Assembly: GCF_002001165.1 (NCBI RefSeq)
Contig: NZ_MUNQ01000008.1
Coordinates: 124,001-188,000 of the forward strand
Length of the DNA: 64,000 bases
Source: Rhodanobacter sp. C05
GTDB lineage: Bacteria > Pseudomonadota > Gammaproteobacteria > Xanthomonadales > Rhodanobacteraceae
Direction: 5' to 3'
The notes under the pieces were generated by a model, which did no database searches, had not been told where the DNA came from, and saw only the letters and a list, made by a program, of their open reading frames with translations. This document shows, piece after piece, positions 1 to 64,000 of this stretch. The first letter of the stretch is position 1. Each line of letters starts with the position of its first letter. Made by a program: the position numbers and the translations under genes.

Positions 1-81
1 GCTCTCGATGCGTGTATTGCGGTCGGGATGGATCTGCCGAGTCTTGTGCCTGGCACCGTCTTAGACTGGTACGAGCGTTGA
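1..81 (+). CDS. C-terminal end of an unidentified protein (cut by window start)
   Basis: Frame 1 is open from the first base and ends at a TGA at 79-81, giving 26 residues that end in VLDWYER. The stretch reads like ordinary coding sequence and sits just before a convergent small gene, so it is probably the tail of a plus-strand gene outside the window. It is too short to assign to a family, and an open frame of this length could occur by chance. Confidence 0.35.
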   Translation, partial: ALDACIAVGMDLPSLVPGTVLDWYER

Positions 82-86
82 TAACG

Positions 87-374
87 CTAAAACTCACTCA
101 CGAATTCAATGCTGGCGCGAAGCTGGCAGGACACGCCCTGTGCGCATTCCCGGACGATTTCGGCGACTTCATCCGTAGGGCAGTCGACTTCAACGCTGTA
201 GAGCTTTCCTTCGCTGTCGCTCCCAAGTTCGGAAGAGCTCGAGTCTTCCCGCATTTGCGGCATCATGTCGTCGACTTCTTCGACATGTTCAACCTCATCA
301 ATGCCGTGCAGCGCAGAAATGACGGTGTCCGTATTGGCGCGGCTGCCGAAGAGACGAAACCGGATCATTGGCAT
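87..374 (-). CDS. small acidic hypothetical protein
   Basis: About 95 residues if it begins at the Met at 374 (MPMIRFRLFG); the frame extends upstream to 425, but those residues look non-coding. The N-terminal strand, the phrase INALHGID/VEHVEEVDD and the acidic middle suggest a compact alpha/beta fold of the kind seen in small stress-associated proteins of this order. No catalytic motif, signal peptide or membrane segment is visible. It is convergent with the plus-strand tail at 1-81 and divergent from the topoisomerase gene. I do not recognise the family; the gene is called from codon character and placement. Confidence 0.6.
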   Translation of the reverse strand: MPMIRFRLFGSRANTDTVISALHGIDEVEHVEEVDDMMPQMREDSSSSELGSDSEGKLYSVEVDCPTDEVAEIVRECAQGVSCQLRASIEFVSEF

Positions 375-528
375 CAAGATCACCCGGGCAGGGAAAGGAA
401 AATAACGATGACAAGTTCCGTGCATACGCGAGGTGATCCCATCGTCCCGTGCCTGAGGGCTTCGTGTGGGTGTGGCGGCAAGACTTCTGATGCACGTTTT
501 CTTGACACTCTATGGCCACAATTCGGGC

Positions 529-1590
529 ATGCCCCGCGCCTTCGCCTCCATTCCTTCGTCCCGCAAGCAGGCGCGCACCGTCGGACTGGTTTACGTCACC
601 GATGCCAAGCCTGGTATTCATCGACGACGGCATGGCAAGAATTTCATATATTACGGCAGCAACGGCCGACGGATCACTGACTCCAAAGAACTGCAACGCA
701 TCCGTTCCTTGGCCATACCACCTGCTTACAGTGACGTCTGGATTTGCACCGATGCGTGCGGTCACCTGCAAGCTACTGGTCGGGATGCGAGGGGGCGCAA
801 ACAATACCGCTACCATAAAAGGTGGCGTGCTTTGCGCGATCACGGCAAATTCGACCGCGTGGAAATGTTTGGATCCCAACTGCGGAACTTGCGTCGGCAT
901 ATTCGCAGCGATCTTGCCAAGCCGGGTTTGCCGCAGGAGAAAGTGCTGGCATTGATCGTACGTCTTCTCGACGAAACCCTGATCCGTATCGGCAACGAGC
1001 GTTACACCCGTGATAATCGAAGTTACGGGCTAACCACGCTTCGTTCCAAACATGTGCATGCGCTGAATGGACGGCTTCGTTTTGCATTTCATGGCAAAAG
1101 CGGGCAGCAGCGCGAGGCCGAACTCAGCAACAAGCGCCTTGCAAGGATCGTGCGCCGCATGCAGCAACTTCCAGGCGAAAGGCTTTTCCAGTATCTCGAT
1201 GACGACGGTCAAAGGCAGCCGATCGACTCCGGGCAAGTCAACGACTATCTGCATCTTGTCTGCGGTGACGACTTCAGTGCCAAGGACTTTCGGACATGGG
1301 GTGGAACAGCGCATGCTGCCGCCGTGCTTGCGCGCACCCCATTACCGGAAGGCAACTATGCTCAACGGATGGCGCTGACATCGGCAATCAAGGAAGTTGC
1401 GGCTTTCCTTGGAAACACCCCAGCCGTATGCCGCAGCTCCTATATTCATCCGAAAATTATCGACGGCTGGTTGACTGGCAGCTTGCATAGAGCGATTCCC
1501 GTTGACTCCGCTGCCCATCCTCGTCAGCTTGAGCAACGCGTCATGCGCTTCTTGCGGTCGCGTCGCAACGCCATCGGTGATCCTAAATGA
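529..1590 (+). CDS. DNA topoisomerase IB (poxvirus/eukaryotic type)
   Basis: 353 residues from the Met at 529 (MPRAFASIP), which fits bacterial topoisomerase IB length; the frame opens further upstream but without family-like sequence. It relaxes supercoils by nicking one strand through a 3'-phosphotyrosine. Family features visible in order: the N-terminal KNFIYYGSNGRRI block, the RYHKRWRALRD segment with the conserved Arg/Lys, the NERYTRDNRSYGLTTL block, then KDFRTWGGT, and the SSYIHPKII motif near the C-terminus that carries the active-site Tyr. In bacteria these enzymes are accessory. Here it lies about 9 kb from the Ku/LigD repair genes and may take part in genome maintenance, though that is only positional. 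Confidence 0.93.
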   Translation: MPRAFASIPSSRKQARTVGLVYVTDAKPGIHRRRHGKNFIYYGSNGRRITDSKELQRIRSLAIPPAYSDVWICTDACGHLQATGRDARGRKQYRYHKRWRALRDHGKFDRVEMFGSQLRNLRRHIRSDLAKPGLPQEKVLALIVRLLDETLIRIGNERYTRDNRSYGLTTLRSKHVHALNGRLRFAFHGKSGQQREAELSNKRLARIVRRMQQLPGERLFQYLDDDGQRQPIDSGQVNDYLHLVCGDDFSAKDFRTWGGTAHAAAVLARTPLPEGNYAQRMALTSAIKEVAAFLGNTPAVCRSSYIHPKIIDGWLTGSLHRAIPVDSAAHPRQLEQRVMRFLRSRRNAIGDPK

Positions 1591-1633
1591 GCGAGGTGTG
1601 ATATAGGCTCGTCGTGTCGCCTTGAACGGAAAG

Positions 1634-2020
1634 CTATACCTGCTTGCCCAGAGCGCTTGCTTTCTGCGCGCGTGCAATCGCGTCCATCAATTCGGCAGCA
1701 CTGAACGGTTTTTGTAAACATACGGTTCGAGGTGGGTAGCCATGATAGTCACAGGTTGATTCTGCTGAAATCAATACCAAGGCGACCCCTGGATGCCGTT
1801 CAACTGCCGTATTGCAGGCATCTATACCCGTAGCTTCACCCCCCAGAATGACATCCGCGACAATAACGTCTACGGGTCCACTGTCCAGCATTTCAAGCGC
1901 CTCGCGGCAAGTATGAAATGTTCGCACAAGAAAGTTCGCCTTCGCCTGGAGGATATCCTCAATAGCGGACAGCACAATAGCGTCGTCGTCGATGACGATA
2001 ACGCTTTGCTGAAGTTTCAT
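1634..2020 (-). CDS. single-domain response regulator (receiver only)
   Basis: 128 residues forming one complete CheY-like receiver domain and nothing else. The acidic pocket is VIVIDDDAI near the N-terminus, the phosphoacceptor Asp sits in VIVADVILGG, the switch Ser in LISAES, and the conserved Lys in CLQKPFS. With no output domain it probably acts in a phosphorelay or by protein-protein contact, like the stand-alone receivers that accompany hybrid kinases in this group. No kinase gene is adjacent; the nearest hybrid kinase is at 17.9 kb. The start at 2020 is an ATG. Confidence 0.88.
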   Translation of the reverse strand: MKLQQSVIVIDDDAIVLSAIEDILQAKANFLVRTFHTCREALEMLDSGPVDVIVADVILGGEATGIDACNTAVERHPGVALVLISAESTCDYHGYPPRTVCLQKPFSAAELMDAIARAQKASALGKQV

Positions 2021-2154
2021 GAGAGCCTCTGGGAGTTCGGCGGAATGCCTGTTTTTCGACTATAGGCTCTTGTGAGCCTGCGCGTACTCGCTATTGCCCG
2101 CTTAGGCTTCGCGAAATATTCGATATTGCTATCAATGGCCCCGGGACAGTTAAG

Positions 2155-2400
2155 TTATATGCCACCACTTCCGTAGAGCAAGTCCACGCTCGGAATCTTG
2201 CCGTGGCTTTCTAGGATGCGATCGACCCGGATCAGCAACCAGTCGTAGTCAAACGGGCCGGCATCGCCGGTGATCCTGTCAGATGCGCACCAGAATGCTT
2301 GCCAGAACTCCGTTTCAAGTGGGTTGGCTTCGATCAAAGATGGCATACCCGCATCGAGGGCATCTAGTAACTTTTTGAGGTCTTCGCGAGATTTAGGCAT
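2155..2400 (-). CDS. small conserved protein, paralogue of the one at 3097
   Basis: 81 residues from the ATG at 2400, which is preceded by GGGGAGG at good spacing; the longer frame to 2547 is rejected for this reason. Its sequence (MPKSREDLKKLL..., MPSLIEANP..., W/V-hydrophobic helix, RVDRILESHGKI) aligns along its whole length with the plus-strand gene at 3097-3345. It looks all-helical, is soluble and has no catalytic signature. The pair flank a CsbD gene. I do not know a named function for the family; small proteins of this kind in xanthomonads are usually annotated as hypothetical. Confidence 0.75.
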   Translation of the reverse strand: MPKSREDLKKLLDALDAGMPSLIEANPLETEFWQAFWCASDRITGDAGPFDYDWLLIRVDRILESHGKIPSVDLLYGSGGI

Positions 2401-2562
2401 GACATCCTCCCCCCGAGGCTCTGGGTAGTAATGGTGGATAACACATGCCCTCACTTTCGAGCCAAAGCGCGTGAGCGAGGTCGGCTTGAGCTGTTTTTGT
2501 AACGTCGATACAAGTAAACCTCCTGTCCACAGGAGGTTTGATCTCATTGGTCTCGAAGCGCG

Positions 2563-2748
2563 TTAGTGCTTCTTCGCTTCGGCGCGCGCCTTGTCAGCCG
2601 CTTTACCTGCTTCCTTTTGCAGTTTTCCCGCGTGCTTCTCGAAGTTACCAGCGTCTTCCTTTCCCTTGTTGCCAGTGACCTTGCCGATCACTTCCTTCAT
2701 AGCGCCCTTCACTTCATGTTTGGCGCCTTCGGTACGATTCTTGTCCAT
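2563..2748 (-). CDS. CsbD family stress protein
   Basis: 61 residues from the ATG at 2748, which has GGAGG seven bases upstream, better than the in-frame Met at 2760. It is Lys/Glu/Ala-rich, with the family's KNRTEGAKHEVKGAMKEVIGKVTGNK block and repeats of the KGK/EDAGNFEKHAGK type. CsbD proteins are small, highly charged and abundant after general stress, entry into stationary phase or osmotic shock; their biochemical role is unknown. It lies between the two paralogous small proteins (2155 and 3097), which suggests a stress-induced group. Confidence 0.92.
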   Translation of the reverse strand: MDKNRTEGAKHEVKGAMKEVIGKVTGNKGKEDAGNFEKHAGKLQKEAGKAADKARAEAKKH

Positions 2749-3096
2749 GACTTCCTCCACTCCGCGACATTGCGGAGAGCAGTTTTATAAAGACCTTTGC
2801 GTGCGAGGATCGTGAGGAAAGTGGCAGGAAATCGGCATGCGGATTTCACTTGGCTGAATAACCGGCGGTAAAGTTTACCGTCGGCGCATGCGCGATCAGT
2901 GTTAGCTAGCGAGCAAGCCAACCTGTCGAAGAACTTGATCCTTGAAGAAAGCAAAGAACCAACTTTGCCGATTGCCGGTAACTCATATGTCACCGATCCC
3001 ACGGCAAACATTTCTTATTCCAGGTTTACTCAATTGACTCGAGCTTGACATCGTCAAGCCGAAGCTCGCAGCCAAAGAGAAAAAGAGGATGAGGTC
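2749..3096. other. intergenic region, divergent promoters
   Basis: About 350 bases between the CsbD gene (minus strand) and the small plus-strand gene at 3097. Short frames here are not coding-like. It must hold the promoters of both flanking genes. The plus-strand gene has an AGAGGATGAGGTC ribosome-binding region just before its ATG. I see no repeat or hairpin. Confidence 0.5.
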
Positions 3097-3345
3097 ATGT
3101 CGAAATCCCGCGTAGAACTTCATCGGGTATTGTTGGAGCTTGAGAAATCCATGCCTTCTTTGATCAAGAAATATCCTCAAGACCGAGATTTCATGTCAGC
3201 TTTCGTAAGTAGGGTAGATGTCATCACTAGCCATGCTTCTCCCGAAGATCACACGTGGGTACACGGACAAATCGGTTGCATTCTGGACGAATACGGCAAG
3301 CTCAATGACGGCTATCCCATGCGCTCTAATCAACAGTCATCCTAA
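3097..3345 (+). CDS. small conserved protein, paralogue of the one at 2155
   Basis: 82 residues. It aligns end to end with the minus-strand protein at 2155-2400: MSKSRVELHRVLLELEKSMP against MPKSREDLKKLLDALDAGMP, then a shared SLI..P...F..AF...D.IT block and a shared GCILDEYGKL/DRILESHGKI ending. The ATG follows a GAGG ribosome-binding site. It is soluble and helical with no recognised function. The two copies lie about 0.7 kb apart in opposite orientation on either side of csbD, so they probably arose by local duplication. Confidence 0.75.
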   Translation: MSKSRVELHRVLLELEKSMPSLIKKYPQDRDFMSAFVSRVDVITSHASPEDHTWVHGQIGCILDEYGKLNDGYPMRSNQQSS

Positions 3346-3553
3346 GGTTCGATCGGCGACCCAACTACGTTGATCTTCCGGAGACATTCACCATGCTCAT
3401 CTTGCTGGGGGGCGACGAGATTCGGGGTTCGATGAGCTCGTACTTACGCTTCACGACTAACTGTGCGGCGATGTGATGACGCGTTAGGGATCAACGGTCT
3501 GCGTTAAATCCATATAGAAATCTCCGAGATGAACCGATAGATCGCGCGGCGGT

Positions 3554-4870
3554 TTGTCGTCAGACGAGGGCATCCTCTTGAACGTCTCATCGGTTAAAAA
3601 GTCGAAGACCACAACATCAGAGCTTTCCTTGTTGCGCAAGCTCAGTGCGGGCCTTATCACTGGCGCGGCCGACGACGATCCGAGTGGTATCGCTACCTAT
3701 TCGCAGGTTGGGGCTGCCTTCGGCTATGCCACGATTTGGAGTCTGTTCCTTGCCATGCCGCTGATGATCGCGATCCAAGCGATCAGCGCGCGCGTCGGCT
3801 CTGCGACGGGCAAGGGACTGTCGAGCAGCATGCGCAGCCATTACCCGCATCCGTGGGTATACGGACTCGTGTTTTCTGTTCTTGTGGCCAATGTGATCAA
3901 TTTGGCTGCCGATATCGGCGCTATGGGTGCGGCGCTCAAATTGCTGATCGGCGGCCCGGCGGTGGTCTACGCGGCGGCCTTCGCCATCGTCTCGCTGCTT
4001 TTGCAGATGTATGTGCCGTTTTCCCGCTACTCGCCCATCCTGAAGGTCCTGACGCTCAGCCTTTTCGCTTATGTGGCGACGGTATTCGTCATCCATGTAC
4101 CTTGGATCGAGGTACTTAAGGGCATCGTTATGCCAAAAGTACAGTTGTCGGCAAAGTACGCCGTCGCCATCGTCGCTGTGCTCGGCACCACCATCAGCCC
4201 CTACCTTTTCTTCTGGCAAGCTGCGCAAGAAGCCGAAGAAATTCGTGAGGACGATGATCGGGAGCCATTGAAGAAAGACCCGTCACAGGGACCCAAACAG
4301 ATCGAACGGATCACGGTGGATACAACGATAGGAATGGTGTTCTCCAATATCGTGGCCGTTTTTATCGTTCTTACGGCGGCTGTCGTCCTTCATGCTCATG
4401 GAAAGACCAACATCCAGTCGGCTTCCGACGCGGCGGAGGCTTTGCGCCCCCTCGCCGGTCGATTTGCTTTTGCGCTATTTGCCGCAGGGATCATTGGAAC
4501 AGGCTTGCTCGCTGTGCCAGTTCTTGCGGGGTCTACGGCATTTGCGACGGCCGGCTCACTCGGGCATCGCTATGGGCTGGAATACAAACCTCACGAAGCC
4601 AAGTTCTTCTACGGGGTGCTGATCTTTGCCAGCCTTGTTGGTGTGGCCCTGAATTTCACTCCCATCGATCCCATCAAGGCACTGTATTGGAGCGCGGTGA
4701 TCAACGGCGTCACTGCGGTGCCGATGATGATCATGGTCATGCTGCTGGCCATGAACAAAAAGGTGATGGGGGAATTCACGCTCAATACGTCACTGAAGGT
4801 ATGGGGCTGGATTGCTACCGGGGTCATGACTGCGGCTGCGGTAGTCATGTTTGTTACCTGGGGTCAGTGA
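3554..4870 (+). CDS. NRAMP-family divalent metal ion transporter
   Basis: About 438 residues with roughly eleven hydrophobic segments. The family's first-helix motif is present as GAADDDPSGIATYSQVGAAFGY, close to the DPGN metal-binding motif of Mn/Fe NRAMPs but in the DPSG form found in the NRAMP-related branch, whose metal preference is less clear. A charged cytoplasmic loop (EEIREDDDREPLKKDPSQGPKQIERI) follows TM6, itself marked by TTISPYLFFWQAAQEAEEI. It is an inner-membrane protein. The start is uncertain: the listed start is a TTG at 3554 with no clear ATG upstream of the first helix. The porin gene follows 30 bases later, so the two may be co-transcribed. Confidence 0.88.
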   Translation: MSSDEGILLNVSSVKKSKTTTSELSLLRKLSAGLITGAADDDPSGIATYSQVGAAFGYATIWSLFLAMPLMIAIQAISARVGSATGKGLSSSMRSHYPHPWVYGLVFSVLVANVINLAADIGAMGAALKLLIGGPAVVYAAAFAIVSLLLQMYVPFSRYSPILKVLTLSLFAYVATVFVIHVPWIEVLKGIVMPKVQLSAKYAVAIVAVLGTTISPYLFFWQAAQEAEEIREDDDREPLKKDPSQGPKQIERITVDTTIGMVFSNIVAVFIVLTAAVVLHAHGKTNIQSASDAAEALRPLAGRFAFALFAAGIIGTGLLAVPVLAGSTAFATAGSLGHRYGLEYKPHEAKFFYGVLIFASLVGVALNFTPIDPIKALYWSAVINGVTAVPMMIMVMLLAMNKKVMGEFTLNTSLKVWGWIATGVMTAAAVVMFVTWGQ

Positions 4871-4900
4871 AGACAGCCATATCCGAACAAGGGAACGACA

Positions 4901-6232
4901 GTGCATCGCTACCTGGCCGTCATTGCGTCGACATTTGCCGCTTCCCTCTGGATAGGCGACGCGCTAGCGGATGACACCAATTACCTTGTGCCGCAGTTGC
5001 TTGGCGCGCAGTACACGTTCATCACCCAGATACAGAACAGTCTGCATTCGCCATATGCCGGTCCGCTTAGCCTCAATCCCAGGGGTGACCATGCACGCTC
5101 ACATACCTTCGGAGTGTATTTCGGCGTGCCTTTGACGTCGCGTCTCTCTGCGTACGTGGATGTCGAGATGTTCCGCGGGCAGGGCATCAGTCACAGCACG
5201 GGATTGGCCGGCTTGACCAACGGCGATGTCATCCGCGGCGGTGGTAGCACTCTCGGGCGTGGGGCTTACGTTGCGCGTGCATTCCTTACGTACGACATCC
5301 CACTTGGCGACAAAACCACGGAAGTCAAACGGAAGATGGATCAACTGCCGGGCGCTCAGGCCGACGATCGCCTGAGTTTCAAGTTGGGGCTCATGGCGGT
5401 AAACGACGATTTTGATCAAAGCCGTTACGGCAACTCGACGCGAACCCAGTTCATGAACTGGAGTCTATTCAACAGTCCGGCATGGGACTTTGCCGCCGAC
5501 ACCCGCGGCTACACCGTCGGCGGCCTCGCAACCTACGTGACCGGCCCCTGGACCTGGCGCTACGGTATCTATCAGATGCCGACAAAGGCCAACGGGCCAA
5601 ACTTGGAAGGCCCCATCGGCAAGGCAAATGGCCAGAACGCGCAGGTGACTTGGCAGCACGATCCCAAAAGTGCCAGCGTGTGGTTGCTCGTATTTCAAAA
5701 CAAGGCACGGATGGGCATCTACGACGATGCTTTGCTTCGAGCTGAAGAAACGGGAACCGTTCCAAACATTCGCGCAGATGACCAGAACGGTCGGTACAAA
5801 TATGGAGCAGCGGCGGGCATTGATGTCCCACTCGCCGACGACGGAGACACCGGTCTGTTCGGACGTGTCGCGTGGAACGACGGAAAGACGGAATCCTTTG
5901 TTTTCACCGAAGCGGACCGCAGCGCCAGTATCGGCGTGCAGGTCGCCGGAAGCGAGTGGGAGCGCCCCAAGGATCGAATCGCGATAGCTTTTGCAGTGAA
6001 CGGCCTTTCGCCTGAGCACCGCGACTACCTCGCGGCGGGAGGCTCAGGTTTTACTTTGGGGGACGGCCGGCTGAATTACAGCACCGAGCAGATCGGAGAG
6101 GCGTATTACGACCTCGCGGTCACCTCATTCGCCTTCGTGACGGCAGACATTCAACTTATTCACAATCCGGGATACAACAGGGATCGTGGGCCGGCGCGCG
6201 TCGTTGGACTGCGCGTCCATTTGGAATACTGA
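4901..6232 (+). CDS. OprB-like outer-membrane porin (carbohydrate-selective porin family)
   Basis: 443 residues starting at a GTG. A signal peptide of about 23 residues ends at ALA-DDTN. The rest alternates polar and hydrophobic residues in the manner of a 14-18-stranded beta-barrel and ends in VGLRVHLEY, with the terminal aromatic typical of outer-membrane proteins. Family-like segments include LGRGAYVARAFLTYDIPL, RLSFKLGLMAVNDDFD, FMNWSLFNSPAWDFAADTRGYTVG and HNPGYNRDRGPARVVGLRVHLEY. OprB-type porins pass sugars, but members beside metal transporters exist. Here it lies 30 bases after the NRAMP gene, so a linked uptake role is possible but unproven. Confidence 0.85.
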   Translation: MHRYLAVIASTFAASLWIGDALADDTNYLVPQLLGAQYTFITQIQNSLHSPYAGPLSLNPRGDHARSHTFGVYFGVPLTSRLSAYVDVEMFRGQGISHSTGLAGLTNGDVIRGGGSTLGRGAYVARAFLTYDIPLGDKTTEVKRKMDQLPGAQADDRLSFKLGLMAVNDDFDQSRYGNSTRTQFMNWSLFNSPAWDFAADTRGYTVGGLATYVTGPWTWRYGIYQMPTKANGPNLEGPIGKANGQNAQVTWQHDPKSASVWLLVFQNKARMGIYDDALLRAEETGTVPNIRADDQNGRYKYGAAAGIDVPLADDGDTGLFGRVAWNDGKTESFVFTEADRSASIGVQVAGSEWERPKDRIAIAFAVNGLSPEHRDYLAAGGSGFTLGDGRLNYSTEQIGEAYYDLAVTSFAFVTADIQLIHNPGYNRDRGPARVVGLRVHLEY

Positions 6233-6241
6233 CAGCGTTGA

Positions 6242-6562
6242 ATGGTGCTCCCGGACGCCAAGATCGACTGGACCGATGCGTCGAACGGTGCTGTCTTAAC
6301 CGCAGCCCTCTTCATGGGCGCTGAAGCGGGTATCGGCCTTTACACCGGCCGGAGTCATGTCGGAGAGGCATACGGGCCAGCAGGTGCCTTCGTCATTCTG
6401 CTTACGTGGGTGTATTACTCCGCAATCATCGTCCTGATTGGGGCCGACTTCACATGGGCCCTAGCCGACACACGCGGCAAACCTATAAGGCCCGACATGT
6501 GGCCGATATTGAGAACATGGCGTCGAACTTCTCTGAAAATTGAAGTTTGCTGGACCTACTGA
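6242..6562 (+). pseudogene. C-terminal fragment of a YihY/BrkB-family membrane protein
   Basis: The first 80 residues match the last transmembrane part of YihY/BrkB proteins: LPDAKIDWTDASNGAVLTAALF, IGLYTGRSHVGEAYGPAGA, then the hallmark FVILLTWVYYSAIIVLIGADFTWA. Intact members have about 280-430 residues and six membrane segments; only the last two remain here, starting 10 bases after the porin stop. The tail after TRGKPIRP has no counterpart. This is a truncated remnant, probably joined to the porin gene by a deletion. Confidence 0.8.
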
Positions 6563-6581
6563 CGATTCGATTCCACAGCCA

Positions 6582-7214
6582 TCAAGGAGTGGGGTATGGG
6601 TCTTCTTTAAGCACTGCGGCGAGATGGGCGGCATTGGACGCCAGTGTCTTGATGGTGCTTGCAAGTTTCTTCGGGATTTGATCCAGATCTATGTAATTGA
6701 CGCTTCCCATCGCTTCCCCTACCCAATAGGCGGAGCTTCCACCTGGGATGGTAAAGCCAACATCAGCAAGTGCCTGATAGAGCTCCGCCGTCACATGGTG
6801 CGCGCCATCCTCATTGCCAACCACGGCAACGACGGCGACGCGACCAAACGTCGGGTATCGGCCCTGTTTGTCGATTTCACCCAGGAACGCATCCATTCTT
6901 TCCAGTACGCGATGGCACACGCTGGACGGCTGGCCCATCCATATCGGCGAAGCCAGCACGAGAATATTTGCATCGAGCACTTTCTGACGAAGCGCGGGCC
7001 ATTCGTCGCCTTCGCCTTCGTCCGCCGTGACACCCGTTTTGACATTGTAGTCCGCGACACGAATGCTGGAACCATCAACACCGTACTTGGTCAGGGCATG
7101 CAGAATCTGGTCCAAGATTTTCTGCGTCGAGGACGCCTCCGGTCCAGACTTAAGCGTGCAGTTCATGCCAAACGCGGTCAATGCCTTTGAAATTTTCCTG
7201 GCTTGTTCTTTCAT
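6582..7214 (-). CDS. flavodoxin-fold NAD(P)H-dependent oxidoreductase
   Basis: 210 residues. Features of the FMN-reductase/flavodoxin-like family: the phosphate-loop SGPEASSTQKILDQIL, the strand-turn VLDANILVLASPIWMGQPSSVCHRVLERMDAF for FMN ring contacts, and VAVVAVVGNEDGAHHVTAELYQAL. The first 20 residues are less typical, so an upstream or downstream start is possible. The enzyme should be cytosolic and transfer hydride to quinone, azo or nitro substrates. It converges on the BrkB fragment, with only 19 bases between their ends. Confidence 0.85.
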   Translation of the reverse strand: MKEQARKISKALTAFGMNCTLKSGPEASSTQKILDQILHALTKYGVDGSSIRVADYNVKTGVTADEGEGDEWPALRQKVLDANILVLASPIWMGQPSSVCHRVLERMDAFLGEIDKQGRYPTFGRVAVVAVVGNEDGAHHVTAELYQALADVGFTIPGGSSAYWVGEAMGSVNYIDLDQIPKKLASTIKTLASNAAHLAAVLKEDPYPTP

Positions 7215-7397
7215 AACGTTGTGCTATCGACTGATCGAGAAGCTCGGACGCTACAAAATGCACCGTCAGGTCACGATGAATATATCGACATTGCATCTAC
7301 ACATTCTGTGCAGATCAGCGACGCGAAATGAGCCGGAGCGCATTACTCGGCGAGAAAATCCAGTCGAAGCTCCACTTACAGTGATTCCCCACAAGGC

Positions 7398-7664
7398 TCA
7401 GACTCTTTCCTGGCCTTCGATACTCCGTGGTCGCATGGGAACTGGATCAGATCCGACCGTCGATGGAAGGGACGGATCGGTACGCCCGAGCGTGATGTTC
7501 TTGGACGCTCGTACGTAGCGGTTTGCGTACGTCCATATTTCGCCCGTCGCCGTAATAAGTACGGTCCAATACAGATCTGATTCGGGACCATAGTCAATCA
7601 GGATGTGCGCAAAGCCTTCGCCTTTCGGCGTATTCATCGGGATGGGCGGATTGAGCTGTAGCAC
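7398..7664 (-). CDS. small conserved hypothetical protein
   Basis: 88 residues. The pattern LNPPIPM.TPKGEGFAHILIDYGPESDLYWTVLITATGEIWTYANRYVRASKNITLGR is one I know as a recurring small protein in proteobacteria, annotated only as hypothetical. It is rich in beta-type alternation, soluble and probably one small domain; the last 20 residues are variable. A GGAGG-like site precedes the ATG at 7664. Function unknown. Confidence 0.8.
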   Translation of the reverse strand: MLQLNPPIPMNTPKGEGFAHILIDYGPESDLYWTVLITATGEIWTYANRYVRASKNITLGRTDPSLPSTVGSDPVPMRPRSIEGQERV

Positions 7665-7855
7665 GGCGTTTCCTCCAGATAGTTGTGCTGAGCGTGCTTC
7701 CTCCTTGGTGAAAAATCCGAGAAGCGTTGGGAGCCGAGCAGGCTGTCAGTCGCAGCGTTTTGAACGCCTCGAAATGGCAATCTAAAAATCACAAAATTTT
7801 GTCATCTCCGGTGGCAGATTTCCCAAGTTCGTGGTGTTCTGCTTGGGAGATGGCG

Positions 7856-8062
7856 ATGCAGCAGACGATCTACGTAGTTCGAGGCTTTCGTGGTGGGCGA
7901 AGGCAACCGGAAGAACACTTTGCGACGGAGGCAAGAGCCCGACGACGTGCCGCGTATCTTGGCAAAGACTATGACGCAGTCATTGTTGGACAGCGTTTCA
8001 TCGACACTGAAAAATGTAGTGACCATCAGCTTGCAGAGCGTGTTGTCGATCCGCCGGTATAA
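7856..8062 (+). CDS. small hypothetical protein
   Basis: 68 residues from MQQTIYVVRGFRGG; a GGGAG site lies just upstream, and the frame before it does not look coding (a Met two codons earlier is equally possible). It is basic in the middle (EARARRRAAYLGKDYDAVIV). No motif, signal or membrane segment. Small proteins with a VRG-F/ATEA-ARRRA pattern are seen near mobile elements and plasmids, but I cannot name a function. Confidence 0.55.
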   Translation: MQQTIYVVRGFRGGRRQPEEHFATEARARRRAAYLGKDYDAVIVGQRFIDTEKCSDHQLAERVVDPPV

Positions 8063-8083
8063 CATGCATGGAGTCAGACTACG

Positions 8084-8207
8084 TTTGTGTTTTGTGGATT
8101 AGGACTGTGATCGCTTCATAGTGGAAAAGAAGAAGCTAAATTCGCTTACGACGCGATAAAAGGCTAACTCGCCATGAGGCGATTGCAGTCCTAATCCACG
8201 AAAACCA
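8084..8207. repeat. imperfect inverted repeat, MITE- or REP-like
   Basis: Two arms of about 30 bases face each other: the left contains TGGATTAGGACTG near 8095-8107 and continues with nATCGCnTCAT; the right carries the complement (CAGTCCTAATCCACGAAAAC, about 8187-8206, preceded by ATGAGGCGAT). About 50 AT-richer bases lie between them. Nothing in this stretch is coding-like. The layout fits a small non-autonomous mobile element or a long stem-loop between the genes at 7856 and 8286. Confidence 0.6.
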
Positions 8208-8285
8208 CCTTGCGCGGGACGAGAGCACGATTGAGCGTCGCGCGATACTTTTAGCGACCCCCGATACGACTGGACGGACAAAAGC

Positions 8286-8594
8286 ATGGGACAGATAGCT
8301 GAGAAAGTCTTTGTTGAGCGTGCTGATATTGAATACCTTGAGCACCTCGTTGGCGAGTTGGCAGTCAATGCATGTGTCCGGGTTACCACGCGACGGGGCC
8401 ATGTTGTCGAGGGTTTGGTAACCGTAACGCCGACAGTTCAGATATTCCGGGACAATGAAGGTGCCGAAGGGATCAATGGAATCGTCAAGCTCGAGAACGC
8501 GGAGCACCCTGAAAGGGATGAGTTGGTTTGGTTGGGAGATATTCGGGAGATAGTTCATCTGGACTCCGTCCTAAAGGGTGTGAGCAGGGCTTAG
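8286..8594 (+). CDS. DUF3247 family protein
   Basis: 102 residues of the family typical of Xanthomonadaceae and relatives: FVERADIEYLEHLV, the RVTTRRGHVVEGLVTVTPTVQIFRDNEGAEGINGIVKLEN core, and the WLGDIREIVHLDS ending. The fold is a small beta-barrel reminiscent of Sm-like domains, but no function is known. The gene stands alone after the inverted repeat at 8084-8207. Its presence supports placement of the genome in the order Lysobacterales. Confidence 0.88.
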   Translation: MGQIAEKVFVERADIEYLEHLVGELAVNACVRVTTRRGHVVEGLVTVTPTVQIFRDNEGAEGINGIVKLENAEHPERDELVWLGDIREIVHLDSVLKGVSRA

Positions 8595-8732
8595 GCCCCG
8601 ACCATCGTTTTCTCCACGGCACCGTCCGACAGGGCAGGCAATCCGCAATCGAAATGGGCTCGCATCTGGCTTCACATCCGAGCTGTGGAGTTCAAAGTCT
8701 CGCTTGTAGAACAACTCAAGACGTATATAAAA

Positions 8733-8756
8733 GAAAGGAGCCAATCGGCTCCTTTC
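8733..8756 (-). terminator. rho-independent terminator of the BON gene
   Basis: Perfect 10-bp stem GAAAGGAGCC / GGCTCCTTTC with a 4-base loop. On the minus strand it is followed by TTTTATATA. It lies 20 bases past the stop of the minus-strand BON-domain gene. Confidence 0.85.
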
Positions 8757-8775
8757 GTCGTCAAGTCAACGGGGA

Positions 8776-9147
8776 TCATTGAGCGGCGGCGCTTACTGTC
8801 AGGCCGCTGCTATCCACACTCTTGACGCCTTTGACGCTCTTTGCAACGCGCACCGCTTTTGCTTTGGTCTGGGCTGTAGCAACCGAGCCGGTCAAGGTAA
8901 CCACGCCGCCACTGGTCGAAACGGAAATATCTGTTGAAGGGATGTTTTTCGTGGTCGCGAATTCTGACTTGACCTTGGTGGTGATCCACGCATCTGCGGT
9001 TTTATCAGGAACGGTCTGGCTGTCCGATGTCTTTTCCATAGCACCACTCGTGTCCTGAGCAACGACTTGGGACAGGGGGGCTGCTGCAAAAAGAGCAATC
9101 AGGCCGGTGGCAAACAGACTGTTGCGGAGCTTCGAGTGGTTGCGCAT
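8776..9147 (-). CDS. periplasmic BON-domain protein (OsmY-like)
   Basis: 123 residues: a signal peptide (hydrophobic LFATGLIALFAAAPL, cleavage near VVA-QD), a Ser/Thr-rich linker and a single BON domain from about residue 50 (DAWITTKVKSEFATTKNIPSTDISVSTSGGVVTLTGSVATAQTKAKAVRVAKSVKGVKSVDS). BON domains bind phospholipid surfaces or other envelope components; OsmY-type proteins are periplasmic and induced by osmotic or stationary stress. One BON domain is fewer than OsmY's two. GGAGA precedes the ATG, and a strong terminator follows. Confidence 0.93.
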   Translation of the reverse strand: MRNHSKLRNSLFATGLIALFAAAPLSQVVAQDTSGAMEKTSDSQTVPDKTADAWITTKVKSEFATTKNIPSTDISVSTSGGVVTLTGSVATAQTKAKAVRVAKSVKGVKSVDSSGLTVSAAAQ

Positions 9148-9359
9148 GACGATCTCCTAAAAGGTGTTAGGCAGGTTTCACAATTTGGACGCCAAGATAG
9201 AAATTTCTTCGATCTCATTGGCAAACATAGATTGGCAAGAGCTCCGTAGACAGGCCGTCAAACCATCGGTCTGGTGACATCACAGTGTGCTCACGACGTA
9301 GCGACATGTTCTGTATGTCCAAGCAGGCAAGCTACGACTCCAATTCAGCGGAGAACATC

Positions 9360-9977
9360 ATGAGCGCATCAAGCACGAAACGAGCGCAAGTCAAATCACG
9401 GGAAGAAAAAATGGGGACGCGCAAGAGGGGCGGTGACGCGGCTAGGCTTGATGGTCGCAGCATAGCCATCCTCGCGACCGACGGCTTCGAGCAATCGGAA
9501 CTGACAGAACCAAAACGCTTGCTCGAAGAAGCTGGAGCCGAGGTCAGTGTGATAGCGTCCGGGAGTGCCAAGCAGATCAGGGGCTGGGACAAGAAAGATT
9601 GGGGCAGCCCGGTGGATGTCGACGTAGTGCTGTCCGATGCGGATGCATCCGATTTCGACGCACTCGTGCTCCCGGGCGGTGTAATGAATCCCGACAAGCT
9701 TCGGCTCGAGTCGGCGGCGATCAACCTGATCAGGGCATTCGGCGAGTCGGGCAAGCCCATCGCAGCGATCTGCCATGGTCCATGGACTCTGATCGATGCT
9801 GAACTGGTGGAGGGTCATACGATGACCTCCTGGCCATCGTTACGCACCGATCTCGAGAACGCTGGCGCTACGTGGGAAGATCGCGAAGTCGTCCACGACG
9901 GTCAATTGATTACCAGCCGCAAACCGGACGACATTCCTGCCTTCGCCCGCGCGCTCATTGATCAGTTGGCGGCGTGA
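9360..9977 (+). CDS. DJ-1/PfpI family protein (protein deglycase/protease I type)
   Basis: 205 residues from the ATG at 9360 (GGAGA upstream); the frame reaches back to 9285. Family features: GRSIAILATDGFEQSELTEPKRLLEEAGAEV with the conserved Glu, DFDALVLPGGVMNPDKLR, and the nucleophile elbow AAICHGPWTLIDA with the active-site Cys followed by His. A hydrophilic 35-residue N-terminal extension precedes the domain. Such enzymes repair glyoxal-modified proteins or act as weak peptidases in stress responses. The 3' end overlaps the convergent metallothionein gene by 16 bases. Confidence 0.9.
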   Translation: MSASSTKRAQVKSREEKMGTRKRGGDAARLDGRSIAILATDGFEQSELTEPKRLLEEAGAEVSVIASGSAKQIRGWDKKDWGSPVDVDVVLSDADASDFDALVLPGGVMNPDKLRLESAAINLIRAFGESGKPIAAICHGPWTLIDAELVEGHTMTSWPSLRTDLENAGATWEDREVVHDGQLITSRKPDDIPAFARALIDQLAA

Positions 9978-10144
9978 ACGTCATGACACTCGGGATGCCC
10001 ACACTGGCAGCCTTCGGCCTGATCGGACACGGGCGACTCCACCCGCTTTCGGCAGTGTTCGCTGCAATAGGCTTCGCCACCTTGAACTTCACAGTGGCAC
10101 GCTGGGTGGGCACAACGTTGATGTCCTTGGTTGCTCTGAGTCAT
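9962..10144 (-). CDS. bacterial metallothionein-like protein
   Basis: 60 residues with nine Cys and several His. Order: CAHPACHCEV, GEAYCSEHCRK, then CQCGHPECHD. This matches the SmtA/BmtA pattern (C.-.C.C..........YCS..C ... G C.C....C) in which Cys and His bind a Zn4 cluster. It would buffer Zn, Cd or Cu in the cytosol. An alternative plus-strand frame over the same bases (9974-10207) gives a hydrophobic, Cys-poor product and is taken as a shadow. The start has only a weak AAGAG site. The gene overlaps the end of the PfpI gene. Confidence 0.85.
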   Translation of the reverse strand: MTQSNQGHQRCAHPACHCEVQGGEAYCSEHCRKRVESPVSDQAEGCQCGHPECHDVHAAN

Positions 10145-10188
10145 GTCGGTGCTCTTGTCTACGTTAACGCAGTGATATGTACGCGTGA

Positions 10189-10659
<471 letters not shown>

Positions 10660-10788
10660 TAGTCAATCGGTAGTGTCTGCAACTGGACCTCCTAAGCTGA
10701 GCCCGCGCGCTCATCAGGCGTGCAGTGCTGAGGCGTCTGACAGATGAGTCGCACCGGCGTCACTACGAAAGGTCGGGCTATACACGAC

Positions 10789-13344
10789 TCAACGCAGCTT
10801 CTTCATGATGTTGTCTAGGCTCTGTCGCACATCATCGATGCCAGCCCATGGGTCCGAGCGCAACCGCGCCAGCCGCTTGGGCGTTGAACGGATATCGAAG
10901 TCGTGTCCGCTTTTGAGCTTCCCCAGCTCGCTCCAACGGATCGGCAGGGCGACGGGAGCGCCGCTGCGCGCACGTAATGAATACGATGCCACGCTCGTAG
11001 CTCCTCTACTGTTGCGCAGATAGTCCAGGTAGATCTTGCCGCGGCGCTGTGCCTTACTCGCCGTCGTGATGAACTCCAGCGGATACGCCTGTGTCACGAT
11101 GGTCGCAAAGGCGCGCGCAAAGTCCTTCGCCTGCGGCCACGCACAGCCAGGGTTTAACGGAACGACGACATGCAGGCCTTTGCCTCCTGTGGTGCGCAGG
11201 AAGGATTCCACATCCAGCCGTCCAAGCAGCTTGCGCATTAACCGTGCAGCGGCCACGACCCGCGGCCACGCGACGTTGTCGCCAGGATCCAGGTCGAAGA
11301 CCACCCGGTTAGCCAGATTTGGCTGTTCGACAGTCGAACCCCAAGGGTGGAATTCCAACACGCCGAACTGCACCAGCTCGATCACCGAGCTAGCATCGCG
11401 CGGATAGATATAGACTGCCCGTGTACCGGACTCCTCCTTCAACTTCACGTCGCCGACGTGTTTCAGGCCAGTGATCAGGTGCTTCTGGAAGAAGCAGGCC
11501 TTCGCGGTTCCTTCCGGACAGCGGATCACCGATGTTGGGCGATCCACCACACCGGGCAGGAACCAGTTCATGACGCTGGCGTAATAGTCGGCCACGTCTT
11601 GCTTGGTGTAGCCGTCGTCGGGAAAGACCACGCGATCAGGATGCGTGATCTCGATGTCGGCTAGTTTCGGAGCAACCGACCTGCGGCGTCCTACAGCTGA
11701 CTTTTGCGCAGAGCTCTTGCTGCTGATGCGATCGGAGTCAGCAAGGTCTGCTGGAGTCTTGTCGGTGCGCATGGTCTTAAGGCTCGGTTGGCGCAACAGG
11801 TTCTTGTTGCCGATGCCGCGGTAGTAAACTTCGGCAACCGCCGCGGGCTTGACCCATCGCGCCTCGCGCAATAACGGATCAATATTGGCAAGTTTTACTG
11901 TGGGTCGGGTGCTGCCTTTGTCGGCGATGGTCCTGCTCAGTTGCTTTAGCTGTTCGTTCGAAAAGCCAGTCCCCACGCGTCCGACGTAGATCCAATCGAA
12001 CTTCACCTCAGGATCGGGCCTGGCCAGCAACAGCGAACCGAAACCGCTGCGACTTCCCTTCGGCGGCGTGTAGCCCACTACTGCAAATTCGTTGCTATCC
12101 AGCCGCTTGATCTTGAGCCAATCGTCGCCGCGGCCCGCTCGATAGGCCGAATCAATGCGTTTGGAAATGATGCCTTCAAGTTCGGCGTCGGTTGCCATCT
12201 GGAACAGTTCCTGGCCGTTGCCGATCGCATGCGTACTGAAAGCGAGGTGTCTCGGCCGGTGCACCAGCAGCTTTTCCAACAGTTGTTTACGCTCCAGTAG
12301 GCCAACCCGCGACAGGTCGCTGCCCTCTAGATAAGGCAGGTCGAACAGCATGTAGACCAGCGGCAACTGCGCTTCACCTGATAGCGTCTGCTGCAGTCCG
12401 TTGAAGTCGCTGTGTCCGCGCGCATCCAGCGCGACAAGTTCGCCGTCGAGGCGCGCCGAATGCAGACCCAACGACTCCAACGACTGCACGATGTCCGGTG
12501 CTCGCTCGTTCCACGGTAGCGCGTTGCGCGACCACAGCTTCACCTCGTCGTCGGCGATCGCCGCAAGAATGCGGTAGCCGTCCCACTTCACCTCATGCAG
12601 CCATTGTTCGCCTGCAGGCGGAGATTCGCGCAGGCGTGCCAGCTCGGGCTTGAAAAAATCGTTACTCGGCGTGGCCGGCCGGGCGCCCCTCAACGCGGCC
12701 GCAGCTTTGGCCAAGCGCAGGCGTGGCACCTTTTTCGCTTTGGGAATGGCCTTTTTTCGGGCAGTGGAATTCTTTGCTGCCGCCTTCGACGCCGGCGACG
12801 TCGCTGCCTTGCGTGTGCTGCGCTTCATCTTCGCGTCGAGCAGATCGTCGGCTTCGAGATCACCGACGAACGCGTCCATGGCCTTGATCAGGAACCATGC
12901 AGACTGGTGTTCCTTACGGCTGCTGCGCACCAAGTGCCAGCCGCCCTTGAGTCGCTTGCCGAACAGTTCGAAGCGGAGGTGGCCCTTTTGTAGCTGGCTC
13001 TCGGCACTGCCCGAAGTGGTCCACACACCATGGTCGAACTGATCGACGTGGCCCTTGCCATAGCCGTGCTCGATGTCGCCCTCGAAGTTGGCATAGGAAA
13101 CGGGATGATCTTCGACTTCGACTGCCAGACGCTTTACCTTGGGGTCGTAGCTTGGTCCCTTCGGCACCGCCCAACTTTTCAGCACATCGCCAACTTGCAG
13201 GCGAAAATCGAAATGGCGGCGACTAGCGTGATGCAGTTGCACCACAAAAATCGCTCGGCGGTCCGCTGTGCCGATCTCGTTGGCGGCCGGTTCGCGTGTC
13301 CGAGAGAAATCGCGCTTGCGCTGATAGTCTTGCAGACTAGCCAT
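10789..13344 (-). CDS. ligD: ATP-dependent DNA ligase D (end joining)
   Basis: 851 residues from the ATG at 13344; the frame is open further but overlaps the SDR gene. Three catalytic modules in order: 3'-phosphoesterase (about 25-150, with FVVQLHHASRRHFDFRL and KSWAVPKGPS), a Lys/Ala-rich linker (170-225), ATP ligase (about 230-530, nucleotidyl Lys253 in EVKWDGYRI), and a primase-like polymerase (about 565-850, with THPDRVVFPDDGYTKQDVADYY and the metal-binding FDLDPGD). With Ku it carries out bacterial non-homologous end joining. It starts 2 bases after the SDR stop, so they form an operon, and Ku lies 1.7 kb away on the other strand. Confidence 0.97.
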   Translation of the reverse strand: MASLQDYQRKRDFSRTREPAANEIGTADRRAIFVVQLHHASRRHFDFRLQVGDVLKSWAVPKGPSYDPKVKRLAVEVEDHPVSYANFEGDIEHGYGKGHVDQFDHGVWTTSGSAESQLQKGHLRFELFGKRLKGGWHLVRSSRKEHQSAWFLIKAMDAFVGDLEADDLLDAKMKRSTRKAATSPASKAAAKNSTARKKAIPKAKKVPRLRLAKAAAALRGARPATPSNDFFKPELARLRESPPAGEQWLHEVKWDGYRILAAIADDEVKLWSRNALPWNERAPDIVQSLESLGLHSARLDGELVALDARGHSDFNGLQQTLSGEAQLPLVYMLFDLPYLEGSDLSRVGLLERKQLLEKLLVHRPRHLAFSTHAIGNGQELFQMATDAELEGIISKRIDSAYRAGRGDDWLKIKRLDSNEFAVVGYTPPKGSRSGFGSLLLARPDPEVKFDWIYVGRVGTGFSNEQLKQLSRTIADKGSTRPTVKLANIDPLLREARWVKPAAVAEVYYRGIGNKNLLRQPSLKTMRTDKTPADLADSDRISSKSSAQKSAVGRRRSVAPKLADIEITHPDRVVFPDDGYTKQDVADYYASVMNWFLPGVVDRPTSVIRCPEGTAKACFFQKHLITGLKHVGDVKLKEESGTRAVYIYPRDASSVIELVQFGVLEFHPWGSTVEQPNLANRVVFDLDPGDNVAWPRVVAAARLMRKLLGRLDVESFLRTTGGKGLHVVVPLNPGCAWPQAKDFARAFATIVTQAYPLEFITTASKAQRRGKIYLDYLRNSRGATSVASYSLRARSGAPVALPIRWSELGKLKSGHDFDIRSTPKRLARLRSDPWAGIDDVRQSLDNIMKKLR

Positions 13345-13346
13345 GG

Positions 13347-14357
13347 TCAGCTGGTCGGGCCGCCCATTACGGGCAAGACCGCGCCGGAGATGTAACTGGC
13401 ACAGGACGGCGCAGCCAGGAAGACATAGGCCGGTGCCAGTTCTTCCGGTTGTGCCGGACGGCCCATGGTGCTGGACTTGCCGAACTCGCGCACCCGATCC
13501 GGCGGCTGGTCGGCAGGATTCAGCGGCGTCCACACGGGGCCGGGCGCGACGGCATTCACGCGGATGCCGCGCGATACCATGTTCGATGCCAGTGCCTTGG
13601 TGAATGCATGGATGCCACCTTTGGTCATCGAATAGTCGAGCAGCTTGTCGTTACCGAACAGCCCGGTTTCCGATCCGGTATCGATGATCGAGCAGCCGCT
13701 GCCGAGATGAGGCGACGCGGCCTTGACCATATGGAAATAGCCGTAGAGGTTGGTTTGCAGGGTTTCGTTGAAGTGCGCCTCGGTGATGTCTTCGATCGAG
13801 TCGGCGTGCTCCTGGAACGCCGCATTGTTGACCAACACAGAAAGCTTCCCGAACTCTTTTACCGTTTTCGCGACCGCCTCCTGGCAGAACGCAGGATCCC
13901 TGACGTCGCCGCGGATCAGCAGACAACGCTGGCCCTCGCCTTCGACGTGGTCTTGGGTTTCCCTTGCATCCACGTCCTCGCTCAGGTAAACGATCGCGAC
14001 GTCAGCGCCTTCACGCGCGAAAAGCACGGCCACGGCTCGGCCGATTCCCGAATCGCCACCAGTAATCAGAGCGGTCATGCCGGCCAGCTTGCCGCTGCCC
14101 ATGTAGCTGGGAGCAAGGAACTGTGGTCGAGGATCGAGATCCTGTTCAATGCCCGGCTTCCGCAGATGCTGCTCTGGCAGTGGGTTTTCCAGATGCTTGC
14201 GCCCAGTCCCTGCAGCGAGGCCTTGCTTCAACGAAGTCTTGGCTGGTGCGGCCTTCGTCTTCTTTCTACGTTGCTCGTCGTGGTCCGTTGCGGCTTGGAT
14301 AGCGCGTTGCCGCTTGACGGTTGCGCCGGTGCGCGACGCGTGTTTGCTGTTGGGCAT
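13347..14357 (-). CDS. SDR-family oxidoreductase (YghA/YdaD type)
   Basis: 336 residues from the ATG at 14357, with GGAGTG nine bases upstream. A basic N-terminal 80 residues precede an SDR core of the long YghA subtype: LAPSYMGSGKLAGMTALITGGDSGIGRAVAVLFAREGADV (NAD(P) binding), LVNNAAFQ, then the catalytic Ser in DTGSETG and the YSMTKGG Tyr/Lys pair. The product ends in ISGAVLPVMGG. It should be a cytosolic NAD(P)-dependent dehydrogenase with unknown substrate. The stop is 2 bases from the ligD start; SDR genes of this type often sit beside NHEJ genes in proteobacteria, which may reflect a shared stress or stationary-phase regulon. Confidence 0.92.
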   Translation of the reverse strand: MPNSKHASRTGATVKRQRAIQAATDHDEQRRKKTKAAPAKTSLKQGLAAGTGRKHLENPLPEQHLRKPGIEQDLDPRPQFLAPSYMGSGKLAGMTALITGGDSGIGRAVAVLFAREGADVAIVYLSEDVDARETQDHVEGEGQRCLLIRGDVRDPAFCQEAVAKTVKEFGKLSVLVNNAAFQEHADSIEDITEAHFNETLQTNLYGYFHMVKAASPHLGSGCSIIDTGSETGLFGNDKLLDYSMTKGGIHAFTKALASNMVSRGIRVNAVAPGPVWTPLNPADQPPDRVREFGKSSTMGRPAQPEELAPAYVFLAAPSCASYISGAVLPVMGGPTS

Positions 14358-14518
14358 GGCTATAGCACTCCGTGATCGTGAGCGATTGACGGTTCCGATG
14401 ACGTTAGCGAATGGATCGTGCGCCCAGAGTGAAGCGTTCATGATCTCTGGGTGTATTTGACAACTCGTCGACACCACTAGGGGAATAGTCGGTTACCCCC
14501 TGCCCAAGGAGCACTGTC

Positions 14519-15010
14519 ATGCCCGAGAAGAAGACCCAACGTGCCGCCAGCAAGGACAAAAAAGAAGGTAAATCGCCGAGCACCCAGGCAGGCGAATACG
14601 TGCACGAAGAGATCGAACATGTGCGCAAGGGAAAGCACGGTGCTCGCTCGACTAAGCAGGCGATTGCCATCGGGCTGTCGAAAGCGCGCCGCGCCGGGGT
14701 GAAGGTGCCACCCAGCAAGACCGCCAGCAAGTCGACCAAGAAAAAGGCTGCGCAAGACGAGGACGCTTCGCGCCATCCCCACAAGCCTGCAGCTAAGCGT
14801 TCGAGAGCGACCACCAAAGCTCTCAAGAAGGAGGGTCACAGCGCTACTTCAAAGTCTGCGCTGTCCTCTCACGCGAAAAAGAGTGCTTCGAAACGAACGG
14901 CCAGCTCGCGTTCCGCGGCTGCCAAGAAGGCTGCCCACACCAAGGGGACGGCGGCCCGTTCGGCGGCGGCGAAGAAGGCAGCCAAGACCCGCGCAAAGAA
15001 AGCATCCTGA
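14519..15010 (+). CDS. DUF6496 histone-like basic protein
   Basis: 163 residues, about one third Lys or Arg. The N-terminal 65 residues hold the DUF6496 pattern (EYVHEEIEHVRKGKHGARSTKQAIAIGLSKARRAGVKVPP). The rest is a low-complexity tail of AAKKAA, SKRTASSRSAAAKKA and similar units, as in histone H1-like DNA-binding proteins. It probably binds DNA non-specifically. It lies 30 bases ahead of ku on the same strand and probably shares its promoter, which hints at a role in DNA-end handling or compaction; this link is inferred. Confidence 0.85.
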   Translation: MPEKKTQRAASKDKKEGKSPSTQAGEYVHEEIEHVRKGKHGARSTKQAIAIGLSKARRAGVKVPPSKTASKSTKKKAAQDEDASRHPHKPAAKRSRATTKALKKEGHSATSKSALSSHAKKSASKRTASSRSAAAKKAAHTKGTAARSAAAKKAAKTRAKKAS

Positions 15011-15040
15011 TTGATCTTCATCACTTTAAGGAGCTGAGGC

Positions 15041-15970
15041 ATGGCGCGCCCCATCTGGACAGGAACACTTTCGTTTGGCCTGCTCAACGTGCCTGTTTCG
15101 TTAATGCCCGGCGAGCGCAGCGTTGATCTGCATTTCCGTATGCTTGACAGTCGCAGCAATACGCCGATTCGCTACGAACGTGTCAACGCGGAAACAGGCG
15201 AGGAAGTGCCTTGGAAGGAGATCGTCAAGGCGTTCGAATACGAGAAAGGAAGCTACGTCATTCTGGAGCCTGAAGACATCAAATCGGCCGCTTCGGAGGG
15301 CCGCGAGGCGGTCGAGGTCGAGGCCTTTGTCGATAAAGATTCGATTGGGCCGGAATATTTCGAGAAGCCCTACGTACTTGTACCAGGCAAGAAGGCGGAG
15401 AAAGGCTACGTGCTCTTCCGCGAGACGCTCAAGCGCACTGGCAAGGTAGGCATTGCGCGCGTGGTTATCCGCACACGTGAATACCTGTCGGCGGTGATGC
15501 CGAAAGGAGACGCGCTGATGCTTATGCTGCTGCGCTATCCCCAGGAGTTAGTGGATGCAGGAGACTACAAAATCCCCGAAGGCGCAGCGTCAAAGCACCG
15601 CATCTCACCGAAAGAAATGCAGATGGCCGAGCAATTGATCGATTCGATGAGTGGCGACTGGGTACCCGATGACTACCGCGACGAGTTTCGCAGCCGCCTG
15701 CGCAAAGTGATCGAGAAGCGGCTCAAGTCCAAAGGGGTGGTTAAGCCACCAGCCGACGATGAAGCGGATATGCCCGAAAACGCGACCACCAATGTGGTGG
15801 ATTTCATGGCGTTGCTGCAGAAAAGTCTTGCCAGCAAGAAACGTACACCTGCAAAGAGGGAACTAGCAAAATCGACGCGCAAGGTGGCTGCAAAGAAGGC
15901 TTCGGTAGCGAAAAAGGTGACTGCGAAAAGAGCGTCCAAGAAGCGGGCCCCGGCACGTAGTGCAGGCTGA
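15041..15970 (+). CDS. ku: Ku protein (NHEJ DNA-end binding)
   Basis: 309 residues. The conserved core runs from MARPIWTGTLSFGLLNVPV through YERVNAETGEEVPWKEIVKAFEY, FEKPYVLVPGKKAEKGYVLFRETL, IARVVIRTREYLSAVMP, and MQMAEQLIDSMSGDWVPDDYRDEFRSRL. The C-terminal 45 residues are a Lys/Ala-rich tail like those of mycobacterial and Pseudomonas Ku, which bind DNA and help recruit LigD. The homodimer encircles broken DNA ends. A GGAG site precedes the ATG. It is the functional partner of the ligase at 10789-13344. Confidence 0.97.
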   Translation: MARPIWTGTLSFGLLNVPVSLMPGERSVDLHFRMLDSRSNTPIRYERVNAETGEEVPWKEIVKAFEYEKGSYVILEPEDIKSAASEGREAVEVEAFVDKDSIGPEYFEKPYVLVPGKKAEKGYVLFRETLKRTGKVGIARVVIRTREYLSAVMPKGDALMLMLLRYPQELVDAGDYKIPEGAASKHRISPKEMQMAEQLIDSMSGDWVPDDYRDEFRSRLRKVIEKRLKSKGVVKPPADDEADMPENATTNVVDFMALLQKSLASKKRTPAKRELAKSTRKVAAKKASVAKKVTAKRASKKRAPARSAG

Positions 15971-16096
15971 AACAATCGGCGCGATCAATTTTTCGGTGCG
16001 CGGGCGTCGTCACATACCAGTGGCTTGCACAGCATCTTATTAAAGAGCGCGCAAGCCGAATGAGACTGCTCGCTTGTTCCTTGAGTGCGAAGACCG

Positions 16097-16552
16097 TTAT
16101 TTGCCAGCATGCATGGCTTTCTTGATATCTCTCATCTGGTTGTGCCCATTACGCACCGATATATAAGCCATCGCAATGGCGGACATGATTGCCGGGGAGA
16201 TCTCCGTATCCTTCATCGCATCCTCGAACTTGGCCTTGATGTGATCCTCGCCGCGTTCGACCTCGTCCACTACGGCCGTATTGTTCTTCGAAGTGAGGCT
16301 GGCACGTAGGTTCACGAACATGCGATGCGCCGAAGCGAGCACGGTGCCTTCATCTTCGGGTTCACCGCCAATGGCGCGAACACACTTCTGCAACGTAGAC
16401 GCAGTTGCGCTGCGCTCGGTGGCGCGCGACGTAAAAAGCGAAATCAGCAGCGCGCTCTTGGCGTCCTTGGCTGCTTCTGCGTAACCATCCGCGCTGTCCA
16501 AGGTGGTTTCGATGAGGCTGTTCAGCGTGTTGATGTCGTGATCTTTGCTCAT
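16097..16552 (-). CDS. DUF2383 / PA2169 four-helix-bundle protein
   Basis: 151 residues, all-helical, with the pattern of the ferritin-like DUF2383 family: DINTLNSLIETTLDSADGYAEAA, then RATERSATASTLQKCVRAIGGEPEDEGTVLASAHRMFVNLRASL and ERGEDHIKAKFEDAMKD. The paired acidic residues and His needed for a di-iron site are only partly present, so iron binding is uncertain. It is probably cytosolic. These genes are commonly found with stress-response genes. Confidence 0.88.
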   Translation of the reverse strand: MSKDHDINTLNSLIETTLDSADGYAEAAKDAKSALLISLFTSRATERSATASTLQKCVRAIGGEPEDEGTVLASAHRMFVNLRASLTSKNNTAVVDEVERGEDHIKAKFEDAMKDTEISPAIMSAIAMAYISVRNGHNQMRDIKKAMHAGK

Positions 16553-16896
16553 GTAATGCTCTCCTAGAGATCCTAATCGTGGATCCAGGTTGGGCTGGAA
16601 ATTGGCGCGCGATCAGTAAATGACATCTAACGTGATGACGATGGCATGGACTTGTTTAGCGGCTGCATGCAGTTAATGAGGCCAGCGCGTGTCCGTGTCT
16701 TGGTGAGAGAGGTTGCATCGAAACCCAGCCTGAGTCGAGATGCGGCATCCATGCGTTCGTTGATGCGAAAGCTACCGAACATCAGTGGATATGCACGGCG
16801 AACGGGTCTGGCAATTCGAGCTTCGCAATGCCTCAATGCGTTGCCCTAGTAGGCGTTGCATGTCGACCTTTGTGTTGCCTTCCGCGCGCCGGATCC
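16553..16896. other. intergenic region, no clear content
   Basis: About 340 bases between the DUF2383 gene and the DUF72 gene, both on the minus strand. Small frames on either strand (for example 16627-16836) have no recognisable protein features. It must hold the DUF2383 promoter; an AGGAGAGC-type ribosome-binding site precedes the ATG at 16552. No hairpin or repeat stands out. Confidence 0.4.
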
Positions 16897-17736
16897 CTAT
16901 GGACGGCCTTCCGACATGGTTCTCTCCGACGTCGTCAGGAACACTACGTGATCCGTGATGCCGATCGAAGGTGAACATCGGGTGGAGGATTCGCCGACTC
17001 CCAAGTAGCCGATCATATCCAGCGCGTTGGACGTGGCATGTCCCAGCGCAGTGTTGTCGAAGATGCACCAGCGCCGGCCGGTATGCAGCACGGGCCGGCG
17101 TAGTTTGAGAGAAATCCTGCGCAGCGTCGTGTCGGGGTAGCTGTCGTAATAAACTCGAGGCGAGCCGTGCAGACGCAGGTATTGCGTAGCCGGATCACCG
17201 GATGGCACCGCTGCCGCTGATAAGCATGCTGGATCGGCGGCGACGCGGCTGATGCCTTGATCTTTCAGTTGGCGGTTTACCGTTCGCACAAACCATGAGG
17301 CATGCCGCGGTTCACAGGCCACGGGTCCTTGATGCAGACGACGCAACATCTCAAAAAAGGGAAGCGCTACCGACCCGGAGTATTTGAGGCTTGGAGGCAG
17401 CTGCAGCAATAGACAACCGAGCTTGGCACCGAGCCCATGAACCTCTTCCAGAAACCTCTGCAGTTCCGTGCCGCATTCGGAAAGCCGTGCTTGGTGGCTG
17501 ATGCTCCTTGGCATCTTCACTGCGAAGCGGAAATCGTCAGGTACCGACGCCGCCCACCGGGCATATGTAGTGGACTGATGTGAACGGTAGAACGATGAGT
17601 TGATTTCTACTCCATTGAATACCTGCGCGTATCGCTGCAGGTGGCTACCATCCTCCGGAAATGTTTCCGAGAACGCCTTCGGAACAGCCCATCCTGCACA
17701 GCCTACGTAGATCAGCGGCTGGATTGTTGGCTGCAT
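16897..17736 (-). CDS. DUF72 family protein
   Basis: 279 residues from the ATG at 17736 (MQPTIQPLIYVGCAGW); upstream Mets at 17784 and 17826 are possible, but the sequence there is not family-like. TIM-barrel DUF72 features: VGCAGW, INSSFYRSHQSTTYARWAASVPDDFRFAVKMP, LGCLLLQLPPSLKYS, EPRHASWF, YLRLHGSPRVYYDSY and FDNTALGHATSNALDM. Members are predicted hydrolases or isomerases of unknown substrate. The last 35 residues, after the usual family end, are not conserved. Confidence 0.87.
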   Translation of the reverse strand: MQPTIQPLIYVGCAGWAVPKAFSETFPEDGSHLQRYAQVFNGVEINSSFYRSHQSTTYARWAASVPDDFRFAVKMPRSISHQARLSECGTELQRFLEEVHGLGAKLGCLLLQLPPSLKYSGSVALPFFEMLRRLHQGPVACEPRHASWFVRTVNRQLKDQGISRVAADPACLSAAAVPSGDPATQYLRLHGSPRVYYDSYPDTTLRRISLKLRRPVLHTGRRWCIFDNTALGHATSNALDMIGYLGVGESSTRCSPSIGITDHVVFLTTSERTMSEGRP

Positions 17737-17923
17737 ACTAGCTTGAAGTGATAGGGGGAGTTTCGCGGTCAAGGCGAACGTCATTAGTTGATGGCTGTAA
17801 CGTGGTGGCAGCGTGGTTAGACGCACGTGAATTCCGTGTCATTCTCTTCACGCTTCGCGAGCGACGCTTTATCGCGAGGGCACGATTCTTCTTTTAGAAA
17901 GCCATGCCCCATATGGGGACGAT

Positions 17924-19942
17924 ATGTTCAGAAAAGATAACGATACCCTCAAAAAGCTTGCCCCTGAGCGCACGCGCGATACGGAGGTGGCCGTCATGGA
18001 CCTGCATCGCAGCGAGCGCAATTTTGCGTTGCTCGTGGGCAGCATCGTCGACTACGCGATCTACATGCTCGATCCCGAGGGCAATATCACCAACTGGAAT
18101 CGCGGGGCTGAGCGGATCAAGGGCTACCAGGCCAAGGAGATCGTGGGGAAGAATTTTTCATGTTTTTACACGGCGGAAGATCGCGCGCAGAACCTGCCTG
18201 CGCGGGCGCTGGCCACCGCTCTGCGGGAGGGTCGGTATGAGGCCGAAGGCTGGCGCGTGCGCAAGGATGGCAGCCGCTTCTGGGCGAGCGTGGTCATCGA
18301 CCCCATCTTTGATGAGGGCAGCTTGATCGGTTTCGCCAAGATTACCCGGGACGCCACCGAGCGTAGGCAGAATGAGATCGCGTTGATAGAAAGCGAGCGC
18401 CAGTCGCGCGGCATCATCGATACGGCGCCCGATGGTTTCGTGCAATTGGATGAAACGGGTTGCATCCTGGAATGGAATCCGCGCGCCCGGATGATGTTCG
18501 GCTGGTCGCGAGAGGAAGCTGTAGGGTGCCGGTTGATCGACCTCGTAGCGCCCCCCGAGGATCGCGTGCGATTTGCTGAGTACCTGCCACCGAGCCTGAA
18601 TGTCGCGCTCTCTCCTGGTGACGGCAAGCAGGTTGGGGCGGTCTCGCGGGAAGGACAGAAGCTTATTGTGGAGTTGAGTATTAGCGTGCTGGTCATGAAT
18701 GATGGGCAACGATTCAACGTCTTCATGCGAGATCTGACCGAAAAGGTTCTCATCGAGGCGCAATTGAGGCAGGCGCAGAAAATGGAGGCTGTAGGTCAAC
18801 TGACGGGTGGGCTCGCTCATGATTTTAACAATCTCCTGCAGGGCATCATCGGTTCGCTTGACCTGATCCAGCTACGCATTAACGCTGGCCGCAGCGCGGA
18901 TATCGGTCGCTTCGTCGCAGGAGCGTTGGCATCGGCCAATCGGGCCGCTGCACTGACCCATCGATTGCTGGCGTTTTCGCGGCAGCAGCCGCTCGATCCC
19001 AAGCCGATCAATGTAAATCCGTTAATCGCCTCCATGGAAGACCTATTGCGAAGAACCATGGGCGAGCAGATCCAACTCGAGTTCGATCTGGCCACAGACT
19101 TGTGGTCGACGTTATGCGACTCCAACCAGCTGGAAAGTGCGTTATTGAATTTGTCGATCAACGCTCGCGATGCCATGCCAGCGGGTGGGCGCCTGATCGT
19201 CTGCTCGCACAACGAGAATATTGATCTGACGAGGGCGGCCAAGTTACGCGATTTGGTCTGTGGTCAGTACATCTGCATCGATGTCACCGACACCGGTACC
19301 GGAATGCCACAGGAGGTCATTGAGCGTGCCTTTGACCCATTCTTCACCACCAAGCCCGCGGGGCAGGGCACCGGTCTTGGACTGTCCATGGTGTATGGGT
19401 TCGCGCGCCAGTCGAACGGCCACTGCGAGATCCGCAGCAAGCCCGGCCTCGGCTCCATGATCCGGCTATACCTGCCTCGACATGAGGTCGAGATTCAAGC
19501 ACCGTTACCCGAGCCTGCATTACGCAGTCCGATTGGACGGGGCGAAATGGTACTAGTCGTCGAAGACGAACCGGTGGTGCGGAATATCGTTCTCGAAGTG
19601 TTGAACCAGCTGGGATACCAGGCGATCGAAGCCACTAGCGGCGAGTCCGCACTAGAGGTTCTGGGCTCGGGGCAGGCCATCGACCTGCTGATTTCCGATA
19701 TCGGCCTGCCAGGTTTGAACGGTCGATTGCTTGCCGATGCAGCCAAACAACTCCATCCCGACATCAAGGTCCTGCTGATGACCGGATATGCCGCGAGCGC
19801 TGCGCCGGCTGGTGGTTTCCTCGCGCCCGGCATGGAGCTGATCACCAAACCGTTCACCGTCCAGACCCTCGCGTTGCGGATACGCGAAATGATTGAAAAT
19901 ACCGCACATGGTATCCGCCGCCGTACTGATCAGCTTGCGTAA
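17924..19942 (+). CDS. PAS-PAS hybrid sensor histidine kinase with C-terminal receiver
   Basis: 672 residues and no membrane segment, so a cytosolic sensor. Order: PAS1 (about 30-150, NWNRGAERIKGYQAKEIVGKNF), PAS2 (about 160-275, WNPRARMMFGWSREEAVG), HisKA with phosphoacceptor His299 in GGLAHDFNNLL, a HATPase domain (about 400-520) with the N box SINARDAM and the G boxes DTGTGMP and GTGLGLSMV, and a receiver (about 545-665) with phosphoacceptor Asp592 in LISDIGLPGLNG and Lys642. It probably autophosphorylates and passes phosphate to its own receiver and to a separate regulator; the convergent response regulator at 19971 is a candidate partner. Confidence 0.94.
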   Translation: MFRKDNDTLKKLAPERTRDTEVAVMDLHRSERNFALLVGSIVDYAIYMLDPEGNITNWNRGAERIKGYQAKEIVGKNFSCFYTAEDRAQNLPARALATALREGRYEAEGWRVRKDGSRFWASVVIDPIFDEGSLIGFAKITRDATERRQNEIALIESERQSRGIIDTAPDGFVQLDETGCILEWNPRARMMFGWSREEAVGCRLIDLVAPPEDRVRFAEYLPPSLNVALSPGDGKQVGAVSREGQKLIVELSISVLVMNDGQRFNVFMRDLTEKVLIEAQLRQAQKMEAVGQLTGGLAHDFNNLLQGIIGSLDLIQLRINAGRSADIGRFVAGALASANRAAALTHRLLAFSRQQPLDPKPINVNPLIASMEDLLRRTMGEQIQLEFDLATDLWSTLCDSNQLESALLNLSINARDAMPAGGRLIVCSHNENIDLTRAAKLRDLVCGQYICIDVTDTGTGMPQEVIERAFDPFFTTKPAGQGTGLGLSMVYGFARQSNGHCEIRSKPGLGSMIRLYLPRHEVEIQAPLPEPALRSPIGRGEMVLVVEDEPVVRNIVLEVLNQLGYQAIEATSGESALEVLGSGQAIDLLISDIGLPGLNGRLLADAAKQLHPDIKVLLMTGYAASAAPAGGFLAPGMELITKPFTVQTLALRIREMIENTAHGIRRRTDQLA

Positions 19943-19970
19943 CGCCTGGTGATCTCCTGAGCGACTGTCG

Positions 19971-20351
19971 TCAGAGGCCTGGTGGCGATGCCGGCATATC
20001 CAGCAGTTCCCGCATGATCTCGTCCAGCACTTGCACGCTGAACGGTTTGAGGACGAAGCGCATCTGCGGGAATTCCGCTCTCAGCTCTGGCTGATGCCTG
20101 CCTGACACCACCACAAACGGGACTCCGCGAGTAGCGAGGGCAAGCACGACCGGGTGGGCACTTTCGCCGCGCAACCCCATGTCAACGACAGCAGCATCAA
20201 TATCACTGGCCTCAAGTTCGGCAACGGCATCGAACAGGCTGAGATTGACCAGGGTTTCCAGTCCCATGCTCCGCAAGGTGTCTTCCACCATCATGGCGAC
20301 GACCGGGTCGTCCTCCACGATCAGTACGCGCCGCGTTTGGGGTGGCAACAT
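19971..20351 (-). CDS. single-domain response regulator
   Basis: 126 residues from the ATG at 20351, with GGAG eight bases upstream; the frame opens to 20462. One CheY-like receiver: VLIVEDDPVVAMMVEDTLRSMG (acidic pocket), the phosphoacceptor Asp in AAVVDMGLRGE, Ser in VVSGRH, and Lys in FVLKPF. No output domain. It ends 29 bases from the end of the hybrid kinase gene in convergent orientation; these stand-alone receivers often work with such kinases. Confidence 0.87.
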   Translation of the reverse strand: MLPPQTRRVLIVEDDPVVAMMVEDTLRSMGLETLVNLSLFDAVAELEASDIDAAVVDMGLRGESAHPVVLALATRGVPFVVVSGRHQPELRAEFPQMRFVLKPFSVQVLDEIMRELLDMPASPPGL

Positions 20352-20503
20352 CTGCTTTGCTCCGGTCGAAGGCGACCTGTTCGAGTCTATGCTGTTCGGC
20401 ACCCCAAGAGGGGATTCGACAGGTATCCACAGACGCCTTCCATGTGCTGACTGAATCGGCACATGGCGCTGTTCAGCGGGTACGAGAGTTGGATAGGCTC
20501 AGC

Positions 20504-20974
20504 TCACGAAATCTCCGATGATGTTGGCTGCGGGCCTGGAAGGCGGCAGCAGGTATCACTCATCGAGCCAGCGATGACGGCCGCCGCCGGTTGGATAAAG
20601 TCTTTGTCCGCGTTCTCGCTGATGTCAGTCCAAGGCAGTCGGCTCTCGAGGCTTGCGTGACGGAGCGGCACAAGATCGGCAGCTCGTTCGAAAGTGCCGA
20701 CCATTAGCCCAAGCCGGTGCTCCCCGTCGTAGTGAAGTAGCAAGGGTGTACCGCAGTCGGCGCAGAAACCGCGCTGTGCGGTACTTGAGGAGCGCAGAAT
20801 CTTCGGCCGCCCATGGGTCCACAGCACGTCGCCCAAGTCGAACCATGCCAATATGGCAAAGGCGCTGCCGGTGGCGCGCTGGCACATCCTGCAATGGCAA
20901 TAGTGCACGTCGATCGCCGGTCCCTCGGCCTTGAACTGGACACGCCCGCAGAGGCAACTGCCCAAGTAAGTCAT
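20504..20974 (-). CDS. GFA family (glutathione-dependent formaldehyde-activating-like) protein
   Basis: 156 residues. Zinc-site motifs of the family are complete: SCLCGRVQF, then HYCHCRMCQRATGSAF, and FCADCGTPL. Members hold two zinc ions; some condense formaldehyde with glutathione and many have unknown substrates. The gene overlaps the small upstream minus-strand frame by an ATGA, so the two are probably translationally coupled. Cytosolic. Confidence 0.92.
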   Translation of the reverse strand: MTYLGSCLCGRVQFKAEGPAIDVHYCHCRMCQRATGSAFAILAWFDLGDVLWTHGRPKILRSSSTAQRGFCADCGTPLLLHYDGEHRLGLMVGTFERAADLVPLRHASLESRLPWTDISENADKDFIQPAAAVIAGSMSDTCCRLPGPQPTSSEIS

Positions 20975-21096
20975 GGCAGCCCTTGGTGACGCATAGAAGT
21001 CCCCGGTGCTGCAGCAAGCGCAGCATCACCATTAAGCAGATCCTGCCATTTCAGTGCTAAGCCTTTGCGATAACCCTTCTTGTCCAGTTTGGTCAT
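20971..21096 (-). CDS. short upstream ORF coupled to the GFA gene
   Basis: 41 residues from MTKLDKKGYRKGLALKWQDLLNGDAALAAA; its TGA overlaps the GFA ATG (ATGA). The frame extends upstream to 21231 without better support. The length and coupling suggest either a leader peptide or a real small basic protein. It has no recognisable motif. Confidence 0.4.
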   Translation of the reverse strand: MTKLDKKGYRKGLALKWQDLLNGDAALAAAPGTSMRHQGLP

Positions 21097-21317
21097 GTCC
21101 GTGTCTTGTGTCTGCTTGAAACGTATCCATTTTTTTAGCCTGCGAACTCTTCCGTACGGCTTGCAATGGGTAACGATAATCAAACGATGTGAAGGCAAAG
21201 TCACCGGATGGCAGATTCGGGGGTAAGGCATTTCGTCTCACGCATGCATTGCATAAAAATCACGTCGGCTCGGCGCGCGTCCACCGACGATAGGCTTCCC
21301 ACGTGCGAGGAGCCGTC

Positions 21318-21512
21318 ATGAATATTGCTGCCGACCAGTGCATGGGTGACTCTGGCAATAGGACGCCAGATCCAGTGCCACCTACCTTTCCCGATCCGAC
21401 AAATCCCGATCCACCCGCGCCGGAGTTACCCCCTGTGGGTCCGCACGATCCGGGTAAATCTGAGCCGCAAGCGGTCCTTCGTGTTGGCGGTCGCAAGGTC
21501 ATATACGCATGA
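21318..21512 (+). CDS. small Pro-rich hypothetical protein
   Basis: 64 residues from the ATG at 21318, with GAGGAG six bases upstream. The middle is proline-rich and disordered (PDPVPPTFPDPTNPDPPAPELPPVGP), with a short basic end (LRVGGRKVIYA). Its TGA overlaps the ATG of the Cys-rich gene (ATGA), so the two proteins are probably made together. I do not recognise the family. Confidence 0.6.
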   Translation: MNIAADQCMGDSGNRTPDPVPPTFPDPTNPDPPAPELPPVGPHDPGKSEPQAVLRVGGRKVIYA

Positions 21513-22048
21513 GTGGAACCGCGAACAAAGACAATCGCCGACGGCTGCTCGGGTACTTGTCAGCCGACTCGGACAAGTTCGCTTGCACATGCGAAGCAAC
21601 ATGCCAGCCGGACTGCAAGGGTGAGTGTGGCTGTGAAGCGTGCGCACTGGCATGGCTGGTCCATCAGGATGAGAGCGCGCTATGGGGTAACGATGGTGAG
21701 CTCTCAAACATGCCCGTTCCCGAGGTCAGCTCAAAACAGGCAGTGGTGGATCCGCGGCAGCTGCGGTTCGTATTCATGCCTGAGCAGGCGGAGCGAAAAA
21801 GGATATTTTCAATGGAGCGCATGATGTCGCACAAACGCAATCAATCCATCGGAGATTCAAAGGTGTCTGACCAGAATGAAAAGACGCATCGCCATTCATC
21901 ATCAGTTCCACCGGTTTTCGATACGCACCACGATTGGACGCCCGAGCCCCTCGAATGGCAAAAGGACCGGCCAGACGCAGGCAACAGGAAGCGCAGGCCA
22001 GCTCGATCGAGTGAAGGGTCGAAGGATCACAGCAACAAGCGACACTGA
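21509..22048 (+). CDS. Cys-rich N-terminal hypothetical protein
   Basis: 179 residues. Near the N-terminus is a dense Cys cluster (FACTCEATCQPDCKGECGCEAC), consistent with a metal site or disulphide knot. The remainder is hydrophilic and charged, with a basic tail (NRKRRPARSSEGSKDHSNKRH). No signal peptide is seen, so metal binding in the cytosol is the simpler reading. It is coupled by ATGA to the Pro-rich gene. The family is not known to me. Confidence 0.65.
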   Translation: MSGTANKDNRRRLLGYLSADSDKFACTCEATCQPDCKGECGCEACALAWLVHQDESALWGNDGELSNMPVPEVSSKQAVVDPRQLRFVFMPEQAERKRIFSMERMMSHKRNQSIGDSKVSDQNEKTHRHSSSVPPVFDTHHDWTPEPLEWQKDRPDAGNRKRRPARSSEGSKDHSNKRH

Positions 22049-22224
22049 CACGTGATAGCGGCAGCTGACGTCAAAATAGAATGTCTTGGTTGAATATAAG
22101 AGCGCATTCAAACGCAGAGAATGAAGTGCGTCGATGGACTTGGACCAAAATCTGCTGGTCGTTTACTTGATGGCCCATCATCTCTCTTTTTCGATTCGAT
22201 GATGCCCTTTGTTTTGTCAGATCC

Positions 22225-22428
22225 TCAGGACTTTCCAGGCTTGGATTTGGCATCCGGAGCCTTGTTCTTTCTAATGCTGCCTTTGCCGGACTGCTTTTCA
22301 TGATCACGGGAATCCGCGATTTCCTGACGATGGCGCGTATTTCTCGTAATGAGTTCGTCGCTTGGCTGATCGAACTTTCCGCCTGGCTTCTGCTTCCGGC
22401 TCGTACTGACATCATTCGTATTGGTCAT
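22225..22428 (-). CDS. small hydrophilic hypothetical protein
   Basis: 67 residues, almost all polar or charged (QKPGGKFDQPSDELITRNTRHRQEIADSRDHEKQSGKGS), typical of small disordered stress-type proteins. The ribosome-binding site is weak (GGAA). An overlapping plus-strand frame is less protein-like. I cannot name a function; existence is moderately supported by composition. Confidence 0.5.
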   Translation of the reverse strand: MTNTNDVSTSRKQKPGGKFDQPSDELITRNTRHRQEIADSRDHEKQSGKGSIRKNKAPDAKSKPGKS

Positions 22429-22530
22429 ATCACTATTCCAAACTCTATTCGAAAACGGGCAAGGAGGGGCGGGCGCTCATTGATGGTGTTCGCGAAGCTT
22501 CACCGAATGGCACGCCTCACCAGTCATGCT

Positions 22531-22689
22531 TTAGATGACGTGGAGCAACAGCAGTACGATGACGATGAGGAGGACGAGACCCAGGCCACCCGTCGGGCGA
22601 TAACCCCATGAACGGCTATAGCCCCATGTGGGAAGCGCACCGATCAACAGCAGCACCAGAATGATGATAAGCAGCAAGGAAATAGACAT
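22531..22689 (-). CDS. DUF3309 family membrane protein
   Basis: 52 residues from the ATG at 22689, with AAGGA upstream. Two hydrophobic helices flank the family signature GALPTWGYSRSWGYRPTGGLGLVLLIVIVLLL. The usual length is about 50 residues, so the long frame upstream to 22968 is rejected. It is an inner-membrane protein of unknown role, widespread in proteobacteria. Confidence 0.93.
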   Translation of the reverse strand: MSISLLLIIILVLLLIGALPTWGYSRSWGYRPTGGLGLVLLIVIVLLLLHVI

Positions 22690-22861
22690 GGCAGTGTCCT
22701 TTTCGTCAGATACGATGAAAGATGATGAGCCAAAGCAAGGCTGGCAATGGACGAATCTTCGCGCAGAATTTCGATCTTGAACGTTCACGCGACAGATGCA
22801 CGGTAATGAATCGACGGTGCACGAACCGTCAATATAGACAATCACCCAAAGGGAAAAGCCC

Positions 22862-23233
22862 ATGAACAAGTGTTTCGGAATTGCCGTACTGCTGCTGGCG
22901 CTGCCAATGATGGCCCATGCATCCTGCGATGCTGTGAAATCCAGTATCGATGCCAAGATCAAGGCCAACGGTGTATCTGGTTATACGCTCGATGTCGTGT
23001 CGGCCGATCAGGCCGATGCAGGCGGTAGCGTGGTTGGCCAATGCGAAGGCAGCAAGAAGATCGTCTATACACGCGGAAGCGCAGATAAATCGGACAACAC
23101 CGCACCTGCCGATGCCAGCAGCGCGCCGACAAACACATCCAAATGGCATCATGCCATGAAGAAGCCAGCCACCCAGGTGGATAAAAGCGATACGCCTTCC
23201 CAGCCTGCGTCGGCGGCTTCCAGCGGCGGTTGA
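22862..23233 (+). CDS. DUF1161 family secreted protein
   Basis: 123 residues: signal peptide (about 20 residues, cleavage after AHA), then the DUF1161 core SCDAVKSSIDAKIKANGVSGYTLDVVSADQ...VVGQCEGSKKIVYTRG with two Cys likely joined in a disulphide. A Ser/Ala/Pro-rich C-terminal third is not conserved. Periplasmic, unknown function. A hairpin follows the gene. Confidence 0.9.
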   Translation: MNKCFGIAVLLLALPMMAHASCDAVKSSIDAKIKANGVSGYTLDVVSADQADAGGSVVGQCEGSKKIVYTRGSADKSDNTAPADASSAPTNTSKWHHAMKKPATQVDKSDTPSQPASAASSGG

Positions 23234-23261
23234 GTCTCTGGCGTTGCCGGTTCGATTCACT

Positions 23262-23284
23262 GGCCTCCGACAGGGGGCCTTTTC
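23262..23284 (+). terminator. probable terminator after the DUF1161 gene
   Basis: An imperfect stem (GGCCTCC / GGGGGCC) is followed by TTTTCC, 28 bases past the DUF1161 stop. It may also lie close enough to the convergent kup gene to serve it. Confidence 0.5.
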
Positions 23285-23352
23285 CGTTTGGGCATCTCGA
23301 TACAGTGCGGTCGGCACCTTTCGATCAGCCGCTGGCCGCTTCACGGTCGGGC

Positions 23353-25236
23353 TCAGAGGTCGATTTTCGTACCTATCTCGATCAACTGCCGCGGAGGTAT
23401 GCCGTAGTAGGTCGTCGCAGGCATGGCATTGCGCGTCATATAGGCAAACAGTGCCTTGCGCCAACGGCTCATCTGAGCCTTCTCGGTAACGACCACCTTG
23501 TCGCGACCGATAAAGTAGGTGAGCTTGTCCGGATCCAGGCCAGGTTCGATCCCGATCGCCCTGAGCCGTTCAGGCACATCGATATACTCCGCGAAGCCGA
23601 AACGCAGCACAATTTGATAGAACTCCCCGCCAAGCTTCGACACTTCACTGCGCAGGCCGGATTCGACATGGGACGTGTCGACATCCGCATCCACATGCAA
23701 GATCAGGTTACGCCGGTGCAACACCTGGTTGTGCTTGAGATTCTGCAGCAACGCCTGTGGCACCCATTCATGGCTTGCCGTAAGGAATACGGCGATGCCA
23801 TCGGCGCGCAGCGGTGAATCCTCTGTCATTCTCGAAATGAACTCGTCAAGGTTCTCGCCTTCGGCATGCAGCCGCTGCAGCAGCAGTTCGCGGCCGCGGC
23901 GCCATGTGCTCATCACCAGAAGCGCCGCCGCTGCCAGAAGAAGCGGGAACCAGCCGCCGTCGACAATCTTGAGCATGTTTGCGGAGAAAAACGCCGCATC
24001 GATGGTCAGAAAAACCAGGCCGAAGACGAGCAGACGAGGAATGTTCCATCGCCAATTTCGCCAGGCCACCACCAACATCAGCACCGTGGTCAGCAGCATC
24101 GTGCCGCTGACGGCTATGCCGTAGGCTCCGCCGAGATTTCCCGACGAGCGGAACAGCAGTACCGCGGCCATCACCGCGGCGAACAGCATGAAGTTTACGG
24201 TTGGAAGATAGATCTGGCCTTCCATTTCGCTGGAGGTATGCAGCACTCTCGCACGGGGCAGGTAACCCAGCTGGATGCCTTGGCGTACCATCGAGAATGA
24301 TCCGGAGATCACGGCTTGAGAGGCGATGACCGTCGCACACGCGGCCAGGCTAATCATCGGATAGAGCAGCGCGTGTGGCACGAGCAGATAGAACGGGTTG
24401 CTGGCAGCCTTGGGATTCATCAACAGCAATGCGCCTTGTCCGAAGTAATTCAGCAGCAGCGCGGGTAGTGCCAGGACAAACCAGGCCAGACGGATTGGCG
24501 CTTCACCAAAATGACCGATGTCTGCGTAGAGCGCTTCCGCACCGGTGAGGACGAGCACAACCGCTCCCAGAGACGCGAAGCCCCTGAAGCCATTGTGCGC
24601 CATATAGAGCAACGCGTATTTCGGGTTTGCCGCCGCCAGCACGGTGGGGTGGCGCAGTATGACAGCCGCGCCGAGCGCGGCGATGGCGAGTAGCCACAGG
24701 GCCATCACCGGACCGAATACATGGCCTAAAAGAGAGCTGCCGTGTCGTTGAAGCAGAAACAGGCCGATCAGAATGCCAGCGGCGATCGGGAGCACCCAGG
24801 GTTTCAAGGCGGACGTGGCAACCTGCAGACCTTCCACTGCGGATAGCACCGAGATTGCCGGCGTGATGACGCTGTCGCCGAAGAAAAGCGCCGCGCCGGC
24901 GAGTCCGATCATGATCATCGCTCTGGTCAGACGTCGGTATTCGCGCGTCGCTCCACGCGCTAAAGCGCCCAGCGCCATCATGCCGCCTTCGCCATGGTTA
25001 TTGGCGTGCATTACGAAGAGAACATATTTTCCGGTGACGATCACCAGCAGCGCATACAGGCATAGCGAAAGCAGGCCGAGGACATTGGCCGCCGTCGGAG
25101 CCATGCCTTGCTCGTTGAATCCCTGTTGCAGTGCGTAGAGCGGGCTGGTGGCAATGTCACCGAAGACCACACCGATGGCTGCCAGCGCAAGCAGCGGGAG
25201 GGGAGGTTTGTCTTTCCGCGCGCGGTCAATAGTCAT
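23353..25236 (-). CDS. kup: Kup-type potassium uptake transporter
   Basis: 627 residues from MTIDRARKDKPPLPLLALAAIGVVFGDIATSPLYALQQ, matching the usual ~625; a start at 25263 with GAAGA upstream is possible. About twelve membrane segments, the signature GVVFGDIATSPLYAL in TM1, GDSVITPAISVLSAVEG, and a C-terminal cytoplasmic domain of about 170 residues with LIGRDKVV-like phrasing (YFIGRDKVVVTEKAQM). It imports K+ with protons across the inner membrane. It is transcribed convergently with the DUF1161 gene. Confidence 0.95.
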   Translation of the reverse strand: MTIDRARKDKPPLPLLALAAIGVVFGDIATSPLYALQQGFNEQGMAPTAANVLGLLSLCLYALLVIVTGKYVLFVMHANNHGEGGMMALGALARGATREYRRLTRAMIMIGLAGAALFFGDSVITPAISVLSAVEGLQVATSALKPWVLPIAAGILIGLFLLQRHGSSLLGHVFGPVMALWLLAIAALGAAVILRHPTVLAAANPKYALLYMAHNGFRGFASLGAVVLVLTGAEALYADIGHFGEAPIRLAWFVLALPALLLNYFGQGALLLMNPKAASNPFYLLVPHALLYPMISLAACATVIASQAVISGSFSMVRQGIQLGYLPRARVLHTSSEMEGQIYLPTVNFMLFAAVMAAVLLFRSSGNLGGAYGIAVSGTMLLTTVLMLVVAWRNWRWNIPRLLVFGLVFLTIDAAFFSANMLKIVDGGWFPLLLAAAALLVMSTWRRGRELLLQRLHAEGENLDEFISRMTEDSPLRADGIAVFLTASHEWVPQALLQNLKHNQVLHRRNLILHVDADVDTSHVESGLRSEVSKLGGEFYQIVLRFGFAEYIDVPERLRAIGIEPGLDPDKLTYFIGRDKVVVTEKAQMSRWRKALFAYMTRNAMPATTYYGIPPRQLIEIGTKIDL

Positions 25237-25545
25237 GGAAAGGCGGCGGCCTGGGCGAGCGACCATTCTTCGTGTGAATCGACAAGGTCTGGCGATGCAG
25301 ACTCCTAGGACCGGCGTGAATGCGATGTGGTGATTCGCTTGCCAGACGACGGTCATTGGCAGCGCAAGCCAGGTTGCCAAGAACGTACGAAGATCGTCGA
25401 TTCGCGTGGCGACGAAACGATGTCGCAGGTATTCCGCAAATCCGTGTCATCGCATGTGATGACGAAGAGAGGATTTTTCCACAGAACTTCCACAACGTCT
25501 TGCATAAATTGCGATGCACTTACGCTGATCGATACGGAAACGCCC

Positions 25546-26376
25546 ATGAACCCTTCGAAATTCCGCCTGTGCCGCCGTTATTTGTTGACCGCGCCCCTTC
25601 TTCTGGCCAGCACGGCGTCGTTTGCTGATGTATCACCGGCCCTTGATCGCTTCGATCTTTCACTCGGCGCCTATTACGCCAACACGAGTACTACGATCGG
25701 TGCCAGCGACAAGAGCGGTCAGTACACGGGCAACGTGAATCTCGAGCGCGATCTTGGCTTCGAGGACCATAAGACGGTGCCGCGGGTGAAGCTGGACTTT
25801 CTCCTCGGGGATCATCAGGGCTTTTCATTCGACTATTTCAGCCTCAATCGTTCGAGGGCCAAGACGCTCAGCGACGACATCAGCTATGGCGGCAACGAAT
25901 ACGACGCATCGGCTTCGGTTCATGGCAAGTTGAATTTCGATTTCGGTAGCGCGGCGTACCGTTGGTGGTTCGGCAGCGGAAGCGATGTCTTCGGACTAGG
26001 TATCGGTGCAGCCTATTATCGAGTGGGTGCTGGCATCAGCGGCACAGCCACACTGGACGGCGAGAGCGCCCAAGCCTCAACCAGCTACGACGAAACTGCC
26101 GGGGCGCCTCTGCTGCAGCTGGGCTGGCGTCATGCCTTCAACGACAATCTGCGCATGTATTTCGACGCTTCGGGCGTCAAGAAAAACGGTGGCAACCTCA
26201 ATGGCCATATCTACAATGCGGCCCTTGGTCTGGAGTGGTATCCCTGGAAGAACGTCGGATTTGGCGCAGAATATGCGTACACGCGCATCAGGCTCAACGA
26301 CGATCGGGATGACTACAACGCGAATCTTGACTTGAAGCTGCATGGCCCTTCGGCGTTCGTGAAATTCCGCTTCTGA
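25546..26376 (+). CDS. outer-membrane beta-barrel protein
   Basis: 276 residues from the ATG at 25546; the frame opens far upstream but the signal peptide begins here (LLTAPLLLASTASFA-DVSP). The mature part alternates as an 8-12-strand barrel with many Tyr, Gly and Asn, and ends LKLHGPSAFVKFRF with the terminal Phe required for outer-membrane insertion. It belongs to the group of unspecified OmpW/OmpA-like small barrels; transported compound unknown. It begins about 310 bases upstream-divergent from kup. Confidence 0.8.
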   Translation: MNPSKFRLCRRYLLTAPLLLASTASFADVSPALDRFDLSLGAYYANTSTTIGASDKSGQYTGNVNLERDLGFEDHKTVPRVKLDFLLGDHQGFSFDYFSLNRSRAKTLSDDISYGGNEYDASASVHGKLNFDFGSAAYRWWFGSGSDVFGLGIGAAYYRVGAGISGTATLDGESAQASTSYDETAGAPLLQLGWRHAFNDNLRMYFDASGVKKNGGNLNGHIYNAALGLEWYPWKNVGFGAEYAYTRIRLNDDRDDYNANLDLKLHGPSAFVKFRF

Positions 26377-26486
26377 GCATTTAGCGAGTACTTGAACTGT
26401 TGCTAAAGGCGGCCTAGACGGGTCACGACGAATTGACGTGGCCAGGCGGACTATGACCACTGGTCTGAATACGTGAGGAGGATGTC

Positions 26487-26900
26487 ATGAACAGATTTCA
26501 GTGTTTTGCTATGGCCGTTCTCACCGGAGCCTGCTTTACCGCGGCGACCATTCCCAAAGCAGAAGCTCAAGTCGTAGTCGGCGTCGGTGTTGCTCCTGAC
26601 TGCCCTTATGGTTATTACGACTACGCGCCATATCCCTGCGCTCCTTACGGCTACTATGGCCCGGAATGGTTTACGGATGGCATCTTCATTGGTGTGGGTC
26701 CATGGTTTCATGGTCGTCGCGATTTTCATGGCCACGTAGACAACCGTTTCGATGTGCATCGCGGATACAGAGGCCCTCTGCCGAATCGAGGCGAAAGACC
26801 CACCGCGACACAACGCCCGGGTCGAATCGCCAACTTCAGAGGGAATGAAATGCGCGATGGGCGTGGCCACGTAGGTGGTGGCGAGGAAAGAAGCCACTGA
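26487..26900 (+). CDS. small secreted YXXY-rich protein
   Basis: 137 residues: signal peptide (cleavage about 26-27, AEA-QVVV), then a Tyr/Pro/Gly-rich middle (DCPYGYYDYAPYPCAPYGYYGPEWF) and WFHGRRDFHGHVDNRF, with a disordered, basic C-terminus. This resembles the exported proteins of Burkholderiales and Xanthomonadales that carry a G-Y-Y-PEWF...GVGPWFHG pattern. Function unknown; envelope or stress related. GAGGAGG precedes the ATG, and a terminator follows. Confidence 0.85.
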   Translation: MNRFQCFAMAVLTGACFTAATIPKAEAQVVVGVGVAPDCPYGYYDYAPYPCAPYGYYGPEWFTDGIFIGVGPWFHGRRDFHGHVDNRFDVHRGYRGPLPNRGERPTATQRPGRIANFRGNEMRDGRGHVGGGEERSH

Positions 26901-26948
26901 GGATGCGGTTACACTGACGCACAGTGCTTCAGTTAGTCGATTCATCCG

Positions 26949-26979
26949 AGCCAGCTTCTCTCAGGAAGCTGGCTTTTTT
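26949..26979 (+). terminator. rho-independent terminator
   Basis: Perfect 10-bp stem AGCCAGCTTC / GAAGCTGGCT with a 6-base loop, then TTTTTT, about 50 bases past the stop of the secreted protein gene. Confidence 0.93.
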
Positions 26980-27086
26980 ACTTTTAAGTGTGATAACAGT
27001 CTGGATATCTTTCAAATTAGCATCGCATTTAAGAAGTTGCGATAACTTCGCCTTGCAGTAGGAAGTACCGCCTTTGGACGAGTCCA

Positions 27087-27116
27087 GGCGATTAGGTCAG
27101 GTTATCGAGGGTAGGG
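27087..27116 (+). repeat. 30-bp direct repeat, copy 1
   Basis: GGCGATTAG, five variable bases, then GTTATCGAGGGTAGGG. The same pattern is at 33089-33118 in the same orientation, although the MITE copies next to them are inverted. Origin unknown; it may be the end of another element. Confidence 0.7.
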
Positions 27117-27130
27117 CGGGCGTCTGCTTC

Positions 27131-27293
27131 CGACCGAGGCTGTGTGAAAACGCAAATGTGCGTTTGAGGTTGATCAAGAATTGCTCAAATCATGGCGCGT
27201 AGATTCAGTTCTGAAGCTCTGACGTTCGGTAGTTTGTCCAGAATTCGCGTAGCAGGCACATGCTTGAGGGCAGCTCTGCGCTTTCACACAGCC
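27131..27293 (+). mobile_element. MITE-like element, copy 1
   Basis: A 156-bp core (27138-27293) begins GGCTGTGTGAAAACGC and ends with the near-complement GCGCTTTCACACAGCC, so it has terminal inverted repeats and no coding capacity. It is almost identical (three differences by eye) to the reverse complement of 32908-33063. The homology extends seven bases outward (CGACCGA). Such elements are mobilised by a transposase encoded elsewhere; none with these ends is seen in the window. It lies about 50 bases past the kinase stop. Confidence 0.9.
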
Positions 27294-27344
27294 TGGGCCG
27301 AATCCGGACATGTCCACTCGCTCGGAATCCCCGTAAAAAACTAA

Positions 27345-30335
27345 TCAGTGCCGCGTGTACGCCTGCCGCCGCGGCACAATCAGAGTCACCTTGGTCCCAG
27401 TAGCAGTATTGCATTCGATTTTGCACATTCCTCCAATGCGCTCCATGCGTTCGTACAAACCGCGAAGTCCCCAGTGACCTGGAACGCCTCTGTCTTGGAC
27501 GACTTGTAAATTTATGCCCTTGCCATCGTCGGTGATCTCGACACAGACGCCACTCTTGTCGTAGCGAAGATCAACACAAACGGTTGTTGCGGAGGCGTGA
27601 TTGAACGCGTTGACAATGGCCTCTCGACCGCTTGCATAGAGCTCATCGATTACCAATGGGTCGACTGCCTTACTGGTGCCGGTCGATGCCACACTGAAGT
27701 CTGGCAATGCGTCGCTCTCGAACTCCTGCGCGATCGCCCTGAAAGCGACAGCCAAATCCATGTCATTCATCGGACCGGCCCTCAGCGCATAAACGCGGCC
27801 ACGTCCCTCAGCCAGAGCCACGCGCGCAAGTTCCAGCGCACTTAGAATTCTTTTCTTTGGATTTCCGTCCGGCAGCTCTCGACTGACGGCGTGCATCTTG
27901 AGAACAAGGCCATGAATCGTCTGCAGATAGGTGTCATGCAACTCCCGTGCGATGCGGTCACGCTCCGCATGACGTTCTTCCAGTCGGCGCATCAAGCCTT
28001 GGGTCACCTGCCGCAGACGATAGAGATAACCCATCCACATCAGCGCAGCGACAATCGCGGCGCACAAAGCGAAGAACCATGTGGTCTGATAGAACTTGGG
28101 ATCGATGGCAAAACGGACATCATCAGCGGCGTCAGTCCAAGTATTGTCCTCATTGATCGCTTCGACACGAAACTCGTAGGAACCGGGACCAAGATTGGTG
28201 TAGAACGCCTGCCTGCGACCACCGACATCCTGCCAGTCTTTGTCGACGCCGATTAGCTCATAACGGAAGTGGGATCGTGTCGCGTCACTCAAGCCAAGGG
28301 CCGTATAGTCGATCTGGATATCGCGCGTGCCAGGTGCCAGGGCGGGCACCGAATCTGGACGATAGGACTTACCACTGACCGTGATTGACCGAATCACGAC
28401 TTTAGGGTCTTGGTCGGGCGGGAGCTTTTCCGGGTCCATCCATGCGAGGCCGCCATCGCCGGCAAGCCATAAGCGCCCATCGGTTCCCTGGACAAGCGAA
28501 GGATTGGGATAGGAGCTCTGAGCCGCGCCAGGCACGCCATTGCGATCGTCGAAGACCCGTATCGCGATCTTGTACTGGGGATCTTTTAAAGCACGCTCTA
28601 TCTCCCCAGCACCGATGCGCAGTACACCCTTTTGACCGTACAGCCAAACCGACCCGTCCCTGAGCCGCGCCATGCCATTGATATTGGCAAGGACGGATGA
28701 GTCAAGCGCCAGGATGCGATGAAATTGACGGCCATCAAACGCGGCCAATCCGTCGGCCCCTCCCAACAACGTAATGCCATCAGGGATGATGTCACCCACG
28801 TTGGTGATATCCATTCCTTCATCCCTTGAGTAGCGCGTCAGATGCGGGCCATCAATGACGAATACTTCATGCGGATAGCTAAGCCACAATCTTCCGCGTG
28901 CATCGGTTACAGCGCGCCTGTTGCCCTTGTCGGGAAGTTGGTCAAATCCGCCTTTGACAAGCCACCCGCCGCTCTCAAGCCGCGCAATGGGGTGGCGAAG
29001 AATGGAAACCCAAAGCTTGCCTTGGCCGTCCCGTGCCATGGCGATGACATCATCTCCCTGGTCAGAGCCAGGAGGTGGCGGGCTGATGGATTCAAATTTT
29101 CCGTCGTGGAAACGACGTAGAAGACCACCGCCCGTACCAAGTAGAACGCTATCGTCGACATCGCGATAGGCCGCGGTGGTATCGAGGTCGTAGCCTTGTG
29201 CCGGCGTGATCGTCGAGGCAACGTGCCACCATCGATACGGGTGCGCGGATTGAGCCGTCCCAAACCAGATCGATCCATCACGGTCCGGCAGCATCGCGTA
29301 TGCATAGTCGCCAGCGGCCAGCTTCAGACGAGTCGCAACATTCGGTCGAAACAGTTCCAGGCCTGTTCGCGTCTGCACCCAGACGTTACCCTGGCGATCT
29401 TCAAAACCTATGCCTCCGCTGGAGGATGACATCTTTGTCCAGACGGAAGGATCGAGGCTTGTTTCCTTTTCGAGAGACTCACCGAGTGCGAAAAGCACCT
29501 TGGAATTCGGTGACGAAGCTCGCCGTATACCGATAACAGAACTCATTACCCAGAAGCCATCGCTTGTGTCGCGCAACGCCCGAAAGTGCGACCCGGAATA
29601 GCTAGGTGCTTCCTTCTTCCCGGACATCGCGATGACGATGCTAAGGTAGACATTCCCGTAAGTGCGAAGGGAATGGTTGTCTGCGTCGTTTTCATGAGGG
29701 GTGATCCAAGGTGCACTGAACTCAGCGTGTTCGAATGTCGCGCGCCCCTTCGCGAGAGTAAACACTCCTTTGTTACTCAAAACCCAAAGGGTGCCATCGG
29801 TATCCAGGCGGATCGAATAGAAGTGATCAGCATCAAGGCCGACACCCTTTCCGATGCGATGCCACTCATCACCCGTGGTTTCATAAACTGCGTCGTCGGA
29901 GAAAGACCATATACGCCCGAGTTTGTCTTCCTCGAAACCAAGCAGCTTCGCTGCATCCTTGTTCGGCACTGCCCGCGGTTGATGGACATCCCCAGCCGGC
30001 AATACGATGGTGCGGCCAGATCCATACGATAACCACAAGTCACCAGAATTTGTCGAAAAGATCGTACCGATGTCAGAGGCATCCGGTGACGAAATGTCAA
30101 CCAACTCCGGTGCGACACCGTCGAATCGATAGAGATGGTTTCTCTCCGCCAGCCATATCCAGCCATCAGTGGTCTGAGCAATGCCGGATATGTGGCCAAA
30201 CGCTCCGTTCTGTTGGGAGAACACAGTCCGGGTAAAGCCATCAAGCTGTTCATCGTTGTTTTGTGCGAGAGCAAGGGCGGGCGCAAGCGCGAACGCGCAA
30301 AAAGCCAGAGCTGTGATGCGGATGGCAAGCGTCAT
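27345..30335 (-). CDS. propeller-type sensor histidine kinase
   Basis: About 996 residues from the Met at 30335, whose next 25 residues form a signal peptide ending ALALAQ. Periplasmic part: two-component-regulator propeller repeats (DGWIWLAERNHLYRFDG, GDLWLSYGSG, GTLWVLSNKGVF, GSIWFGTAQ, GKLWVSIL, GRLWLAGDGGLAWMDP), then a Y_Y_Y domain (IQIDYTALGLSDATRSHFRYELIGVDKDWQ...YTNLGPGSYEFRVEAIN). One membrane helix (FFALCAAIVAALMWMGYLY) is followed by HisKA_3 with the His in ARELHDTYLQ and a HATPase with ITDDGKGIN. It should phosphorylate a NarL/LuxR-type regulator such as the one at 30736, upstream on the same strand. It has a paralogue at 46094. Confidence 0.95.
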   Translation of the reverse strand: MTLAIRITALAFCAFALAPALALAQNNDEQLDGFTRTVFSQQNGAFGHISGIAQTTDGWIWLAERNHLYRFDGVAPELVDISSPDASDIGTIFSTNSGDLWLSYGSGRTIVLPAGDVHQPRAVPNKDAAKLLGFEEDKLGRIWSFSDDAVYETTGDEWHRIGKGVGLDADHFYSIRLDTDGTLWVLSNKGVFTLAKGRATFEHAEFSAPWITPHENDADNHSLRTYGNVYLSIVIAMSGKKEAPSYSGSHFRALRDTSDGFWVMSSVIGIRRASSPNSKVLFALGESLEKETSLDPSVWTKMSSSSGGIGFEDRQGNVWVQTRTGLELFRPNVATRLKLAAGDYAYAMLPDRDGSIWFGTAQSAHPYRWWHVASTITPAQGYDLDTTAAYRDVDDSVLLGTGGGLLRRFHDGKFESISPPPPGSDQGDDVIAMARDGQGKLWVSILRHPIARLESGGWLVKGGFDQLPDKGNRRAVTDARGRLWLSYPHEVFVIDGPHLTRYSRDEGMDITNVGDIIPDGITLLGGADGLAAFDGRQFHRILALDSSVLANINGMARLRDGSVWLYGQKGVLRIGAGEIERALKDPQYKIAIRVFDDRNGVPGAAQSSYPNPSLVQGTDGRLWLAGDGGLAWMDPEKLPPDQDPKVVIRSITVSGKSYRPDSVPALAPGTRDIQIDYTALGLSDATRSHFRYELIGVDKDWQDVGGRRQAFYTNLGPGSYEFRVEAINEDNTWTDAADDVRFAIDPKFYQTTWFFALCAAIVAALMWMGYLYRLRQVTQGLMRRLEERHAERDRIARELHDTYLQTIHGLVLKMHAVSRELPDGNPKKRILSALELARVALAEGRGRVYALRAGPMNDMDLAVAFRAIAQEFESDALPDFSVASTGTSKAVDPLVIDELYASGREAIVNAFNHASATTVCVDLRYDKSGVCVEITDDGKGINLQVVQDRGVPGHWGLRGLYERMERIGGMCKIECNTATGTKVTLIVPRRQAYTRH

Positions 30336-30735
30336 GTGGTTTCGTCGCGGCTGAAACATTCAGTCCATACAACCCGTCGATATTCTAGTCTTGCAATCAC
30401 TTGGACGCGCCATCCTTCGCTCAACCAGCAACCGGCGTTGGATGACAGATTGACCATGCGCCAAGCAGTTCGGGCTGCCCGCACCTGGCAGCACACCAGA
30501 TTGTCCATGTCTTTCGAGTGACATACGCCGGCCGCGATCTTGCTACGTCTGAAATCCAGGCAGAAGGCCGGTCTCAAGGTGGGGTTGAACGCATGTGGGT
30601 TGATGCATCCTGGACCCGGTCATCGACTGCATACGCACCACCGAGTCGTCAGCCATGGCTCTACTTTGGGCAAGTGCGCCCTAGGAATAGGTGCGCTGAT
30701 CTTGCGACCCAGGGCAGCGGATGCCACCAGACAGG
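30336..30735. other. intergenic region between kinase and regulator genes
   Basis: About 400 bases between the stop of the LuxR-type regulator and the kinase start, both on the minus strand. No coding-like frame on either strand. The kinase therefore probably has its own promoter here rather than being read through. No hairpin with a T-run seen. Confidence 0.45.
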
Positions 30736-31452
30736 CTATGGATCGATGAAACCGCGGCGCTCGGCGATGGTCACGGCGTGGGTACGGTCGGATGCGCCAA
30801 GTTTGGCCAGTATGCTCTTCATGTGGGATTTCACTGTGTCTTCAGCGATGAAGAGGGATTCCGCGATGAGGCGATTGGACATTCCTTCCTTGGCGAGGCG
30901 CAGCACATTCAATTCCCGCACGGTAAGGACGGCTGATCCGTGATAGTTCGCAAGCTCGGAGCTGATTTCCGATGCGATGACCTGTCGACCTGAAGCAGCT
31001 TTTCGAATGGCGCCTATGATTTCTTCGCTACTGGCTGACTTGAGGAGATAAGAGGTCGCGCCCAGCGTCAAAGCTTGCGTGACACGCGCGTCGCCTGGAT
31101 AGATAGTGAAGACGACGACTGACGCATTCGGCTGTGACTTCCGAATCGCTGTAAGCGCCTGCAGCCCATCGACGTTGGGCATTTGCAGGTCGAGCAGTGT
31201 GACATCAGGACGTAGCGCTGCGTACATCTCGATGGCTTGTGCACCATCAACGGCTTCTCCGATCACGCTCATGTCATTCTCAAGTTCAATCGTGGAACGC
31301 AGCCCGTCCCGCATCATCGGGTGGTCATCCACGATTAGGACCCGAACCGGGCTATCGCTGTCCAATACTCGTCCATTCGGCAAATGGGTGCGGAGGGCTT
31401 GTCGGCCTGGTGCTGTACCGGATATTTGGAAGGCAAATCGGCTGCTCAACAA
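30736..31452 (-). CDS. LuxR/NarL-family response regulator
   Basis: Up to 238 residues. Receiver: VRVLIVDDHPMMRDGLRSTIE, phosphoacceptor Asp in VTLLDLQMPNVDG, Thr in VVFTIYP, Lys in YLLKSAS. C-terminal LuxR HTH: VLTVRELNVLRLAKEGMSNRLIAESLFIAEDTVKSHMKSILAKLGASDRTHAV. There is no ATG ahead of the receiver. The frame opens at a TTG at 31452, and another TTG lies at residue 30, so the start is uncertain. It is the likely partner of the propeller kinase downstream at 27345. Confidence 0.93.
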   Translation of the reverse strand: MLSSRFAFQISGTAPGRQALRTHLPNGRVLDSDSPVRVLIVDDHPMMRDGLRSTIELENDMSVIGEAVDGAQAIEMYAALRPDVTLLDLQMPNVDGLQALTAIRKSQPNASVVVFTIYPGDARVTQALTLGATSYLLKSASSEEIIGAIRKAASGRQVIASEISSELANYHGSAVLTVRELNVLRLAKEGMSNRLIAESLFIAEDTVKSHMKSILAKLGASDRTHAVTIAERRGFIDP

Positions 31453-31468
31453 TCACCCTTCCGGGTGA
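31453..31468. promoter_or_regulatory. palindromic site at the regulator start
   Basis: TCACCC TTCC GGGTGA, an inverted repeat immediately upstream of the earliest possible start of the LuxR-type gene. A related TCACCCTTTC...GGG site lies near 31670 and TTTCGGGTGATT near 31727. The three may be binding sites for the regulator itself; this is inferred only from position and sequence. Confidence 0.35.
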
Positions 31469-32000
31469 AATTGATAGCTATTTTGCTCCGATGCTGATCT
31501 TTGGCAACCAGGGAGCCTGGCGCGTTGCTCGCCGCTGGTCCTTCGCTATTTATCCAATTGGCTTCATAAGCAAAGCGGAGCTCAGGTCCGCCTCACACAC
31601 GCCTGCTGCGGCATTCATGATCACTCGATCTGCGAACTCTTGGCGAAAAGCGCTGCTGTCTCCGCGCATCACCCTTTCGAGGGAAATCTGCCCTGACCGC
31701 CGTTAAACCGCAAAAACGACACTTTCGGGTGATTCCACCTGGGCTTGGATTGAGGTGATACTCCGATCCGCCGTTGCGACCCTCCTTTGCTCAGCGCCAC
31801 TAGGAAGCATGATCCAGCATCGGACTGTCGACCTGCCATGGCGCCGCTTCGCTGTGCAGGGAATGGAGCCAACCGAAGTCTTCTCCCAGCTCGAGGTCGC
31901 TGGCGGACGCGTCGAAACGTCGAAAGAAGCCGCTGGCAGCATTCTCGATGTCTCGCGGAGCACCAACACTCAAATCAATCTCTTATAGGAGGTACCGGCG
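31469..32000. other. intergenic region before the hydrolase gene
   Basis: About 530 bases between two divergent genes. Frames on both strands (for instance 31703-31969 minus and 31755-31988 plus) have no family features and are left out. AGGAGGTACCGGCG forms a strong ribosome-binding region just before the hydrolase ATG at 32001. The bases 31670-31740 hold sequences resembling the palindrome at 31453. Confidence 0.45.
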
Positions 32001-32819
32001 ATGCCTACGATCAACACTCCGGACGGCGTAAAGATCTTCTACAAGGACTGGGGGACCGGTCAGCCGATCGTCTTCAGCCATGGCTGGCCCCTGTCGGCCG
32101 ACGACTGGGACGCCCAGATGACGTTTTTCCTTCACCACGGCTACCGGGTGATCGCCCATGACCGGCGCGGGCACGGTCGGTCCGATCAAGTCGGCATCGG
32201 TAACGACATGGATCACTGGGTCGCCGACCTCGCTGCACTGACCGAGCACCTCGGTATCCGCGACGCGATCCACATCGGTCACTCCACCGGCGGCGGCGAG
32301 GTGGCCCGCTACGTCGCTCGCCACCAGGAGCGGGTCGCCAAGGCAGTGCTGGTGGCCTCGTTGACGCCGAACATGGTGAAAACCGACGCGAACCCAGCCG
32401 GTCAGTCGCGGGAGTGGTTCGACGCGGTTAAATCAGGGGTGACTGGAAACCGGTCGGCGTTTTACCGGGCAGTCCCGGAAGGTCCGTTCTATGGATTCAA
32501 TCGTCCGGGCGCCAAGCCATCTGAGGCGGTGATCGCGAACTGGTGGCGCCAGGGCATGGCCGGTAGCGCCCAGGCCCACTACGAGACCGTCTCCTCCTGG
32601 CTGGAGGACTACACCGAAGATCTGAAGAAGATTAGTGTGCCGGTCCTGGTCATGCATGGCGAAGACGATCAGATCGTCCCGTTCGCCAGTTCGGTGCCGC
32701 GCGCGGTCGACCTGCTCGCGAACGGTAAGTTGAAGGCATACCCTGGCTTCCCGCATGGCATGCTGACTACGCACGCAGACGTCCTCAATCCCGACCTTCT
32801 CGAGTTCATCAAATCCTGA
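32001..32819 (+). CDS. alpha/beta hydrolase, non-heme chloroperoxidase-like
   Basis: 272 residues. Features: FSHGWPLSADDWDAQM (oxyanion), VIAHDRRGHGRSDQVG, the nucleophile elbow IGHSTGGGEVARY with the Ser, GEDDQIVPFASS carrying the catalytic Asp, and FPHGMLTTH with the His. It matches the cofactor-free perhydrolase/chloroperoxidase group, typically 273-277 residues. These enzymes make peracids from H2O2 and carboxylic acids or hydrolyse esters. Its GC content appears higher and codon use more uniform than the neighbours, and close relatives are common in Actinobacteria, so it may have been acquired. The second MITE lies 90 bases after its stop. Confidence 0.92.
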   Translation: MPTINTPDGVKIFYKDWGTGQPIVFSHGWPLSADDWDAQMTFFLHHGYRVIAHDRRGHGRSDQVGIGNDMDHWVADLAALTEHLGIRDAIHIGHSTGGGEVARYVARHQERVAKAVLVASLTPNMVKTDANPAGQSREWFDAVKSGVTGNRSAFYRAVPEGPFYGFNRPGAKPSEAVIANWWRQGMAGSAQAHYETVSSWLEDYTEDLKKISVPVLVMHGEDDQIVPFASSVPRAVDLLANGKLKAYPGFPHGMLTTHADVLNPDLLEFIKS

Positions 32820-32907
32820 CGGGACGCCAGTCCGAACCGGAACTAGGCAATTCGAGTGGCACGCTGCACGGGTGTGCCACTCAACCTACGTGTCCGCTTA
32901 GGGTCCT

Positions 32908-33070
32908 GGCTGGGTGAAAACGCAGAGCTGCCCTCAAGCATGTGCCTGCTACGCGAATTCTGGACAAACTACCGAACGTCAGAGCTTCAGAATTGAATCT
33001 ACGCGCCATGATTTGAGCAATTCTTGATCAACCTCAAACGCACATTTGCGTTTTCACACAGCCTCGGTCG
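32908..33070 (-). mobile_element. MITE-like element, copy 2 (inverted)
   Basis: Reverse complement of the element at 27131-27293, with three differences in the 156-bp core (two in the terminal repeat near 32913 and 32923, one internal). Ends GGCTGGGTGAAAACGC and GCGTTTTCACACAGCC. It lies just after the hydrolase gene, so the pair bracket a 5.6-kb block holding the kinase, regulator and hydrolase. Confidence 0.9.
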
Positions 33071-33088
33071 ATTCCGGACTTAGGGCGG

Positions 33089-33118
33089 GGCGATTAGCCC
33101 GTGTTATCGAGGGTAGGG
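33089..33118 (+). repeat. 30-bp direct repeat, copy 2
   Basis: Same GGCGATTAG-five bases-GTTATCGAGGGTAGGG pattern as at 27087-27116, here 18 bases outside the MITE flank. Confidence 0.7.
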
Positions 33119-33147
33119 GAGCGGCGACTTTTAGCTTGAAGCAGATC

Positions 33148-33708
33148 TTATCGAGAATCTCGGTCCATCGAAAGGATGGACTGCCAGGTGCTTGGAACAT
33201 TGGCGAGCGTGTGGATGGTGCTGATGAAGTCGATGTGGCCTGGGTACTCCGGCTCGGTGATGGACTTCCGAATCTCAATTATGGTCTTGGGCTGTCGATC
33301 GGCCCGCTGCACCCATTTGATGTACGCAGATCCCCAGTCGATGACCAACTTGCCCACGTACGCATCCAAGAGGTTCACCCGTTCGGTCTCGTAGTAGTGG
33401 TGGCCGATGACCGAATGGCCGCCTATGGGGCACGTGACTGCAGGGTCCGTGACCGAGCCCTTGCTCAAGATGCGATACAGACCGACAAAGAGCGTTTCAC
33501 CAAAGGGGCCTGGCACAAAGTTTGCGATGTACTTTGCATCGTAGAAGACTGGCTCGCCCTGGATGTCTTGATACTGCTTGAACAAGCCATCCCCCTTGCG
33601 CCACAAATCAGCAGGCGTCTTACCGAGCACGGCGCGCGCGCTCACACCCTGGAGCAGCAACTGACCCGGATGGATGGTCTTCCGGCGGCGTTGCTGGCGG
33701 CCCAGCAC
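33148..33708 (-). pseudogene. N-terminal domain of a GIY-YIG-associated protein, apparently truncated
   Basis: The frame carries a stretch (GKTPADLWRKGDGLFKQYQDIQG..., IANFVPGPFGETLFVGLYRIL, ERVNLLDAYVGKLVIDWGSAYIKWVQRADRQPKTIIEI, LANVPSTWQSIL) that resembles the N-terminal domain found before a GIY-YIG nuclease domain in a bacterial protein family. The nuclease half is missing: the frame stops shortly after the WQSIL phrase. The start is unclear (GTG at 33708, or the open frame back to 33852). It lies beside the MITE and outside the Tn7-like genes, in a region of breakage. Confidence 0.55.
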
Positions 33709-33852
33709 GCATTGAAAGTCCGTACGCAACGGGAATAGGCATCCGCAATTTATGGGAGAACCTTGCAAATGATTTCTGGACTTGAAGGGCGCAAGGCCGT
33801 TCCTAAGGGTAGGGCAATCCTCTATTGAGCGTCTGGCTGACGCTGCCCGCAC

Positions 33853-34218
33853 ATGAAGATTTCTTCATCTTCGCCGGCGATGGTTCCCCCGCTCAACCTG
33901 TTTTTACGTCTCCTGCAGAACCTTGCCGTAGGTTATTTCAGGGGCCGTTATGCGAACAGGAATGAGTTTTGAGCTTCGGATTCCGGCCGTCGTGGAACGC
34001 ATAACTGGACCGGTGCAATTCGTGGTGCAGTTGAGGTCCGTGGCGCAGAACTACTAGATGCCGTACTGGTGCAGTCCATCTGCCGCTTGTGGTCAAACCT
34101 AGGTGCCCGAAGTCACATCGTTTGCGGTGCGTACAACACACCGTTGTGTACGTTGCGCAACTGAGCCGAGCGGGAACTGGTCAGTAGGCTTTTAGTCGGG
34201 GAGCATCCTTAGTGATCA
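33853..34218. other. non-coding region flanking the Tn7-like element
   Basis: No coding-like frame on either strand. AT-richer than the surroundings. A TGTAC at 34147 could be the outer edge of the transposon, because a GTACA lies at 43581 on the far side, but no matching 5-bp target duplication was found. Confidence 0.4.
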
Positions 34219-34387
34219 GCGACCTGAAATTGCCCTTTCTCTAAGCTATTGATTCATCTCGTTTCATACAGGGCCTTCTACACGCTAGTGGGAAATGACT
34301 GAGCCAACAAACCGCCTTTTTGACGACAACGTGGCCAACAAACGCCGTCAATTTGCAGAAAGCGTCAACAAATTGCCCCTCGTAGAA
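34219..34387 (+). repeat. spaced repeats, candidate TnsB-binding sites (left end)
   Basis: Four related sites read GACCTGAAATTGCCC, GCCAACAAACCGCC, GCCAACAAACGCCG and GTCAACAAATTGCCCC, with cores at about 34227, 34309, 34340 and 34370. The last three are 31 and 30 bases apart. Tn7-type ends carry such repeats for TnsB. They lie between the tniQ stop and the left flank. Confidence 0.6.
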
Positions 34388-34440
34388 GTCGAGGCGAGCA
34401 AAGAATCAGGCATATGGCACTCCTTACCCTACAGGGTGAC

Positions 34441-35835
34441 TCAGTCCGCCATGGCGATCCAACTAACTGAAATACGTTGCAGGTGGCCGTGCTGACATGA
34501 AATTTCAGCCACAGGAATGCGGTGGCTGAGTCTCTGACTTACTTGGCGACGGCGAGAGAGCTTCCTCAACGTAATGGTCAAGCCAATGGCGAACCCCCGA
34601 AGAAGGATGTGGAAGAGAGCGCTCTGTAGCACCCAGCGTCCAGCCAGTTGATCGAATTTCAGGGATTTCTCAGCCTCAGCTGAGCGCAATGGCGTTGCCT
34701 CAGTGGGCCCTGTGATTCGTTGGTCCACCGCGTCGACCAGACAACCGCATAGATCGAGCGACTCGGGCAATACCGTGGATAGATTTAGCCAAGTACCTTC
34801 TCGCGGCGTTCGCCCGAAAGGTAGGATAAAATGATGCGGCCTCGTAGCGATCAGCTCGCCGACAGCAACACGACGCTCCTTCCTGGCTCCATCCTTTTCG
34901 AGATCCAAGCTCGTGCTAGGTGGAAAGCGTGATATCACCGCTTGGGTGATCTTAACCAGTGGGTGGTGCAGGGCGCTCGGTAGTGGAGCGATATTCAGGG
35001 ATGGAGATGTCGCTATGACGATCCAAGGCCAGAAAGCATTTTTCTTGGGTTCAACATCCTTATGATTACTTACGTCCCAGTGACGCATGCGGTCGGCAGA
35101 GTCTGGGGACCTCACGGTGTTTCCAAACTTCCCGTCAGGTAGCGATATCAAGCCGCTCAATGCGGGGTACCAAGCCCCTATAGCAGTCGGCGCAACCAGA
35201 TACCGCCTTCTTCGCTCACCTTCACACCATGTCAAATGCTGTTCAAGCTGCTCAGTAGCGGACGAGACTGGAAATGAACGCATGTCGACAGTCGCGGCCT
35301 TTCGGTCAAACGGGTCATGGCCGCACGCGCAGCGGGTGACGGGGCCTGCTGAAGGAAGAAGACCCTGGTATGGCTTCCCGCACTGATCGCAGGTGCTACG
35401 CAGCTTTATCCCGTGCCAGGGACAGCAATCGACGAACGGCATCTGGAACAACGCACAGTGATAGCCATAGCGAAGGCATTCACAGCAGTGACGAGGGGCT
35501 AGGCGTAGTTCGTTCCAACGGTGACCTACGTCGATAGGACACCATACTTCTTCTGACCAGAATCTTGGAATGTCGGAGTGCTGCAGTCCGACCGCTATTT
35601 CAAGCCGACTCCGTGGGCCACCAGGGCGATGACATGCGCGTAACAGGTCAAGGCCTTGCATAGCCCGCATCCCAAAGATTGCGAAAAGGTCCTTTCGACC
35701 GAACCCGTTCAGTCGCAGGGAACGGATCATCATCCCGTAGCCAGAGAGGTAGGGAAAGTTCGGAAAGTTCAGTCCGATGAGCCCCTGATTTGGTCGTGTC
35801 TCTCCACACATGGCTTCCCACTGTGAAGTGGTCAT
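34441..35835 (-). CDS. tniQ: TniQ/TnsD-like target-selection protein
   Basis: 464 residues from the ATG at 35835, which overlaps the tnsC stop (ATGA); the frame reaches 36006. The N-terminal TniQ domain has a zinc-finger region: C117/C120 (CCECLRYGYHC), CCPWHGIKL with C138 and H141, then C149/C152 (CDQCG) and C169-x-C171-x-H173. Its size is nearer TnsD (about 500) than the short CAST TniQ (about 400), and a C-terminal half of about 290 residues without clear motifs follows, as in TnsD-type att-site binders. TniQ proteins recruit TnsC to a chosen target. Which DNA it recognises is unknown; no tRNA, CRISPR or classical glmS site adjoins it. Confidence 0.85.
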   Translation of the reverse strand: MTTSQWEAMCGETRPNQGLIGLNFPNFPYLSGYGMMIRSLRLNGFGRKDLFAIFGMRAMQGLDLLRACHRPGGPRSRLEIAVGLQHSDIPRFWSEEVWCPIDVGHRWNELRLAPRHCCECLRYGYHCALFQMPFVDCCPWHGIKLRSTCDQCGKPYQGLLPSAGPVTRCACGHDPFDRKAATVDMRSFPVSSATEQLEQHLTWCEGERRRRYLVAPTAIGAWYPALSGLISLPDGKFGNTVRSPDSADRMRHWDVSNHKDVEPKKNAFWPWIVIATSPSLNIAPLPSALHHPLVKITQAVISRFPPSTSLDLEKDGARKERRVAVGELIATRPHHFILPFGRTPREGTWLNLSTVLPESLDLCGCLVDAVDQRITGPTEATPLRSAEAEKSLKFDQLAGRWVLQSALFHILLRGFAIGLTITLRKLSRRRQVSQRLSHRIPVAEISCQHGHLQRISVSWIAMAD

Positions 35836-36815
35836 GCCGCGTTCCTGCCCAAAAGGCCCGCATGGGCATACTCCAATTGCAAGTAGCCAGATGCTTGGAG
35901 GGCTGCCCGAATATGTTCTGGACGAAACGACCGAAAGGCGGGATCTCTTCCTGCCACGTTGCAGAGCAGGAACTTCACCATGCTCGTGAATGTTTTCATC
36001 GGCCAATCGTTTTCAGGGGTCAGTCCTGCAGCAACGCGAATGTCCTTAACGACCTCCATGATCATTGGTGCCTGAGATTCAAACTCATAGCCATTTGCGA
36101 CAGCGCTTGGTGCAAAATTTGCGACAAAAGAGATGTCACTCTCCACCGGCCAAAAATTCGAATGCTGATAGCGCTGAAGCGCATGGGCAACTTCAGCAAA
36201 GCCCCTCAGTCCCGTCACCCTATGTGTTCCCATCATGAACCGACCGACGATGTGCGAAGGATAAGCGGTGGCTACGGCACTGATATCGATGCCGCTCGCG
36301 TCACTCTGCCGCATGAATGCGATGAACAAACGGACTCCATTTTCTTCGATCACATCATCGATGCCGCAGAGATAATCGAGTTCGGCCAGACTGATGTGTT
36401 GCGCGTTGTCTACGAACAGGACCATGAGATTCACGCCTGCAGCGCCGCAGCGATTGAGCACAAAGTCAATGATGCGATCTTTCTTCAATGACCCAATCGG
36501 ACGGTCGGCAGCAGTTAGATACAGAGCATCACCCATCGATGAATAGAAGGCGCCATCACTCTTTCTTGTGCCACCTGGCATGATGAGACGGGCGGCAACG
36601 CCACCACCTATAACGTTTTGCAACCATTGAGTTTGATGGTTACAAAGGTAGCGCAGGATATTCGTCTTTCCGGTACGGCCCGGGCCTTCGGCTATGGCAC
36701 CGTGATGGTCCTCATTGATGTTGCTGAGAATAAAATTCATGTAACGCTCTAAAGGCCGGGTATAGATCTGGAACCCTTTAGGGACATAAATGGGGTGTAT
36801 GTCGGAGACACTCAT
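35832..36815 (-). CDS. tnsC: TnsC/TniB-type AAA+ ATPase
   Basis: 327 residues. Walker A GPGRTGKT (44-51) and Walker B MVLFVDNAQH with Asp136. The FVDNAQ form, with Asp-Asn in place of Asp-Glu, is common in TniB/TnsC. TnsC polymerises on target DNA and links TniQ to the TnsAB transposase. It begins within the tnsB stop (ATGA) and ends within the tniQ start, so all three are translationally coupled. Confidence 0.93.
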   Translation of the reverse strand: MSVSDIHPIYVPKGFQIYTRPLERYMNFILSNINEDHHGAIAEGPGRTGKTNILRYLCNHQTQWLQNVIGGGVAARLIMPGGTRKSDGAFYSSMGDALYLTAADRPIGSLKKDRIIDFVLNRCGAAGVNLMVLFVDNAQHISLAELDYLCGIDDVIEENGVRLFIAFMRQSDASGIDISAVATAYPSHIVGRFMMGTHRVTGLRGFAEVAHALQRYQHSNFWPVESDISFVANFAPSAVANGYEFESQAPMIMEVVKDIRVAAGLTPENDWPMKTFTSMVKFLLCNVAGRDPAFRSFRPEHIRAALQASGYLQLEYAHAGLLGRNAA

Positions 36816-38686
36816 CGTGAATCCCTCTTCCCATCAAAGGTGATCCAATCGACAAATGGACGCGTTTCATCACTACGCTGAGCCGGGGGGTGTCTGGAAT
36901 TGATTGGCGTACCCGAGTGCTGCATGCGCGCAAGCTGATCTGTGGCAGGTTGCGAATTCCCGGCCAACGATTTTAGATGCGAGACGTAGGCGTCGATTGC
37001 ACAATCAACGCCGTTAAGCTTCAGCAATCCTTGCTTGGCCCACTGAAATATCAGTTTGCGCGTCGTCTCGTCATGCGGGGTGGTATCCCAAGGACGCGCG
37101 GCGCGCATCACGCCATACGGCTGCGTCGCCGTTCGGTAAAGAACGATCGTCCGTAGATCGTTTCGATACACTTTGGCAAGAACCTTTTGCCCAACAAGCT
37201 CCCACGCGTTGTCAAAATTACCGCTCCTATAGCGAACGTACGCGTAATTCACATGGGGGAGATCCCCACTCTTGCGATTGCCACGCACGGTGACGGGAAC
37301 GATCGTGCTACCCATGTCCGGAGCGCACATCGAACCGTCCGCTGCTTCATAGAACCAAGACCGATCGGTTCCATGCATCTGTAGGTACTGCAGTGGTGTC
37401 AGTGTGCCCAGGCTAGGGTGCTGGGTGGCGTTGTAACCGGTGACGATGACTTCAACGAGTTCTTCGAACCACTGGAGCTGGATCGGGCAATCATCTGGCG
37501 AGAAATTGCTGATACGTATTTTGTTATCGCCCAATCGCGTTGCGGGCTCAAACCCGCCAGCAACATGTCGGAATGCTCCACGCTCCAGCCGTGAGAACAA
37601 TTGCTCAATGATGGGGCGCGTGCGTGGCGCGTGCGCAACCCCGGTATTGAGAACACCATCGTAAACGCGACAAAAGGCCTGCTCAATGGCGTGTGCATGG
37701 TGCGCTTTCGCGTTATCCATGGCAGTCAGCAGCGGTCGGCGTCCAGCAAAAGCGGGAGAGAGGCTTGATGGCATGCCAGCGCCGATGGCGTACTCCAGAC
37801 CAGGCAGGGTGAGTGTCCTGCGCTCCCACGTTTCCAAGGCGCGTGCAAAACACAGTGCCACGTCTAAATTGTTGTAAGCCTTTCCGACACGGAGGCACCA
37901 ACTGACGATGGCGCGTGACTCAACCTCTACAATGGCTAGAAGCCAGATAGTCGAGATATAACGTCTTACTTCGCCGCCATTTGGCATACGCACACCAAGC
38001 TTGGCCTCGATGTCGATACGATGTGCATCAAACTCAAAACGGTCGTAGCAACGACGTGCGAAAAGGTCTGCGAGCGTGGTGGCGGGAGAAGCCTTTTCGT
38101 CGTTAACCAGGGCGGCGACAGAATTTGATTCCCGCTTTCGCCGAAGGTATCGGAGTAGCGCCCGTTGCCCTTGATCTACATGATTGAGAGGGTAAAGCGC
38201 TCCAAGTTGTTTTTGTTTGAGTTCCGTGACGATCTTTCCTTGAAGCTGATTAAAACTTCGCGGGAGCTTTTGTCCTTTGGGCAGCGGGTGATTGTATGCA
38301 TCGACCCATTCACGAATGGTTGGTTGCGCTGCGAGAAGTTGCTCATATGAATGCGGTCTTGCGATCTCGGGCATTGATGCAGGTTCAGCAGCTTCAATCG
38401 CACTGCGTTGATACGTGCCCCAAGCCACGCAAACACGGTACCCATAAGGTTTCCCGTCGGGTGCCAGCTGGGGCGCTTGGCACACCATCTTTCTTAACCG
38501 CTTCGGACACAACTTGTATCTACGTGCGGCGGGAGTGATCGCCGCACCATCGAGAACCCCATCCAAGGCAGTTTCGGCATTGTTGTATCGGATGAGCGCC
38601 TTGGGAGTGAGTAGCGAACGTTCTGGTTTTGTCCAGGTGGCACGTTCGTCTGCCGTCACAATGGGCAGGGAATCAAGGTGTGCCAT
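36812..38686 (-). CDS. tnsB: TnsB/TniA-type DDE transposase (Mu-like)
   Basis: 624 residues. N-terminal helix-turn-helix region (about 25-90), an rve integrase core with D220 (FEFDAHRIDIE), D324 (LLTAMDNAKAHH) and E361 (RPIIEQLFSRLERG), giving the D-104-D-36-E spacing expected, and a C-terminal beta/Mu-like domain (about 470-560, YAYVRYRSGNFDNAWELVGQKVLAKVYRNDLRTIVLY). It binds the element ends and joins 3' ends to target DNA. It overlaps tnsA by 14 bases. Confidence 0.95.
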   Translation of the reverse strand: MAHLDSLPIVTADERATWTKPERSLLTPKALIRYNNAETALDGVLDGAAITPAARRYKLCPKRLRKMVCQAPQLAPDGKPYGYRVCVAWGTYQRSAIEAAEPASMPEIARPHSYEQLLAAQPTIREWVDAYNHPLPKGQKLPRSFNQLQGKIVTELKQKQLGALYPLNHVDQGQRALLRYLRRKRESNSVAALVNDEKASPATTLADLFARRCYDRFEFDAHRIDIEAKLGVRMPNGGEVRRYISTIWLLAIVEVESRAIVSWCLRVGKAYNNLDVALCFARALETWERRTLTLPGLEYAIGAGMPSSLSPAFAGRRPLLTAMDNAKAHHAHAIEQAFCRVYDGVLNTGVAHAPRTRPIIEQLFSRLERGAFRHVAGGFEPATRLGDNKIRISNFSPDDCPIQLQWFEELVEVIVTGYNATQHPSLGTLTPLQYLQMHGTDRSWFYEAADGSMCAPDMGSTIVPVTVRGNRKSGDLPHVNYAYVRYRSGNFDNAWELVGQKVLAKVYRNDLRTIVLYRTATQPYGVMRAARPWDTTPHDETTRKLIFQWAKQGLLKLNGVDCAIDAYVSHLKSLAGNSQPATDQLARMQHSGTPINSRHPPAQRSDETRPFVDWITFDGKRDSR

Positions 38687-39419
38687 GGCCGACCTCCAGT
38701 TCCAAAAAGGAGTCCGGCGAAAGATGACTTGTCTCGGACAGGCGAATCTCGCCTTTATGGATCATCGCGGCTGCAATAGCTGTCACGTGACGAGGATCAT
38801 GCCGATGCAGAATGTGGTGGAGTTGTCGAAACGTCGCTCTCTCAATATTCGATAGATACGCGTAGATTTCATCGCGAATCGTCGCTAGCCCGGCTATCCT
38901 TCTTGCCGATTGGACGTATGCCAGAAGTCGAAAATAGGTAGAGATCTTCTCTCCTTCCCGTACGAGCTCATGCTCAAAAACATGATTGACCTTCAGGCCT
39001 TGTCGCTCGGCAGCCTGGTGCAGCAGATCGCGCTCCCTGGCGGCCATGTCACCGCCTAATGTGACGACGGTCGCCGACGAAGGAACCGTCAGATGAAAGC
39101 GTTCCTCTCCTGAATGTCGACGTGTCCAAAAGGAAAGGTCGATATGTCGCCGCGCCGATAGAATGAGTCGGCATGGACGCTCAACGTAGGCGGCGATCTG
39201 AGGATCGAATTCGAACTGTAGCCCCAATGCGAAGTTCAGCGCCTCAGTGATCGAGGTCACCCGAAGATTCCTGGGTGAGTAGAAAACGTAGAGATCCGCC
39301 TTGGATCGTTCGTTAGGTGTGAGCAGCCGCGGTTGGTAGGGAAGGTTAGGATCAAATGATCGCAACGGCGAACCAGCCACTTCGGGTGGCCATTGAGTGG
39401 CAGAGGCGCCGGCGGTCAT
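38673..39419 (-). CDS. tnsA: TnsA-like endonuclease with an altered active site
   Basis: 248 residues. It aligns with Tn7 TnsA: a Glu in SITEALNFALGLQFEFDPQIAAYVERPCRL (E59 region), Asp94 in HIDLSF, and a C-terminal helical/HTH part (about 130-248) that would contact TnsB/TnsC. In Tn7, the 5'-cutting site is Glu63, Asp114, Gln130 and Lys132. The segment that should hold Gln and Lys reads RFHLTVPSSA, putting Val112 where Lys is expected. If real, 5' cutting would be lost and transposition would be replicative. The assignment rests on context and by-eye alignment. Confidence 0.8.
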   Translation of the reverse strand: MTAGASATQWPPEVAGSPLRSFDPNLPYQPRLLTPNERSKADLYVFYSPRNLRVTSITEALNFALGLQFEFDPQIAAYVERPCRLILSARRHIDLSFWTRRHSGEERFHLTVPSSATVVTLGGDMAARERDLLHQAAERQGLKVNHVFEHELVREGEKISTYFRLLAYVQSARRIAGLATIRDEIYAYLSNIERATFRQLHHILHRHDPRHVTAIAAAMIHKGEIRLSETSHLSPDSFLELEVGHGTP

Positions 39420-39737
39420 TGGTCGTCTCCGTTGCCGCTGGCGTGTTCAGTAGGGACAGGCTTAGGCAAGAGCTCAATAAATCGAAATCGGCCACCGCCG
39501 ACAAGAAATTTTCGCTGTCCAGTGAGACTCGCGAGCACACTGAGAGACCGCTGGCGCATCGCCAGCGATGGAGTCGTGACATTCATATTGGCTTCCCCGA
39601 GGTATAGCGCCGGTAGGGCGCTTGTGTGCGGGACACGAAACGAGGTAGCCTACGAGTGTTCACTCGCCGAAAGGCACCGCCCCTGGTTCCAGCCAGGGGT
39701 TTTTCATTTCTGTCGATTGGTTCGGCGACTTATCAGG
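39420..39737. other. non-coding region upstream of tnsA
   Basis: About 320 bases upstream of the tnsA operon and downstream of the small DNA-binding gene. It should contain the tns promoter. An imperfect inverted pair (GACAAGAAATTTTCGCTGTC at about 39499-39518) lies here, and a terminator-like hairpin at 39680. Open frames on both strands are not coding-like. Confidence 0.45.
39680..39704 (+). terminator. strong plus-strand hairpin with T-run
   Basis: Perfect 7-bp stem CCCCTGG / CCAGGGG with loop TTCCAG, then TTTTT. It is oriented to end plus-strand transcription, although no plus-strand protein gene lies before it, so it may end a small RNA starting upstream of about 39600. Confidence 0.7.
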
Positions 39738-40028
39738 TCATGTGGATTTTTGCCTCGCTCTGTTTCGTCTAGGCGGAAGTTTTTCGTCTTCTGGCGGAGC
39801 ACCACGCGATGCGAGCCAATCAGCGACATCGTGCGTCAGTGCGAATGGCCCCTTGCGGCCCTCAATCGGGAACACCTGAAAAGGAACTCGCCTGGTGGCA
39901 ATCGCCACGCGAAGTGCTGCTTGGCTCGAAAAGCCAAGCGCTTGCCGTAGTCCTGCGCTTCCCATGACATAGCCCCAATTGGAAAGTAGTGAATCCAGTA
40001 GGCGTTGTTCCAACGACTTGCTGCCCAT
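39738..40028 (-). CDS. small DNA-binding-type protein common in genomic islands
   Basis: 96 residues. Pattern: LEQRLLDSLLSNWGYVMGSAGLRQALGFSSQAALRVAIATRRVPFQVFPIEGRKGPFALTHDVADWLASRG. The helix-turn-helix-like block GLRQALGFSSQAALRVAI and the beta stretch FPIEGRKGPFALT recall AlpA/MerR-like excisionase-type helpers. I have seen this kind in xanthomonad integrative elements, without an assigned function. A role in control of transposition or excision is a guess. Confidence 0.7.
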   Translation of the reverse strand: MGSKSLEQRLLDSLLSNWGYVMGSAGLRQALGFSSQAALRVAIATRRVPFQVFPIEGRKGPFALTHDVADWLASRGAPPEDEKLPPRRNRARQKST

Positions 40029-40196
40029 GGGGTTTCACCGTGACGAGATAGGCGTCTTTATCGCTAATTCGCGGGAGCTTGACCATACTGTCACGGAAAC
40101 GCGTTTGTGCCTGATAAGTAATTACTTGAAATACATGTACTTATGCTGCAACCATGGTCGTTCTTGCACGGTGTGAAGGTATTCGCTTTGAGTACG

Positions 40197-41276
40197 ATGC
40201 AGCAAAATTCGCCAAATCGTCGCCCAAAATCTCTTGGAAAGATGCCATCCCCAATCCTTCTAGAAACCAGTTGGAATTTTCGAAAAGACTTTGCGGGCAC
40301 TCTAAGGAGCATGGCGTCGATCGAGACGGCCATTTTCAGCGTGCCGACTCACAGCGCGCATGCTGTGGAAAAGCGTCTCGGATGGGTTGACGGTCGAAGC
40401 TCAGAAGCTGGGAACCAAAACTCAGGCCGCATTGCTAAAGCGCGAGTTGGCAAACACGTTTTGCAGGAAGGAACGCTCGCAACCTTAGCCCTGCAGTTCG
40501 ACGACGTTAGCTCAGCAATACGTTCGCCCTTGTGGGATTTGGTGCGAACGGGCAGCTTCTCAGAAAACTTGGGCGGTGATGACTACGGGGTGTTGAACGA
40601 CGCAGCCTATTGGGCCATCCACGTGCCTATACCATTCATTTCTGCGGAACGTGGCCGCTCATGGCTCATCGAGCGGCCCACCGAGGACCAGCTTGCCAAG
40701 CTGGCAGCTCAAGGTTCTCTTGATGCGGTCGCAGCCCTTTGGATGTTGATTCTGGACAGCGGAAAATCGAAGAGTGACCTGAAACAAATCTTCACCATCG
40801 CGACCTACATTCCACCGACACTTGCTCTGCTTTCGCTAAGCCCGGTGGGATTGCGTATCGCGCGGCTCCTGTTTGCCCGAATTCGTCAACAGACCCTGGA
40901 TAATCTGACCTTCGATGGGTACCAGCTTTCGTTGGGACACTACGATTTGGCGAAGGTCGCAGGAACCGTTACCGGCTGGTCGCCAGGTTGCATTGGGCCT
41001 GCAAATCCCTATACAAAGGAACGCGGTAGAGTAGAGGCTGAGCCCTTGCCATCGGTGATTCATGATTGGCTGGAGCGATCTCGAGCACCCATGCGCAAGG
41101 TGCGGCGGCAGCCGGCTAAGCCCCGCTGGCGAGTAGATCTCAGTCCGTCAGCGCACACAATTGAACGCAGGTTTGAGCTTGAACATCCCAGTGTCATGCA
41201 TCCCAGGGCGATCAGCATCTGCAAGGCAGAACTCAAGGACTATTGGGAACATCGGACCCATGTTGCAACAACTTGA
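40197..41276 (+). CDS. unknown 359-residue protein (transposon cargo)
   Basis: Starts at the Met at 40197 (MQQNSPNRRPKSLGK) with GAG upstream; the Met at 40242 or 40314 is possible. No signal peptide. Middle part has short hydrophobic helices (SLDAVAALWMLILDSGKSKSDLKQIFTIATYIPPTLALLSLSPVGLRIARLLFARI), but not true membrane spans. The C-terminus is rich in Arg/Lys/Pro (APMRKVRRQPAKPRWRVDLSP). I do not recognise it. It sits in the stretch typical for transposon cargo, diverging from the small DNA-binding gene. Confidence 0.75.
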   Translation: MQQNSPNRRPKSLGKMPSPILLETSWNFRKDFAGTLRSMASIETAIFSVPTHSAHAVEKRLGWVDGRSSEAGNQNSGRIAKARVGKHVLQEGTLATLALQFDDVSSAIRSPLWDLVRTGSFSENLGGDDYGVLNDAAYWAIHVPIPFISAERGRSWLIERPTEDQLAKLAAQGSLDAVAALWMLILDSGKSKSDLKQIFTIATYIPPTLALLSLSPVGLRIARLLFARIRQQTLDNLTFDGYQLSLGHYDLAKVAGTVTGWSPGCIGPANPYTKERGRVEAEPLPSVIHDWLERSRAPMRKVRRQPAKPRWRVDLSPSAHTIERRFELEHPSVMHPRAISICKAELKDYWEHRTHVATT

Positions 41277-41319
41277 TCGATGACCATAAGGGCGCGTGCG
41301 CTGGTTGGGCAGCCGGAGT

Positions 41320-41637
41320 CTAGCCAGACTCGGCTTCTTTCAGTATTTTTTCTTGTCCAGCAGCGTCCAACTTGCTGAACGCGCGGATCATCCGTGCAAG
41401 CCGCTCGCTGTCGGCATAGAGATAGGCAAGTGGCACGCCAAGCACCTTCGCCATCCGCTTCGCTGTTGCTAGATCCGCAGCGTGAACGTCTTGCTCGTAC
41501 CGATTGATGCGTGTGCTAGCCACAAAAGGATCCAACCCGGCGAGAATGCCCAGCTCCTTCTGGGATAGACCGGCATCCTCCCGCGCCTGTCTTAAGCGCT
41601 TGCTGAAAATGGATGACGGATTGCTCTGGCGAGGCAT
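41320..41637 (-). CDS. XRE-family transcriptional repressor
   Basis: 105 residues. Helix-turn-helix: SKRLRQAREDAGLSQKELGILAGLDPFVASTRINRYEQDVHAADLATAKRMAKVLGVPLAYLY, with a short C-terminal helical tail. This fits Cro/CI-type regulators. Its start is 7 bases from the palindromic region 41644-41710, so autoregulation is likely. It faces the plus-strand gene at 41766. Confidence 0.92.
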   Translation of the reverse strand: MPRQSNPSSIFSKRLRQAREDAGLSQKELGILAGLDPFVASTRINRYEQDVHAADLATAKRMAKVLGVPLAYLYADSERLARMIRAFSKLDAAGQEKILKEAESG

Positions 41638-41643
41638 GGACAG

Positions 41644-41667
41644 CTCGTAGTTGGTAGCACCTACGAG
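41644..41667. promoter_or_regulatory. operator site 1 for the XRE regulator
   Basis: CTCGTAG, ten bases, CTACGAG: an inverted repeat directly before the XRE gene start. The TCGTAG/CTACGA half-site also forms the palindrome at 41694. Confidence 0.65.
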
Positions 41668-41693
41668 ATTCGTTGCTTTGCCGTGCTTCCGAT

Positions 41694-41710
41694 ACTACGA
41701 TATTCGTAGT
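41694..41710. promoter_or_regulatory. operator site 2, perfect palindrome
   Basis: ACTACGA TAT TCGTAGT, a perfect 7-3-7 palindrome in the divergent promoter region, sharing its half-site with 41644-41667. Most likely bound by the XRE protein and controlling both divergent genes. Confidence 0.7.
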
Positions 41711-41765
41711 TTTCGCAACAGCCCCGGCTCTTGGCCGCCCTACCAACGATAGGAAGCCACGCCCC

Positions 41766-42131
41766 ATGCTCCTGCAATTGGTGTTCGAGGATCAGTGGTT
41801 CATACCCGTGCCGGTGGATGACCGACTTCAGGAGGCGCTTGATGTTCAGCGCGAACGGGCATATCGCGGTGACATGGACGAAGCGTTCACAGATCGCTTG
41901 TCCGCATGCATTTCCAATTCTCTCGCTGAGTGCCTCGATCCTGACTTACAACTACCAACAGCTAATCAGATGAAATATGCCACTGATATTGCGCGTGAGC
42001 TTGGCGTGGCGATTCCAGCGGATGTATTGCGTTACCGTGGCGCAGCGCATGAATTCATTGATCGATTCGAGGAAATGTTTCGTGCAAACCGACAACGGCG
42101 CGACATCGCCATAGGGCCGCCTCGTGCGTGA
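41766..42131 (+). CDS. hypothetical protein in the cargo region
   Basis: 121 residues from the ATG at 41766 (MLLQLVFEDQWFIPVPVDDRLQEAL). The frame opens earlier over the operators. Helical and soluble, with the phrase QMKYATDIARELGVAIPADVLRYRGAAHEFIDRF, a form seen in short island proteins of unknown role. It is read from the promoter shared with the XRE gene. Confidence 0.65.
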   Translation: MLLQLVFEDQWFIPVPVDDRLQEALDVQRERAYRGDMDEAFTDRLSACISNSLAECLDPDLQLPTANQMKYATDIARELGVAIPADVLRYRGAAHEFIDRFEEMFRANRQRRDIAIGPPRA

Positions 42132-42238
42132 GCGATACCTATGAGAAGGGAGTGGAGAGCTAGCACCCACCAACAACGCGCTTGGGTGACCTATTCGCCA
42201 GCACAGTCACGAGATTCTGATCCCTGCATGAGGTGGCT

Positions 42239-42502
42239 ATGACCCAACCTTACGAACGCTCTTGGGCAGTCATCGAAACACGGAGCTTCCTGACGGCACT
42301 ACTCGTCAATCGAAGGATTCCTGCGGCGGTTCTCGAGCGGGCGCGCACCTTGCTTCGCCATTATCCCAGTGGGAGCGAGGTGTTCCGCGCAGGATGGCAA
42401 GAGCTTGCCGATCCCTACCTTGTCCTCGAGCCCGTCTTTGACACAAGCATTGATGGCACCCCTTCGCCTAACTGGTCAGCGCCACAACGCACCGAATCGT
42501 GA
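42239..42502 (+). CDS. BPSL0761 family protein
   Basis: 87 residues from the ATG at 42239 (GAGGTGG upstream; a GTG two codons earlier is possible). The family pattern is MTQPYERSWAVIETRSFLTALL..., then AVLERARTLLRHYPSGSEV. Members occur on genomic islands and plasmids in proteobacteria; function unknown. The C-terminal 25 residues are poorly conserved. It lies between two other small cargo genes. Confidence 0.8.
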   Translation: MTQPYERSWAVIETRSFLTALLVNRRIPAAVLERARTLLRHYPSGSEVFRAGWQELADPYLVLEPVFDTSIDGTPSPNWSAPQRTES

Positions 42503-42609
42503 AAATGACCGCATGGAACCGATGTACGCGCGCTTGCTTCGTTGCTACACAGCCGAACAGCCAGGCCCAGCATTGCCTAGCGTGGCGTCGATCCAGAAGG
42601 TTGAATTGA

Positions 42610-43356
42610 ATGGCAAAGGTCACGACTGACAAGCTTTCGCAGCTACTGATTGCTGCACGGGCTACGCCGCTGGTAGAAAACCCTGTGCACGCCGAGGAGG
42701 CGGTCTTCAAGGCATTGCTTGATGCGACCGTATACGCACATGTGCCGCTGGAGAACGCGCCCGAGGGCGTGATGCGCTTCATCCAGTTCGTGCGCCCGGA
42801 CAACAAACAAACCGTCCTTCCATTCTTTAGCGATCGGGAACAGGCCGAAGCGGCCTCAGTGAACAGAAGAGTGGCCATTGTGGCCATGTCGGGGCGGCGA
42901 TTGCTCGAACTGACACGGGGTGCCACATTGATGCTGAACCCCAACATCGATCAGGTAGCTTTGTATCCACCGGAAATCGTGGCTCTCCTCGAGGGGCGCT
43001 CCCTCGGTTACTACACCCAGGAAACCATTGAGCAGAGCGAGCAGGTCGGTGTGTGTCCGCCCACGGAACCCGCAAACGAACTGGTTCTTGCCCTTCGTGA
43101 TCTTTTCCAGAGAGAGGCAACGATCCGGGCCGCCTACTTGGCCGAGATTCATCGGGGGGCCGACGGCGCCGACATATTCCTTTTGCTCACGATCGTTGTG
43201 CCGCCGGCACACAAGGAACGCCTCATCCACCTGATCACACTGGCGATCCAGTCTGTCTCGTCGTATTTGACGCTACCACTCACTGTGACCTGTATATCCC
43301 CTGATGCCTCGCTCCCGGATCTCTGTCACCACGGGATCCAGTTTTATGGAACCTGA
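42610..43356 (+). CDS. SseB-family protein
   Basis: 248 residues. The N-terminal SseB domain reads ARATPLVENPVHAEEAVFKALLDATVYAHVPLENAPEGVMRFIQFVRPDNKQTVLPFFSDREQAEAAS, followed by LELTRGATLMLNPNIDQVALYPPEIVALLEG. The second half has an SseB C-terminal-like fold (AAYLAEIHRGADGADIFLLLTIVVPPAHKERLIHLITLAI). The product is cytosolic with no known mechanism; relatives are often found in mobile-element cargo. No signal peptide. Confidence 0.85.
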   Translation: MAKVTTDKLSQLLIAARATPLVENPVHAEEAVFKALLDATVYAHVPLENAPEGVMRFIQFVRPDNKQTVLPFFSDREQAEAASVNRRVAIVAMSGRRLLELTRGATLMLNPNIDQVALYPPEIVALLEGRSLGYYTQETIEQSEQVGVCPPTEPANELVLALRDLFQREATIRAAYLAEIHRGADGADIFLLLTIVVPPAHKERLIHLITLAIQSVSSYLTLPLTVTCISPDASLPDLCHHGIQFYGT

Positions 43357-43470
43357 CGTAATCGTATGCCTTCGCTCATTCGAACCAGCCAGACCCATCC
43401 ACTACGTATCGCCACCATTCCGGTGGGTGAACGCGGTGGCGCCATCGGCGTAGCGACAGCGGCTACTTGA

Positions 43471-43487
43471 AGGGGCATTGTTGTCGT
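43471..43487 (-). repeat. inverted match to the transposon end repeats
   Basis: AGGGGCATTGTTGTCG, the reverse complement of a CGACAACAATGCCCCT site resembling GTCAACAAATTGCCCCT at 34364-34380. A weaker TGGCAATCCCAGTGAC follows at 43543. Only one good copy, so the right end is tentative. Confidence 0.45.
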
Positions 43488-43621
43488 AACTGCGAGGTGT
43501 CTCTTGCAACGCCTCGCACGCGCAATCACGCCACGGGCTGCATGGCAATCCCAGTGACTAATCGTCAGTAACACTCGTTGGTACATAAATTTTTCACACA
43601 GAGCCCTCTTGGGATTCCACG

Positions 43622-45067
43622 TCAGGGTCGTTGGGTCTGCGCAATTGCTCCCGGTTTCGCCGGTGTTCCCTCCGCAATAGTTAGGTATTTAGTAGCGGAG
43701 GCATCAGTTCCTTCGATGACCCGCCGGATAGGGCCGACGGTGTCGACAATCGCGGATCCGGCCGGGTTAGTGATGAAAGCCGCTATCGGCTGCAGACTGC
43801 CTCCACCATTGGGTTTTGAGGATAAAGCAAGGATGTATGGTTGCTTTGGCATGAGGCCCGCGACGGATGCCTGCAAAACTTGAACTAAACCTTGGTCAAA
43901 CAGGCTGACGCTGGTCGTTGGGCCATGCGGATTGGCAGGCGATGACAGGACCAAATGCGCAGCCTCGCCGCTCAGCCCGAGTGGTTGAAGTCCCTGCGTT
44001 CCGTCGCCTGACGATACAGCGCCCGGTACATAGACTAAAGCCTGTGGCGCTTGACCGATGGGAATTGTCGCGACGACTGCATTGGTGATGGTATCTATGG
44101 CCGCCAGTTTGTCGTCATTCTCAAGGCCGACATAGATTCGGGTTCCGTCGCCCGATGGCCAGAGGCCGTGGGGAAGCTTGCCTACTGGAATAGTGGCGAC
44201 CTTTGCGAAATCGCTTGTTCTGAAGACCTGTACTTCATTCAGTCCGCCGACAGTCACGTAGGCGAACTGGCCGTGAGCGTTGTGGACAAAGTTGACGTGG
44301 TTGGTGATCGGACCTGTATCGAGGATCTTGAGGACAGTGAAAGGTGGTTTGGCTGAAAAGGCGACGACTTTGCCTACATCCTTAAGGGTAAACCAAACCT
44401 GCTTGCCATCTGGCGACGCAGCAATGTTCGGGCAGAAAGGGCTGGGCTGAGCGATCCTACCAACGATCTTGTGGTCGTCAACGGTGACGACGACTGTCGT
44501 AGGGTTGAACGAAGAGCAGATGTAGCCGTAGCGCCCATCCGGCGAAAAGATCGTCATGCCAGGGCCACCGGGAGTTTTGATCCTCGCGGTTTCCCGATAG
44601 GTCACTGGATCGATCACCGAGACATAATCCTCGCCGCGGACGGTCGCCCAGACCTCCTTTCCGTCGGGAGTGAAAAATGCTTCGTGCGGCGATCGACCAA
44701 TGTACGTCGTGTGCTTTACCGCGTTCGTCGCGGTATCGATAAAGGTGATTGAGTTCGAGCCAATCGAAACGACCACAAGTGTTTTGTGGTCAGGCGAGAA
44801 ACCCATGCCGTGCACGAGCACCTGTCCTTTGTAGAGCGGACTGAAATTGCCAGGCTGCGGATCACCCAGTCGGATCACACCGAGTAGTTTGTTGTCCGCC
44901 GGATCGGTGACCGACACCGTGTTGGAAAATTGTTCGGCGGCGTAGACGCGGTCGCGATGGCTAATAGCGATGTCCGGTGATGCCGATGCGCTTGGCGTCA
45001 GGCCAGCCCATGCGCTTGATGAAATACAGCAGGCCAGTATCGCGGCATGGCAATAGTTGCGGTGCAT
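43622..45067 (-). CDS. YncE-type beta-propeller protein (periplasmic)
   Basis: 481 residues from the ATG at 45067, with AGGAG seven bases upstream; the frame to 45220 is open but not coding-like. Signal peptide (cleavage about 22, SSAWA-GLT). The mature part has YVTN-type repeats: NTVSVTDPADNKLLGVI, NSITFIDTATNAVKH, PHEAFFTPDGKEVWATVRGEDYVSVIDPVTYRETARI, KIVGRIAQPSPFCPNIAASPDGKQVWFTL, NEVQVFRTSDFAKVATIPVGKLPHGLWPSGDGTRIYVGLENDDKLAAIDTITNAVVATIPIGQAPQALVYVPGA. These resemble cytochrome-cd1-like propellers. The last 130 residues are a separate domain. It starts 1 base after the DUF305 stop; the DUF302-DUF305-propeller order suggests one operon. Confidence 0.9.
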   Translation of the reverse strand: MHRNYCHAAILACCISSSAWAGLTPSASASPDIAISHRDRVYAAEQFSNTVSVTDPADNKLLGVIRLGDPQPGNFSPLYKGQVLVHGMGFSPDHKTLVVVSIGSNSITFIDTATNAVKHTTYIGRSPHEAFFTPDGKEVWATVRGEDYVSVIDPVTYRETARIKTPGGPGMTIFSPDGRYGYICSSFNPTTVVVTVDDHKIVGRIAQPSPFCPNIAASPDGKQVWFTLKDVGKVVAFSAKPPFTVLKILDTGPITNHVNFVHNAHGQFAYVTVGGLNEVQVFRTSDFAKVATIPVGKLPHGLWPSGDGTRIYVGLENDDKLAAIDTITNAVVATIPIGQAPQALVYVPGAVSSGDGTQGLQPLGLSGEAAHLVLSSPANPHGPTTSVSLFDQGLVQVLQASVAGLMPKQPYILALSSKPNGGGSLQPIAAFITNPAGSAIVDTVGPIRRVIEGTDASATKYLTIAEGTPAKPGAIAQTQRP

Positions 45068-45068
45068 A

Positions 45069-45494
45069 TCAGCGCTCCTGTTCGGCATGCATGCCGGAAT
45101 GATCAGACATGGGGCTATCGGGTTGGGTGGGCGAAGGAATTGATGGTGGCAATTGCTGGCCCAGAGCGAGATGCATCGCCGCGATCTCCTGCAGCTGATC
45201 AACGATGATCTCTTGCGCAATCCGCTTGAGTTGTTCGTTGTGTCCGAATCGCAATTCAGCCACCGCCATGTCGATCGCGCCTTGATGATGCGGCACCATC
45301 ATCGCCACAAAGTCCCTGTCCACATCACCGGTGGGCTTGGTCATCATGCCTGCATCCATGGTCGTCATCGCCTTTGATGTTTCGGCCAGGAACGTCGACG
45401 TCTGATTGACTGGATGAGATGCTTTAGCGCTCGCCAGCGGAAAGGCCAGCATCAATACAACCAGGAATTTCTTGCTCGATGAATTGGGACTCAT
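45069..45494 (-). CDS. DUF305 family periplasmic protein
   Basis: 141 residues: signal peptide (cleavage about 24, SAKA-SHP), then the DUF305 core DRDFVAMMVPHHQGAIDMAVAELRFGHNEQLKRIAQEIIVDQLQEIAAMH with the His-His-Gly and Met-rich pattern used to bind Cu or other metals in CopM-type proteins. The C-terminus is disordered. It overlaps the DUF302 gene by an ATGA and precedes the YncE-type gene by one base. Confidence 0.9.
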   Translation of the reverse strand: MSPNSSSKKFLVVLMLAFPLASAKASHPVNQTSTFLAETSKAMTTMDAGMMTKPTGDVDRDFVAMMVPHHQGAIDMAVAELRFGHNEQLKRIAQEIIVDQLQEIAAMHLALGQQLPPSIPSPTQPDSPMSDHSGMHAEQER

Positions 45495-45889
45495 GGCTCG
45501 ATCGCCTTCAAGAGAAGGTTCTGCGCTGGTTCCAGACGACTGGCAAGCGCAGCAGGTACGCCCGATTCTTCCAGCGTCGGCACGATGTCTCGGAAAGAAA
45601 CGATGGTTCGACCGCCGATGTCTTCTCGTACAAGAACGTGAAGAGGCAAGTCCAATGCGCTCTGCGGAGAGGCGAGCATGACGGGCGTTCCACCTTCAGC
45701 TTTTCCATAGATAAGAATGACCGTGGCGGGCATGCTGAGTCCCACATCGCGCGCGTTCGCGGCATGATCGATGAGGGCGAACAGCTTCATGCCCGCGTTC
45801 GAAATCGCTACTGACAGTCGATTCACCGTTTTCTCGAAAGTGAAGGGGCTGTTCAATTCGATCACAGACCTGCTATCTGAGTGGGTCAT
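45491..45889 (-). CDS. DUF302 family protein
   Basis: 132 residues from the ATG at 45889, with GAGAG six bases upstream. Core: ELNSPFTFEKTVNRLSVAISNAGMKLFALIDHAANARDVGLSMPATVILIYGKAEGGTPVMLASPQSALDLPLHVLVREDIGGRTIVSFRDI. DUF302 is a small fold with unknown function, often near redox and metal genes. The fold recurs as the C-terminal domain of the protein at 50496-52109, with clear sequence similarity (IDHAANARDVG against IDHSENATRVG). Confidence 0.9.
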   Translation of the reverse strand: MTHSDSRSVIELNSPFTFEKTVNRLSVAISNAGMKLFALIDHAANARDVGLSMPATVILIYGKAEGGTPVMLASPQSALDLPLHVLVREDIGGRTIVSFRDIVPTLEESGVPAALASRLEPAQNLLLKAIEP

Positions 45890-46093
45890 GTGCATCTCTC
45901 TCGGTAGACTCGATGTGTCTGGCTGGGCAGAGGCTTTCAATTCCGAAGGCCTTACCGCAATGGAAGATTAGGAGAAGGTGACCATCACCGCTTCCTTCCA
46001 AAGTGGTAGGCCTGCATCACTTCACCAATCGCGAAATGTGAGTGATTGAATGGCATCAGCAATGCAAACGAAACTGTCGTTCAAACAAGCGAT

Positions 46094-49027
46094 TTACCGG
46101 TGGAACAAGCGCCTACCTGCATAGACAAAACGTGCGGGAATCTTCAGGTTGGCGCGTGTTCCCTTTCCGGAAGGCGCCACGCCGATGGTGAAGCGACCGC
46201 CGACTCGGCGGGTTCTTTCACGTATGCCTTGCAGACCCCAGTGTCCGGAGTTTTCGGAGGGCAGGGCCGAAAGATCCGCGCCGCGACCATCATCGATGAC
46301 CGTGATGTTCAACTCGCTTCGGTCGTAATGCAGTTCAACATGCAGGGCGCTTGCTTGCGAGTGACGGAATGCGTTGGTGATCAGTTCGCCAACTATCGCA
46401 TGGACGTCGCTGGCAGCTGATGCGTTCAGTGGTCGCGGCTCACCTTCCACATTCATTGAAAATTCCGTCGGATACATCTCGTTCAGGCGATTTGCCAGAT
46501 GGCTGATATCGATGGAGAGGTCTTCCATTGGCTCGGCCAGCGATCGCAGCTCGCCGATCTTGTCGCGACCTTCGTTGAGCGCGTTCTCGGTGACCGACAG
46601 CGCCTTGTCGAGCTTCTGTCTTGCAGCGCCTTCCGGGATGCTCTGGACGGCAACCTGCACATGCAGGAGCAGACTTTGAAAGTTCTGCAGGATGGTGTCG
46701 TGAAAATCACGCGCCATGCTCTCGCGCTCGCGCGTTCGGGCATCGAGCTGCGCATGGATGTGTCGTATGCGCATCAGATGGAGCAGCCACAATCCCGCGA
46801 GAACGACTGCAGCGCAGAGGGCCTTGAACCACCATGTCTGGTAGAACTCGGGCAGGATCTGAAAGGCAAAGCGCGTCGGCTGCGCTGCCCAGGCGCCATC
46901 GGCATTGGATGCTTCGACCTCGAACGTGTATTGGCCGGGCCCAAGGTTGGCGTAATGAGCCGCGCGTCGATCGCTGGCCAACTGCCAGTCCTCGTCGACA
47001 CCCTTGAGGAGAAAACGAAAGCGTGACTTTGCGGGATCCGAGAGTGTGGCCGCCGCATAGGTGATGGTGACACTGCGGGTGCCTTTTTCCAGCGCTGGCA
47101 CAGACGCGCCGGAGAAACGCACGTCGTGATCATTGATCGATTCGATCGACACATGGGCCGCCTGGGGAGCCGGCGGCATCTGCAGCGCGTCGATCCAGGC
47201 AACACCTTGCCGCATTGAGACCCACAAGCGACCATCGTCGGATACCACGAGATTCTTGGCATCCTCCACGCCATCGTCCCGATCGAACAGGGTGAATCTG
47301 AGACTATGGTCGGGCGCGGACAGCGCGGACTGGACGTCCGCTGCGGACGCGCGATAGACGCCACGAGCCGACGATATCCAGAGATCGCCGTTAGAGAGTT
47401 GAAGGAGACCGGACGCATTCTGAAAGCGTTCGCCATTCATGCCGACTAGGTGGATGAAACGGTCGGCAGTCCTGATTGCAATGCCGTCATCGCCAGCGAT
47501 CCAGAGACCGGACTTGCCCAGCCGGAGCTTTCTCAGCGAGCCGAGATCAGGTCCGCTCCGCGATGAGTAGGTTGATAGCTTGCCTTGGTCGATCGAAGTC
47601 AAGTTACCTGAGAGGAACGCCAGCCATGCGCGCGTCCCATCGAACTGAATGCTTGTGGCAGCTTTAGGGTCGATCGTGCTCCAGACGTGTCCATCCCATC
47701 GCGTGACACCGGTGAATCGCATCGAGACCCACAGCGAACCGTCAGGCGCAAGCCGCATATCCACGCAATCCTGCTTGGGGTTCGCCAGCGATGCCTGCTG
47801 ACCGGTCGCCGGCGGAGCGGGAATCGTGATCACCTGATCGTGGATGTAGCGCTGGATACCCTTGTCGCCATTGAACCAGACGCTTCCATCCGGACCATTT
47901 GCGATACAGGGCGACGAGCCACTCAGGTCGGGGTGCACCGAGACGTTTGTGCCCACGCGTATGGGTGGTGTGGCTGAAGCGCTGGCGACCCAGAGCGCCT
48001 GCGTATTGTCTTCAGTGATGGCCGGCCAGAAAACAGGCAGAGGAAGTACGAGTGGAACGAAACGAGTCGTCCTGAATTGCTCGAGTCCATCGGGAGTGGC
48101 AACCCACACATTGCCTTGGCTGTCGCTGAAGTCCGCCGTCACCTGAATATCGGAGTGGTTATCGACGCCCATAACATTTTCCGCGACCAGTTGTGCCTGG
48201 CCGGACATATTGTCCGTGTGCAGGCGAGTCAGTTTGCCGTTGGTGGGTATCCACAACGCTCCTTGCCGGTCCACGATCAGGTCGGCGGTTACGCCGCCGC
48301 TGGGGTATGCGGCAGTGGCTGGCAGGTTGGCCATAGCCACGATGCCCTGGTTCGCGCTGGTGAGCTCGAAACGCTTGGCGCCGGGGCGGAGGCGATACGC
48401 GCCATCGGGAGCGAAGATCCAGTACGACCCGTCAACACCTGTGCCGGTGACCCACACGAACTTCACGTCGATACCGTCGGAATGATCCGCACGGTGCCAG
48501 GCGCCATCGACGAATCGATAGACTCCACTCGATGTGACGACCCAGAGGGTGCCGTCGGTCATCTGCTTGAACGACATGATGGTGCCCTTGCTCAACCCCC
48601 GGCCCACCTGCTCGGTAACGCCTTCGTGCACTCGGGTCACGTTTCCGTGCAGGCCGCCGATCCACAGATTCCCGTCTCTGTCGCCATATAACGACGTGAT
48701 GATTTCGGCGGGTAACTGTTCCTTGAACATGGGTTCGAAGTTCAGCCCATCGAAGCGAAACAGCCCGGTAGGACCACCGAGCCACAGATAGCCTTCCCTG
48801 TCTTCGGTGATGGCGTAGATCGTGGAGGGCAGGCCGTCCTTGACGGTGAAGAGGGTGCGCTTCAATTGCGACAACTGCTCGAAGGCCGGTTTTGTGATGC
48901 TCTGGCCAGAGCTCGCTGGTGCTGCGGCGGCGTGCGCGCTGGCGAGAATGGTGACGCCCATCAGCAGACACCAGCTCGCGGTGTGACGGAAGACCATCAA
49001 GGTTAGAACTTGAACAAGCTTTTTCAT
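46094..49027 (-). CDS. propeller-type sensor histidine kinase (second copy)
   Basis: About 977 residues from the Met at 49027 (signal peptide ending AHAAAA); the frame runs to 49144. Propeller repeats (EGYLWLGGPTGLFRFDG, GNLWIGGLHGNVTRV, GTLWVVTSSGVYRFVDG, GSLWVSMRFTGVTRWDG, GLWIAGDDGIAIR, GDLWISSARGVYRA, GRLWVSMRQGVAWIDAL) precede a Y_Y_Y domain (SVTITYAAATLSDPAKSRFRFLLKGVDEDWQ...YANLGPGQYTFEVEASN), one membrane helix, HisKA_3 with the His in ARDFHDTILQ, and a HATPase with VIDDGRGADL. The paralogue is at 27345. A LuxR-type regulator at 53407 is one candidate partner; none is adjacent. Confidence 0.95.
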   Translation of the reverse strand: MKKLVQVLTLMVFRHTASWCLLMGVTILASAHAAAAPASSGQSITKPAFEQLSQLKRTLFTVKDGLPSTIYAITEDREGYLWLGGPTGLFRFDGLNFEPMFKEQLPAEIITSLYGDRDGNLWIGGLHGNVTRVHEGVTEQVGRGLSKGTIMSFKQMTDGTLWVVTSSGVYRFVDGAWHRADHSDGIDVKFVWVTGTGVDGSYWIFAPDGAYRLRPGAKRFELTSANQGIVAMANLPATAAYPSGGVTADLIVDRQGALWIPTNGKLTRLHTDNMSGQAQLVAENVMGVDNHSDIQVTADFSDSQGNVWVATPDGLEQFRTTRFVPLVLPLPVFWPAITEDNTQALWVASASATPPIRVGTNVSVHPDLSGSSPCIANGPDGSVWFNGDKGIQRYIHDQVITIPAPPATGQQASLANPKQDCVDMRLAPDGSLWVSMRFTGVTRWDGHVWSTIDPKAATSIQFDGTRAWLAFLSGNLTSIDQGKLSTYSSRSGPDLGSLRKLRLGKSGLWIAGDDGIAIRTADRFIHLVGMNGERFQNASGLLQLSNGDLWISSARGVYRASAADVQSALSAPDHSLRFTLFDRDDGVEDAKNLVVSDDGRLWVSMRQGVAWIDALQMPPAPQAAHVSIESINDHDVRFSGASVPALEKGTRSVTITYAAATLSDPAKSRFRFLLKGVDEDWQLASDRRAAHYANLGPGQYTFEVEASNADGAWAAQPTRFAFQILPEFYQTWWFKALCAAVVLAGLWLLHLMRIRHIHAQLDARTRERESMARDFHDTILQNFQSLLLHVQVAVQSIPEGAARQKLDKALSVTENALNEGRDKIGELRSLAEPMEDLSIDISHLANRLNEMYPTEFSMNVEGEPRPLNASAASDVHAIVGELITNAFRHSQASALHVELHYDRSELNITVIDDGRGADLSALPSENSGHWGLQGIRERTRRVGGRFTIGVAPSGKGTRANLKIPARFVYAGRRLFHR

Positions 49028-49427
49028 GCGGAAAGGAAATCCTCGACGTGTGTAGCCGAAACTCACGAGACAAAGCACCGCGCCCGCGATGCTTTTTTCG
49101 TTCGTGAAACAGATATCCCCAGGCCGGACAAGGACCGTATGCACGGGAGTCCCGACCGACAGCCCATTTGGCCATCCGAATCATCGTCGACCACGTTGCA
49201 TCCTAAGTGTTGTCCGATTCATGGAGTTGGTCAAATCGCGCTACCACTTTAGCGGTACTTGCTCTCTAGCCTTGCGGGCGATGACGTCGGAAGAGAGACC
49301 TCCTATTTTGTAGTCGGCAGGTCCACGGTGCTCCAAGGATAGGAAAAAGATGCTGCGTCGCACATCAGCTGGCGATGCCCGGACCTGCCTCTGATCGTCT
49401 TTCATTTGCGCGTTGCGGGAGATCGTC
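49028..49427. other. intergenic region between divergent genes
   Basis: About 400 bases between the second propeller kinase and the CPBP gene. A minus-strand frame from 49241 has no protein features. It holds both promoters; GGGAG lies just before the GTG at 49428. No repeat seen. Confidence 0.4.
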
Positions 49428-50285
49428 GTGACCTTGTCCGAACTATCGCGTATTCCATCCGCACACGCCGGAATCCTTGCTCCAGGCAAATGGTTCCGGT
49501 GGCGCGCCCTATCGTGGGCATCCGCTCTTTTTGTGTTTGCTGCCTTGGTTTTTGTCGCGTCACTGCAGCTGCCGGAATGGCTGTCGCTCTCAGTCGTTTC
49601 CGGATACTGGATCGGGATCATCCTTCCGCTCGCCGGCCTGGCCGTTTACGGATTGGCCGTAAAGCTGTGCGAGCAACGCAGACCCAACGAAATCGCGTTG
49701 CGTCATGCGCCCCGATATTTCCTGCTCGGCGGACTAGTCGGATTCGCCTTCATGGCGTTGTCGCTGCTGTTGCTCTGGCTTTTCGGCCTGAACGATGTGA
49801 GCCGCGGGCATTGGCATGACGCATTCCATTATCTGGTCTTCAACGCGTACATCTCCGCCGTCGTCGAGGAACTGGCCTTCAGGGCAATCCTGTTGCGGAT
49901 CTTCGCCCGCATGTTCGGGCCGTTGCCCGGACTGCTGATTTCGGCGGTCCTGTTTGCAGCCGCGCACGCGAGTCATGCGCCACCGCTGGCGCTTGTTCTA
50001 CTCGTCATCAACGGCGGTCTGCTGATGGGCGTGCTGTACATGATCAGCGGAAGCCTCTGGCTACCCATCGGTGCGCACATCGCCTACGACTTCACCGAGT
50101 GGTCGCTCTTCGGTGTGGGTGATACGGACGGCTATCTGGTCGTGACGCCATCGACTGCTCACGCGGCATGGCTGACGGGAGGAGCAACCGGACCCGATGG
50201 TTCAGTATTGTCCGCACTGGTCACGTGCGTGCTGATCGTCATGGTTGTACTCGTCGCGCGAACCCATTCGTTGAAGCAGACATAG
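49428..50285 (+). CDS. CPBP-family intramembrane protease
   Basis: 285 residues from the GTG at 49428 (GGGAG upstream); a TTG at 49413 is the alternative. About eight membrane segments. The family motifs are present: EELAFRAILLRIF (the Glu-Glu-x-x-x-Arg motif), VLFAAAHASHAPPLA (the His), and LYMISGSLWLPIGAHIAYDF (the third motif). CPBP proteases cut within membranes; bacterial members are linked to bacteriocin self-immunity or maturation of exported proteins. It is read away from the propeller kinase. Confidence 0.9.
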   Translation: MTLSELSRIPSAHAGILAPGKWFRWRALSWASALFVFAALVFVASLQLPEWLSLSVVSGYWIGIILPLAGLAVYGLAVKLCEQRRPNEIALRHAPRYFLLGGLVGFAFMALSLLLLWLFGLNDVSRGHWHDAFHYLVFNAYISAVVEELAFRAILLRIFARMFGPLPGLLISAVLFAAAHASHAPPLALVLLVINGGLLMGVLYMISGSLWLPIGAHIAYDFTEWSLFGVGDTDGYLVVTPSTAHAAWLTGGATGPDGSVLSALVTCVLIVMVVLVARTHSLKQT

Positions 50286-50495
50286 CCATCATGTTGATCC
50301 GCGGTCCATCCCGGATGGAGATCGCTGAAGCAGCTGCGTTTAAAAAAAAATCGTGGCGTGCGCAGGTTAGCCCTTAGGGAGTAGCGATCTCGCTGCAGGA
50401 AGAGAGATGCGGCTTTGATGCCGCGTCAATAACTTGGACACAGTCCGACAGTCATACGAACCGGCTATCGCGTCCCAATCATAGAGGAATGATCT
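50286..50495. other. short promoter region
   Basis: About 210 bases holding an A8 run at 50344 and a GAGGAATGATCT ribosome-binding region before the ATG at 50496. Nothing coding-like. Confidence 0.4.
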
Positions 50496-52109
50496 GTGCA
50501 GAAAATATCTTTGAAGACGATCGTTGTGGCGACGTCGCTTGCGCTGTTCGGTTCATCGTCAATCGCGCAGCAGAACCGCGTACCAAAGCTTCCGATTCTG
50601 CGAGGCAATCCCGCGTTGCAGGTGCAAGGCGAATACGTCGACGAGATGGTGGCGAACTTCATCGCCGCCCATCATCTTCCGGGCCTGACCATGGCCATCG
50701 TGCAGGCGCCTTACATTCCGCGCTCGGCCGGTTACGGAAAGGCCAACATCGACTTGGACGAACTGGCCTCGACCAAGACGATGTGGAACATCGGCCCGAT
50801 CACACAGGCGTTCACTGCCATCGCCATCATGCAGCTGAAGGAGCAGAGCAAGCTGGGCCTCACCGATGCCATCGGCGAGCATGTCGACGGCCTGCCCCCC
50901 GCCTGGCAACACATCACTATCAAGCAACTGATGCAGCACAGTTCTGGCATTGCGGACTATCGCAGCCAGCTCGATAACGCCAGGCGTTACAACCCCAGGG
51001 AGCTGATCGCGCTTGTCGCGAACAAGCCTCTCCAGTTCCGTAGCGGCACGGATGTCCGGATGAGCGCCACGGACGCCACGCTGCTGGCGCTGGCGGTGGA
51101 ACAGGCCAGTGGCATGAGCTATCACGACTTCGTCTGGAAGTATCAAATCGATCTGGAGGGCTTGCAGAGCACGATGTTCGCCAGTGACTTCGCGAAGCTG
51201 GCCAAGAGCGATCGACCTGATGCGCATCCCAATGACAACCAGCATTCGAAGTTCAAGAGTGAAGTGCCTTACATCAACCCGGTCGAGCCCGCGACTGGTT
51301 ACGTCGAGAAAGGAGAGTCGCTTTCTCCGGTCGCTGTCGAGGCATCGGAAAACCTGTTCGGGTTCGGCGATCTATGGTCGTCCGCCGAGGACATCAGCAA
51401 ATGGGACATTGGTCTGGCCGGCACGACGCTGATCCATGCTGGCGAGGATCACGATCTGCTGTACCTGCCGACCAAGCTCGACAACGGCAAAGTGGTCTCC
51501 GCGATGATCGGTTGGGAATTTACTCACCACCCGGGTTTCATGGAGATCAAGGGCGACTCGCCAGGTTTCAGCTCTTACCTGAGTCGTTTCACGATGGCCG
51601 ATGAGCTGGTTTGCGTGACTTTGCTGAGCAACAAGCAAGGCGTGGATCTCACCGTGCTTGCCCGTGACATCGCCGCCGCGTATCAGGCGAGCCTCGGCCC
51701 GAACATCGACCAGCAGCAGATCGTTGCGCAAGAGAGCAAGTTCGGTGTGGCCGAAACGGTCGCCCGCATCAAGGCGGATTTGACCAAGGCAAAGGTGCCC
51801 GTGTTCTCGGTGATCGACCACAGTGAGAACGCCACACGCGTCGGCAAGCAACTGCGCCCGACCACTGTCATTTCTTTTGGCAACCCCAAGGTCGGCACCA
51901 AACTGATGTTGCAGAACCAGGCGATAGGGCTTGAGTTGCCGCTGCACGCGCTGGTCTGGGAGGACGAAAAGGGCCGCACGTGGATCGGCTATCCGCGGCT
52001 GGACAAGCTGGCCGATCGCTATGGCATCAAGGACCTGACAACGATCGATGCGATGACCGGCTTCATGGATCACCTCGTGGCGCAGGCCGCCAATGTCTAC
52101 ACGTATTGA
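50496..52109 (+). CDS. beta-lactamase-fold protein with missing catalytic residues, fused to DUF302
   Basis: 537 residues: signal peptide (ends SSIA-QQ), a serine-hydrolase (class C/CubicO) domain from about 45 to 400, and a C-terminal DUF302 domain (about 430-515). In active members the helix motif is S-x-x-K in a phrase like FNIGSVTKSFTA. Here it reads WNIGPITQAFTA, so Pro101 stands for Ser and Gln104 for Lys. The later HSSGIADY (Tyr motif) is kept. It is therefore unlikely to be a serine hydrolase and may be a binding protein. The DUF302 part resembles the gene at 45491. It is followed by three genes on the same strand. Confidence 0.88.
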   Translation: MQKISLKTIVVATSLALFGSSSIAQQNRVPKLPILRGNPALQVQGEYVDEMVANFIAAHHLPGLTMAIVQAPYIPRSAGYGKANIDLDELASTKTMWNIGPITQAFTAIAIMQLKEQSKLGLTDAIGEHVDGLPPAWQHITIKQLMQHSSGIADYRSQLDNARRYNPRELIALVANKPLQFRSGTDVRMSATDATLLALAVEQASGMSYHDFVWKYQIDLEGLQSTMFASDFAKLAKSDRPDAHPNDNQHSKFKSEVPYINPVEPATGYVEKGESLSPVAVEASENLFGFGDLWSSAEDISKWDIGLAGTTLIHAGEDHDLLYLPTKLDNGKVVSAMIGWEFTHHPGFMEIKGDSPGFSSYLSRFTMADELVCVTLLSNKQGVDLTVLARDIAAAYQASLGPNIDQQQIVAQESKFGVAETVARIKADLTKAKVPVFSVIDHSENATRVGKQLRPTTVISFGNPKVGTKLMLQNQAIGLELPLHALVWEDEKGRTWIGYPRLDKLADRYGIKDLTTIDAMTGFMDHLVAQAANVYTY

Positions 52110-52127
52110 CTGACGGGAGCTATGCCC

Positions 52128-52910
52128 ATGTCCGAACCAACTCAGAACTTCAGTCGTCGTGGCGCGCTGCGTCTGCTCGGCATGGCGGCCGGAGCCGTAG
52201 TAGCTGCACGAATGGCGCCAGCATCGGCTACCACAGTCAGTCTTCGCCCAGGCGGCGCACAGACCTTGCGTGCTTTGATGAGCAAGCTCGATGCCGCACC
52301 CCGTCGCCGCAGCTTCAAGAGCGTGCCGTTCCTGGTGGATTCCAGTGATTTCTGGGATCACGAAGCGGCCATGGAGATCATCAGCTATCGCGGTCATCCG
52401 ACGCAGGTATGGGAAAACAGCGAGATCGCCGCCGCGTGGCCGAACCTGATGCGCGAGTCACTGAACGGGCAGGTCTTCGCCCACCGCAACCTCGATTTCC
52501 TTGCTGTCTCCGCAACCCACGGTTCTGCCCATCTCGCGCTGTTCAATCAGGCCATGTGGGACAAGTACGCGCTGGCCAGCCGCACCGGCGGCGTTTTCAA
52601 GAACAACAGTCTGATCGTCGAGAAGGCCGGAATCGCGCCAAGTGATGATCGAGAAGATGTCGACGGCTTCTACGGCTTCAAGAACAGCAATATCACGACC
52701 TTGCAGCGCCGGGGCGTCGTGTTCATCGCTTGCCACGATTCCATTCACGCGATAGCGCGAGGTCTGGTGAACGGCAATTCTGAAAATGCCGATGCGATTG
52801 CCGCGGATCTGAGCAACAACCTCATTCCCGGTGCGGTGCTGGTGCCGAGCGTGGTGGCATTTCTGCCGCAGTTGCAGCGTGCCGGTTTCACCTACGCCAA
52901 AGGTGCGTAA
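52128..52910 (+). CDS. Tat-exported DsrE-like protein
   Basis: 260 residues from the ATG at 52128, with GGGAG eight bases upstream. Twin-arginine signal SRRGALRLLGMAAGAVVAARMAPASA. The mature domain has a DsrE/sulfur-relay-type ending: GVVFIACHDSIHAIARGLVN and LIPGAVLVPSVVAFLPQLQRAGFTYAKG, with a single Cys in the position of the sulfur-carrying Cys of some DsrE proteins. Periplasmic; substrate unknown. It follows the beta-lactamase-like gene by 18 bases and probably shares its operon. Confidence 0.8.
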   Translation: MSEPTQNFSRRGALRLLGMAAGAVVAARMAPASATTVSLRPGGAQTLRALMSKLDAAPRRRSFKSVPFLVDSSDFWDHEAAMEIISYRGHPTQVWENSEIAAAWPNLMRESLNGQVFAHRNLDFLAVSATHGSAHLALFNQAMWDKYALASRTGGVFKNNSLIVEKAGIAPSDDREDVDGFYGFKNSNITTLQRRGVVFIACHDSIHAIARGLVNGNSENADAIAADLSNNLIPGAVLVPSVVAFLPQLQRAGFTYAKGA

Positions 52911-53032
52911 GCCCCGGCGAACCGATACGCGACGGTGCAGCCTGCAATTTCAAGACGGCGCGTACCTCTTTTGGGCGATTCACCCGATCGTGCCGGGCGG
53001 TATCAAGGAAACAGCATAGAAGGAGCGGGCCA

Positions 53033-53410
53033 GTGCAGATTTTTTCCTGGAATTGTCCAGCCGGCTGGCTGGCGATCGCCTGCGTGGTTGCCCTGCTGGT
53101 GATGCTTGCGGCGTTACTGGTCTGGCGCCGCGGCCATGCAAAGCGCCTGGCGCGATCCAAGGCCGATGACGATGCGCGGGATTCGGCAGTCACCGCATTG
53201 CAGGAATCCATGCTGCAGTCCGCACAGGGATTGATCCTTCGTTTCGAAGCGATCGCCAAGCGCCTGCCGCCGGATCACCCGACGCGACGGGATCTGATCG
53301 AGGCGCTGGACCGGGCCGAGCTGGTTCTGGAAAAGGGGATCGACAAGGCGCAACATTTGCGCGATCAAGCGACATTGCCAAAGGATCCCGGCACTCACCA
53401 TCGTTCATGA
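53033..53410 (+). CDS. membrane-anchored kinase dimerisation domain without His or ATPase
   Basis: 125 residues: one N-terminal membrane helix (WLAIACVVALLVMLAALLVW), then a helical domain that aligns with HisKA_3 (LQESMLQSAQGLILRFEAIAKRLPPDHPTRRDLIEALDRAELVLEKGIDKAQHLRDQ against LHDTLLQ...GLILRFQ... in true kinases). The phosphoacceptor His is replaced by Gln, and there is no HATPase domain. It overlaps the LuxR-type regulator by 4 bases (ATGA). It may act as a decoy or adaptor for a propeller-type kinase; this is an inference. Confidence 0.75.
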   Translation: MQIFSWNCPAGWLAIACVVALLVMLAALLVWRRGHAKRLARSKADDDARDSAVTALQESMLQSAQGLILRFEAIAKRLPPDHPTRRDLIEALDRAELVLEKGIDKAQHLRDQATLPKDPGTHHRS

Positions 53411-54057
53411 GTCAGCATCAGGGTGCACCCATGGATACACCAGTCTCTGTCATCCGCATCCTTGCAGTCGACGATCATCCGATCATGCTCGAGGGTTTGA
53501 GTGCGGTGATCGATGCCGAGCCAGACATGCAGATGGTGGCCGTTGCAAGCTGCGGCGAGGAGGCCGTCCGCCTGTATCGAAGGCACCAGCCCGATGTCAC
53601 CCTTATGGATCTGGAAATGCCTGGCATGTCTGGAGAAGAGGCCATTCGCGCCATCCATGACGAATTTCCTGCTGCCGTCATCCTGGTACTCACAACGTTC
53701 AAGGGCGATGCGCAGGCATTGCGCGCGCTCAAGGCAGGTGCACGCGGCTACCTGTTGAAAGGCTCCATGCGGCGCGAACTCATCGACACCATCCGCACCC
53801 TTCACCAGGGCAAGAAGAGCATTCCGCGCGAAATCGCGGCCGAGATTGCAACGCATGCGATCGATGAGCGCTTGACCTTGCGGGAAATCTCCGTGCTGCG
53901 CGATGTGGCCCAAGGCCATTCGAACAAGGCGGTCGCCGATAGCCTGTGCATCAGTGAGGCCACCGTCAAAGTCCACATGAAAAGCATTCTCGGGAAATTG
54001 AGCGCGGACTCACGCACGCATGCGGTGCAGATCGCGCATCGACGCGGCATCATCTGA
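53407..54057 (+). CDS. LuxR/NarL-family response regulator
   Basis: 216 residues (a Met at 53431 is possible). Receiver: IRILAVDDHPIMLEGLSAVID, Asp in VTLMDLEMPGMSG, Thr in LVLTTFK, Lys in YLLKGSM. C-terminal HTH: LTLREISVLRDVAQGHSNKAVADSLCISEATVKVHMKSILGKLSADSRTHAVQIAHRRG. It resembles the regulator at 30736. It is coupled to the His-less dimerisation domain upstream; a full kinase such as 46094-49027 would be needed to phosphorylate it. Confidence 0.94.
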   Translation: MSQHQGAPMDTPVSVIRILAVDDHPIMLEGLSAVIDAEPDMQMVAVASCGEEAVRLYRRHQPDVTLMDLEMPGMSGEEAIRAIHDEFPAAVILVLTTFKGDAQALRALKAGARGYLLKGSMRRELIDTIRTLHQGKKSIPREIAAEIATHAIDERLTLREISVLRDVAQGHSNKAVADSLCISEATVKVHMKSILGKLSADSRTHAVQIAHRRGII

Positions 54058-54108
54058 CACTGAGGTTTTGCTTCCGCTCGATGATGGCAAGCGGCGCACT
54101 ACGCAATG

Positions 54109-54315
54109 CTAGTCAGTCAGCTGAGTCGATCGAATGTCCTTCATCGTCCGCAATCCGACGCTCCAGTGGTCGGACTCCACTTCATAAAGAATGATGGTTA
54201 CGGCGTGCTCTGGAACGCGTAGCGTGCGCTGGGCGACGGCAGCCACTTCTTTCATGAAGACAGACTTCTGTTCGGCGGTGCGGCCGGCAAGCATATGAAC
54301 ATGGATGAAGGGCAT
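54109..54315 (-). CDS. 4-oxalocrotonate tautomerase-family protein
   Basis: 68 residues. The mature N-terminal Pro follows Met1 (MPFIHVHMLAGRTAEQKSVFMKEVAAVAQRTL), which is the family's catalytic base; the Arg in LAGRTAEQK fits too. It probably forms a hexamer or trimer that isomerises keto-enol compounds. It lies just after the zinc-independent quinone oxidoreductase gene on the same strand. Confidence 0.88.
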   Translation of the reverse strand: MPFIHVHMLAGRTAEQKSVFMKEVAAVAQRTLRVPEHAVTIILYEVESDHWSVGLRTMKDIRSTQLTD

Positions 54316-54336
54316 GATTTTTTCTCGATGGATTGC

Positions 54337-55344
54337 TCAGCGTTCAGCGACGAATTCAACAACGACCTTGCCTGCGCCTTGCGATGAAGCGACGCGCGCA
54401 TGGGCTTGCTCAACGCTGGATAGATCGAAATGGTCCGGATCCACGCGCGGAAGCAATTGGCCAGTCTCGAAGAGTTTGGCCGCCTCGCGGAGGATTTCGC
54501 CGTGATGTGCTTTGCCGACGCCCGTAAGCAACGGAAGCAAGGTGAATACACCGGAGTACGTGCCGGCGCTGAATGACAATGGTGCCAGCGAGTGAGTACC
54601 CCAGCCCAGAGCGCTCACTACGTGGCCGAAGCGTGCAACTGATTTGAACGAACCATCCAGTACTTCACCGCCCACGGTATCGAAGACCATGTCGAAACCA
54701 TCGCCACTGGTGTGCATCTGCAAATAGTCATTGACAGAAAGCAGGTGGCGATCGATTGGAACCGTGCCGCGTTCGCGCACGTGTTCGGCGTCAGACGCAG
54801 AGACGGTGGAAAACACCTGCGCACCGAATGCCCGAGCGATCTGGATGGCCATATAGCCAATGCCGCCAGCGCCTCCGTGAACGAGCACGCGCATGTCCTT
54901 GGCTACATGGGCGCGATCGACCAGACCTTCCCAGGCGGTGATGAAGGCAAGCGGCAGGGACGCCGCTTCGCGCATGTCCAGTTGCGGCGGCTTTCGGGCG
55001 AGCAGTGACGCGTCCACTGAGGCGTACTGCGCGAGTGAGCCCTGCACACCACCAACGCCGCCAGTCATGCCGAAGACTTCATCACCCATCGACCACTCGG
55101 TGACGCCAGGTCCGACAGCGGCCACGATGCCTGCCAGATCGATGCCGAGCACCGCTGGCAGCGGCTGTTTGGCGTGCGCCGCTTTGCCGGCGCGAATCTT
55201 CAGGTCGAGTGGATTGACGCCGCTGGCTTGGATTTCCACCAGCACCTGGCCAGGACCGGCGACGGGGCGAGGAATGTCCTTCACTACAAACGGACCGTCG
55301 ACGTTTTCGACGACGACGGCTTGCATGTTGCCCTGATGGCTCAT
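54337..55344 (-). CDS. quinone-oxidoreductase-type MDR dehydrogenase
   Basis: 335 residues from the ATG at 55344, with GGAAG eight bases upstream. MDR-family features: ASGVNPLDLKIRAGKAAHAKQPLPAVLGIDLAGIVAAVGPGVTEWSMGDEVFGMTGGVGGVQGSLAQYA, then LVHGGAGGIGYMAIQIARAFGAQV (NADPH site) and VFDTVGGEVLDGS. No structural-zinc Cys cluster is present, so it is of the zinc-free quinone oxidoreductase type. A decayed fragment with close similarity is at 63087-63251. Confidence 0.92.
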   Translation of the reverse strand: MSHQGNMQAVVVENVDGPFVVKDIPRPVAGPGQVLVEIQASGVNPLDLKIRAGKAAHAKQPLPAVLGIDLAGIVAAVGPGVTEWSMGDEVFGMTGGVGGVQGSLAQYASVDASLLARKPPQLDMREAASLPLAFITAWEGLVDRAHVAKDMRVLVHGGAGGIGYMAIQIARAFGAQVFSTVSASDAEHVRERGTVPIDRHLLSVNDYLQMHTSGDGFDMVFDTVGGEVLDGSFKSVARFGHVVSALGWGTHSLAPLSFSAGTYSGVFTLLPLLTGVGKAHHGEILREAAKLFETGQLLPRVDPDHFDLSSVEQAHARVASSQGAGKVVVEFVAER

Positions 55345-55365
55345 GGTGCTGTCTTCCAAGGTGGG

Positions 55366-56382
55366 TCAGGTCAATGCACGTGCCAGGAAATCGCGGATGT
55401 AACCGGCGATTTCCGCGCTATGCGTCTCGAGCGCGAAGTGGCCGGCGTCCAGCAGGTGCACTTCGGCATGGGGAATATCTTTCTTGTAGGCCAAGGCACC
55501 AGGCGGGATGAAGGCCGGATCATTCTTGCCCCATACCGCCAGCAGCGGTGGCTGATGCTGACGAAAATACTCGTGGAATGAAGGGTAGGCCGCGATGTTG
55601 TTGCGGTAGTCGTAGATCAGGTCAAGCTGGATTTCGTCCGCGCCTGCTCTTGCCAGATAGGCGATGTCCAGCTCGTAACCATCCGGCGACACGCGATCGC
55701 GGGGCGCACCGTGGAAGTACTGGAATTGCTCGATCGTGTTGCGGCTGATCAGATCGCGGCACGCCTCGCGATGAGCGGGCGTCGGATCGGCCCAATAGGT
55801 CTGCAGCGTGCCCCAGGCGTCACTGAAACCTTCCATGTAGGCATTGCCGTTCTGAGTGATGATCGCCGTGACGCGCTCGGGATGTGCGCGCGCCAGACGA
55901 AGTCCTACCGGTGCGCCGTAGTCGAAAATGTAGAGCGCATAGCGATCGAGCTTCAACGCGTCGGTGAAGTGGTCGATCACCTTGGCCAGGTTGTCGAAGC
56001 TGTAGTCGAACTTGCCCTTCGGCATGAAGGTCTGCCCGAAGCCGGGAAGGTCCGGCGCAATCACACGGTACTTGTCAGCCAGCTGCGGCATCAGATCGCG
56101 GAACATGTGGCTTGCCGTCGGAAAGCCATGCAGCAATAGCAGCACCGGCGCGTTGGCCAGCCCAGCCTCGCGATAGAACACGTCGAAATCGTCGACGCTG
56201 ACCTTGTGAAAACGCACCTGGTCTGCAGCGTCAGTCCGTTCTTCTGAAGTCGCTGGTTGCTTGCCGGTGGACTGTGCCAACGGAGCGACCAGGACGGCAG
56301 CAGTGGCCATCAGGGAAGCTCCAATCACTTTGCGCCGTGTGGCGTCCATTGCATGTGTGCCTGTTGTTGTGAGATCGCTCAT
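55366..56382 (-). CDS. exported epoxide-hydrolase/dehalogenase-like alpha/beta hydrolase
   Basis: 338 residues from the ATG at 56382, with GAGGAACAG upstream. A Tat-like signal (TRRKVIGASLMATAAVLVAPLAQS) leads a hydrolase domain: LLLLHGFPTASHMFRDL, DLPGFGQT, then the nucleophile elbow LYIFDYGAPVGLRLA with Asp, giving an Asp nucleophile as in epoxide hydrolases and haloalkane dehalogenases. WGKNDPAFIP has the acid, and DAGHFALETH the His. Substrate unknown. It is followed by the MDR gene 21 bases later, and the two may be co-transcribed. Confidence 0.88.
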   Translation of the reverse strand: MSDLTTTGTHAMDATRRKVIGASLMATAAVLVAPLAQSTGKQPATSEERTDAADQVRFHKVSVDDFDVFYREAGLANAPVLLLLHGFPTASHMFRDLMPQLADKYRVIAPDLPGFGQTFMPKGKFDYSFDNLAKVIDHFTDALKLDRYALYIFDYGAPVGLRLARAHPERVTAIITQNGNAYMEGFSDAWGTLQTYWADPTPAHREACRDLISRNTIEQFQYFHGAPRDRVSPDGYELDIAYLARAGADEIQLDLIYDYRNNIAAYPSFHEYFRQHQPPLLAVWGKNDPAFIPPGALAYKKDIPHAEVHLLDAGHFALETHSAEIAGYIRDFLARALT

Positions 56383-56433
56383 GACTGTTCCTCAATGGAG
56401 GACTGCGCTTTCGACGCCGGCGCAGTCGTCGGT

Positions 56434-56778
56434 TTACGCCGCTTCGGCGTGTTGATTCATCGCATCCATCACACGTGCCGAATACACCATGGCCGCACCG
56501 GCGTTCAGTGCCACGGCCACGCCGAGTGCTTCGGCCACTTCTTCGCGCGTGGCGCCGTGCTTCAGAGCTTCACCCGCGTGCACGGTGATACAACCGTCGC
56601 AGCGCGTGGTCACCGACACGGCCAGTGCGATCAGTTCGCGTGTCTTTGCATCGAGCTGGCTGGTCTTGGAGCTGGCCTTGGACAGCGTCTGATAGCCGCT
56701 GATGGTGTCGGGGCTGAGCTTGCCGAGCTCGCCGATGCGGCCCACCCGTTCTTTTCGGTATTGCAGCCAATTCATCAT
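56434..56778 (-). CDS. carboxymuconolactone-decarboxylase-family (AhpD-like) protein, copy 1
   Basis: 114 residues from the Met at 56778. The core IGELGKLSPDTISGYQTLSKASSKTSQLDAKTRELIALAVSVTTRCDGCITVHAGEALKHGATREEVAEALGVAVALNAGAAMVYSARVMDA has the redox CxxC in RCDGC followed by His. It is typically a peroxidase partner or electron relay. It is highly similar to the gene at 61245. The AraC gene diverges from it. Confidence 0.93.
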   Translation of the reverse strand: MMNWLQYRKERVGRIGELGKLSPDTISGYQTLSKASSKTSQLDAKTRELIALAVSVTTRCDGCITVHAGEALKHGATREEVAEALGVAVALNAGAAMVYSARVMDAMNQHAEAA

Positions 56779-56869
56779 GGGAAATACCTCTTTCCGTGGT
56801 TCCACCAGCGCGACGCAGGCAGTGTTGCGCCAAAGGTTGATCCGGCGAATACTTATGAATCTCAATTTT

Positions 56870-56893
56870 TAGCGAGTTCGTCTCATGGATGCC
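56870..56893. promoter_or_regulatory. promoter motif shared with 61692
   Basis: TAGCGAGTTCGTCTCA followed by the start of the AraC gene. The motif recurs with 2 differences at 61692-61715. Its GAGw-TCG-TCTC shape is partly palindromic and may be the AraC-type operator for the divergent CMD gene. Confidence 0.5.
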
Positions 56894-57820
56894 CTGAGCC
56901 GTTTGCTGCAGCTGGCCGATGTCCAGGGGGCGCTTGACCTGCGTTGCTTGTTGGCCGGGCGCTTCGAGATCGGTCATGAGCCTTCTGCGACTGGCGAAGC
57001 GCCCTATCACCTCGTGCTCGGCGGACAAGCCCGCGTGCAGGTACCTGGTGGTTCCGTGGTTATGCTGCGAGAGGGCGACCTGCTGCTGCTGCCACACGGC
57101 AGTGCGCATGCGTTGCGCGATGCCAAGAACGGCAGCGGGCGAGCCTCGCCGATGAAGGTGAACGCAAGTGGGCCGTTGCCGGTTCGCACGAATACTGACG
57201 GTGTCGCGGAGCTGGATCTGCTGTGTGGGCGATTCACCTATGCGACGGGCTCTGCCGACATCGTCATGGCCGCTTTGCCCGAGGTGCTGCACGTATCGCT
57301 GGCGGAGCATCGCGATATGGATGCACTGCGCGGGGTCATCGGCATGTTGCGCACCGAAATTGCTGCGATGGCGCCGGGTGTCCATGCGGTAGTCACCGGG
57401 CTCAGCCAAGCCTTGTTCGTATTGGCCGTGCGTGCTTATCTCGCACGCACCGACATACCGCCTTCCTTGCTTTTGCTGCTGGCCGACAGCCGACTGAGCA
57501 ATGCCGTGCTGGCAATGCTGCGCCACCCGGAGGAGCCCTGGACGGTCGAGTCGCTGGCCGCGCGCGCGGCGATGTCGCGGGCCAGCTTCGCCCGGCATTT
57601 CGCCGCGAAGGGCAACACGTCGCCCCGAGAATTGCTGACCGCGCTGCGTATGCGTACGGCAAGTGGCTTGTTGTCGAATGGAAAACTCGCCATCGGCAAC
57701 ATCGCCGAACGGGTGGGATATCAATCCGAGGCGGCTTTCGGCAAGGTCTTCGCCAGGCATACAGGCATGCCCCCAGCCACTTACCGGCGCGCCAGCCGCA
57801 CTGCCGTGGCGCCTCGGTGA
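56885..57820 (+). CDS. AraC-family regulator with cupin-type sensor domain
   Basis: 311 residues. The N-terminal cupin_6 domain (about 1-180: LDLRCLLAGRFEIGHEPSATGEAPYHLVLGGQARV, VMLREGDLLLLPHGSAH, AELDLLCGRFTYATG) probably senses an inducer. The C-terminal half has two HTH motifs: SRASFARHFAAKGNTSPRELLTALRMRTASGLL and IGNIAERVGYQSEAAFGKVFARHTGMPPATYRR. It is divergent from the CMD gene at 56434, which it presumably controls; the promoter motif lies just before its ATG. Confidence 0.93.
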   Translation: MDALSRLLQLADVQGALDLRCLLAGRFEIGHEPSATGEAPYHLVLGGQARVQVPGGSVVMLREGDLLLLPHGSAHALRDAKNGSGRASPMKVNASGPLPVRTNTDGVAELDLLCGRFTYATGSADIVMAALPEVLHVSLAEHRDMDALRGVIGMLRTEIAAMAPGVHAVVTGLSQALFVLAVRAYLARTDIPPSLLLLLADSRLSNAVLAMLRHPEEPWTVESLAARAAMSRASFARHFAAKGNTSPRELLTALRMRTASGLLSNGKLAIGNIAERVGYQSEAAFGKVFARHTGMPPATYRRASRTAVAPR

Positions 57821-57961
57821 GACACAGTGGTTCAAAATCAGGCTGTCAGCGCGCACGTTGCTCGACCTCGGCAGCAGGCGGAAATGGCGCGGCGGCTGCA
57901 GGTGGCAGGCGACCAACCGCGCCTTGCCCAACAGCTGCCGGATGACTCGATGATCCAGACT

Positions 57962-58390
57962 TCAATTCGAACCATGCCTATCAAGCGTTGTTCCGCAGAA
58001 GCGGTAGCGCACTGGAGCATTGGGACGGCCAGCATCCACCAGAGCGAATGACGTTACAGATTGAACGGTCAAGTTCTGTAATATCGAGATGGCGTTAACG
58101 GGTCCTGCATTGGCGAGACGCTCTGCCGGACACGTCTCCACAACACGAAAAACGTGCAGACCGAGTTTCACCATTTCGTCGTGGCAGGCAGCCGAATGAG
58201 CGCCGGTCAGCTTCTTTCCGTCGAAATGCAACAGCGCGGCATTCGCCGGATCCTTGCAACTCCCCGAAGAGTAGAAGCCAGCACGGATGGGTAAATCGGA
58301 ATGGGCGTATGAAAGCATCGGCAGCAGTGAAAACAGCATCGCGAAACGACACTTCGCTACGTTTGACACGCGCAGCTTGAAGCAGGTCAT
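57962..58390 (-). CDS. hypothetical periplasmic protein
   Basis: 142 residues from the ATG at 58390 (MTCFKLRVSNV), with a signal peptide ending SYA-HSD. Mature part: GFYSSGSCKDPANAALLHFDGKKLTGAHSAACHDEMV and VVETCPAERLANAGPVNAI. Four Cys may form disulphides. Starts at an ATGA overlap with the YceI gene, so translation is coupled. No family recognised. Confidence 0.75.
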   Translation of the reverse strand: MTCFKLRVSNVAKCRFAMLFSLLPMLSYAHSDLPIRAGFYSSGSCKDPANAALLHFDGKKLTGAHSAACHDEMVKLGLHVFRVVETCPAERLANAGPVNAISILQNLTVQSVTSFALVDAGRPNAPVRYRFCGTTLDRHGSN

Positions 58391-59031
58391 GGCCTTGTAA
58401 ACTCGGTCTCGACAAGAATCGTCACGTCGTCCGCTTCCAGAGGCACCCATTCGCTCACCCCGAAGTCGGATCGCTTGAAGGTGGCCTCACCTGAGAAACC
58501 CATGCGCGACTGAGCGAATCCACGGTAAGTCGTGTGCAGCACAACTGTCTTTTTGACGCCGTGAAAATTTAGAATGCCGGCGACGGACGCATGGCCGTTC
58601 ATGATTTTCACCGAATCCGCGGTGAAATTCATGGTCGGATATTTTTCGGCCTCGAAGAATTTCGACGCAATCCGCTTGTCGAAAGCCTGGTCGCCCGTAT
58701 CAACCGACTTCGGATCAATGGTGATTTTCACGTTCGAGGCCGATGCACTGGAAGGATTGAAATCAAAGCTTCCGCTGACATCATCAAAACGCAGTGTGTA
58801 GCGCGACAAGTCCATATGGGCCAGCTTGGCAATCACCGAGGTGTGGTGTGGGTCGAGCTTGTACGTTCCGGCCGGGGCAGCGCCGGGATCCGCGGTGGCG
58901 TTGAGTTGCCGATACTGCGCTGCGGCGCCCGTGTCTTCAGGCTTGGGCGGAGTCGTTGAAGCGGCTGCGCCGATCGTCGTAATTGCAAGTAGAGCAGGGA
59001 AAATCGAGTTCCGGGCAATGCGTGAAGTCAT
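58387..59031 (-). CDS. YceI-family lipocalin-like periplasmic protein
   Basis: 214 residues from the ATG at 59031; the frame extends to 59079. Signal peptide ending AASTTPP, then the YceI core: YKLDPHHTSVIAKLAHMDLSRYTLRFDDVSGSFDFNP, NVKITIDPKSVDTGDQAFDKRIASKFFEAEKYPTMNFTADSVKIMNGHASVAGILNFHGVKKTVVL, and FSGEATFKRSDFGVSEWVPLEADDVTILVETEF. YceI proteins bind isoprenoid-like lipids or are acid- or base-induced. It overlaps the hypothetical gene downstream by 4 bases. Confidence 0.93.
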   Translation of the reverse strand: MTSRIARNSIFPALLAITTIGAAASTTPPKPEDTGAAAQYRQLNATADPGAAPAGTYKLDPHHTSVIAKLAHMDLSRYTLRFDDVSGSFDFNPSSASASNVKITIDPKSVDTGDQAFDKRIASKFFEAEKYPTMNFTADSVKIMNGHASVAGILNFHGVKKTVVLHTTYRGFAQSRMGFSGEATFKRSDFGVSEWVPLEADDVTILVETEFTRP

Positions 59032-59377
59032 GGCTTGAGTCCTGGCGCGGCACTGAGAGAGAGCAGGGGTCCAGGACAACGCTATCCGTACGATGCGGTC
59101 ATGGAATCCCCCCGAATAGGTAGACGCACATGATCGGTGCGCCCTGGATCGAGAGATTTATTTTTTCGGTCCCGGCCGGGAGCAACGATCTCGAAGCTCT
59201 TGGACTTCCCGGGCTTCCTGCCAGCAAAACAGATCGGACGGGGCGTTGTGTCCAGGATGGCAACGACGGCTATCGGACTCCACAGAATCCGTCCAAAGTG
59301 CGGCGTAAGCTTTCGAGCAAGCTGCCGTGTCAGGGTGGCAAATCCCCAAGAGGCTGCAAGCGCCTCACTGCTGAGTG
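59032..59377. other. intergenic region with a non-coding-like frame
   Basis: About 345 bases between the HPP-type gene and the YceI gene, both on the minus strand. A minus-strand frame (59082-59813) runs through but overlaps the HPP gene and has no domain; taken as a chance frame. It must hold the YceI promoter. Confidence 0.4.
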
Positions 59378-60322
59378 TCAACGCGCGCGCATCCTGTGCA
59401 GGCAAATAGCCTGCCATAAGCTGAACGACGCAGTTAATGCCACCGTGCTGGTCAACACGAGTGGAACAAACGAATAGGTGGGATTCAACATGATCATCGG
59501 CAGCAAGCCGATCGCCAGCACGGGTGGTGCGTGCAGGTCGATGACGCGCATGATGAGAATGCCAGCGATCATGCTGATGCTCGCGGCGCCGATACCTGGA
59601 CCAAGCAGGATGACAACGCTGACGCCGATGAATGCACAGAACGTGCACGCCAATGGCATGCGCCAGGGACGTATGGCCCAAGGACAGACCAACGGATGGG
59701 CGAACATTTCGAAGCCGATCACGACCAGCGGCGGAAACAGCAGGAAGCGCCAGCCGGGTAGCTGTGCCACTAGCGTGATGCCGATCACGAACAACAGGAA
59801 AGGCAGCAACCACAGCAGGTTTGTGGGTGCTTTCTCCATGGTGTTGTCGATCATGTCACGCAACGATGGTGGCGAACGGGCAGGGTGAAGCTGCTGGTGG
59901 ACCATGCTGACAATCGCCAACGCGACGGTGCCGGCAGTGATCGCCGCTGGATACCACCAACTGTGCAAGCCCAGCACCAGTGGCAGTAGCCCTGCTGAAA
60001 TTGCGGGTGCAATAGGTGACCGAATAAGCTTGATCACACCCATCGAGACAAAGATGATCAACAGCACGGAACAGACGCCGAAAGCCATGTGATTGGCCAT
60101 CCATACGCCCGCGATCGCGGTAATCAATGGCGTCAGTACCAGCATGCACGGTGCGCTTGCCCATTTCCCGTAGGGGCGCTTGATGATGTCGTCTGACAGC
60201 GCACCAAGTTCCGGAAACATCAGCAGACCGAAACCTGACAGCTGAACCGCAAGCGCTATCGCGCTGATGAAAATCACGCTACCGAACTGAGTAAGCAACG
60301 TTGGTAACAGTCCAGTCTTCAT
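59378..60322 (-). CDS. HPP-type membrane protein with internal duplication
   Basis: 314 residues from the ATG at 60322 (MKTGLLPTLLTQFG); the frame reaches 60535. About ten membrane segments. The two halves look alike: FGLLMFPELGALSDDIIKRPYGKWASAP and WRFLLFPPLVVIGFEMFAHPLVCPWAIRP, each followed by hydrophobic helices and a P..A..IGLLPLVLGLHSWWYP / HAPPVLAIGLLPMIMLNPTYSFVP phrase. The HAPP motif resembles HPP-family proteins, where related members move nitrite. It ends 8 bases from nothing coding; a hairpin is upstream at 60534. Confidence 0.75.
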   Translation of the reverse strand: MKTGLLPTLLTQFGSVIFISAIALAVQLSGFGLLMFPELGALSDDIIKRPYGKWASAPCMLVLTPLITAIAGVWMANHMAFGVCSVLLIIFVSMGVIKLIRSPIAPAISAGLLPLVLGLHSWWYPAAITAGTVALAIVSMVHQQLHPARSPPSLRDMIDNTMEKAPTNLLWLLPFLLFVIGITLVAQLPGWRFLLFPPLVVIGFEMFAHPLVCPWAIRPWRMPLACTFCAFIGVSVVILLGPGIGAASISMIAGILIMRVIDLHAPPVLAIGLLPMIMLNPTYSFVPLVLTSTVALTASFSLWQAICLHRMRAR

Positions 60323-60533
60323 GTTCCGCACGATGGGGCCCGTTGTATGAAAGATGCGGTGTTTTTTTGCGAGCGATGACAACTGCTCGTGTCGGGATAT
60401 TCCCGAAGTATCTGTCTGCACAACACGGATACCAGCGACGAATTCGCAATCACCCCGGGAATCCAGCTGTGATAGCACCGACGTGTAACGTTGCTGGAGG
60501 CGAGCACGTACAGGCCATGTTCCACTCACTGCC

Positions 60534-60566
60534 AACCAGCGATGACTTTCGAGGTCATCGCTGGTT
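60534..60566. repeat. perfect hairpin, 13-bp stem
   Basis: AACCAGCGATGAC / GTCATCGCTGGTT with a 7-base loop. No T-run on either strand, so a REP-like stem or mRNA-stabilising hairpin after the DUF417 gene rather than a clear terminator. Confidence 0.7.
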
Positions 60567-60574
60567 GAACACTG

Positions 60575-61204
60575 TCAGGAAACTTGTCTGGCACCTGGCG
60601 CCGGCATGGTTGCAATCATGCTTTTGGCCTTGCTGCGCCTGTCGGCAAGGATTCCCTTCGCTGCATCGACGCCGATAATCCACGCGCCAGCGAGCATCAT
60701 CGTGTCCTTGATGACCAGCCTTCCCGCACCCGAGAGATAGGGAAATCCATGCTGTGCGTCACCTAGTGCAGGCACCCACGCTTCTGGCGTCGTGAACAAG
60801 AATGAAAGCGTAACCAACGTCGTCATGAACGACAGAAACGCACCCGCCAGACCCAGCCGTTTCGAGAGGGGGTACGCCAGAACGAGCAACCCGATCAACC
60901 ATTCGACGACACCCAGGCCCCGTGAGAAGGTGTAGGTGTGGTTGGCTTCCTGCCACGTTCGCTGGGCCGGGATCAGCTGACCCTCATGTGTCAAGTGACC
61001 TTTATATTCATCAGGGTGTGCATAGAAGAACGACATGACGGGGCTGTTCGCCACGAAGGGAGTGATGCTGTCCGCCTCATAAGGCACAAACTTCAGGGCG
61101 CCTATCCAAAAGAAAACGATGGCAATCGCCAGCCGCATCAGCGTGACACCCACTCTATCGGTGCGTGAGAAGGCATCCAGTGCATTTGAAAATCTGTTTT
61201 TCAC
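60575..61204 (-). CDS. DUF417 (YkgB-type) membrane protein
   Basis: 209 residues from the GTG at 61204, with GGAGG four bases upstream; the frame opens to 61366 over the CMD gene. About four membrane helices with the family pattern RLAIAIVFFWIGALKFVPYEADSITPFVANSPVMSFFYAH and RGLGVVEWLIGLLVLAYPLSKRLGLAGAFLSFMTTLVTLSFLFTTPEAW. The role is unknown; relatives lie beside reactive-electrophile-stress genes. It follows the CMD gene by about 40 bases and may share its transcript. Confidence 0.9.
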   Translation of the reverse strand: MKNRFSNALDAFSRTDRVGVTLMRLAIAIVFFWIGALKFVPYEADSITPFVANSPVMSFFYAHPDEYKGHLTHEGQLIPAQRTWQEANHTYTFSRGLGVVEWLIGLLVLAYPLSKRLGLAGAFLSFMTTLVTLSFLFTTPEAWVPALGDAQHGFPYLSGAGRLVIKDTMMLAGAWIIGVDAAKGILADRRSKAKSMIATMPAPGARQVS

Positions 61205-61244
61205 ATGTCCTCCAGGGACAAGTCGCTTTGGGTGACGGTCATGA

Positions 61245-61586
61245 TCACTTCGTGCCATGCGCATCGAGCGCATCGAGAGCACGAGCGGAATAAACCATGG
61301 CTGCGCCGGCATTGAGGGCAACGGCCACGCCCAGGGCCTCGGCAATCTCTTCCTTGCTTGCGCCATGCTTCAGCGCTTCGGCGGTGTGTACGGTGATACA
61401 ACCGTCGCAACGAGTGGTGACAGACACTGCCAGCGCGATGAGCTCTCGCGTTTTGGCGCCCAGCAGATCCGTTTTGTGACCCGCTTTGGAAAGCGTCTGG
61501 TAACCCGACAGGGTGTCCGGGCTGAGCATGCCGAACTCACCAATGCGCCCCATCAATTTTTGGCGGTATTCAGACCAGTTCAACAT
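61245..61586 (-). CDS. carboxymuconolactone-decarboxylase-family (AhpD-like) protein, copy 2
   Basis: 113 residues (MLNWSEYRQKLMGRIGEFGMLSPDTLSGYQTLSKAGHKTDLLGAKTRELIALAVSVTTRCDGCITVHTAEALKHGASKEEIAEALGVAVALNAGAAMVYSARALDALDAHGTK). It closely matches the gene at 56434, keeps the CxxC-His site, and is followed by the DUF417 gene. It has no intact divergent regulator, only the shared motif at 61692. Confidence 0.93.
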   Translation of the reverse strand: MLNWSEYRQKLMGRIGEFGMLSPDTLSGYQTLSKAGHKTDLLGAKTRELIALAVSVTTRCDGCITVHTAEALKHGASKEEIAEALGVAVALNAGAAMVYSARALDALDAHGTK

Positions 61587-62065
61587 GAAAGTGATCCTCT
61601 ATGAGTAAGCGGAGGCTGCGATGTGGCGCCTTCGGTCGACATAGTCTCGCTCGGTGCGACGAGATTTTTAATGCTTAATTGTCTAAAAAACTAGCGAGAT
61701 CGTCTCATTGATGCCATGGACAAGGTCATCGCTCATCCGGGGCAGCCTGGATGAAAGCGAAGAAAGTTCCGCCACTTCGCTGGTAGCAAGGGGTATGCAC
61801 TTGCTTCTCTATGGTCAGGCCGACAAGCAAATGCCCTTGTCGCCGCCGGGCGAGCTTGATGGACCATCAACGCCACGCCTCATGGAGGGCCACCGCTCCC
61901 CGCCGCTCGTCGACATATCCTGACCTCCCGGCACGCCTACTACTTTGGAATGATTTCTTGTGCGACTGCGCGGGCTATTAAACAGATAGGTCAGCAAGCC
62001 GGCGTGCCCGAATCGCCGGCGATCCGACTGGAGCCGGAGCAAGAACTTCTTCAGAGGGCCATCGC
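61587..62065. other. promoter region with a probable decayed AraC start
   Basis: About 480 bases between the divergent CMD copy 2 and the channel gene. The motif at 61692-61715 matches the one before the intact AraC gene, but the start codon position reads ATT instead of ATG, and the frame stops after about 15 codons (IDAMDKVIAHPGQPG). Downstream sequence shows no AraC domain. I take it as a dead regulator start. Confidence 0.5.
61692..61715. promoter_or_regulatory. promoter motif, copy of 56870
   Basis: TAGCGAGATCGTCTCA followed by TTGATGCC; 2 differences from 56870-56893 over 24 bases. It lies divergent from the CMD copy 2, as in the intact cluster. Confidence 0.5.
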
Positions 62066-63073
62066 ATGAACAGTGTCGTGATCGAGTCGCCGGCGCGCTG
62101 GCGCCAGCTGGACAAGCTTCCCATCGGCCTGTTCGGCTCGGTGATGGGACTGACCGGATTGAGTATTGCGTGGCGTTTGGCACACGCCCATTTCGGTGCG
62201 CCGGCATGGATCGCCGATGGGATCGGCGTCGTGGCCATCGCGGCGTTTGTTGCCATTTCACTCGGCTATGCCGTGAAGCTGGCGACAGCACCGGACGCCG
62301 TGCGTGACGAATTTCACCACCCGATCGCAGGCAGTCTGTTCGGCACCTTACTGATCAGCATCTTGCTGTTGCCCATCATCATCGCCCCGGTCAATGTTTT
62401 CCTGGCACGCGTGCTTTGGGCCATTGGCGCCATCACCATGAATGCTTTTGGTTGGCTCATGATCAGCCGCTGGATGAGTGATCGGCAACAAGCCGCGCAC
62501 GCCACACCTACCTGGATCGTCCCTTTGGTCGGGCTGCTGGATGTGCCTCTGGCCGTCCCCTCGCTGGGTTTGCCAACCGTCATCTATGCCAGCGTGCACC
62601 AGTTGATGGTGCTGGATCTGGCGGTCGGACTGTTTTTCGCGATTCCGCTATTCACGATGATCTTTTCCCGCTTGCTGTTCGATGCGCCGCTGCCCGATGC
62701 CTTGCAAGCTACGCTGCTCATTCTGGTGGTGCCTTTCTCCGTGGGGTTTTCGACCTATACGGTGACGACCGGAGCGACCGATATTTTCGCCCAGGCGCTT
62801 TACCTGCTGTCGTTGTTTGTTCTCGCCGTCCTGTTGGGCAGGCTTCGGCACCTTGGGAGGTGCTGCCCATTCAAGTTGGCGTGGTGGTCGGTCAGCTTTC
62901 CACTGGCGTCAGCGTCTATTGCGGCCTTGCACTATGCCGAGGCTATCTCCGGACCCATCGCCGATGCGCTCGCGCTTGCGTTGCTGGCGCTGGCAACGGT
63001 AGTCATCGCCGGGCTGCTGGTGCGCACACTGATGGGTCTGCTGCGCGGCGAATTGCGCACCCTCAGTGCCTGA
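62066..63073 (+). CDS. SLAC1/TehA-type TDT channel protein
   Basis: 335 residues, about ten membrane helices, with the family's N-terminal PIGLFGSVMGLTGLSIAWR block, then ITMNAFGWLMISRWM, LDVPLAVPSLGLPTVIYASVHQLM and PFSVGFSTYTVTTGATDIFAQALYLLSLFVLAVLLGRL. TDT proteins move anions, dicarboxylates or tellurite-related ions. It begins after the failing regulator region and precedes the MDR fragment. Confidence 0.9.
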   Translation: MNSVVIESPARWRQLDKLPIGLFGSVMGLTGLSIAWRLAHAHFGAPAWIADGIGVVAIAAFVAISLGYAVKLATAPDAVRDEFHHPIAGSLFGTLLISILLLPIIIAPVNVFLARVLWAIGAITMNAFGWLMISRWMSDRQQAAHATPTWIVPLVGLLDVPLAVPSLGLPTVIYASVHQLMVLDLAVGLFFAIPLFTMIFSRLLFDAPLPDALQATLLILVVPFSVGFSTYTVTTGATDIFAQALYLLSLFVLAVLLGRLRHLGRCCPFKLAWWSVSFPLASASIAALHYAEAISGPIADALALALLALATVVIAGLLVRTLMGLLRGELRTLSA

Positions 63074-63086
63074 TGATGACTGCGAG

Positions 63087-63251
63087 GATGCCGATCATGC
63101 GCGTCATCCGCTACCGGCCATCCTGGGCATCGATCTAGCCGGCGTCGTCACGGTGGCGGGTCCGGGTGTCACGGCCTTTCGGGTGGGCGATGAGGTCTAT
63201 GGCATGACCGGCGGCGCCGGTGGCGCGCAGGGTTCGCTGGCCGGGTATGCA
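63087..63251 (+). pseudogene. fragment of a quinone-oxidoreductase gene
   Basis: HPLPAILGIDLAGVVTVAGPGVTAFRVGDEVYGMTGGAGGAQGSLAGYA aligns closely with QPLPAVLGIDLAGIVAAVGPGVTEWSMGDEVFGMTGGVGGVQGSLAQYA in the intact gene at 54337-55344. The GxxGxxG cofactor part and the C-terminal half are missing. It is a remnant about 50 codons long. Confidence 0.88.
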
Positions 63252-63335
63252 CGACAAGCTGGAAATCCTGATCGACGTCGGCACGACGATCTGCGGCTCA
63301 GCGAGTTAAAAGACCCCTCCGCTAGGTAACCGCGG

Positions 63336-64000
63336 TCATGTCACGCTGCGATTGTGCGTTAATTCATCCGTATCGGGACCAAAGTGCCTGTTCAGCCTGT
63401 TGTTTAGGCGATCGATCATGCCGCGCAGTGCACCAACCTCCCTAATCCATTCGCCATCGGCTTTTTCTCGCTGGAACGCGATAGCCAACGCGCGCGCAAT
63501 CGGATCTGCAATGGCAAGCAACGCCTCGCGTTCTTCCTTGCTGAAGAAGCTGCCATCTGGACGTGGGCCCAGCAGCAACCAGCCGAGCAGACCGACGCCG
63601 TCGGCGTATAACGGCACGCGCATCGGGAAAAACGGATCGGTGCGGTCACAATAGAGACGGCGGAAATTACTGGTCGGTGCCAAATCCTTCGCTAGCCATG
63701 CGCGCACAGTTTTGTCGGCGATGCCGTGGGCACTCAACACATCATTCTCTATGACTACTGCGCCGTGATCGGCGTGCACTCCCTTTTCGATGCGAGCGAG
63801 AGCGGTATTCGCAAGCGTCCGGGGTGTCGCAGTTTCGCGCATATCCGCGACAAGCAACGGCAGGCCGAGACGGAGATGGCCGAGTTGGCTACGAAAGCGA
63901 TGCTCAGCCCATAGTGTCACGCGATGATGCAGCGGTCCGATCATCACCGCCGCAATAGCCGCGCCCGTGCCACTGGCAATGGCGCCTAAGCGCTCTCCGA
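63336..64000 (-). CDS. GAF-domain sensor protein, C-terminal part (cut by window end)
   Basis: The frame stays open to the right edge, so the N-terminus is outside the window. The visible part has a membrane-like stretch (GAIASGTGAAIAAVMIGPLHH), then a GAF-type domain: NTALARIEKGVHADHGAVVIEN, DPFFPMRVPLYADGVGLLGWLLLGPRPDGSFFSKEEREALLAIADPIARALAIA, and a coiled C-terminal helix (GALRGMIDRLNNRLNRH). It is probably a sensor for small ligands; the output domain is not seen. The gene reads toward the MDR fragment. Confidence 0.75.
   Translation of the reverse strand, partial: GERLGAIASGTGAAIAAVMIGPLHHRVTLWAEHRFRSQLGHLRLGLPLLVADMRETATPRTLANTALARIEKGVHADHGAVVIENDVLSAHGIADKTVRAWLAKDLAPTSNFRRLYCDRTDPFFPMRVPLYADGVGLLGWLLLGPRPDGSFFSKEEREALLAIADPIARALAIAFQREKADGEWIREVGALRGMIDRLNNRLNRHFGPDTDELTHNRSVT

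What the first reader, a model, noticed from the sequence alone, without database searches (positions are those of the whole stretch)
34147..43585. Tn7-like transposon with TniQ and no CRISPR, carrying unknown cargo
A complete tnsA-tnsB-tnsC-tniQ operon is overlapped gene by gene, with spaced end repeats at 34.2-34.4 kb and one inverted match at 43.48 kb. TniQ is 464 residues, near TnsD size. No att gene such as glmS and no CRISPR adjoins, so its target is unknown. The cargo contains an unrecognised 359-residue protein, an SseB-family protein and an XRE switch. The 34-43 kb block has the look of an uncharacterised element.
Basis: partly seen in the sequence, partly recalled or inferred. Interest (0 to 1): 0.8.

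Follow-up and report, generated by a model that had tools for sequence, protein, structure and literature searches.

The report
Tn7-like transposon that targets dif
The gene block is one end of a 51-kb Tn7-like jumping element that has inserted about 48 base pairs from dif, the site where bacteria separate their joined chromosomes, and most of its complete relatives in other genera sit at the same spot, a target I did not find described for this kind of element.

Summary
The left end is at 34213; the true right end lies outside the window, at 85230 in window numbering (C22:209230). The element is 51,018 bp, flanked by the 5-bp duplication CTTAG.

Ten related elements have both ends with matching 5-bp duplications; in 8 the right end lies 41-62 bp from dif, on the XerC side, same orientation. 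The exceptions are a plasmid copy and a Stenotrophomonas copy 175 bp from a hybrid Xer half-site. The DNA between dif and element is not conserved, so dif, or Xer proteins on it, looks like the address. TnsA is supported by fold, TnsB by an intact DDE triad, TniQ by weak sequence and fold matches, TnsC weakly. Cargo includes Wadjet genes. That TniQ reads dif is inferred. Nearest analogue: Tn5053 'res-site hunters'. New variant of a known kind.

The parts
34208..34212 (.). 5-bp target duplication CTTAG, left copy (right copy at window-numbering 85231-85235, outside the window)
   Evidence: same 5 bp next to both ends
34213..64000 (-). Tn7-like transposon, left (tniQ-side) end to window edge; continues to 85230 in window numbering (C22:158213-209230, 51,018 bp)
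34213..34236 (-). Left terminal sequence TGATCAGCGACCTGAAATTGCCCT, with terminal TnsB-like site
   Evidence: 23.0 bits; it is one of the sequences the matrix was built from; mirror TGATCAACGACCACGAATTGCCCT at the right end
34301..34318 (-). Inner TnsB-like end repeat
   Evidence: 14.0 bits; it is one of the sequences the matrix was built from; others come from L101, L103, L106
34362..34379 (-). Inner TnsB-like end repeat
   Evidence: 16.7 bits; likewise in the matrix
34441..35835 (-). tniQ (TnsD-size, 464 aa), inferred target selector
   Evidence: Cys/His of the zinc motifs invariant in 14 of 14 rows; profile hit to PDB TniQ E 3.9e-4; PADLOC TniQ_IF 8.4e-4; top five fold matches are TnsD/TniQ but E 0.011-0.25; Pfam TniQ matches 1 of 14 members, E 0.021, not the window's
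35832..36815 (-). tnsC, AAA+ ATPase
   Evidence: Pfam AAA_22 E 9.5e-4, below cut-off; profile hit to ShTnsC E 0.058, weak; G49-K50 invariant in 15 of 15
36812..38686 (-). tnsB, DDE transposase (D220, D324, E361)
   Evidence: three residues invariant in 17 of 17 rows; weak rve / rve_3 / Mu-transpos_C hits (best E 4.4e-4 to 8.5e-3) in 2, 6 and 4 of 17 members, not in the window's own
38673..39419 (-). tnsA
   Evidence: AlphaFold model pLDDT 85; best four PDB matches are three TnsA chains and one chain of a TnsABCD transpososome, E 1.5e-6 to 2.3e-5
39738..40028 (-). 96-aa ORF upstream of tnsA, recurrent
   Evidence: homologues upstream of tnsA in L037, L038, L041 (and L042, the same plasmid)
40143..41276 (+).
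   Evidence: 16-21% identity only; other loci cluster as F8 and F13, without the window's
41320..41637 (-). XRE regulator
   Evidence: Pfam HTH_3 2e-10; 82.5% and 64% homologues on the tnsA side in G006 and G020
42233..42502 (+). BPSL0761-family ORF, cargo
   Evidence: NCBIfam NF041728 over cut-off
42610..43356 (+). SseB-family protein, cargo
   Evidence: Pfam SseB and SseB_C over cut-off
50496..52109 (+). serine-hydrolase (beta-lactamase family) cargo gene
   Evidence: Pfam PF00144 1.3e-32

Best explanation
A Tn7-like transposon of 51 kb. SHOWN by sequence: it has paired ends carrying transposase-site repeats, a 5-bp target duplication, an operon of TnsA, TnsB, TnsC and TniQ homologues next to its left end, and its right end 48 bp from the XerC arm of dif, an arrangement repeated in relatives of several genera. 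INFERRED: TnsB binds the end repeats and joins the ends to the target; TnsC bridges; TniQ (TnsD-sized) recognises dif, or XerC/XerD bound to dif, and places the right end toward dif a few turns of DNA away. dif gives the element one conserved, non-coding target per chromosome. One relative sits on a conjugative plasmid in which no dif was found, so a second, less specific route probably exists, as in Tn7.
For: Matching duplications at both ends in 10 elements: G000, G020, G060, G061, G062, G066, G067, G068, G056 and plasmid NZ_CP081990.1. In 8 of the 10 the right end is 41-62 bp from dif (G062 41, G000 48, G067 48, G068 49, G060 50, G020 55, G066 57, G061 62), XerC side, same orientation in all 8. 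These figures are one less than the printed offsets, which count one base twice. Right ends of G062, G067 and G068 (no mismatch) and G061 (one mismatch) are in a genome-wide pattern list made before dif was noticed; that of the window came from its duplication. Four more right ends at dif have no mated left end: G063 55 and G070 58, G421 46 and G292 57 from a 398-genome pattern scan. In G068 an older right end lay 58 bp from dif before the present insertion (reconstruction). Of 16 genomes with dif and without a tnsB match none has a right end within 300 bp on the XerC side (best 8.7 bits). The spacer is not conserved. GC skew changes sign near dif.
Against: Right ends of G020, G060 and G066 were found only by looking beside dif, so for them only the duplications are independent evidence; the left end of G020 was chosen by eye and is weak (16.4 bits). 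G056: 175 bp from a hybrid Xer half-site, 7.4 kb from dif. G064: right end about 367 bp from dif, duplications do not match. Plasmid copy: no Xer-like site within 1.5 kb at 11 or fewer mismatches of 28. G063: duplications do not match. G006, G026: no end within 300 bp of dif. G012 and G069: weak end motifs (174 and 56 bp). G065: no dif found. The spacing varies by 21 bp, more than in Tn7 at glmS (recalled). No experiment shows that TniQ binds dif; another element protein could.
Confidence: 0.84

Rival explanations
1. A sub-case of the best explanation: the element senses XerC/XerD bound at dif rather than the dif sequence, as Tn5053-family elements sense resolvase-occupied res sites.
For: Variable spacing (41-62 bp) with no conserved spacer; preferred orientation; the G056 insertion beside a hybrid half-site that keeps only the XerC arm and central region. 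The Tn5053 parallel is in passages of PMC11406308 and PMC7765201.
Against: No binding data; TniQ is TnsD-sized, which in other elements goes with direct DNA recognition (PMC10293859, section 11). In G056 the distance is 175 bp, not 41-62.
Confidence: 0.4
2. It is an element integrated by XerC/XerD at dif (IMEX or filamentous-phage type), with the tns genes as passengers.
For: Sits at dif; a tyrosine recombinase gene lies near the right end.
Against: dif is not duplicated: one per genome; the junctions are 5-bp duplications at transposase-type ends, 41-62 bp away from dif.
Confidence: 0.03
3. The preference is for the replication terminus (as in Tn7's TnsE route), and dif is only a neighbour.
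For: dif is at the terminus, with the GC-skew change near it.
Against: Terminus preference spreads over many kilobases (recalled); here 8 of 10 complete elements fall within a 22-bp range of distances on one side of dif.
Confidence: 0.06
4. An old, fixed island that is no longer mobile.
For: One copy in this genome; TnsA lacks an obvious active-site lysine.
Against: Near-identical relatives end in different DNA in different genomes; the window's duplication is intact; DDE triad intact in 17 of 17.
Confidence: 0.05

Closest known systems
Tn7 (TnsABCDE; target glmS)
   Same: TnsA fold, DDE TnsB, probable AAA+ TnsC, zinc-motif TniQ/TnsD; 5-bp duplication; end repeats; insertion beside one conserved chromosomal site with a fixed orientation; a relative on a conjugative plasmid
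   Different: Target is dif; cargo lies between the right end and tnsA, with tniQ next to the left end; tnsE was not searched for and no such gene stood out; ends begin TGA or TGT; sequences too far for Pfam's Tns models
Tn5053/Tn402 family ('res-site hunters')
   Same: A TniQ-bearing element aimed at the site of a site-specific recombinase, with preferred orientation and 5-bp duplications (PMC11406308, PMC7765201, passages)
   Different: Those lack TnsA and aim at serine-resolvase res sites; here TnsA is present and the site is that of the XerCD tyrosine recombinases
Tn6022 family (TniQ + TnsF, target comM)
   Same: Tn7-like with a chromosomal att site; TnsF is built from XerH-like domains (PMC10293859, section 11 read)
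   Different: Target is a gene; the recombinase gene of this element lies near the right end, not with tniQ, and keeps R...HxxR...H...Y residues (by eye)
IMEX / Xer-integrated filamentous prophages
   Same: Use dif
   Different: They recombine at dif by XerCD (recalled); this one inserts beside it with a 5-bp duplication

Membership tests
Tn7-like transposons | TnsB: DDE transposase of the rve/Mu kind | tested here: met
   D220, D324, E361 invariant in 17 of 17; weak rve, rve_3, Mu-transpos_C matches in some members, not in the window's own
Tn7-like transposons | TnsA endonuclease fold | tested here: met
   Model's four best PDB matches are three TnsA chains and a chain of a TnsABCD transpososome, E 1.5e-6 to 2.3e-5
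Tn7-like transposons | TnsA active site (acidic residues plus lysine; recalled) | tested here: inconclusive
   E70 and an acid at 94 in 16 of 16, no lysine at 107-113 in 16 of 16; no residue-level superposition made
Tn7-like transposons | TnsC AAA+ regulator | tested here: inconclusive
   AAA_22 below cut-off; ShTnsC profile hit E 0.058
Tn7-like transposons | TniQ/TnsD protein | tested here: met
   PDB TniQ profile hit 3.9e-4; top five fold hits TnsD/TniQ, E not below 0.011
Tn7-like transposons | 5-bp target duplication | tested here: met
   10 complete elements; two further left/right pairs (G063, G064) do not match
Tn7-like transposons | Several transposase sites in each end | tested here: met
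   Left ends; right ends by eye only,
CRISPR-associated transposons | cas genes and a CRISPR array | tested here: not met
   No exact 20-mer in 3 or more copies within 1 kb in the 51 kb; no cas effector among the PADLOC hits of 20 proteins (WYL, HTH and TniQ_IF models of CRISPR/CAST sets do hit); not every ORF was scanned
Tn5053 family | No TnsA; own res site and TniR resolvase | tested here: not met
   tnsA present; a tyrosine recombinase near the right end; a serine resolvase was not searched for by itself
Tn5053 family | Insertion at a recombinase site | tested here: met
   dif
IMEX (Xer-integrated) | dif sites at both borders | tested here: not met
   One dif in the genome

The most novel reading that the evidence does not exclude
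A family of 'Xer-site hunters': TniQ senses XerC-occupied dif; TnsA has lost its cutting activity, so the element moves replicatively, and the cointegrate is resolved by XerCD at dif or by the element's own right-end tyrosine recombinase. The transposon would then be tied to the cell's chromosome-dimer resolution step and could also board dif-using phages.
Probability: 0.15. Interest if true: 0.92.

Novelty: new variant of a known kind. Interest (0 to 1): 0.8.

Why it matters
The Tn7-like target sites listed in the review read here (PMC11406308, Table 1, as far as shown) are genes (glmS, yhiN, comM, parE, tRNA genes) and plasmid resolution sites. dif is different: one non-coding site per chromosome, present in most bacteria, bound by host XerCD and already used by phages and IMEX (recalled). 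A protein selector for dif would be a landing system with a very wide host range, and it makes a clear question testable: does TniQ read DNA or a host recombinase? It would also help to explain why island-like DNA gathers at dif in Xanthomonadales, here including Wadjet defence genes.

Tried and rejected
Rejected: (1) right end at 43.48 kb (no site). (2) A shared att gene at xre/sseB: xre, p152 and sseB lie on the tnsA side in the window and G006 (xre and p152 in G020), but the group also occurs without tns in G030 and G021, so it is cargo. (3) Xer integration (one dif only). (4) Phage carriage: no match in 50,697 phage records; one IMG/VR contig only.

Led nowhere: single-sequence Pfam, NCBIfam and PDB searches for Tns proteins; the profile searches for TnsB and TnsA in PDB; the PF06527 scan of the own genome, which rang nowhere, controls included; dif core in four Burkholderiales plasmids with distant TnsBs (none); the search for tns genes or a left end in the 99.4 kb beyond the G292 right end (none). 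No exact empty site. The TnsB tree leaves 7 of 14 inner branches open and does not fix the window's sister. In one search, 22 of 30 listed matches have one mismatch: one is G061's right end, five are left ends, and the other 16 were not shown to be ends; flanks were fetched for two of these and only one was looked at.

Papers: search listings only for (113, 128 and 129 found no paper); passages of PMC12907356, PMC10293859, PMC8649781, PMC11406308, PMC7765201; section 11 of PMC10293859. In PMC8649781 'dif' was searched only as the start of a word; the seven matches that were shown are other words. The library lacks most subscription papers and all bioRxiv, so 'not in print' is limited to these searches.
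Full report
THE OPERON. The window is part of a 470-kb contig (C22) of a 4.25-Mb genome. On the minus strand tnsA, tnsB, tnsC and tniQ overlap by 4 to 14 bases. Single-sequence Pfam and NCBIfam scans recognise none of them as Tns proteins. Alignments of relatives do better. TnsB keeps D220, D324 and E361 in 17 of 17 rows. TniQ keeps its Cys/His motifs in 14 of 14, its profile finds a PDB TniQ at E 3.9e-4, and the five best fold matches of its model are TnsD or TniQ, though none is below E 0.011. The TnsA model's best matches are TnsA structures, E 1.5e-6. TnsC is the weakest call: AAA_22 below cut-off and a profile hit to ShTnsC at E 0.058.

RELATIVES. A TnsB match was found in 7 of 60 genomes, the window's own included and one of the others (G051) a marginal fragment; in 59 of 72,556 plasmid records; in 0 of 50,697 phage records; and at 16 loci of the species-genome scan, whose titles name Lysobacterales genera (several are the same genomes as).

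FINDING THE ENDS. Two Stenotrophomonas loci are 99.95% identical over 34.6 kb, and two Xanthomonas loci 99.4% identical over 6.9 kb; both pairs break off at one base a few hundred bases past tniQ and continue into unrelated DNA. That base follows a terminal motif, with several copies of a GGGC-containing repeat inside. The same motif and repeats stand at window 34213-34379. The five bases outside are CTTAG.

The far end was found by asking for the same five bases beyond an inverted end. In 163.5 kb of the contig 'CACTTAG' occurs twice, and one of the two reads GGGCAATTCGTGGTCGTTGATCA followed by CTTAG, at C22:209230. The element is therefore 51,018 bp. Its right end is outside the window.

MATED ENDS. 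Mated ends with equal 5-bp duplications were obtained for ten elements (given here as read with tnsA to the left of tniQ; the window's is CTAAG that way, CTTAG on the plus strand). Six have both ends on one contig: the window's, G020 (ACGAC), G060 (TCCGG), G067 (TCAGT, 79 kb), G056 (AAGGC, 86 kb) and plasmid NZ_CP081990.1 (ACTGC, 23 kb). Four have ends on two contigs of one assembly: G061 (GTTCG), G062 (CTAGG), G066 (ACATG), G068 (GCTGC). The left end of G020 was picked by eye and scores only 16.4 bits. In G063 and G064 the left and right flanks do not match. A 2.5-kb element without tns genes sits beside the left end in Pseudoxanthomonas PXM02, with duplication CTCCT.

THE TARGET. Printing the flanks showed one shared string beyond six chromosomal right ends, the XerCD site dif, and none beyond the plasmid's. 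A 28-base dif pattern with up to three mismatches gives exactly one match in 30 of 34 records. A core pattern adds one each in G064 and G068; G065 and the plasmid have none. Counting the bases between the last T of the XerC arm and the first base of the right end: G062 41, G000 48, G067 48, G068 49, G060 50, G020 55, G066 57, G061 62. Four right ends without a mated left end fit as well: G063 55, G070 58, G421 46, G292 57. Printed offsets are one higher (except G068) because a base was counted twice there; the window's own coordinates (right end 209230, dif 209279-209306) give 48.

All twelve lie on the XerC side with the right end toward dif. In G068 the left end is followed, nine bases after the duplication, by another right end; before the present insertion that older right end would have lain 58 bp from dif. 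So the site was probably used twice.

HOW INDEPENDENT IS THIS. The right ends of G062, G063, G067, G068 and G070 came from a genome-wide pattern run before dif had been noticed: of its 8 perfect matches, 5 are at dif, 2 are right ends abutting another element's left end, and 1 is the plasmid's. Of its 22 one-mismatch matches one more is at dif (G061), five are left ends and 16 were not shown to be ends. The window's right end came from its duplication. G020, G060 and G066 were found only within 300 bp of dif, but each then showed the duplication already read at its left end, 3 of 3 (4 of 4 with G061). Of 30 dif loci examined, 16 belong to genomes without a tnsB match; the best XerC-side score there is 8.7 bits, against 12.2 for the 99th percentile of 3000 random stretches, some of which hold true ends. 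One tns-free genome (G018) has a 15.5-bit match on the other side, 123 bp away, not followed up. A combined pattern of dif, gap and right end matched 4 of 398 genomes of the order, 0 when read backwards. The four are the window's, G416 (the same match as G070, apparently the same assembly), G421 and G292; the last two were new. G292 has no tns gene or left end in the next 99.4 kb, so it may be a solo right end; of G421 only 6 kb of contig lies beyond.

AGAINST. G056 sits 175 bp from a hybrid Xer half-site and 7.4 kb from dif. G064 has a right end about 367 bp from dif without a matching duplication. The plasmid copy has no Xer-like site near it, although its TnsB is closest to that of G070, whose genome has a right end at dif. 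G006 and G026 show no end within 300 bp of dif; G012 and G069 have only weak candidates at 174 and 56 bp, and in G069 the tns genes lie on the other side of dif. No exact empty site was found: in tns-free G016 parts of the flanks are in the same order but about 430 bp further apart.

MECHANISM. The bases between dif and the insertions differ from element to element, so dif itself, or XerCD on it, is the likely address. TniQ is the size of TnsD and is the natural candidate, but this is inference. TnsA keeps E70 and an acid at position 94 in 16 of 16 rows but no lysine at 107-113 in any, which raises, without showing, the possibility of an inactive nuclease and replicative movement. Near the right end a tyrosine recombinase and a KfrA-like DNA-binding protein (name recalled) recur: within 3.3 kb of the right end in the window's element, the plasmid's and G066, and also in the fetched stretches of L100, L101/L104, L107 and L106, in the last of these outside the left end. 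They might resolve cointegrates or help to choose the target.

CARGO. Within the window: XRE and SseB genes, a BPSL0761-family gene, a serine hydrolase, and, by eye from the translations, a large two-component-type sensor (46094-49144) and a response regulator (53407-54057). Beyond it: Wadjet JetA, JetC and JetD (jetB not looked for), a WYL regulator, DUF3800, H-NS and the recombinase.

WHAT IS KNOWN. Tn5053-family transposons use their single TniQ to aim at resolvase sites (passages of PMC11406308 and PMC7765201). PMC11406308's table, as far as shown, lists glmS, yhiN, comM, plasmid resolution sites, parE and tRNA genes; the whole word dif does not occur in its main text or in that of PMC10293859. 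None of my searches listed a paper whose title or abstract start speaks of a Tn7-like element aimed at dif. The element is therefore a Tn7-like transposon by its tested features, with a target that appears to be new.

Noticed in passing
L100 (Pseudoxanthomonas PXM02) about 17056-19526: A 2.5-kb element with both ends and duplication CTCCT but no tns genes, carrying what looks by eye like a trypsin-like protease gene, 27 bp beyond the left end of a full element; probably moved in trans.
   Followed up: partly
L107 14469-14506 (X. prunicola): Left end of one element followed after 14 bp by the right end of another: probably two successive insertions at dif, at 58 and then 49 bp.
   Followed up: yes
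L226 (G292:C1:304015-304106): Right end 57 bp from dif with no tns genes or left end in the next 99.4 kb: perhaps a solo end left by a deletion.
   Followed up: partly
C22:189793-197357 (window-numbering 65793-73357): WYL regulator, then Wadjet JetA, JetC and JetD inside the element.
   Followed up: partly
window 33622-33735 and C22:208379-208492: 114 bp at 85% identity, one copy just outside the left end and one 0.74 kb inside the right end; perhaps a remnant of an earlier element at the same site.
   Followed up: partly
window 32888-33070: Dispersed repeat of about 170-183 bp, 95-98% identical to copies on C3 and at C22:151131, and present in G004.
   Followed up: no
window 41320-43356; L089, L091: xre-p152-p89-sseB gene group, on the tnsA side in some elements but also present in genomes without a tnsB match, in G030 next to a Tn3-like transposase (recognised by eye).
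   Followed up: partly
L204 (G056:C86:90151-97541): A hybrid Xer half-site and a full dif 7.2 kb apart with similar flanks (by eye), as a dif-integrating phage might leave.
   Followed up: no
L043 (Paraburkholderia megapolitana plasmid): Two distant tnsA-tnsB-tnsC operons about 10 kb apart on one plasmid, each with a short TniQ-like match.
   Followed up: no
L205 (G069:C12:98138), Dyella monticola: A weak right-end motif 56 bp from dif, while that genome's tns operon lies 52 kb away on the other side of dif.
   Followed up: partly
L191 (G018): A 15.5-bit end-like match 123 bp from dif on the XerD side in a genome without a tnsB match.
   Followed up: no
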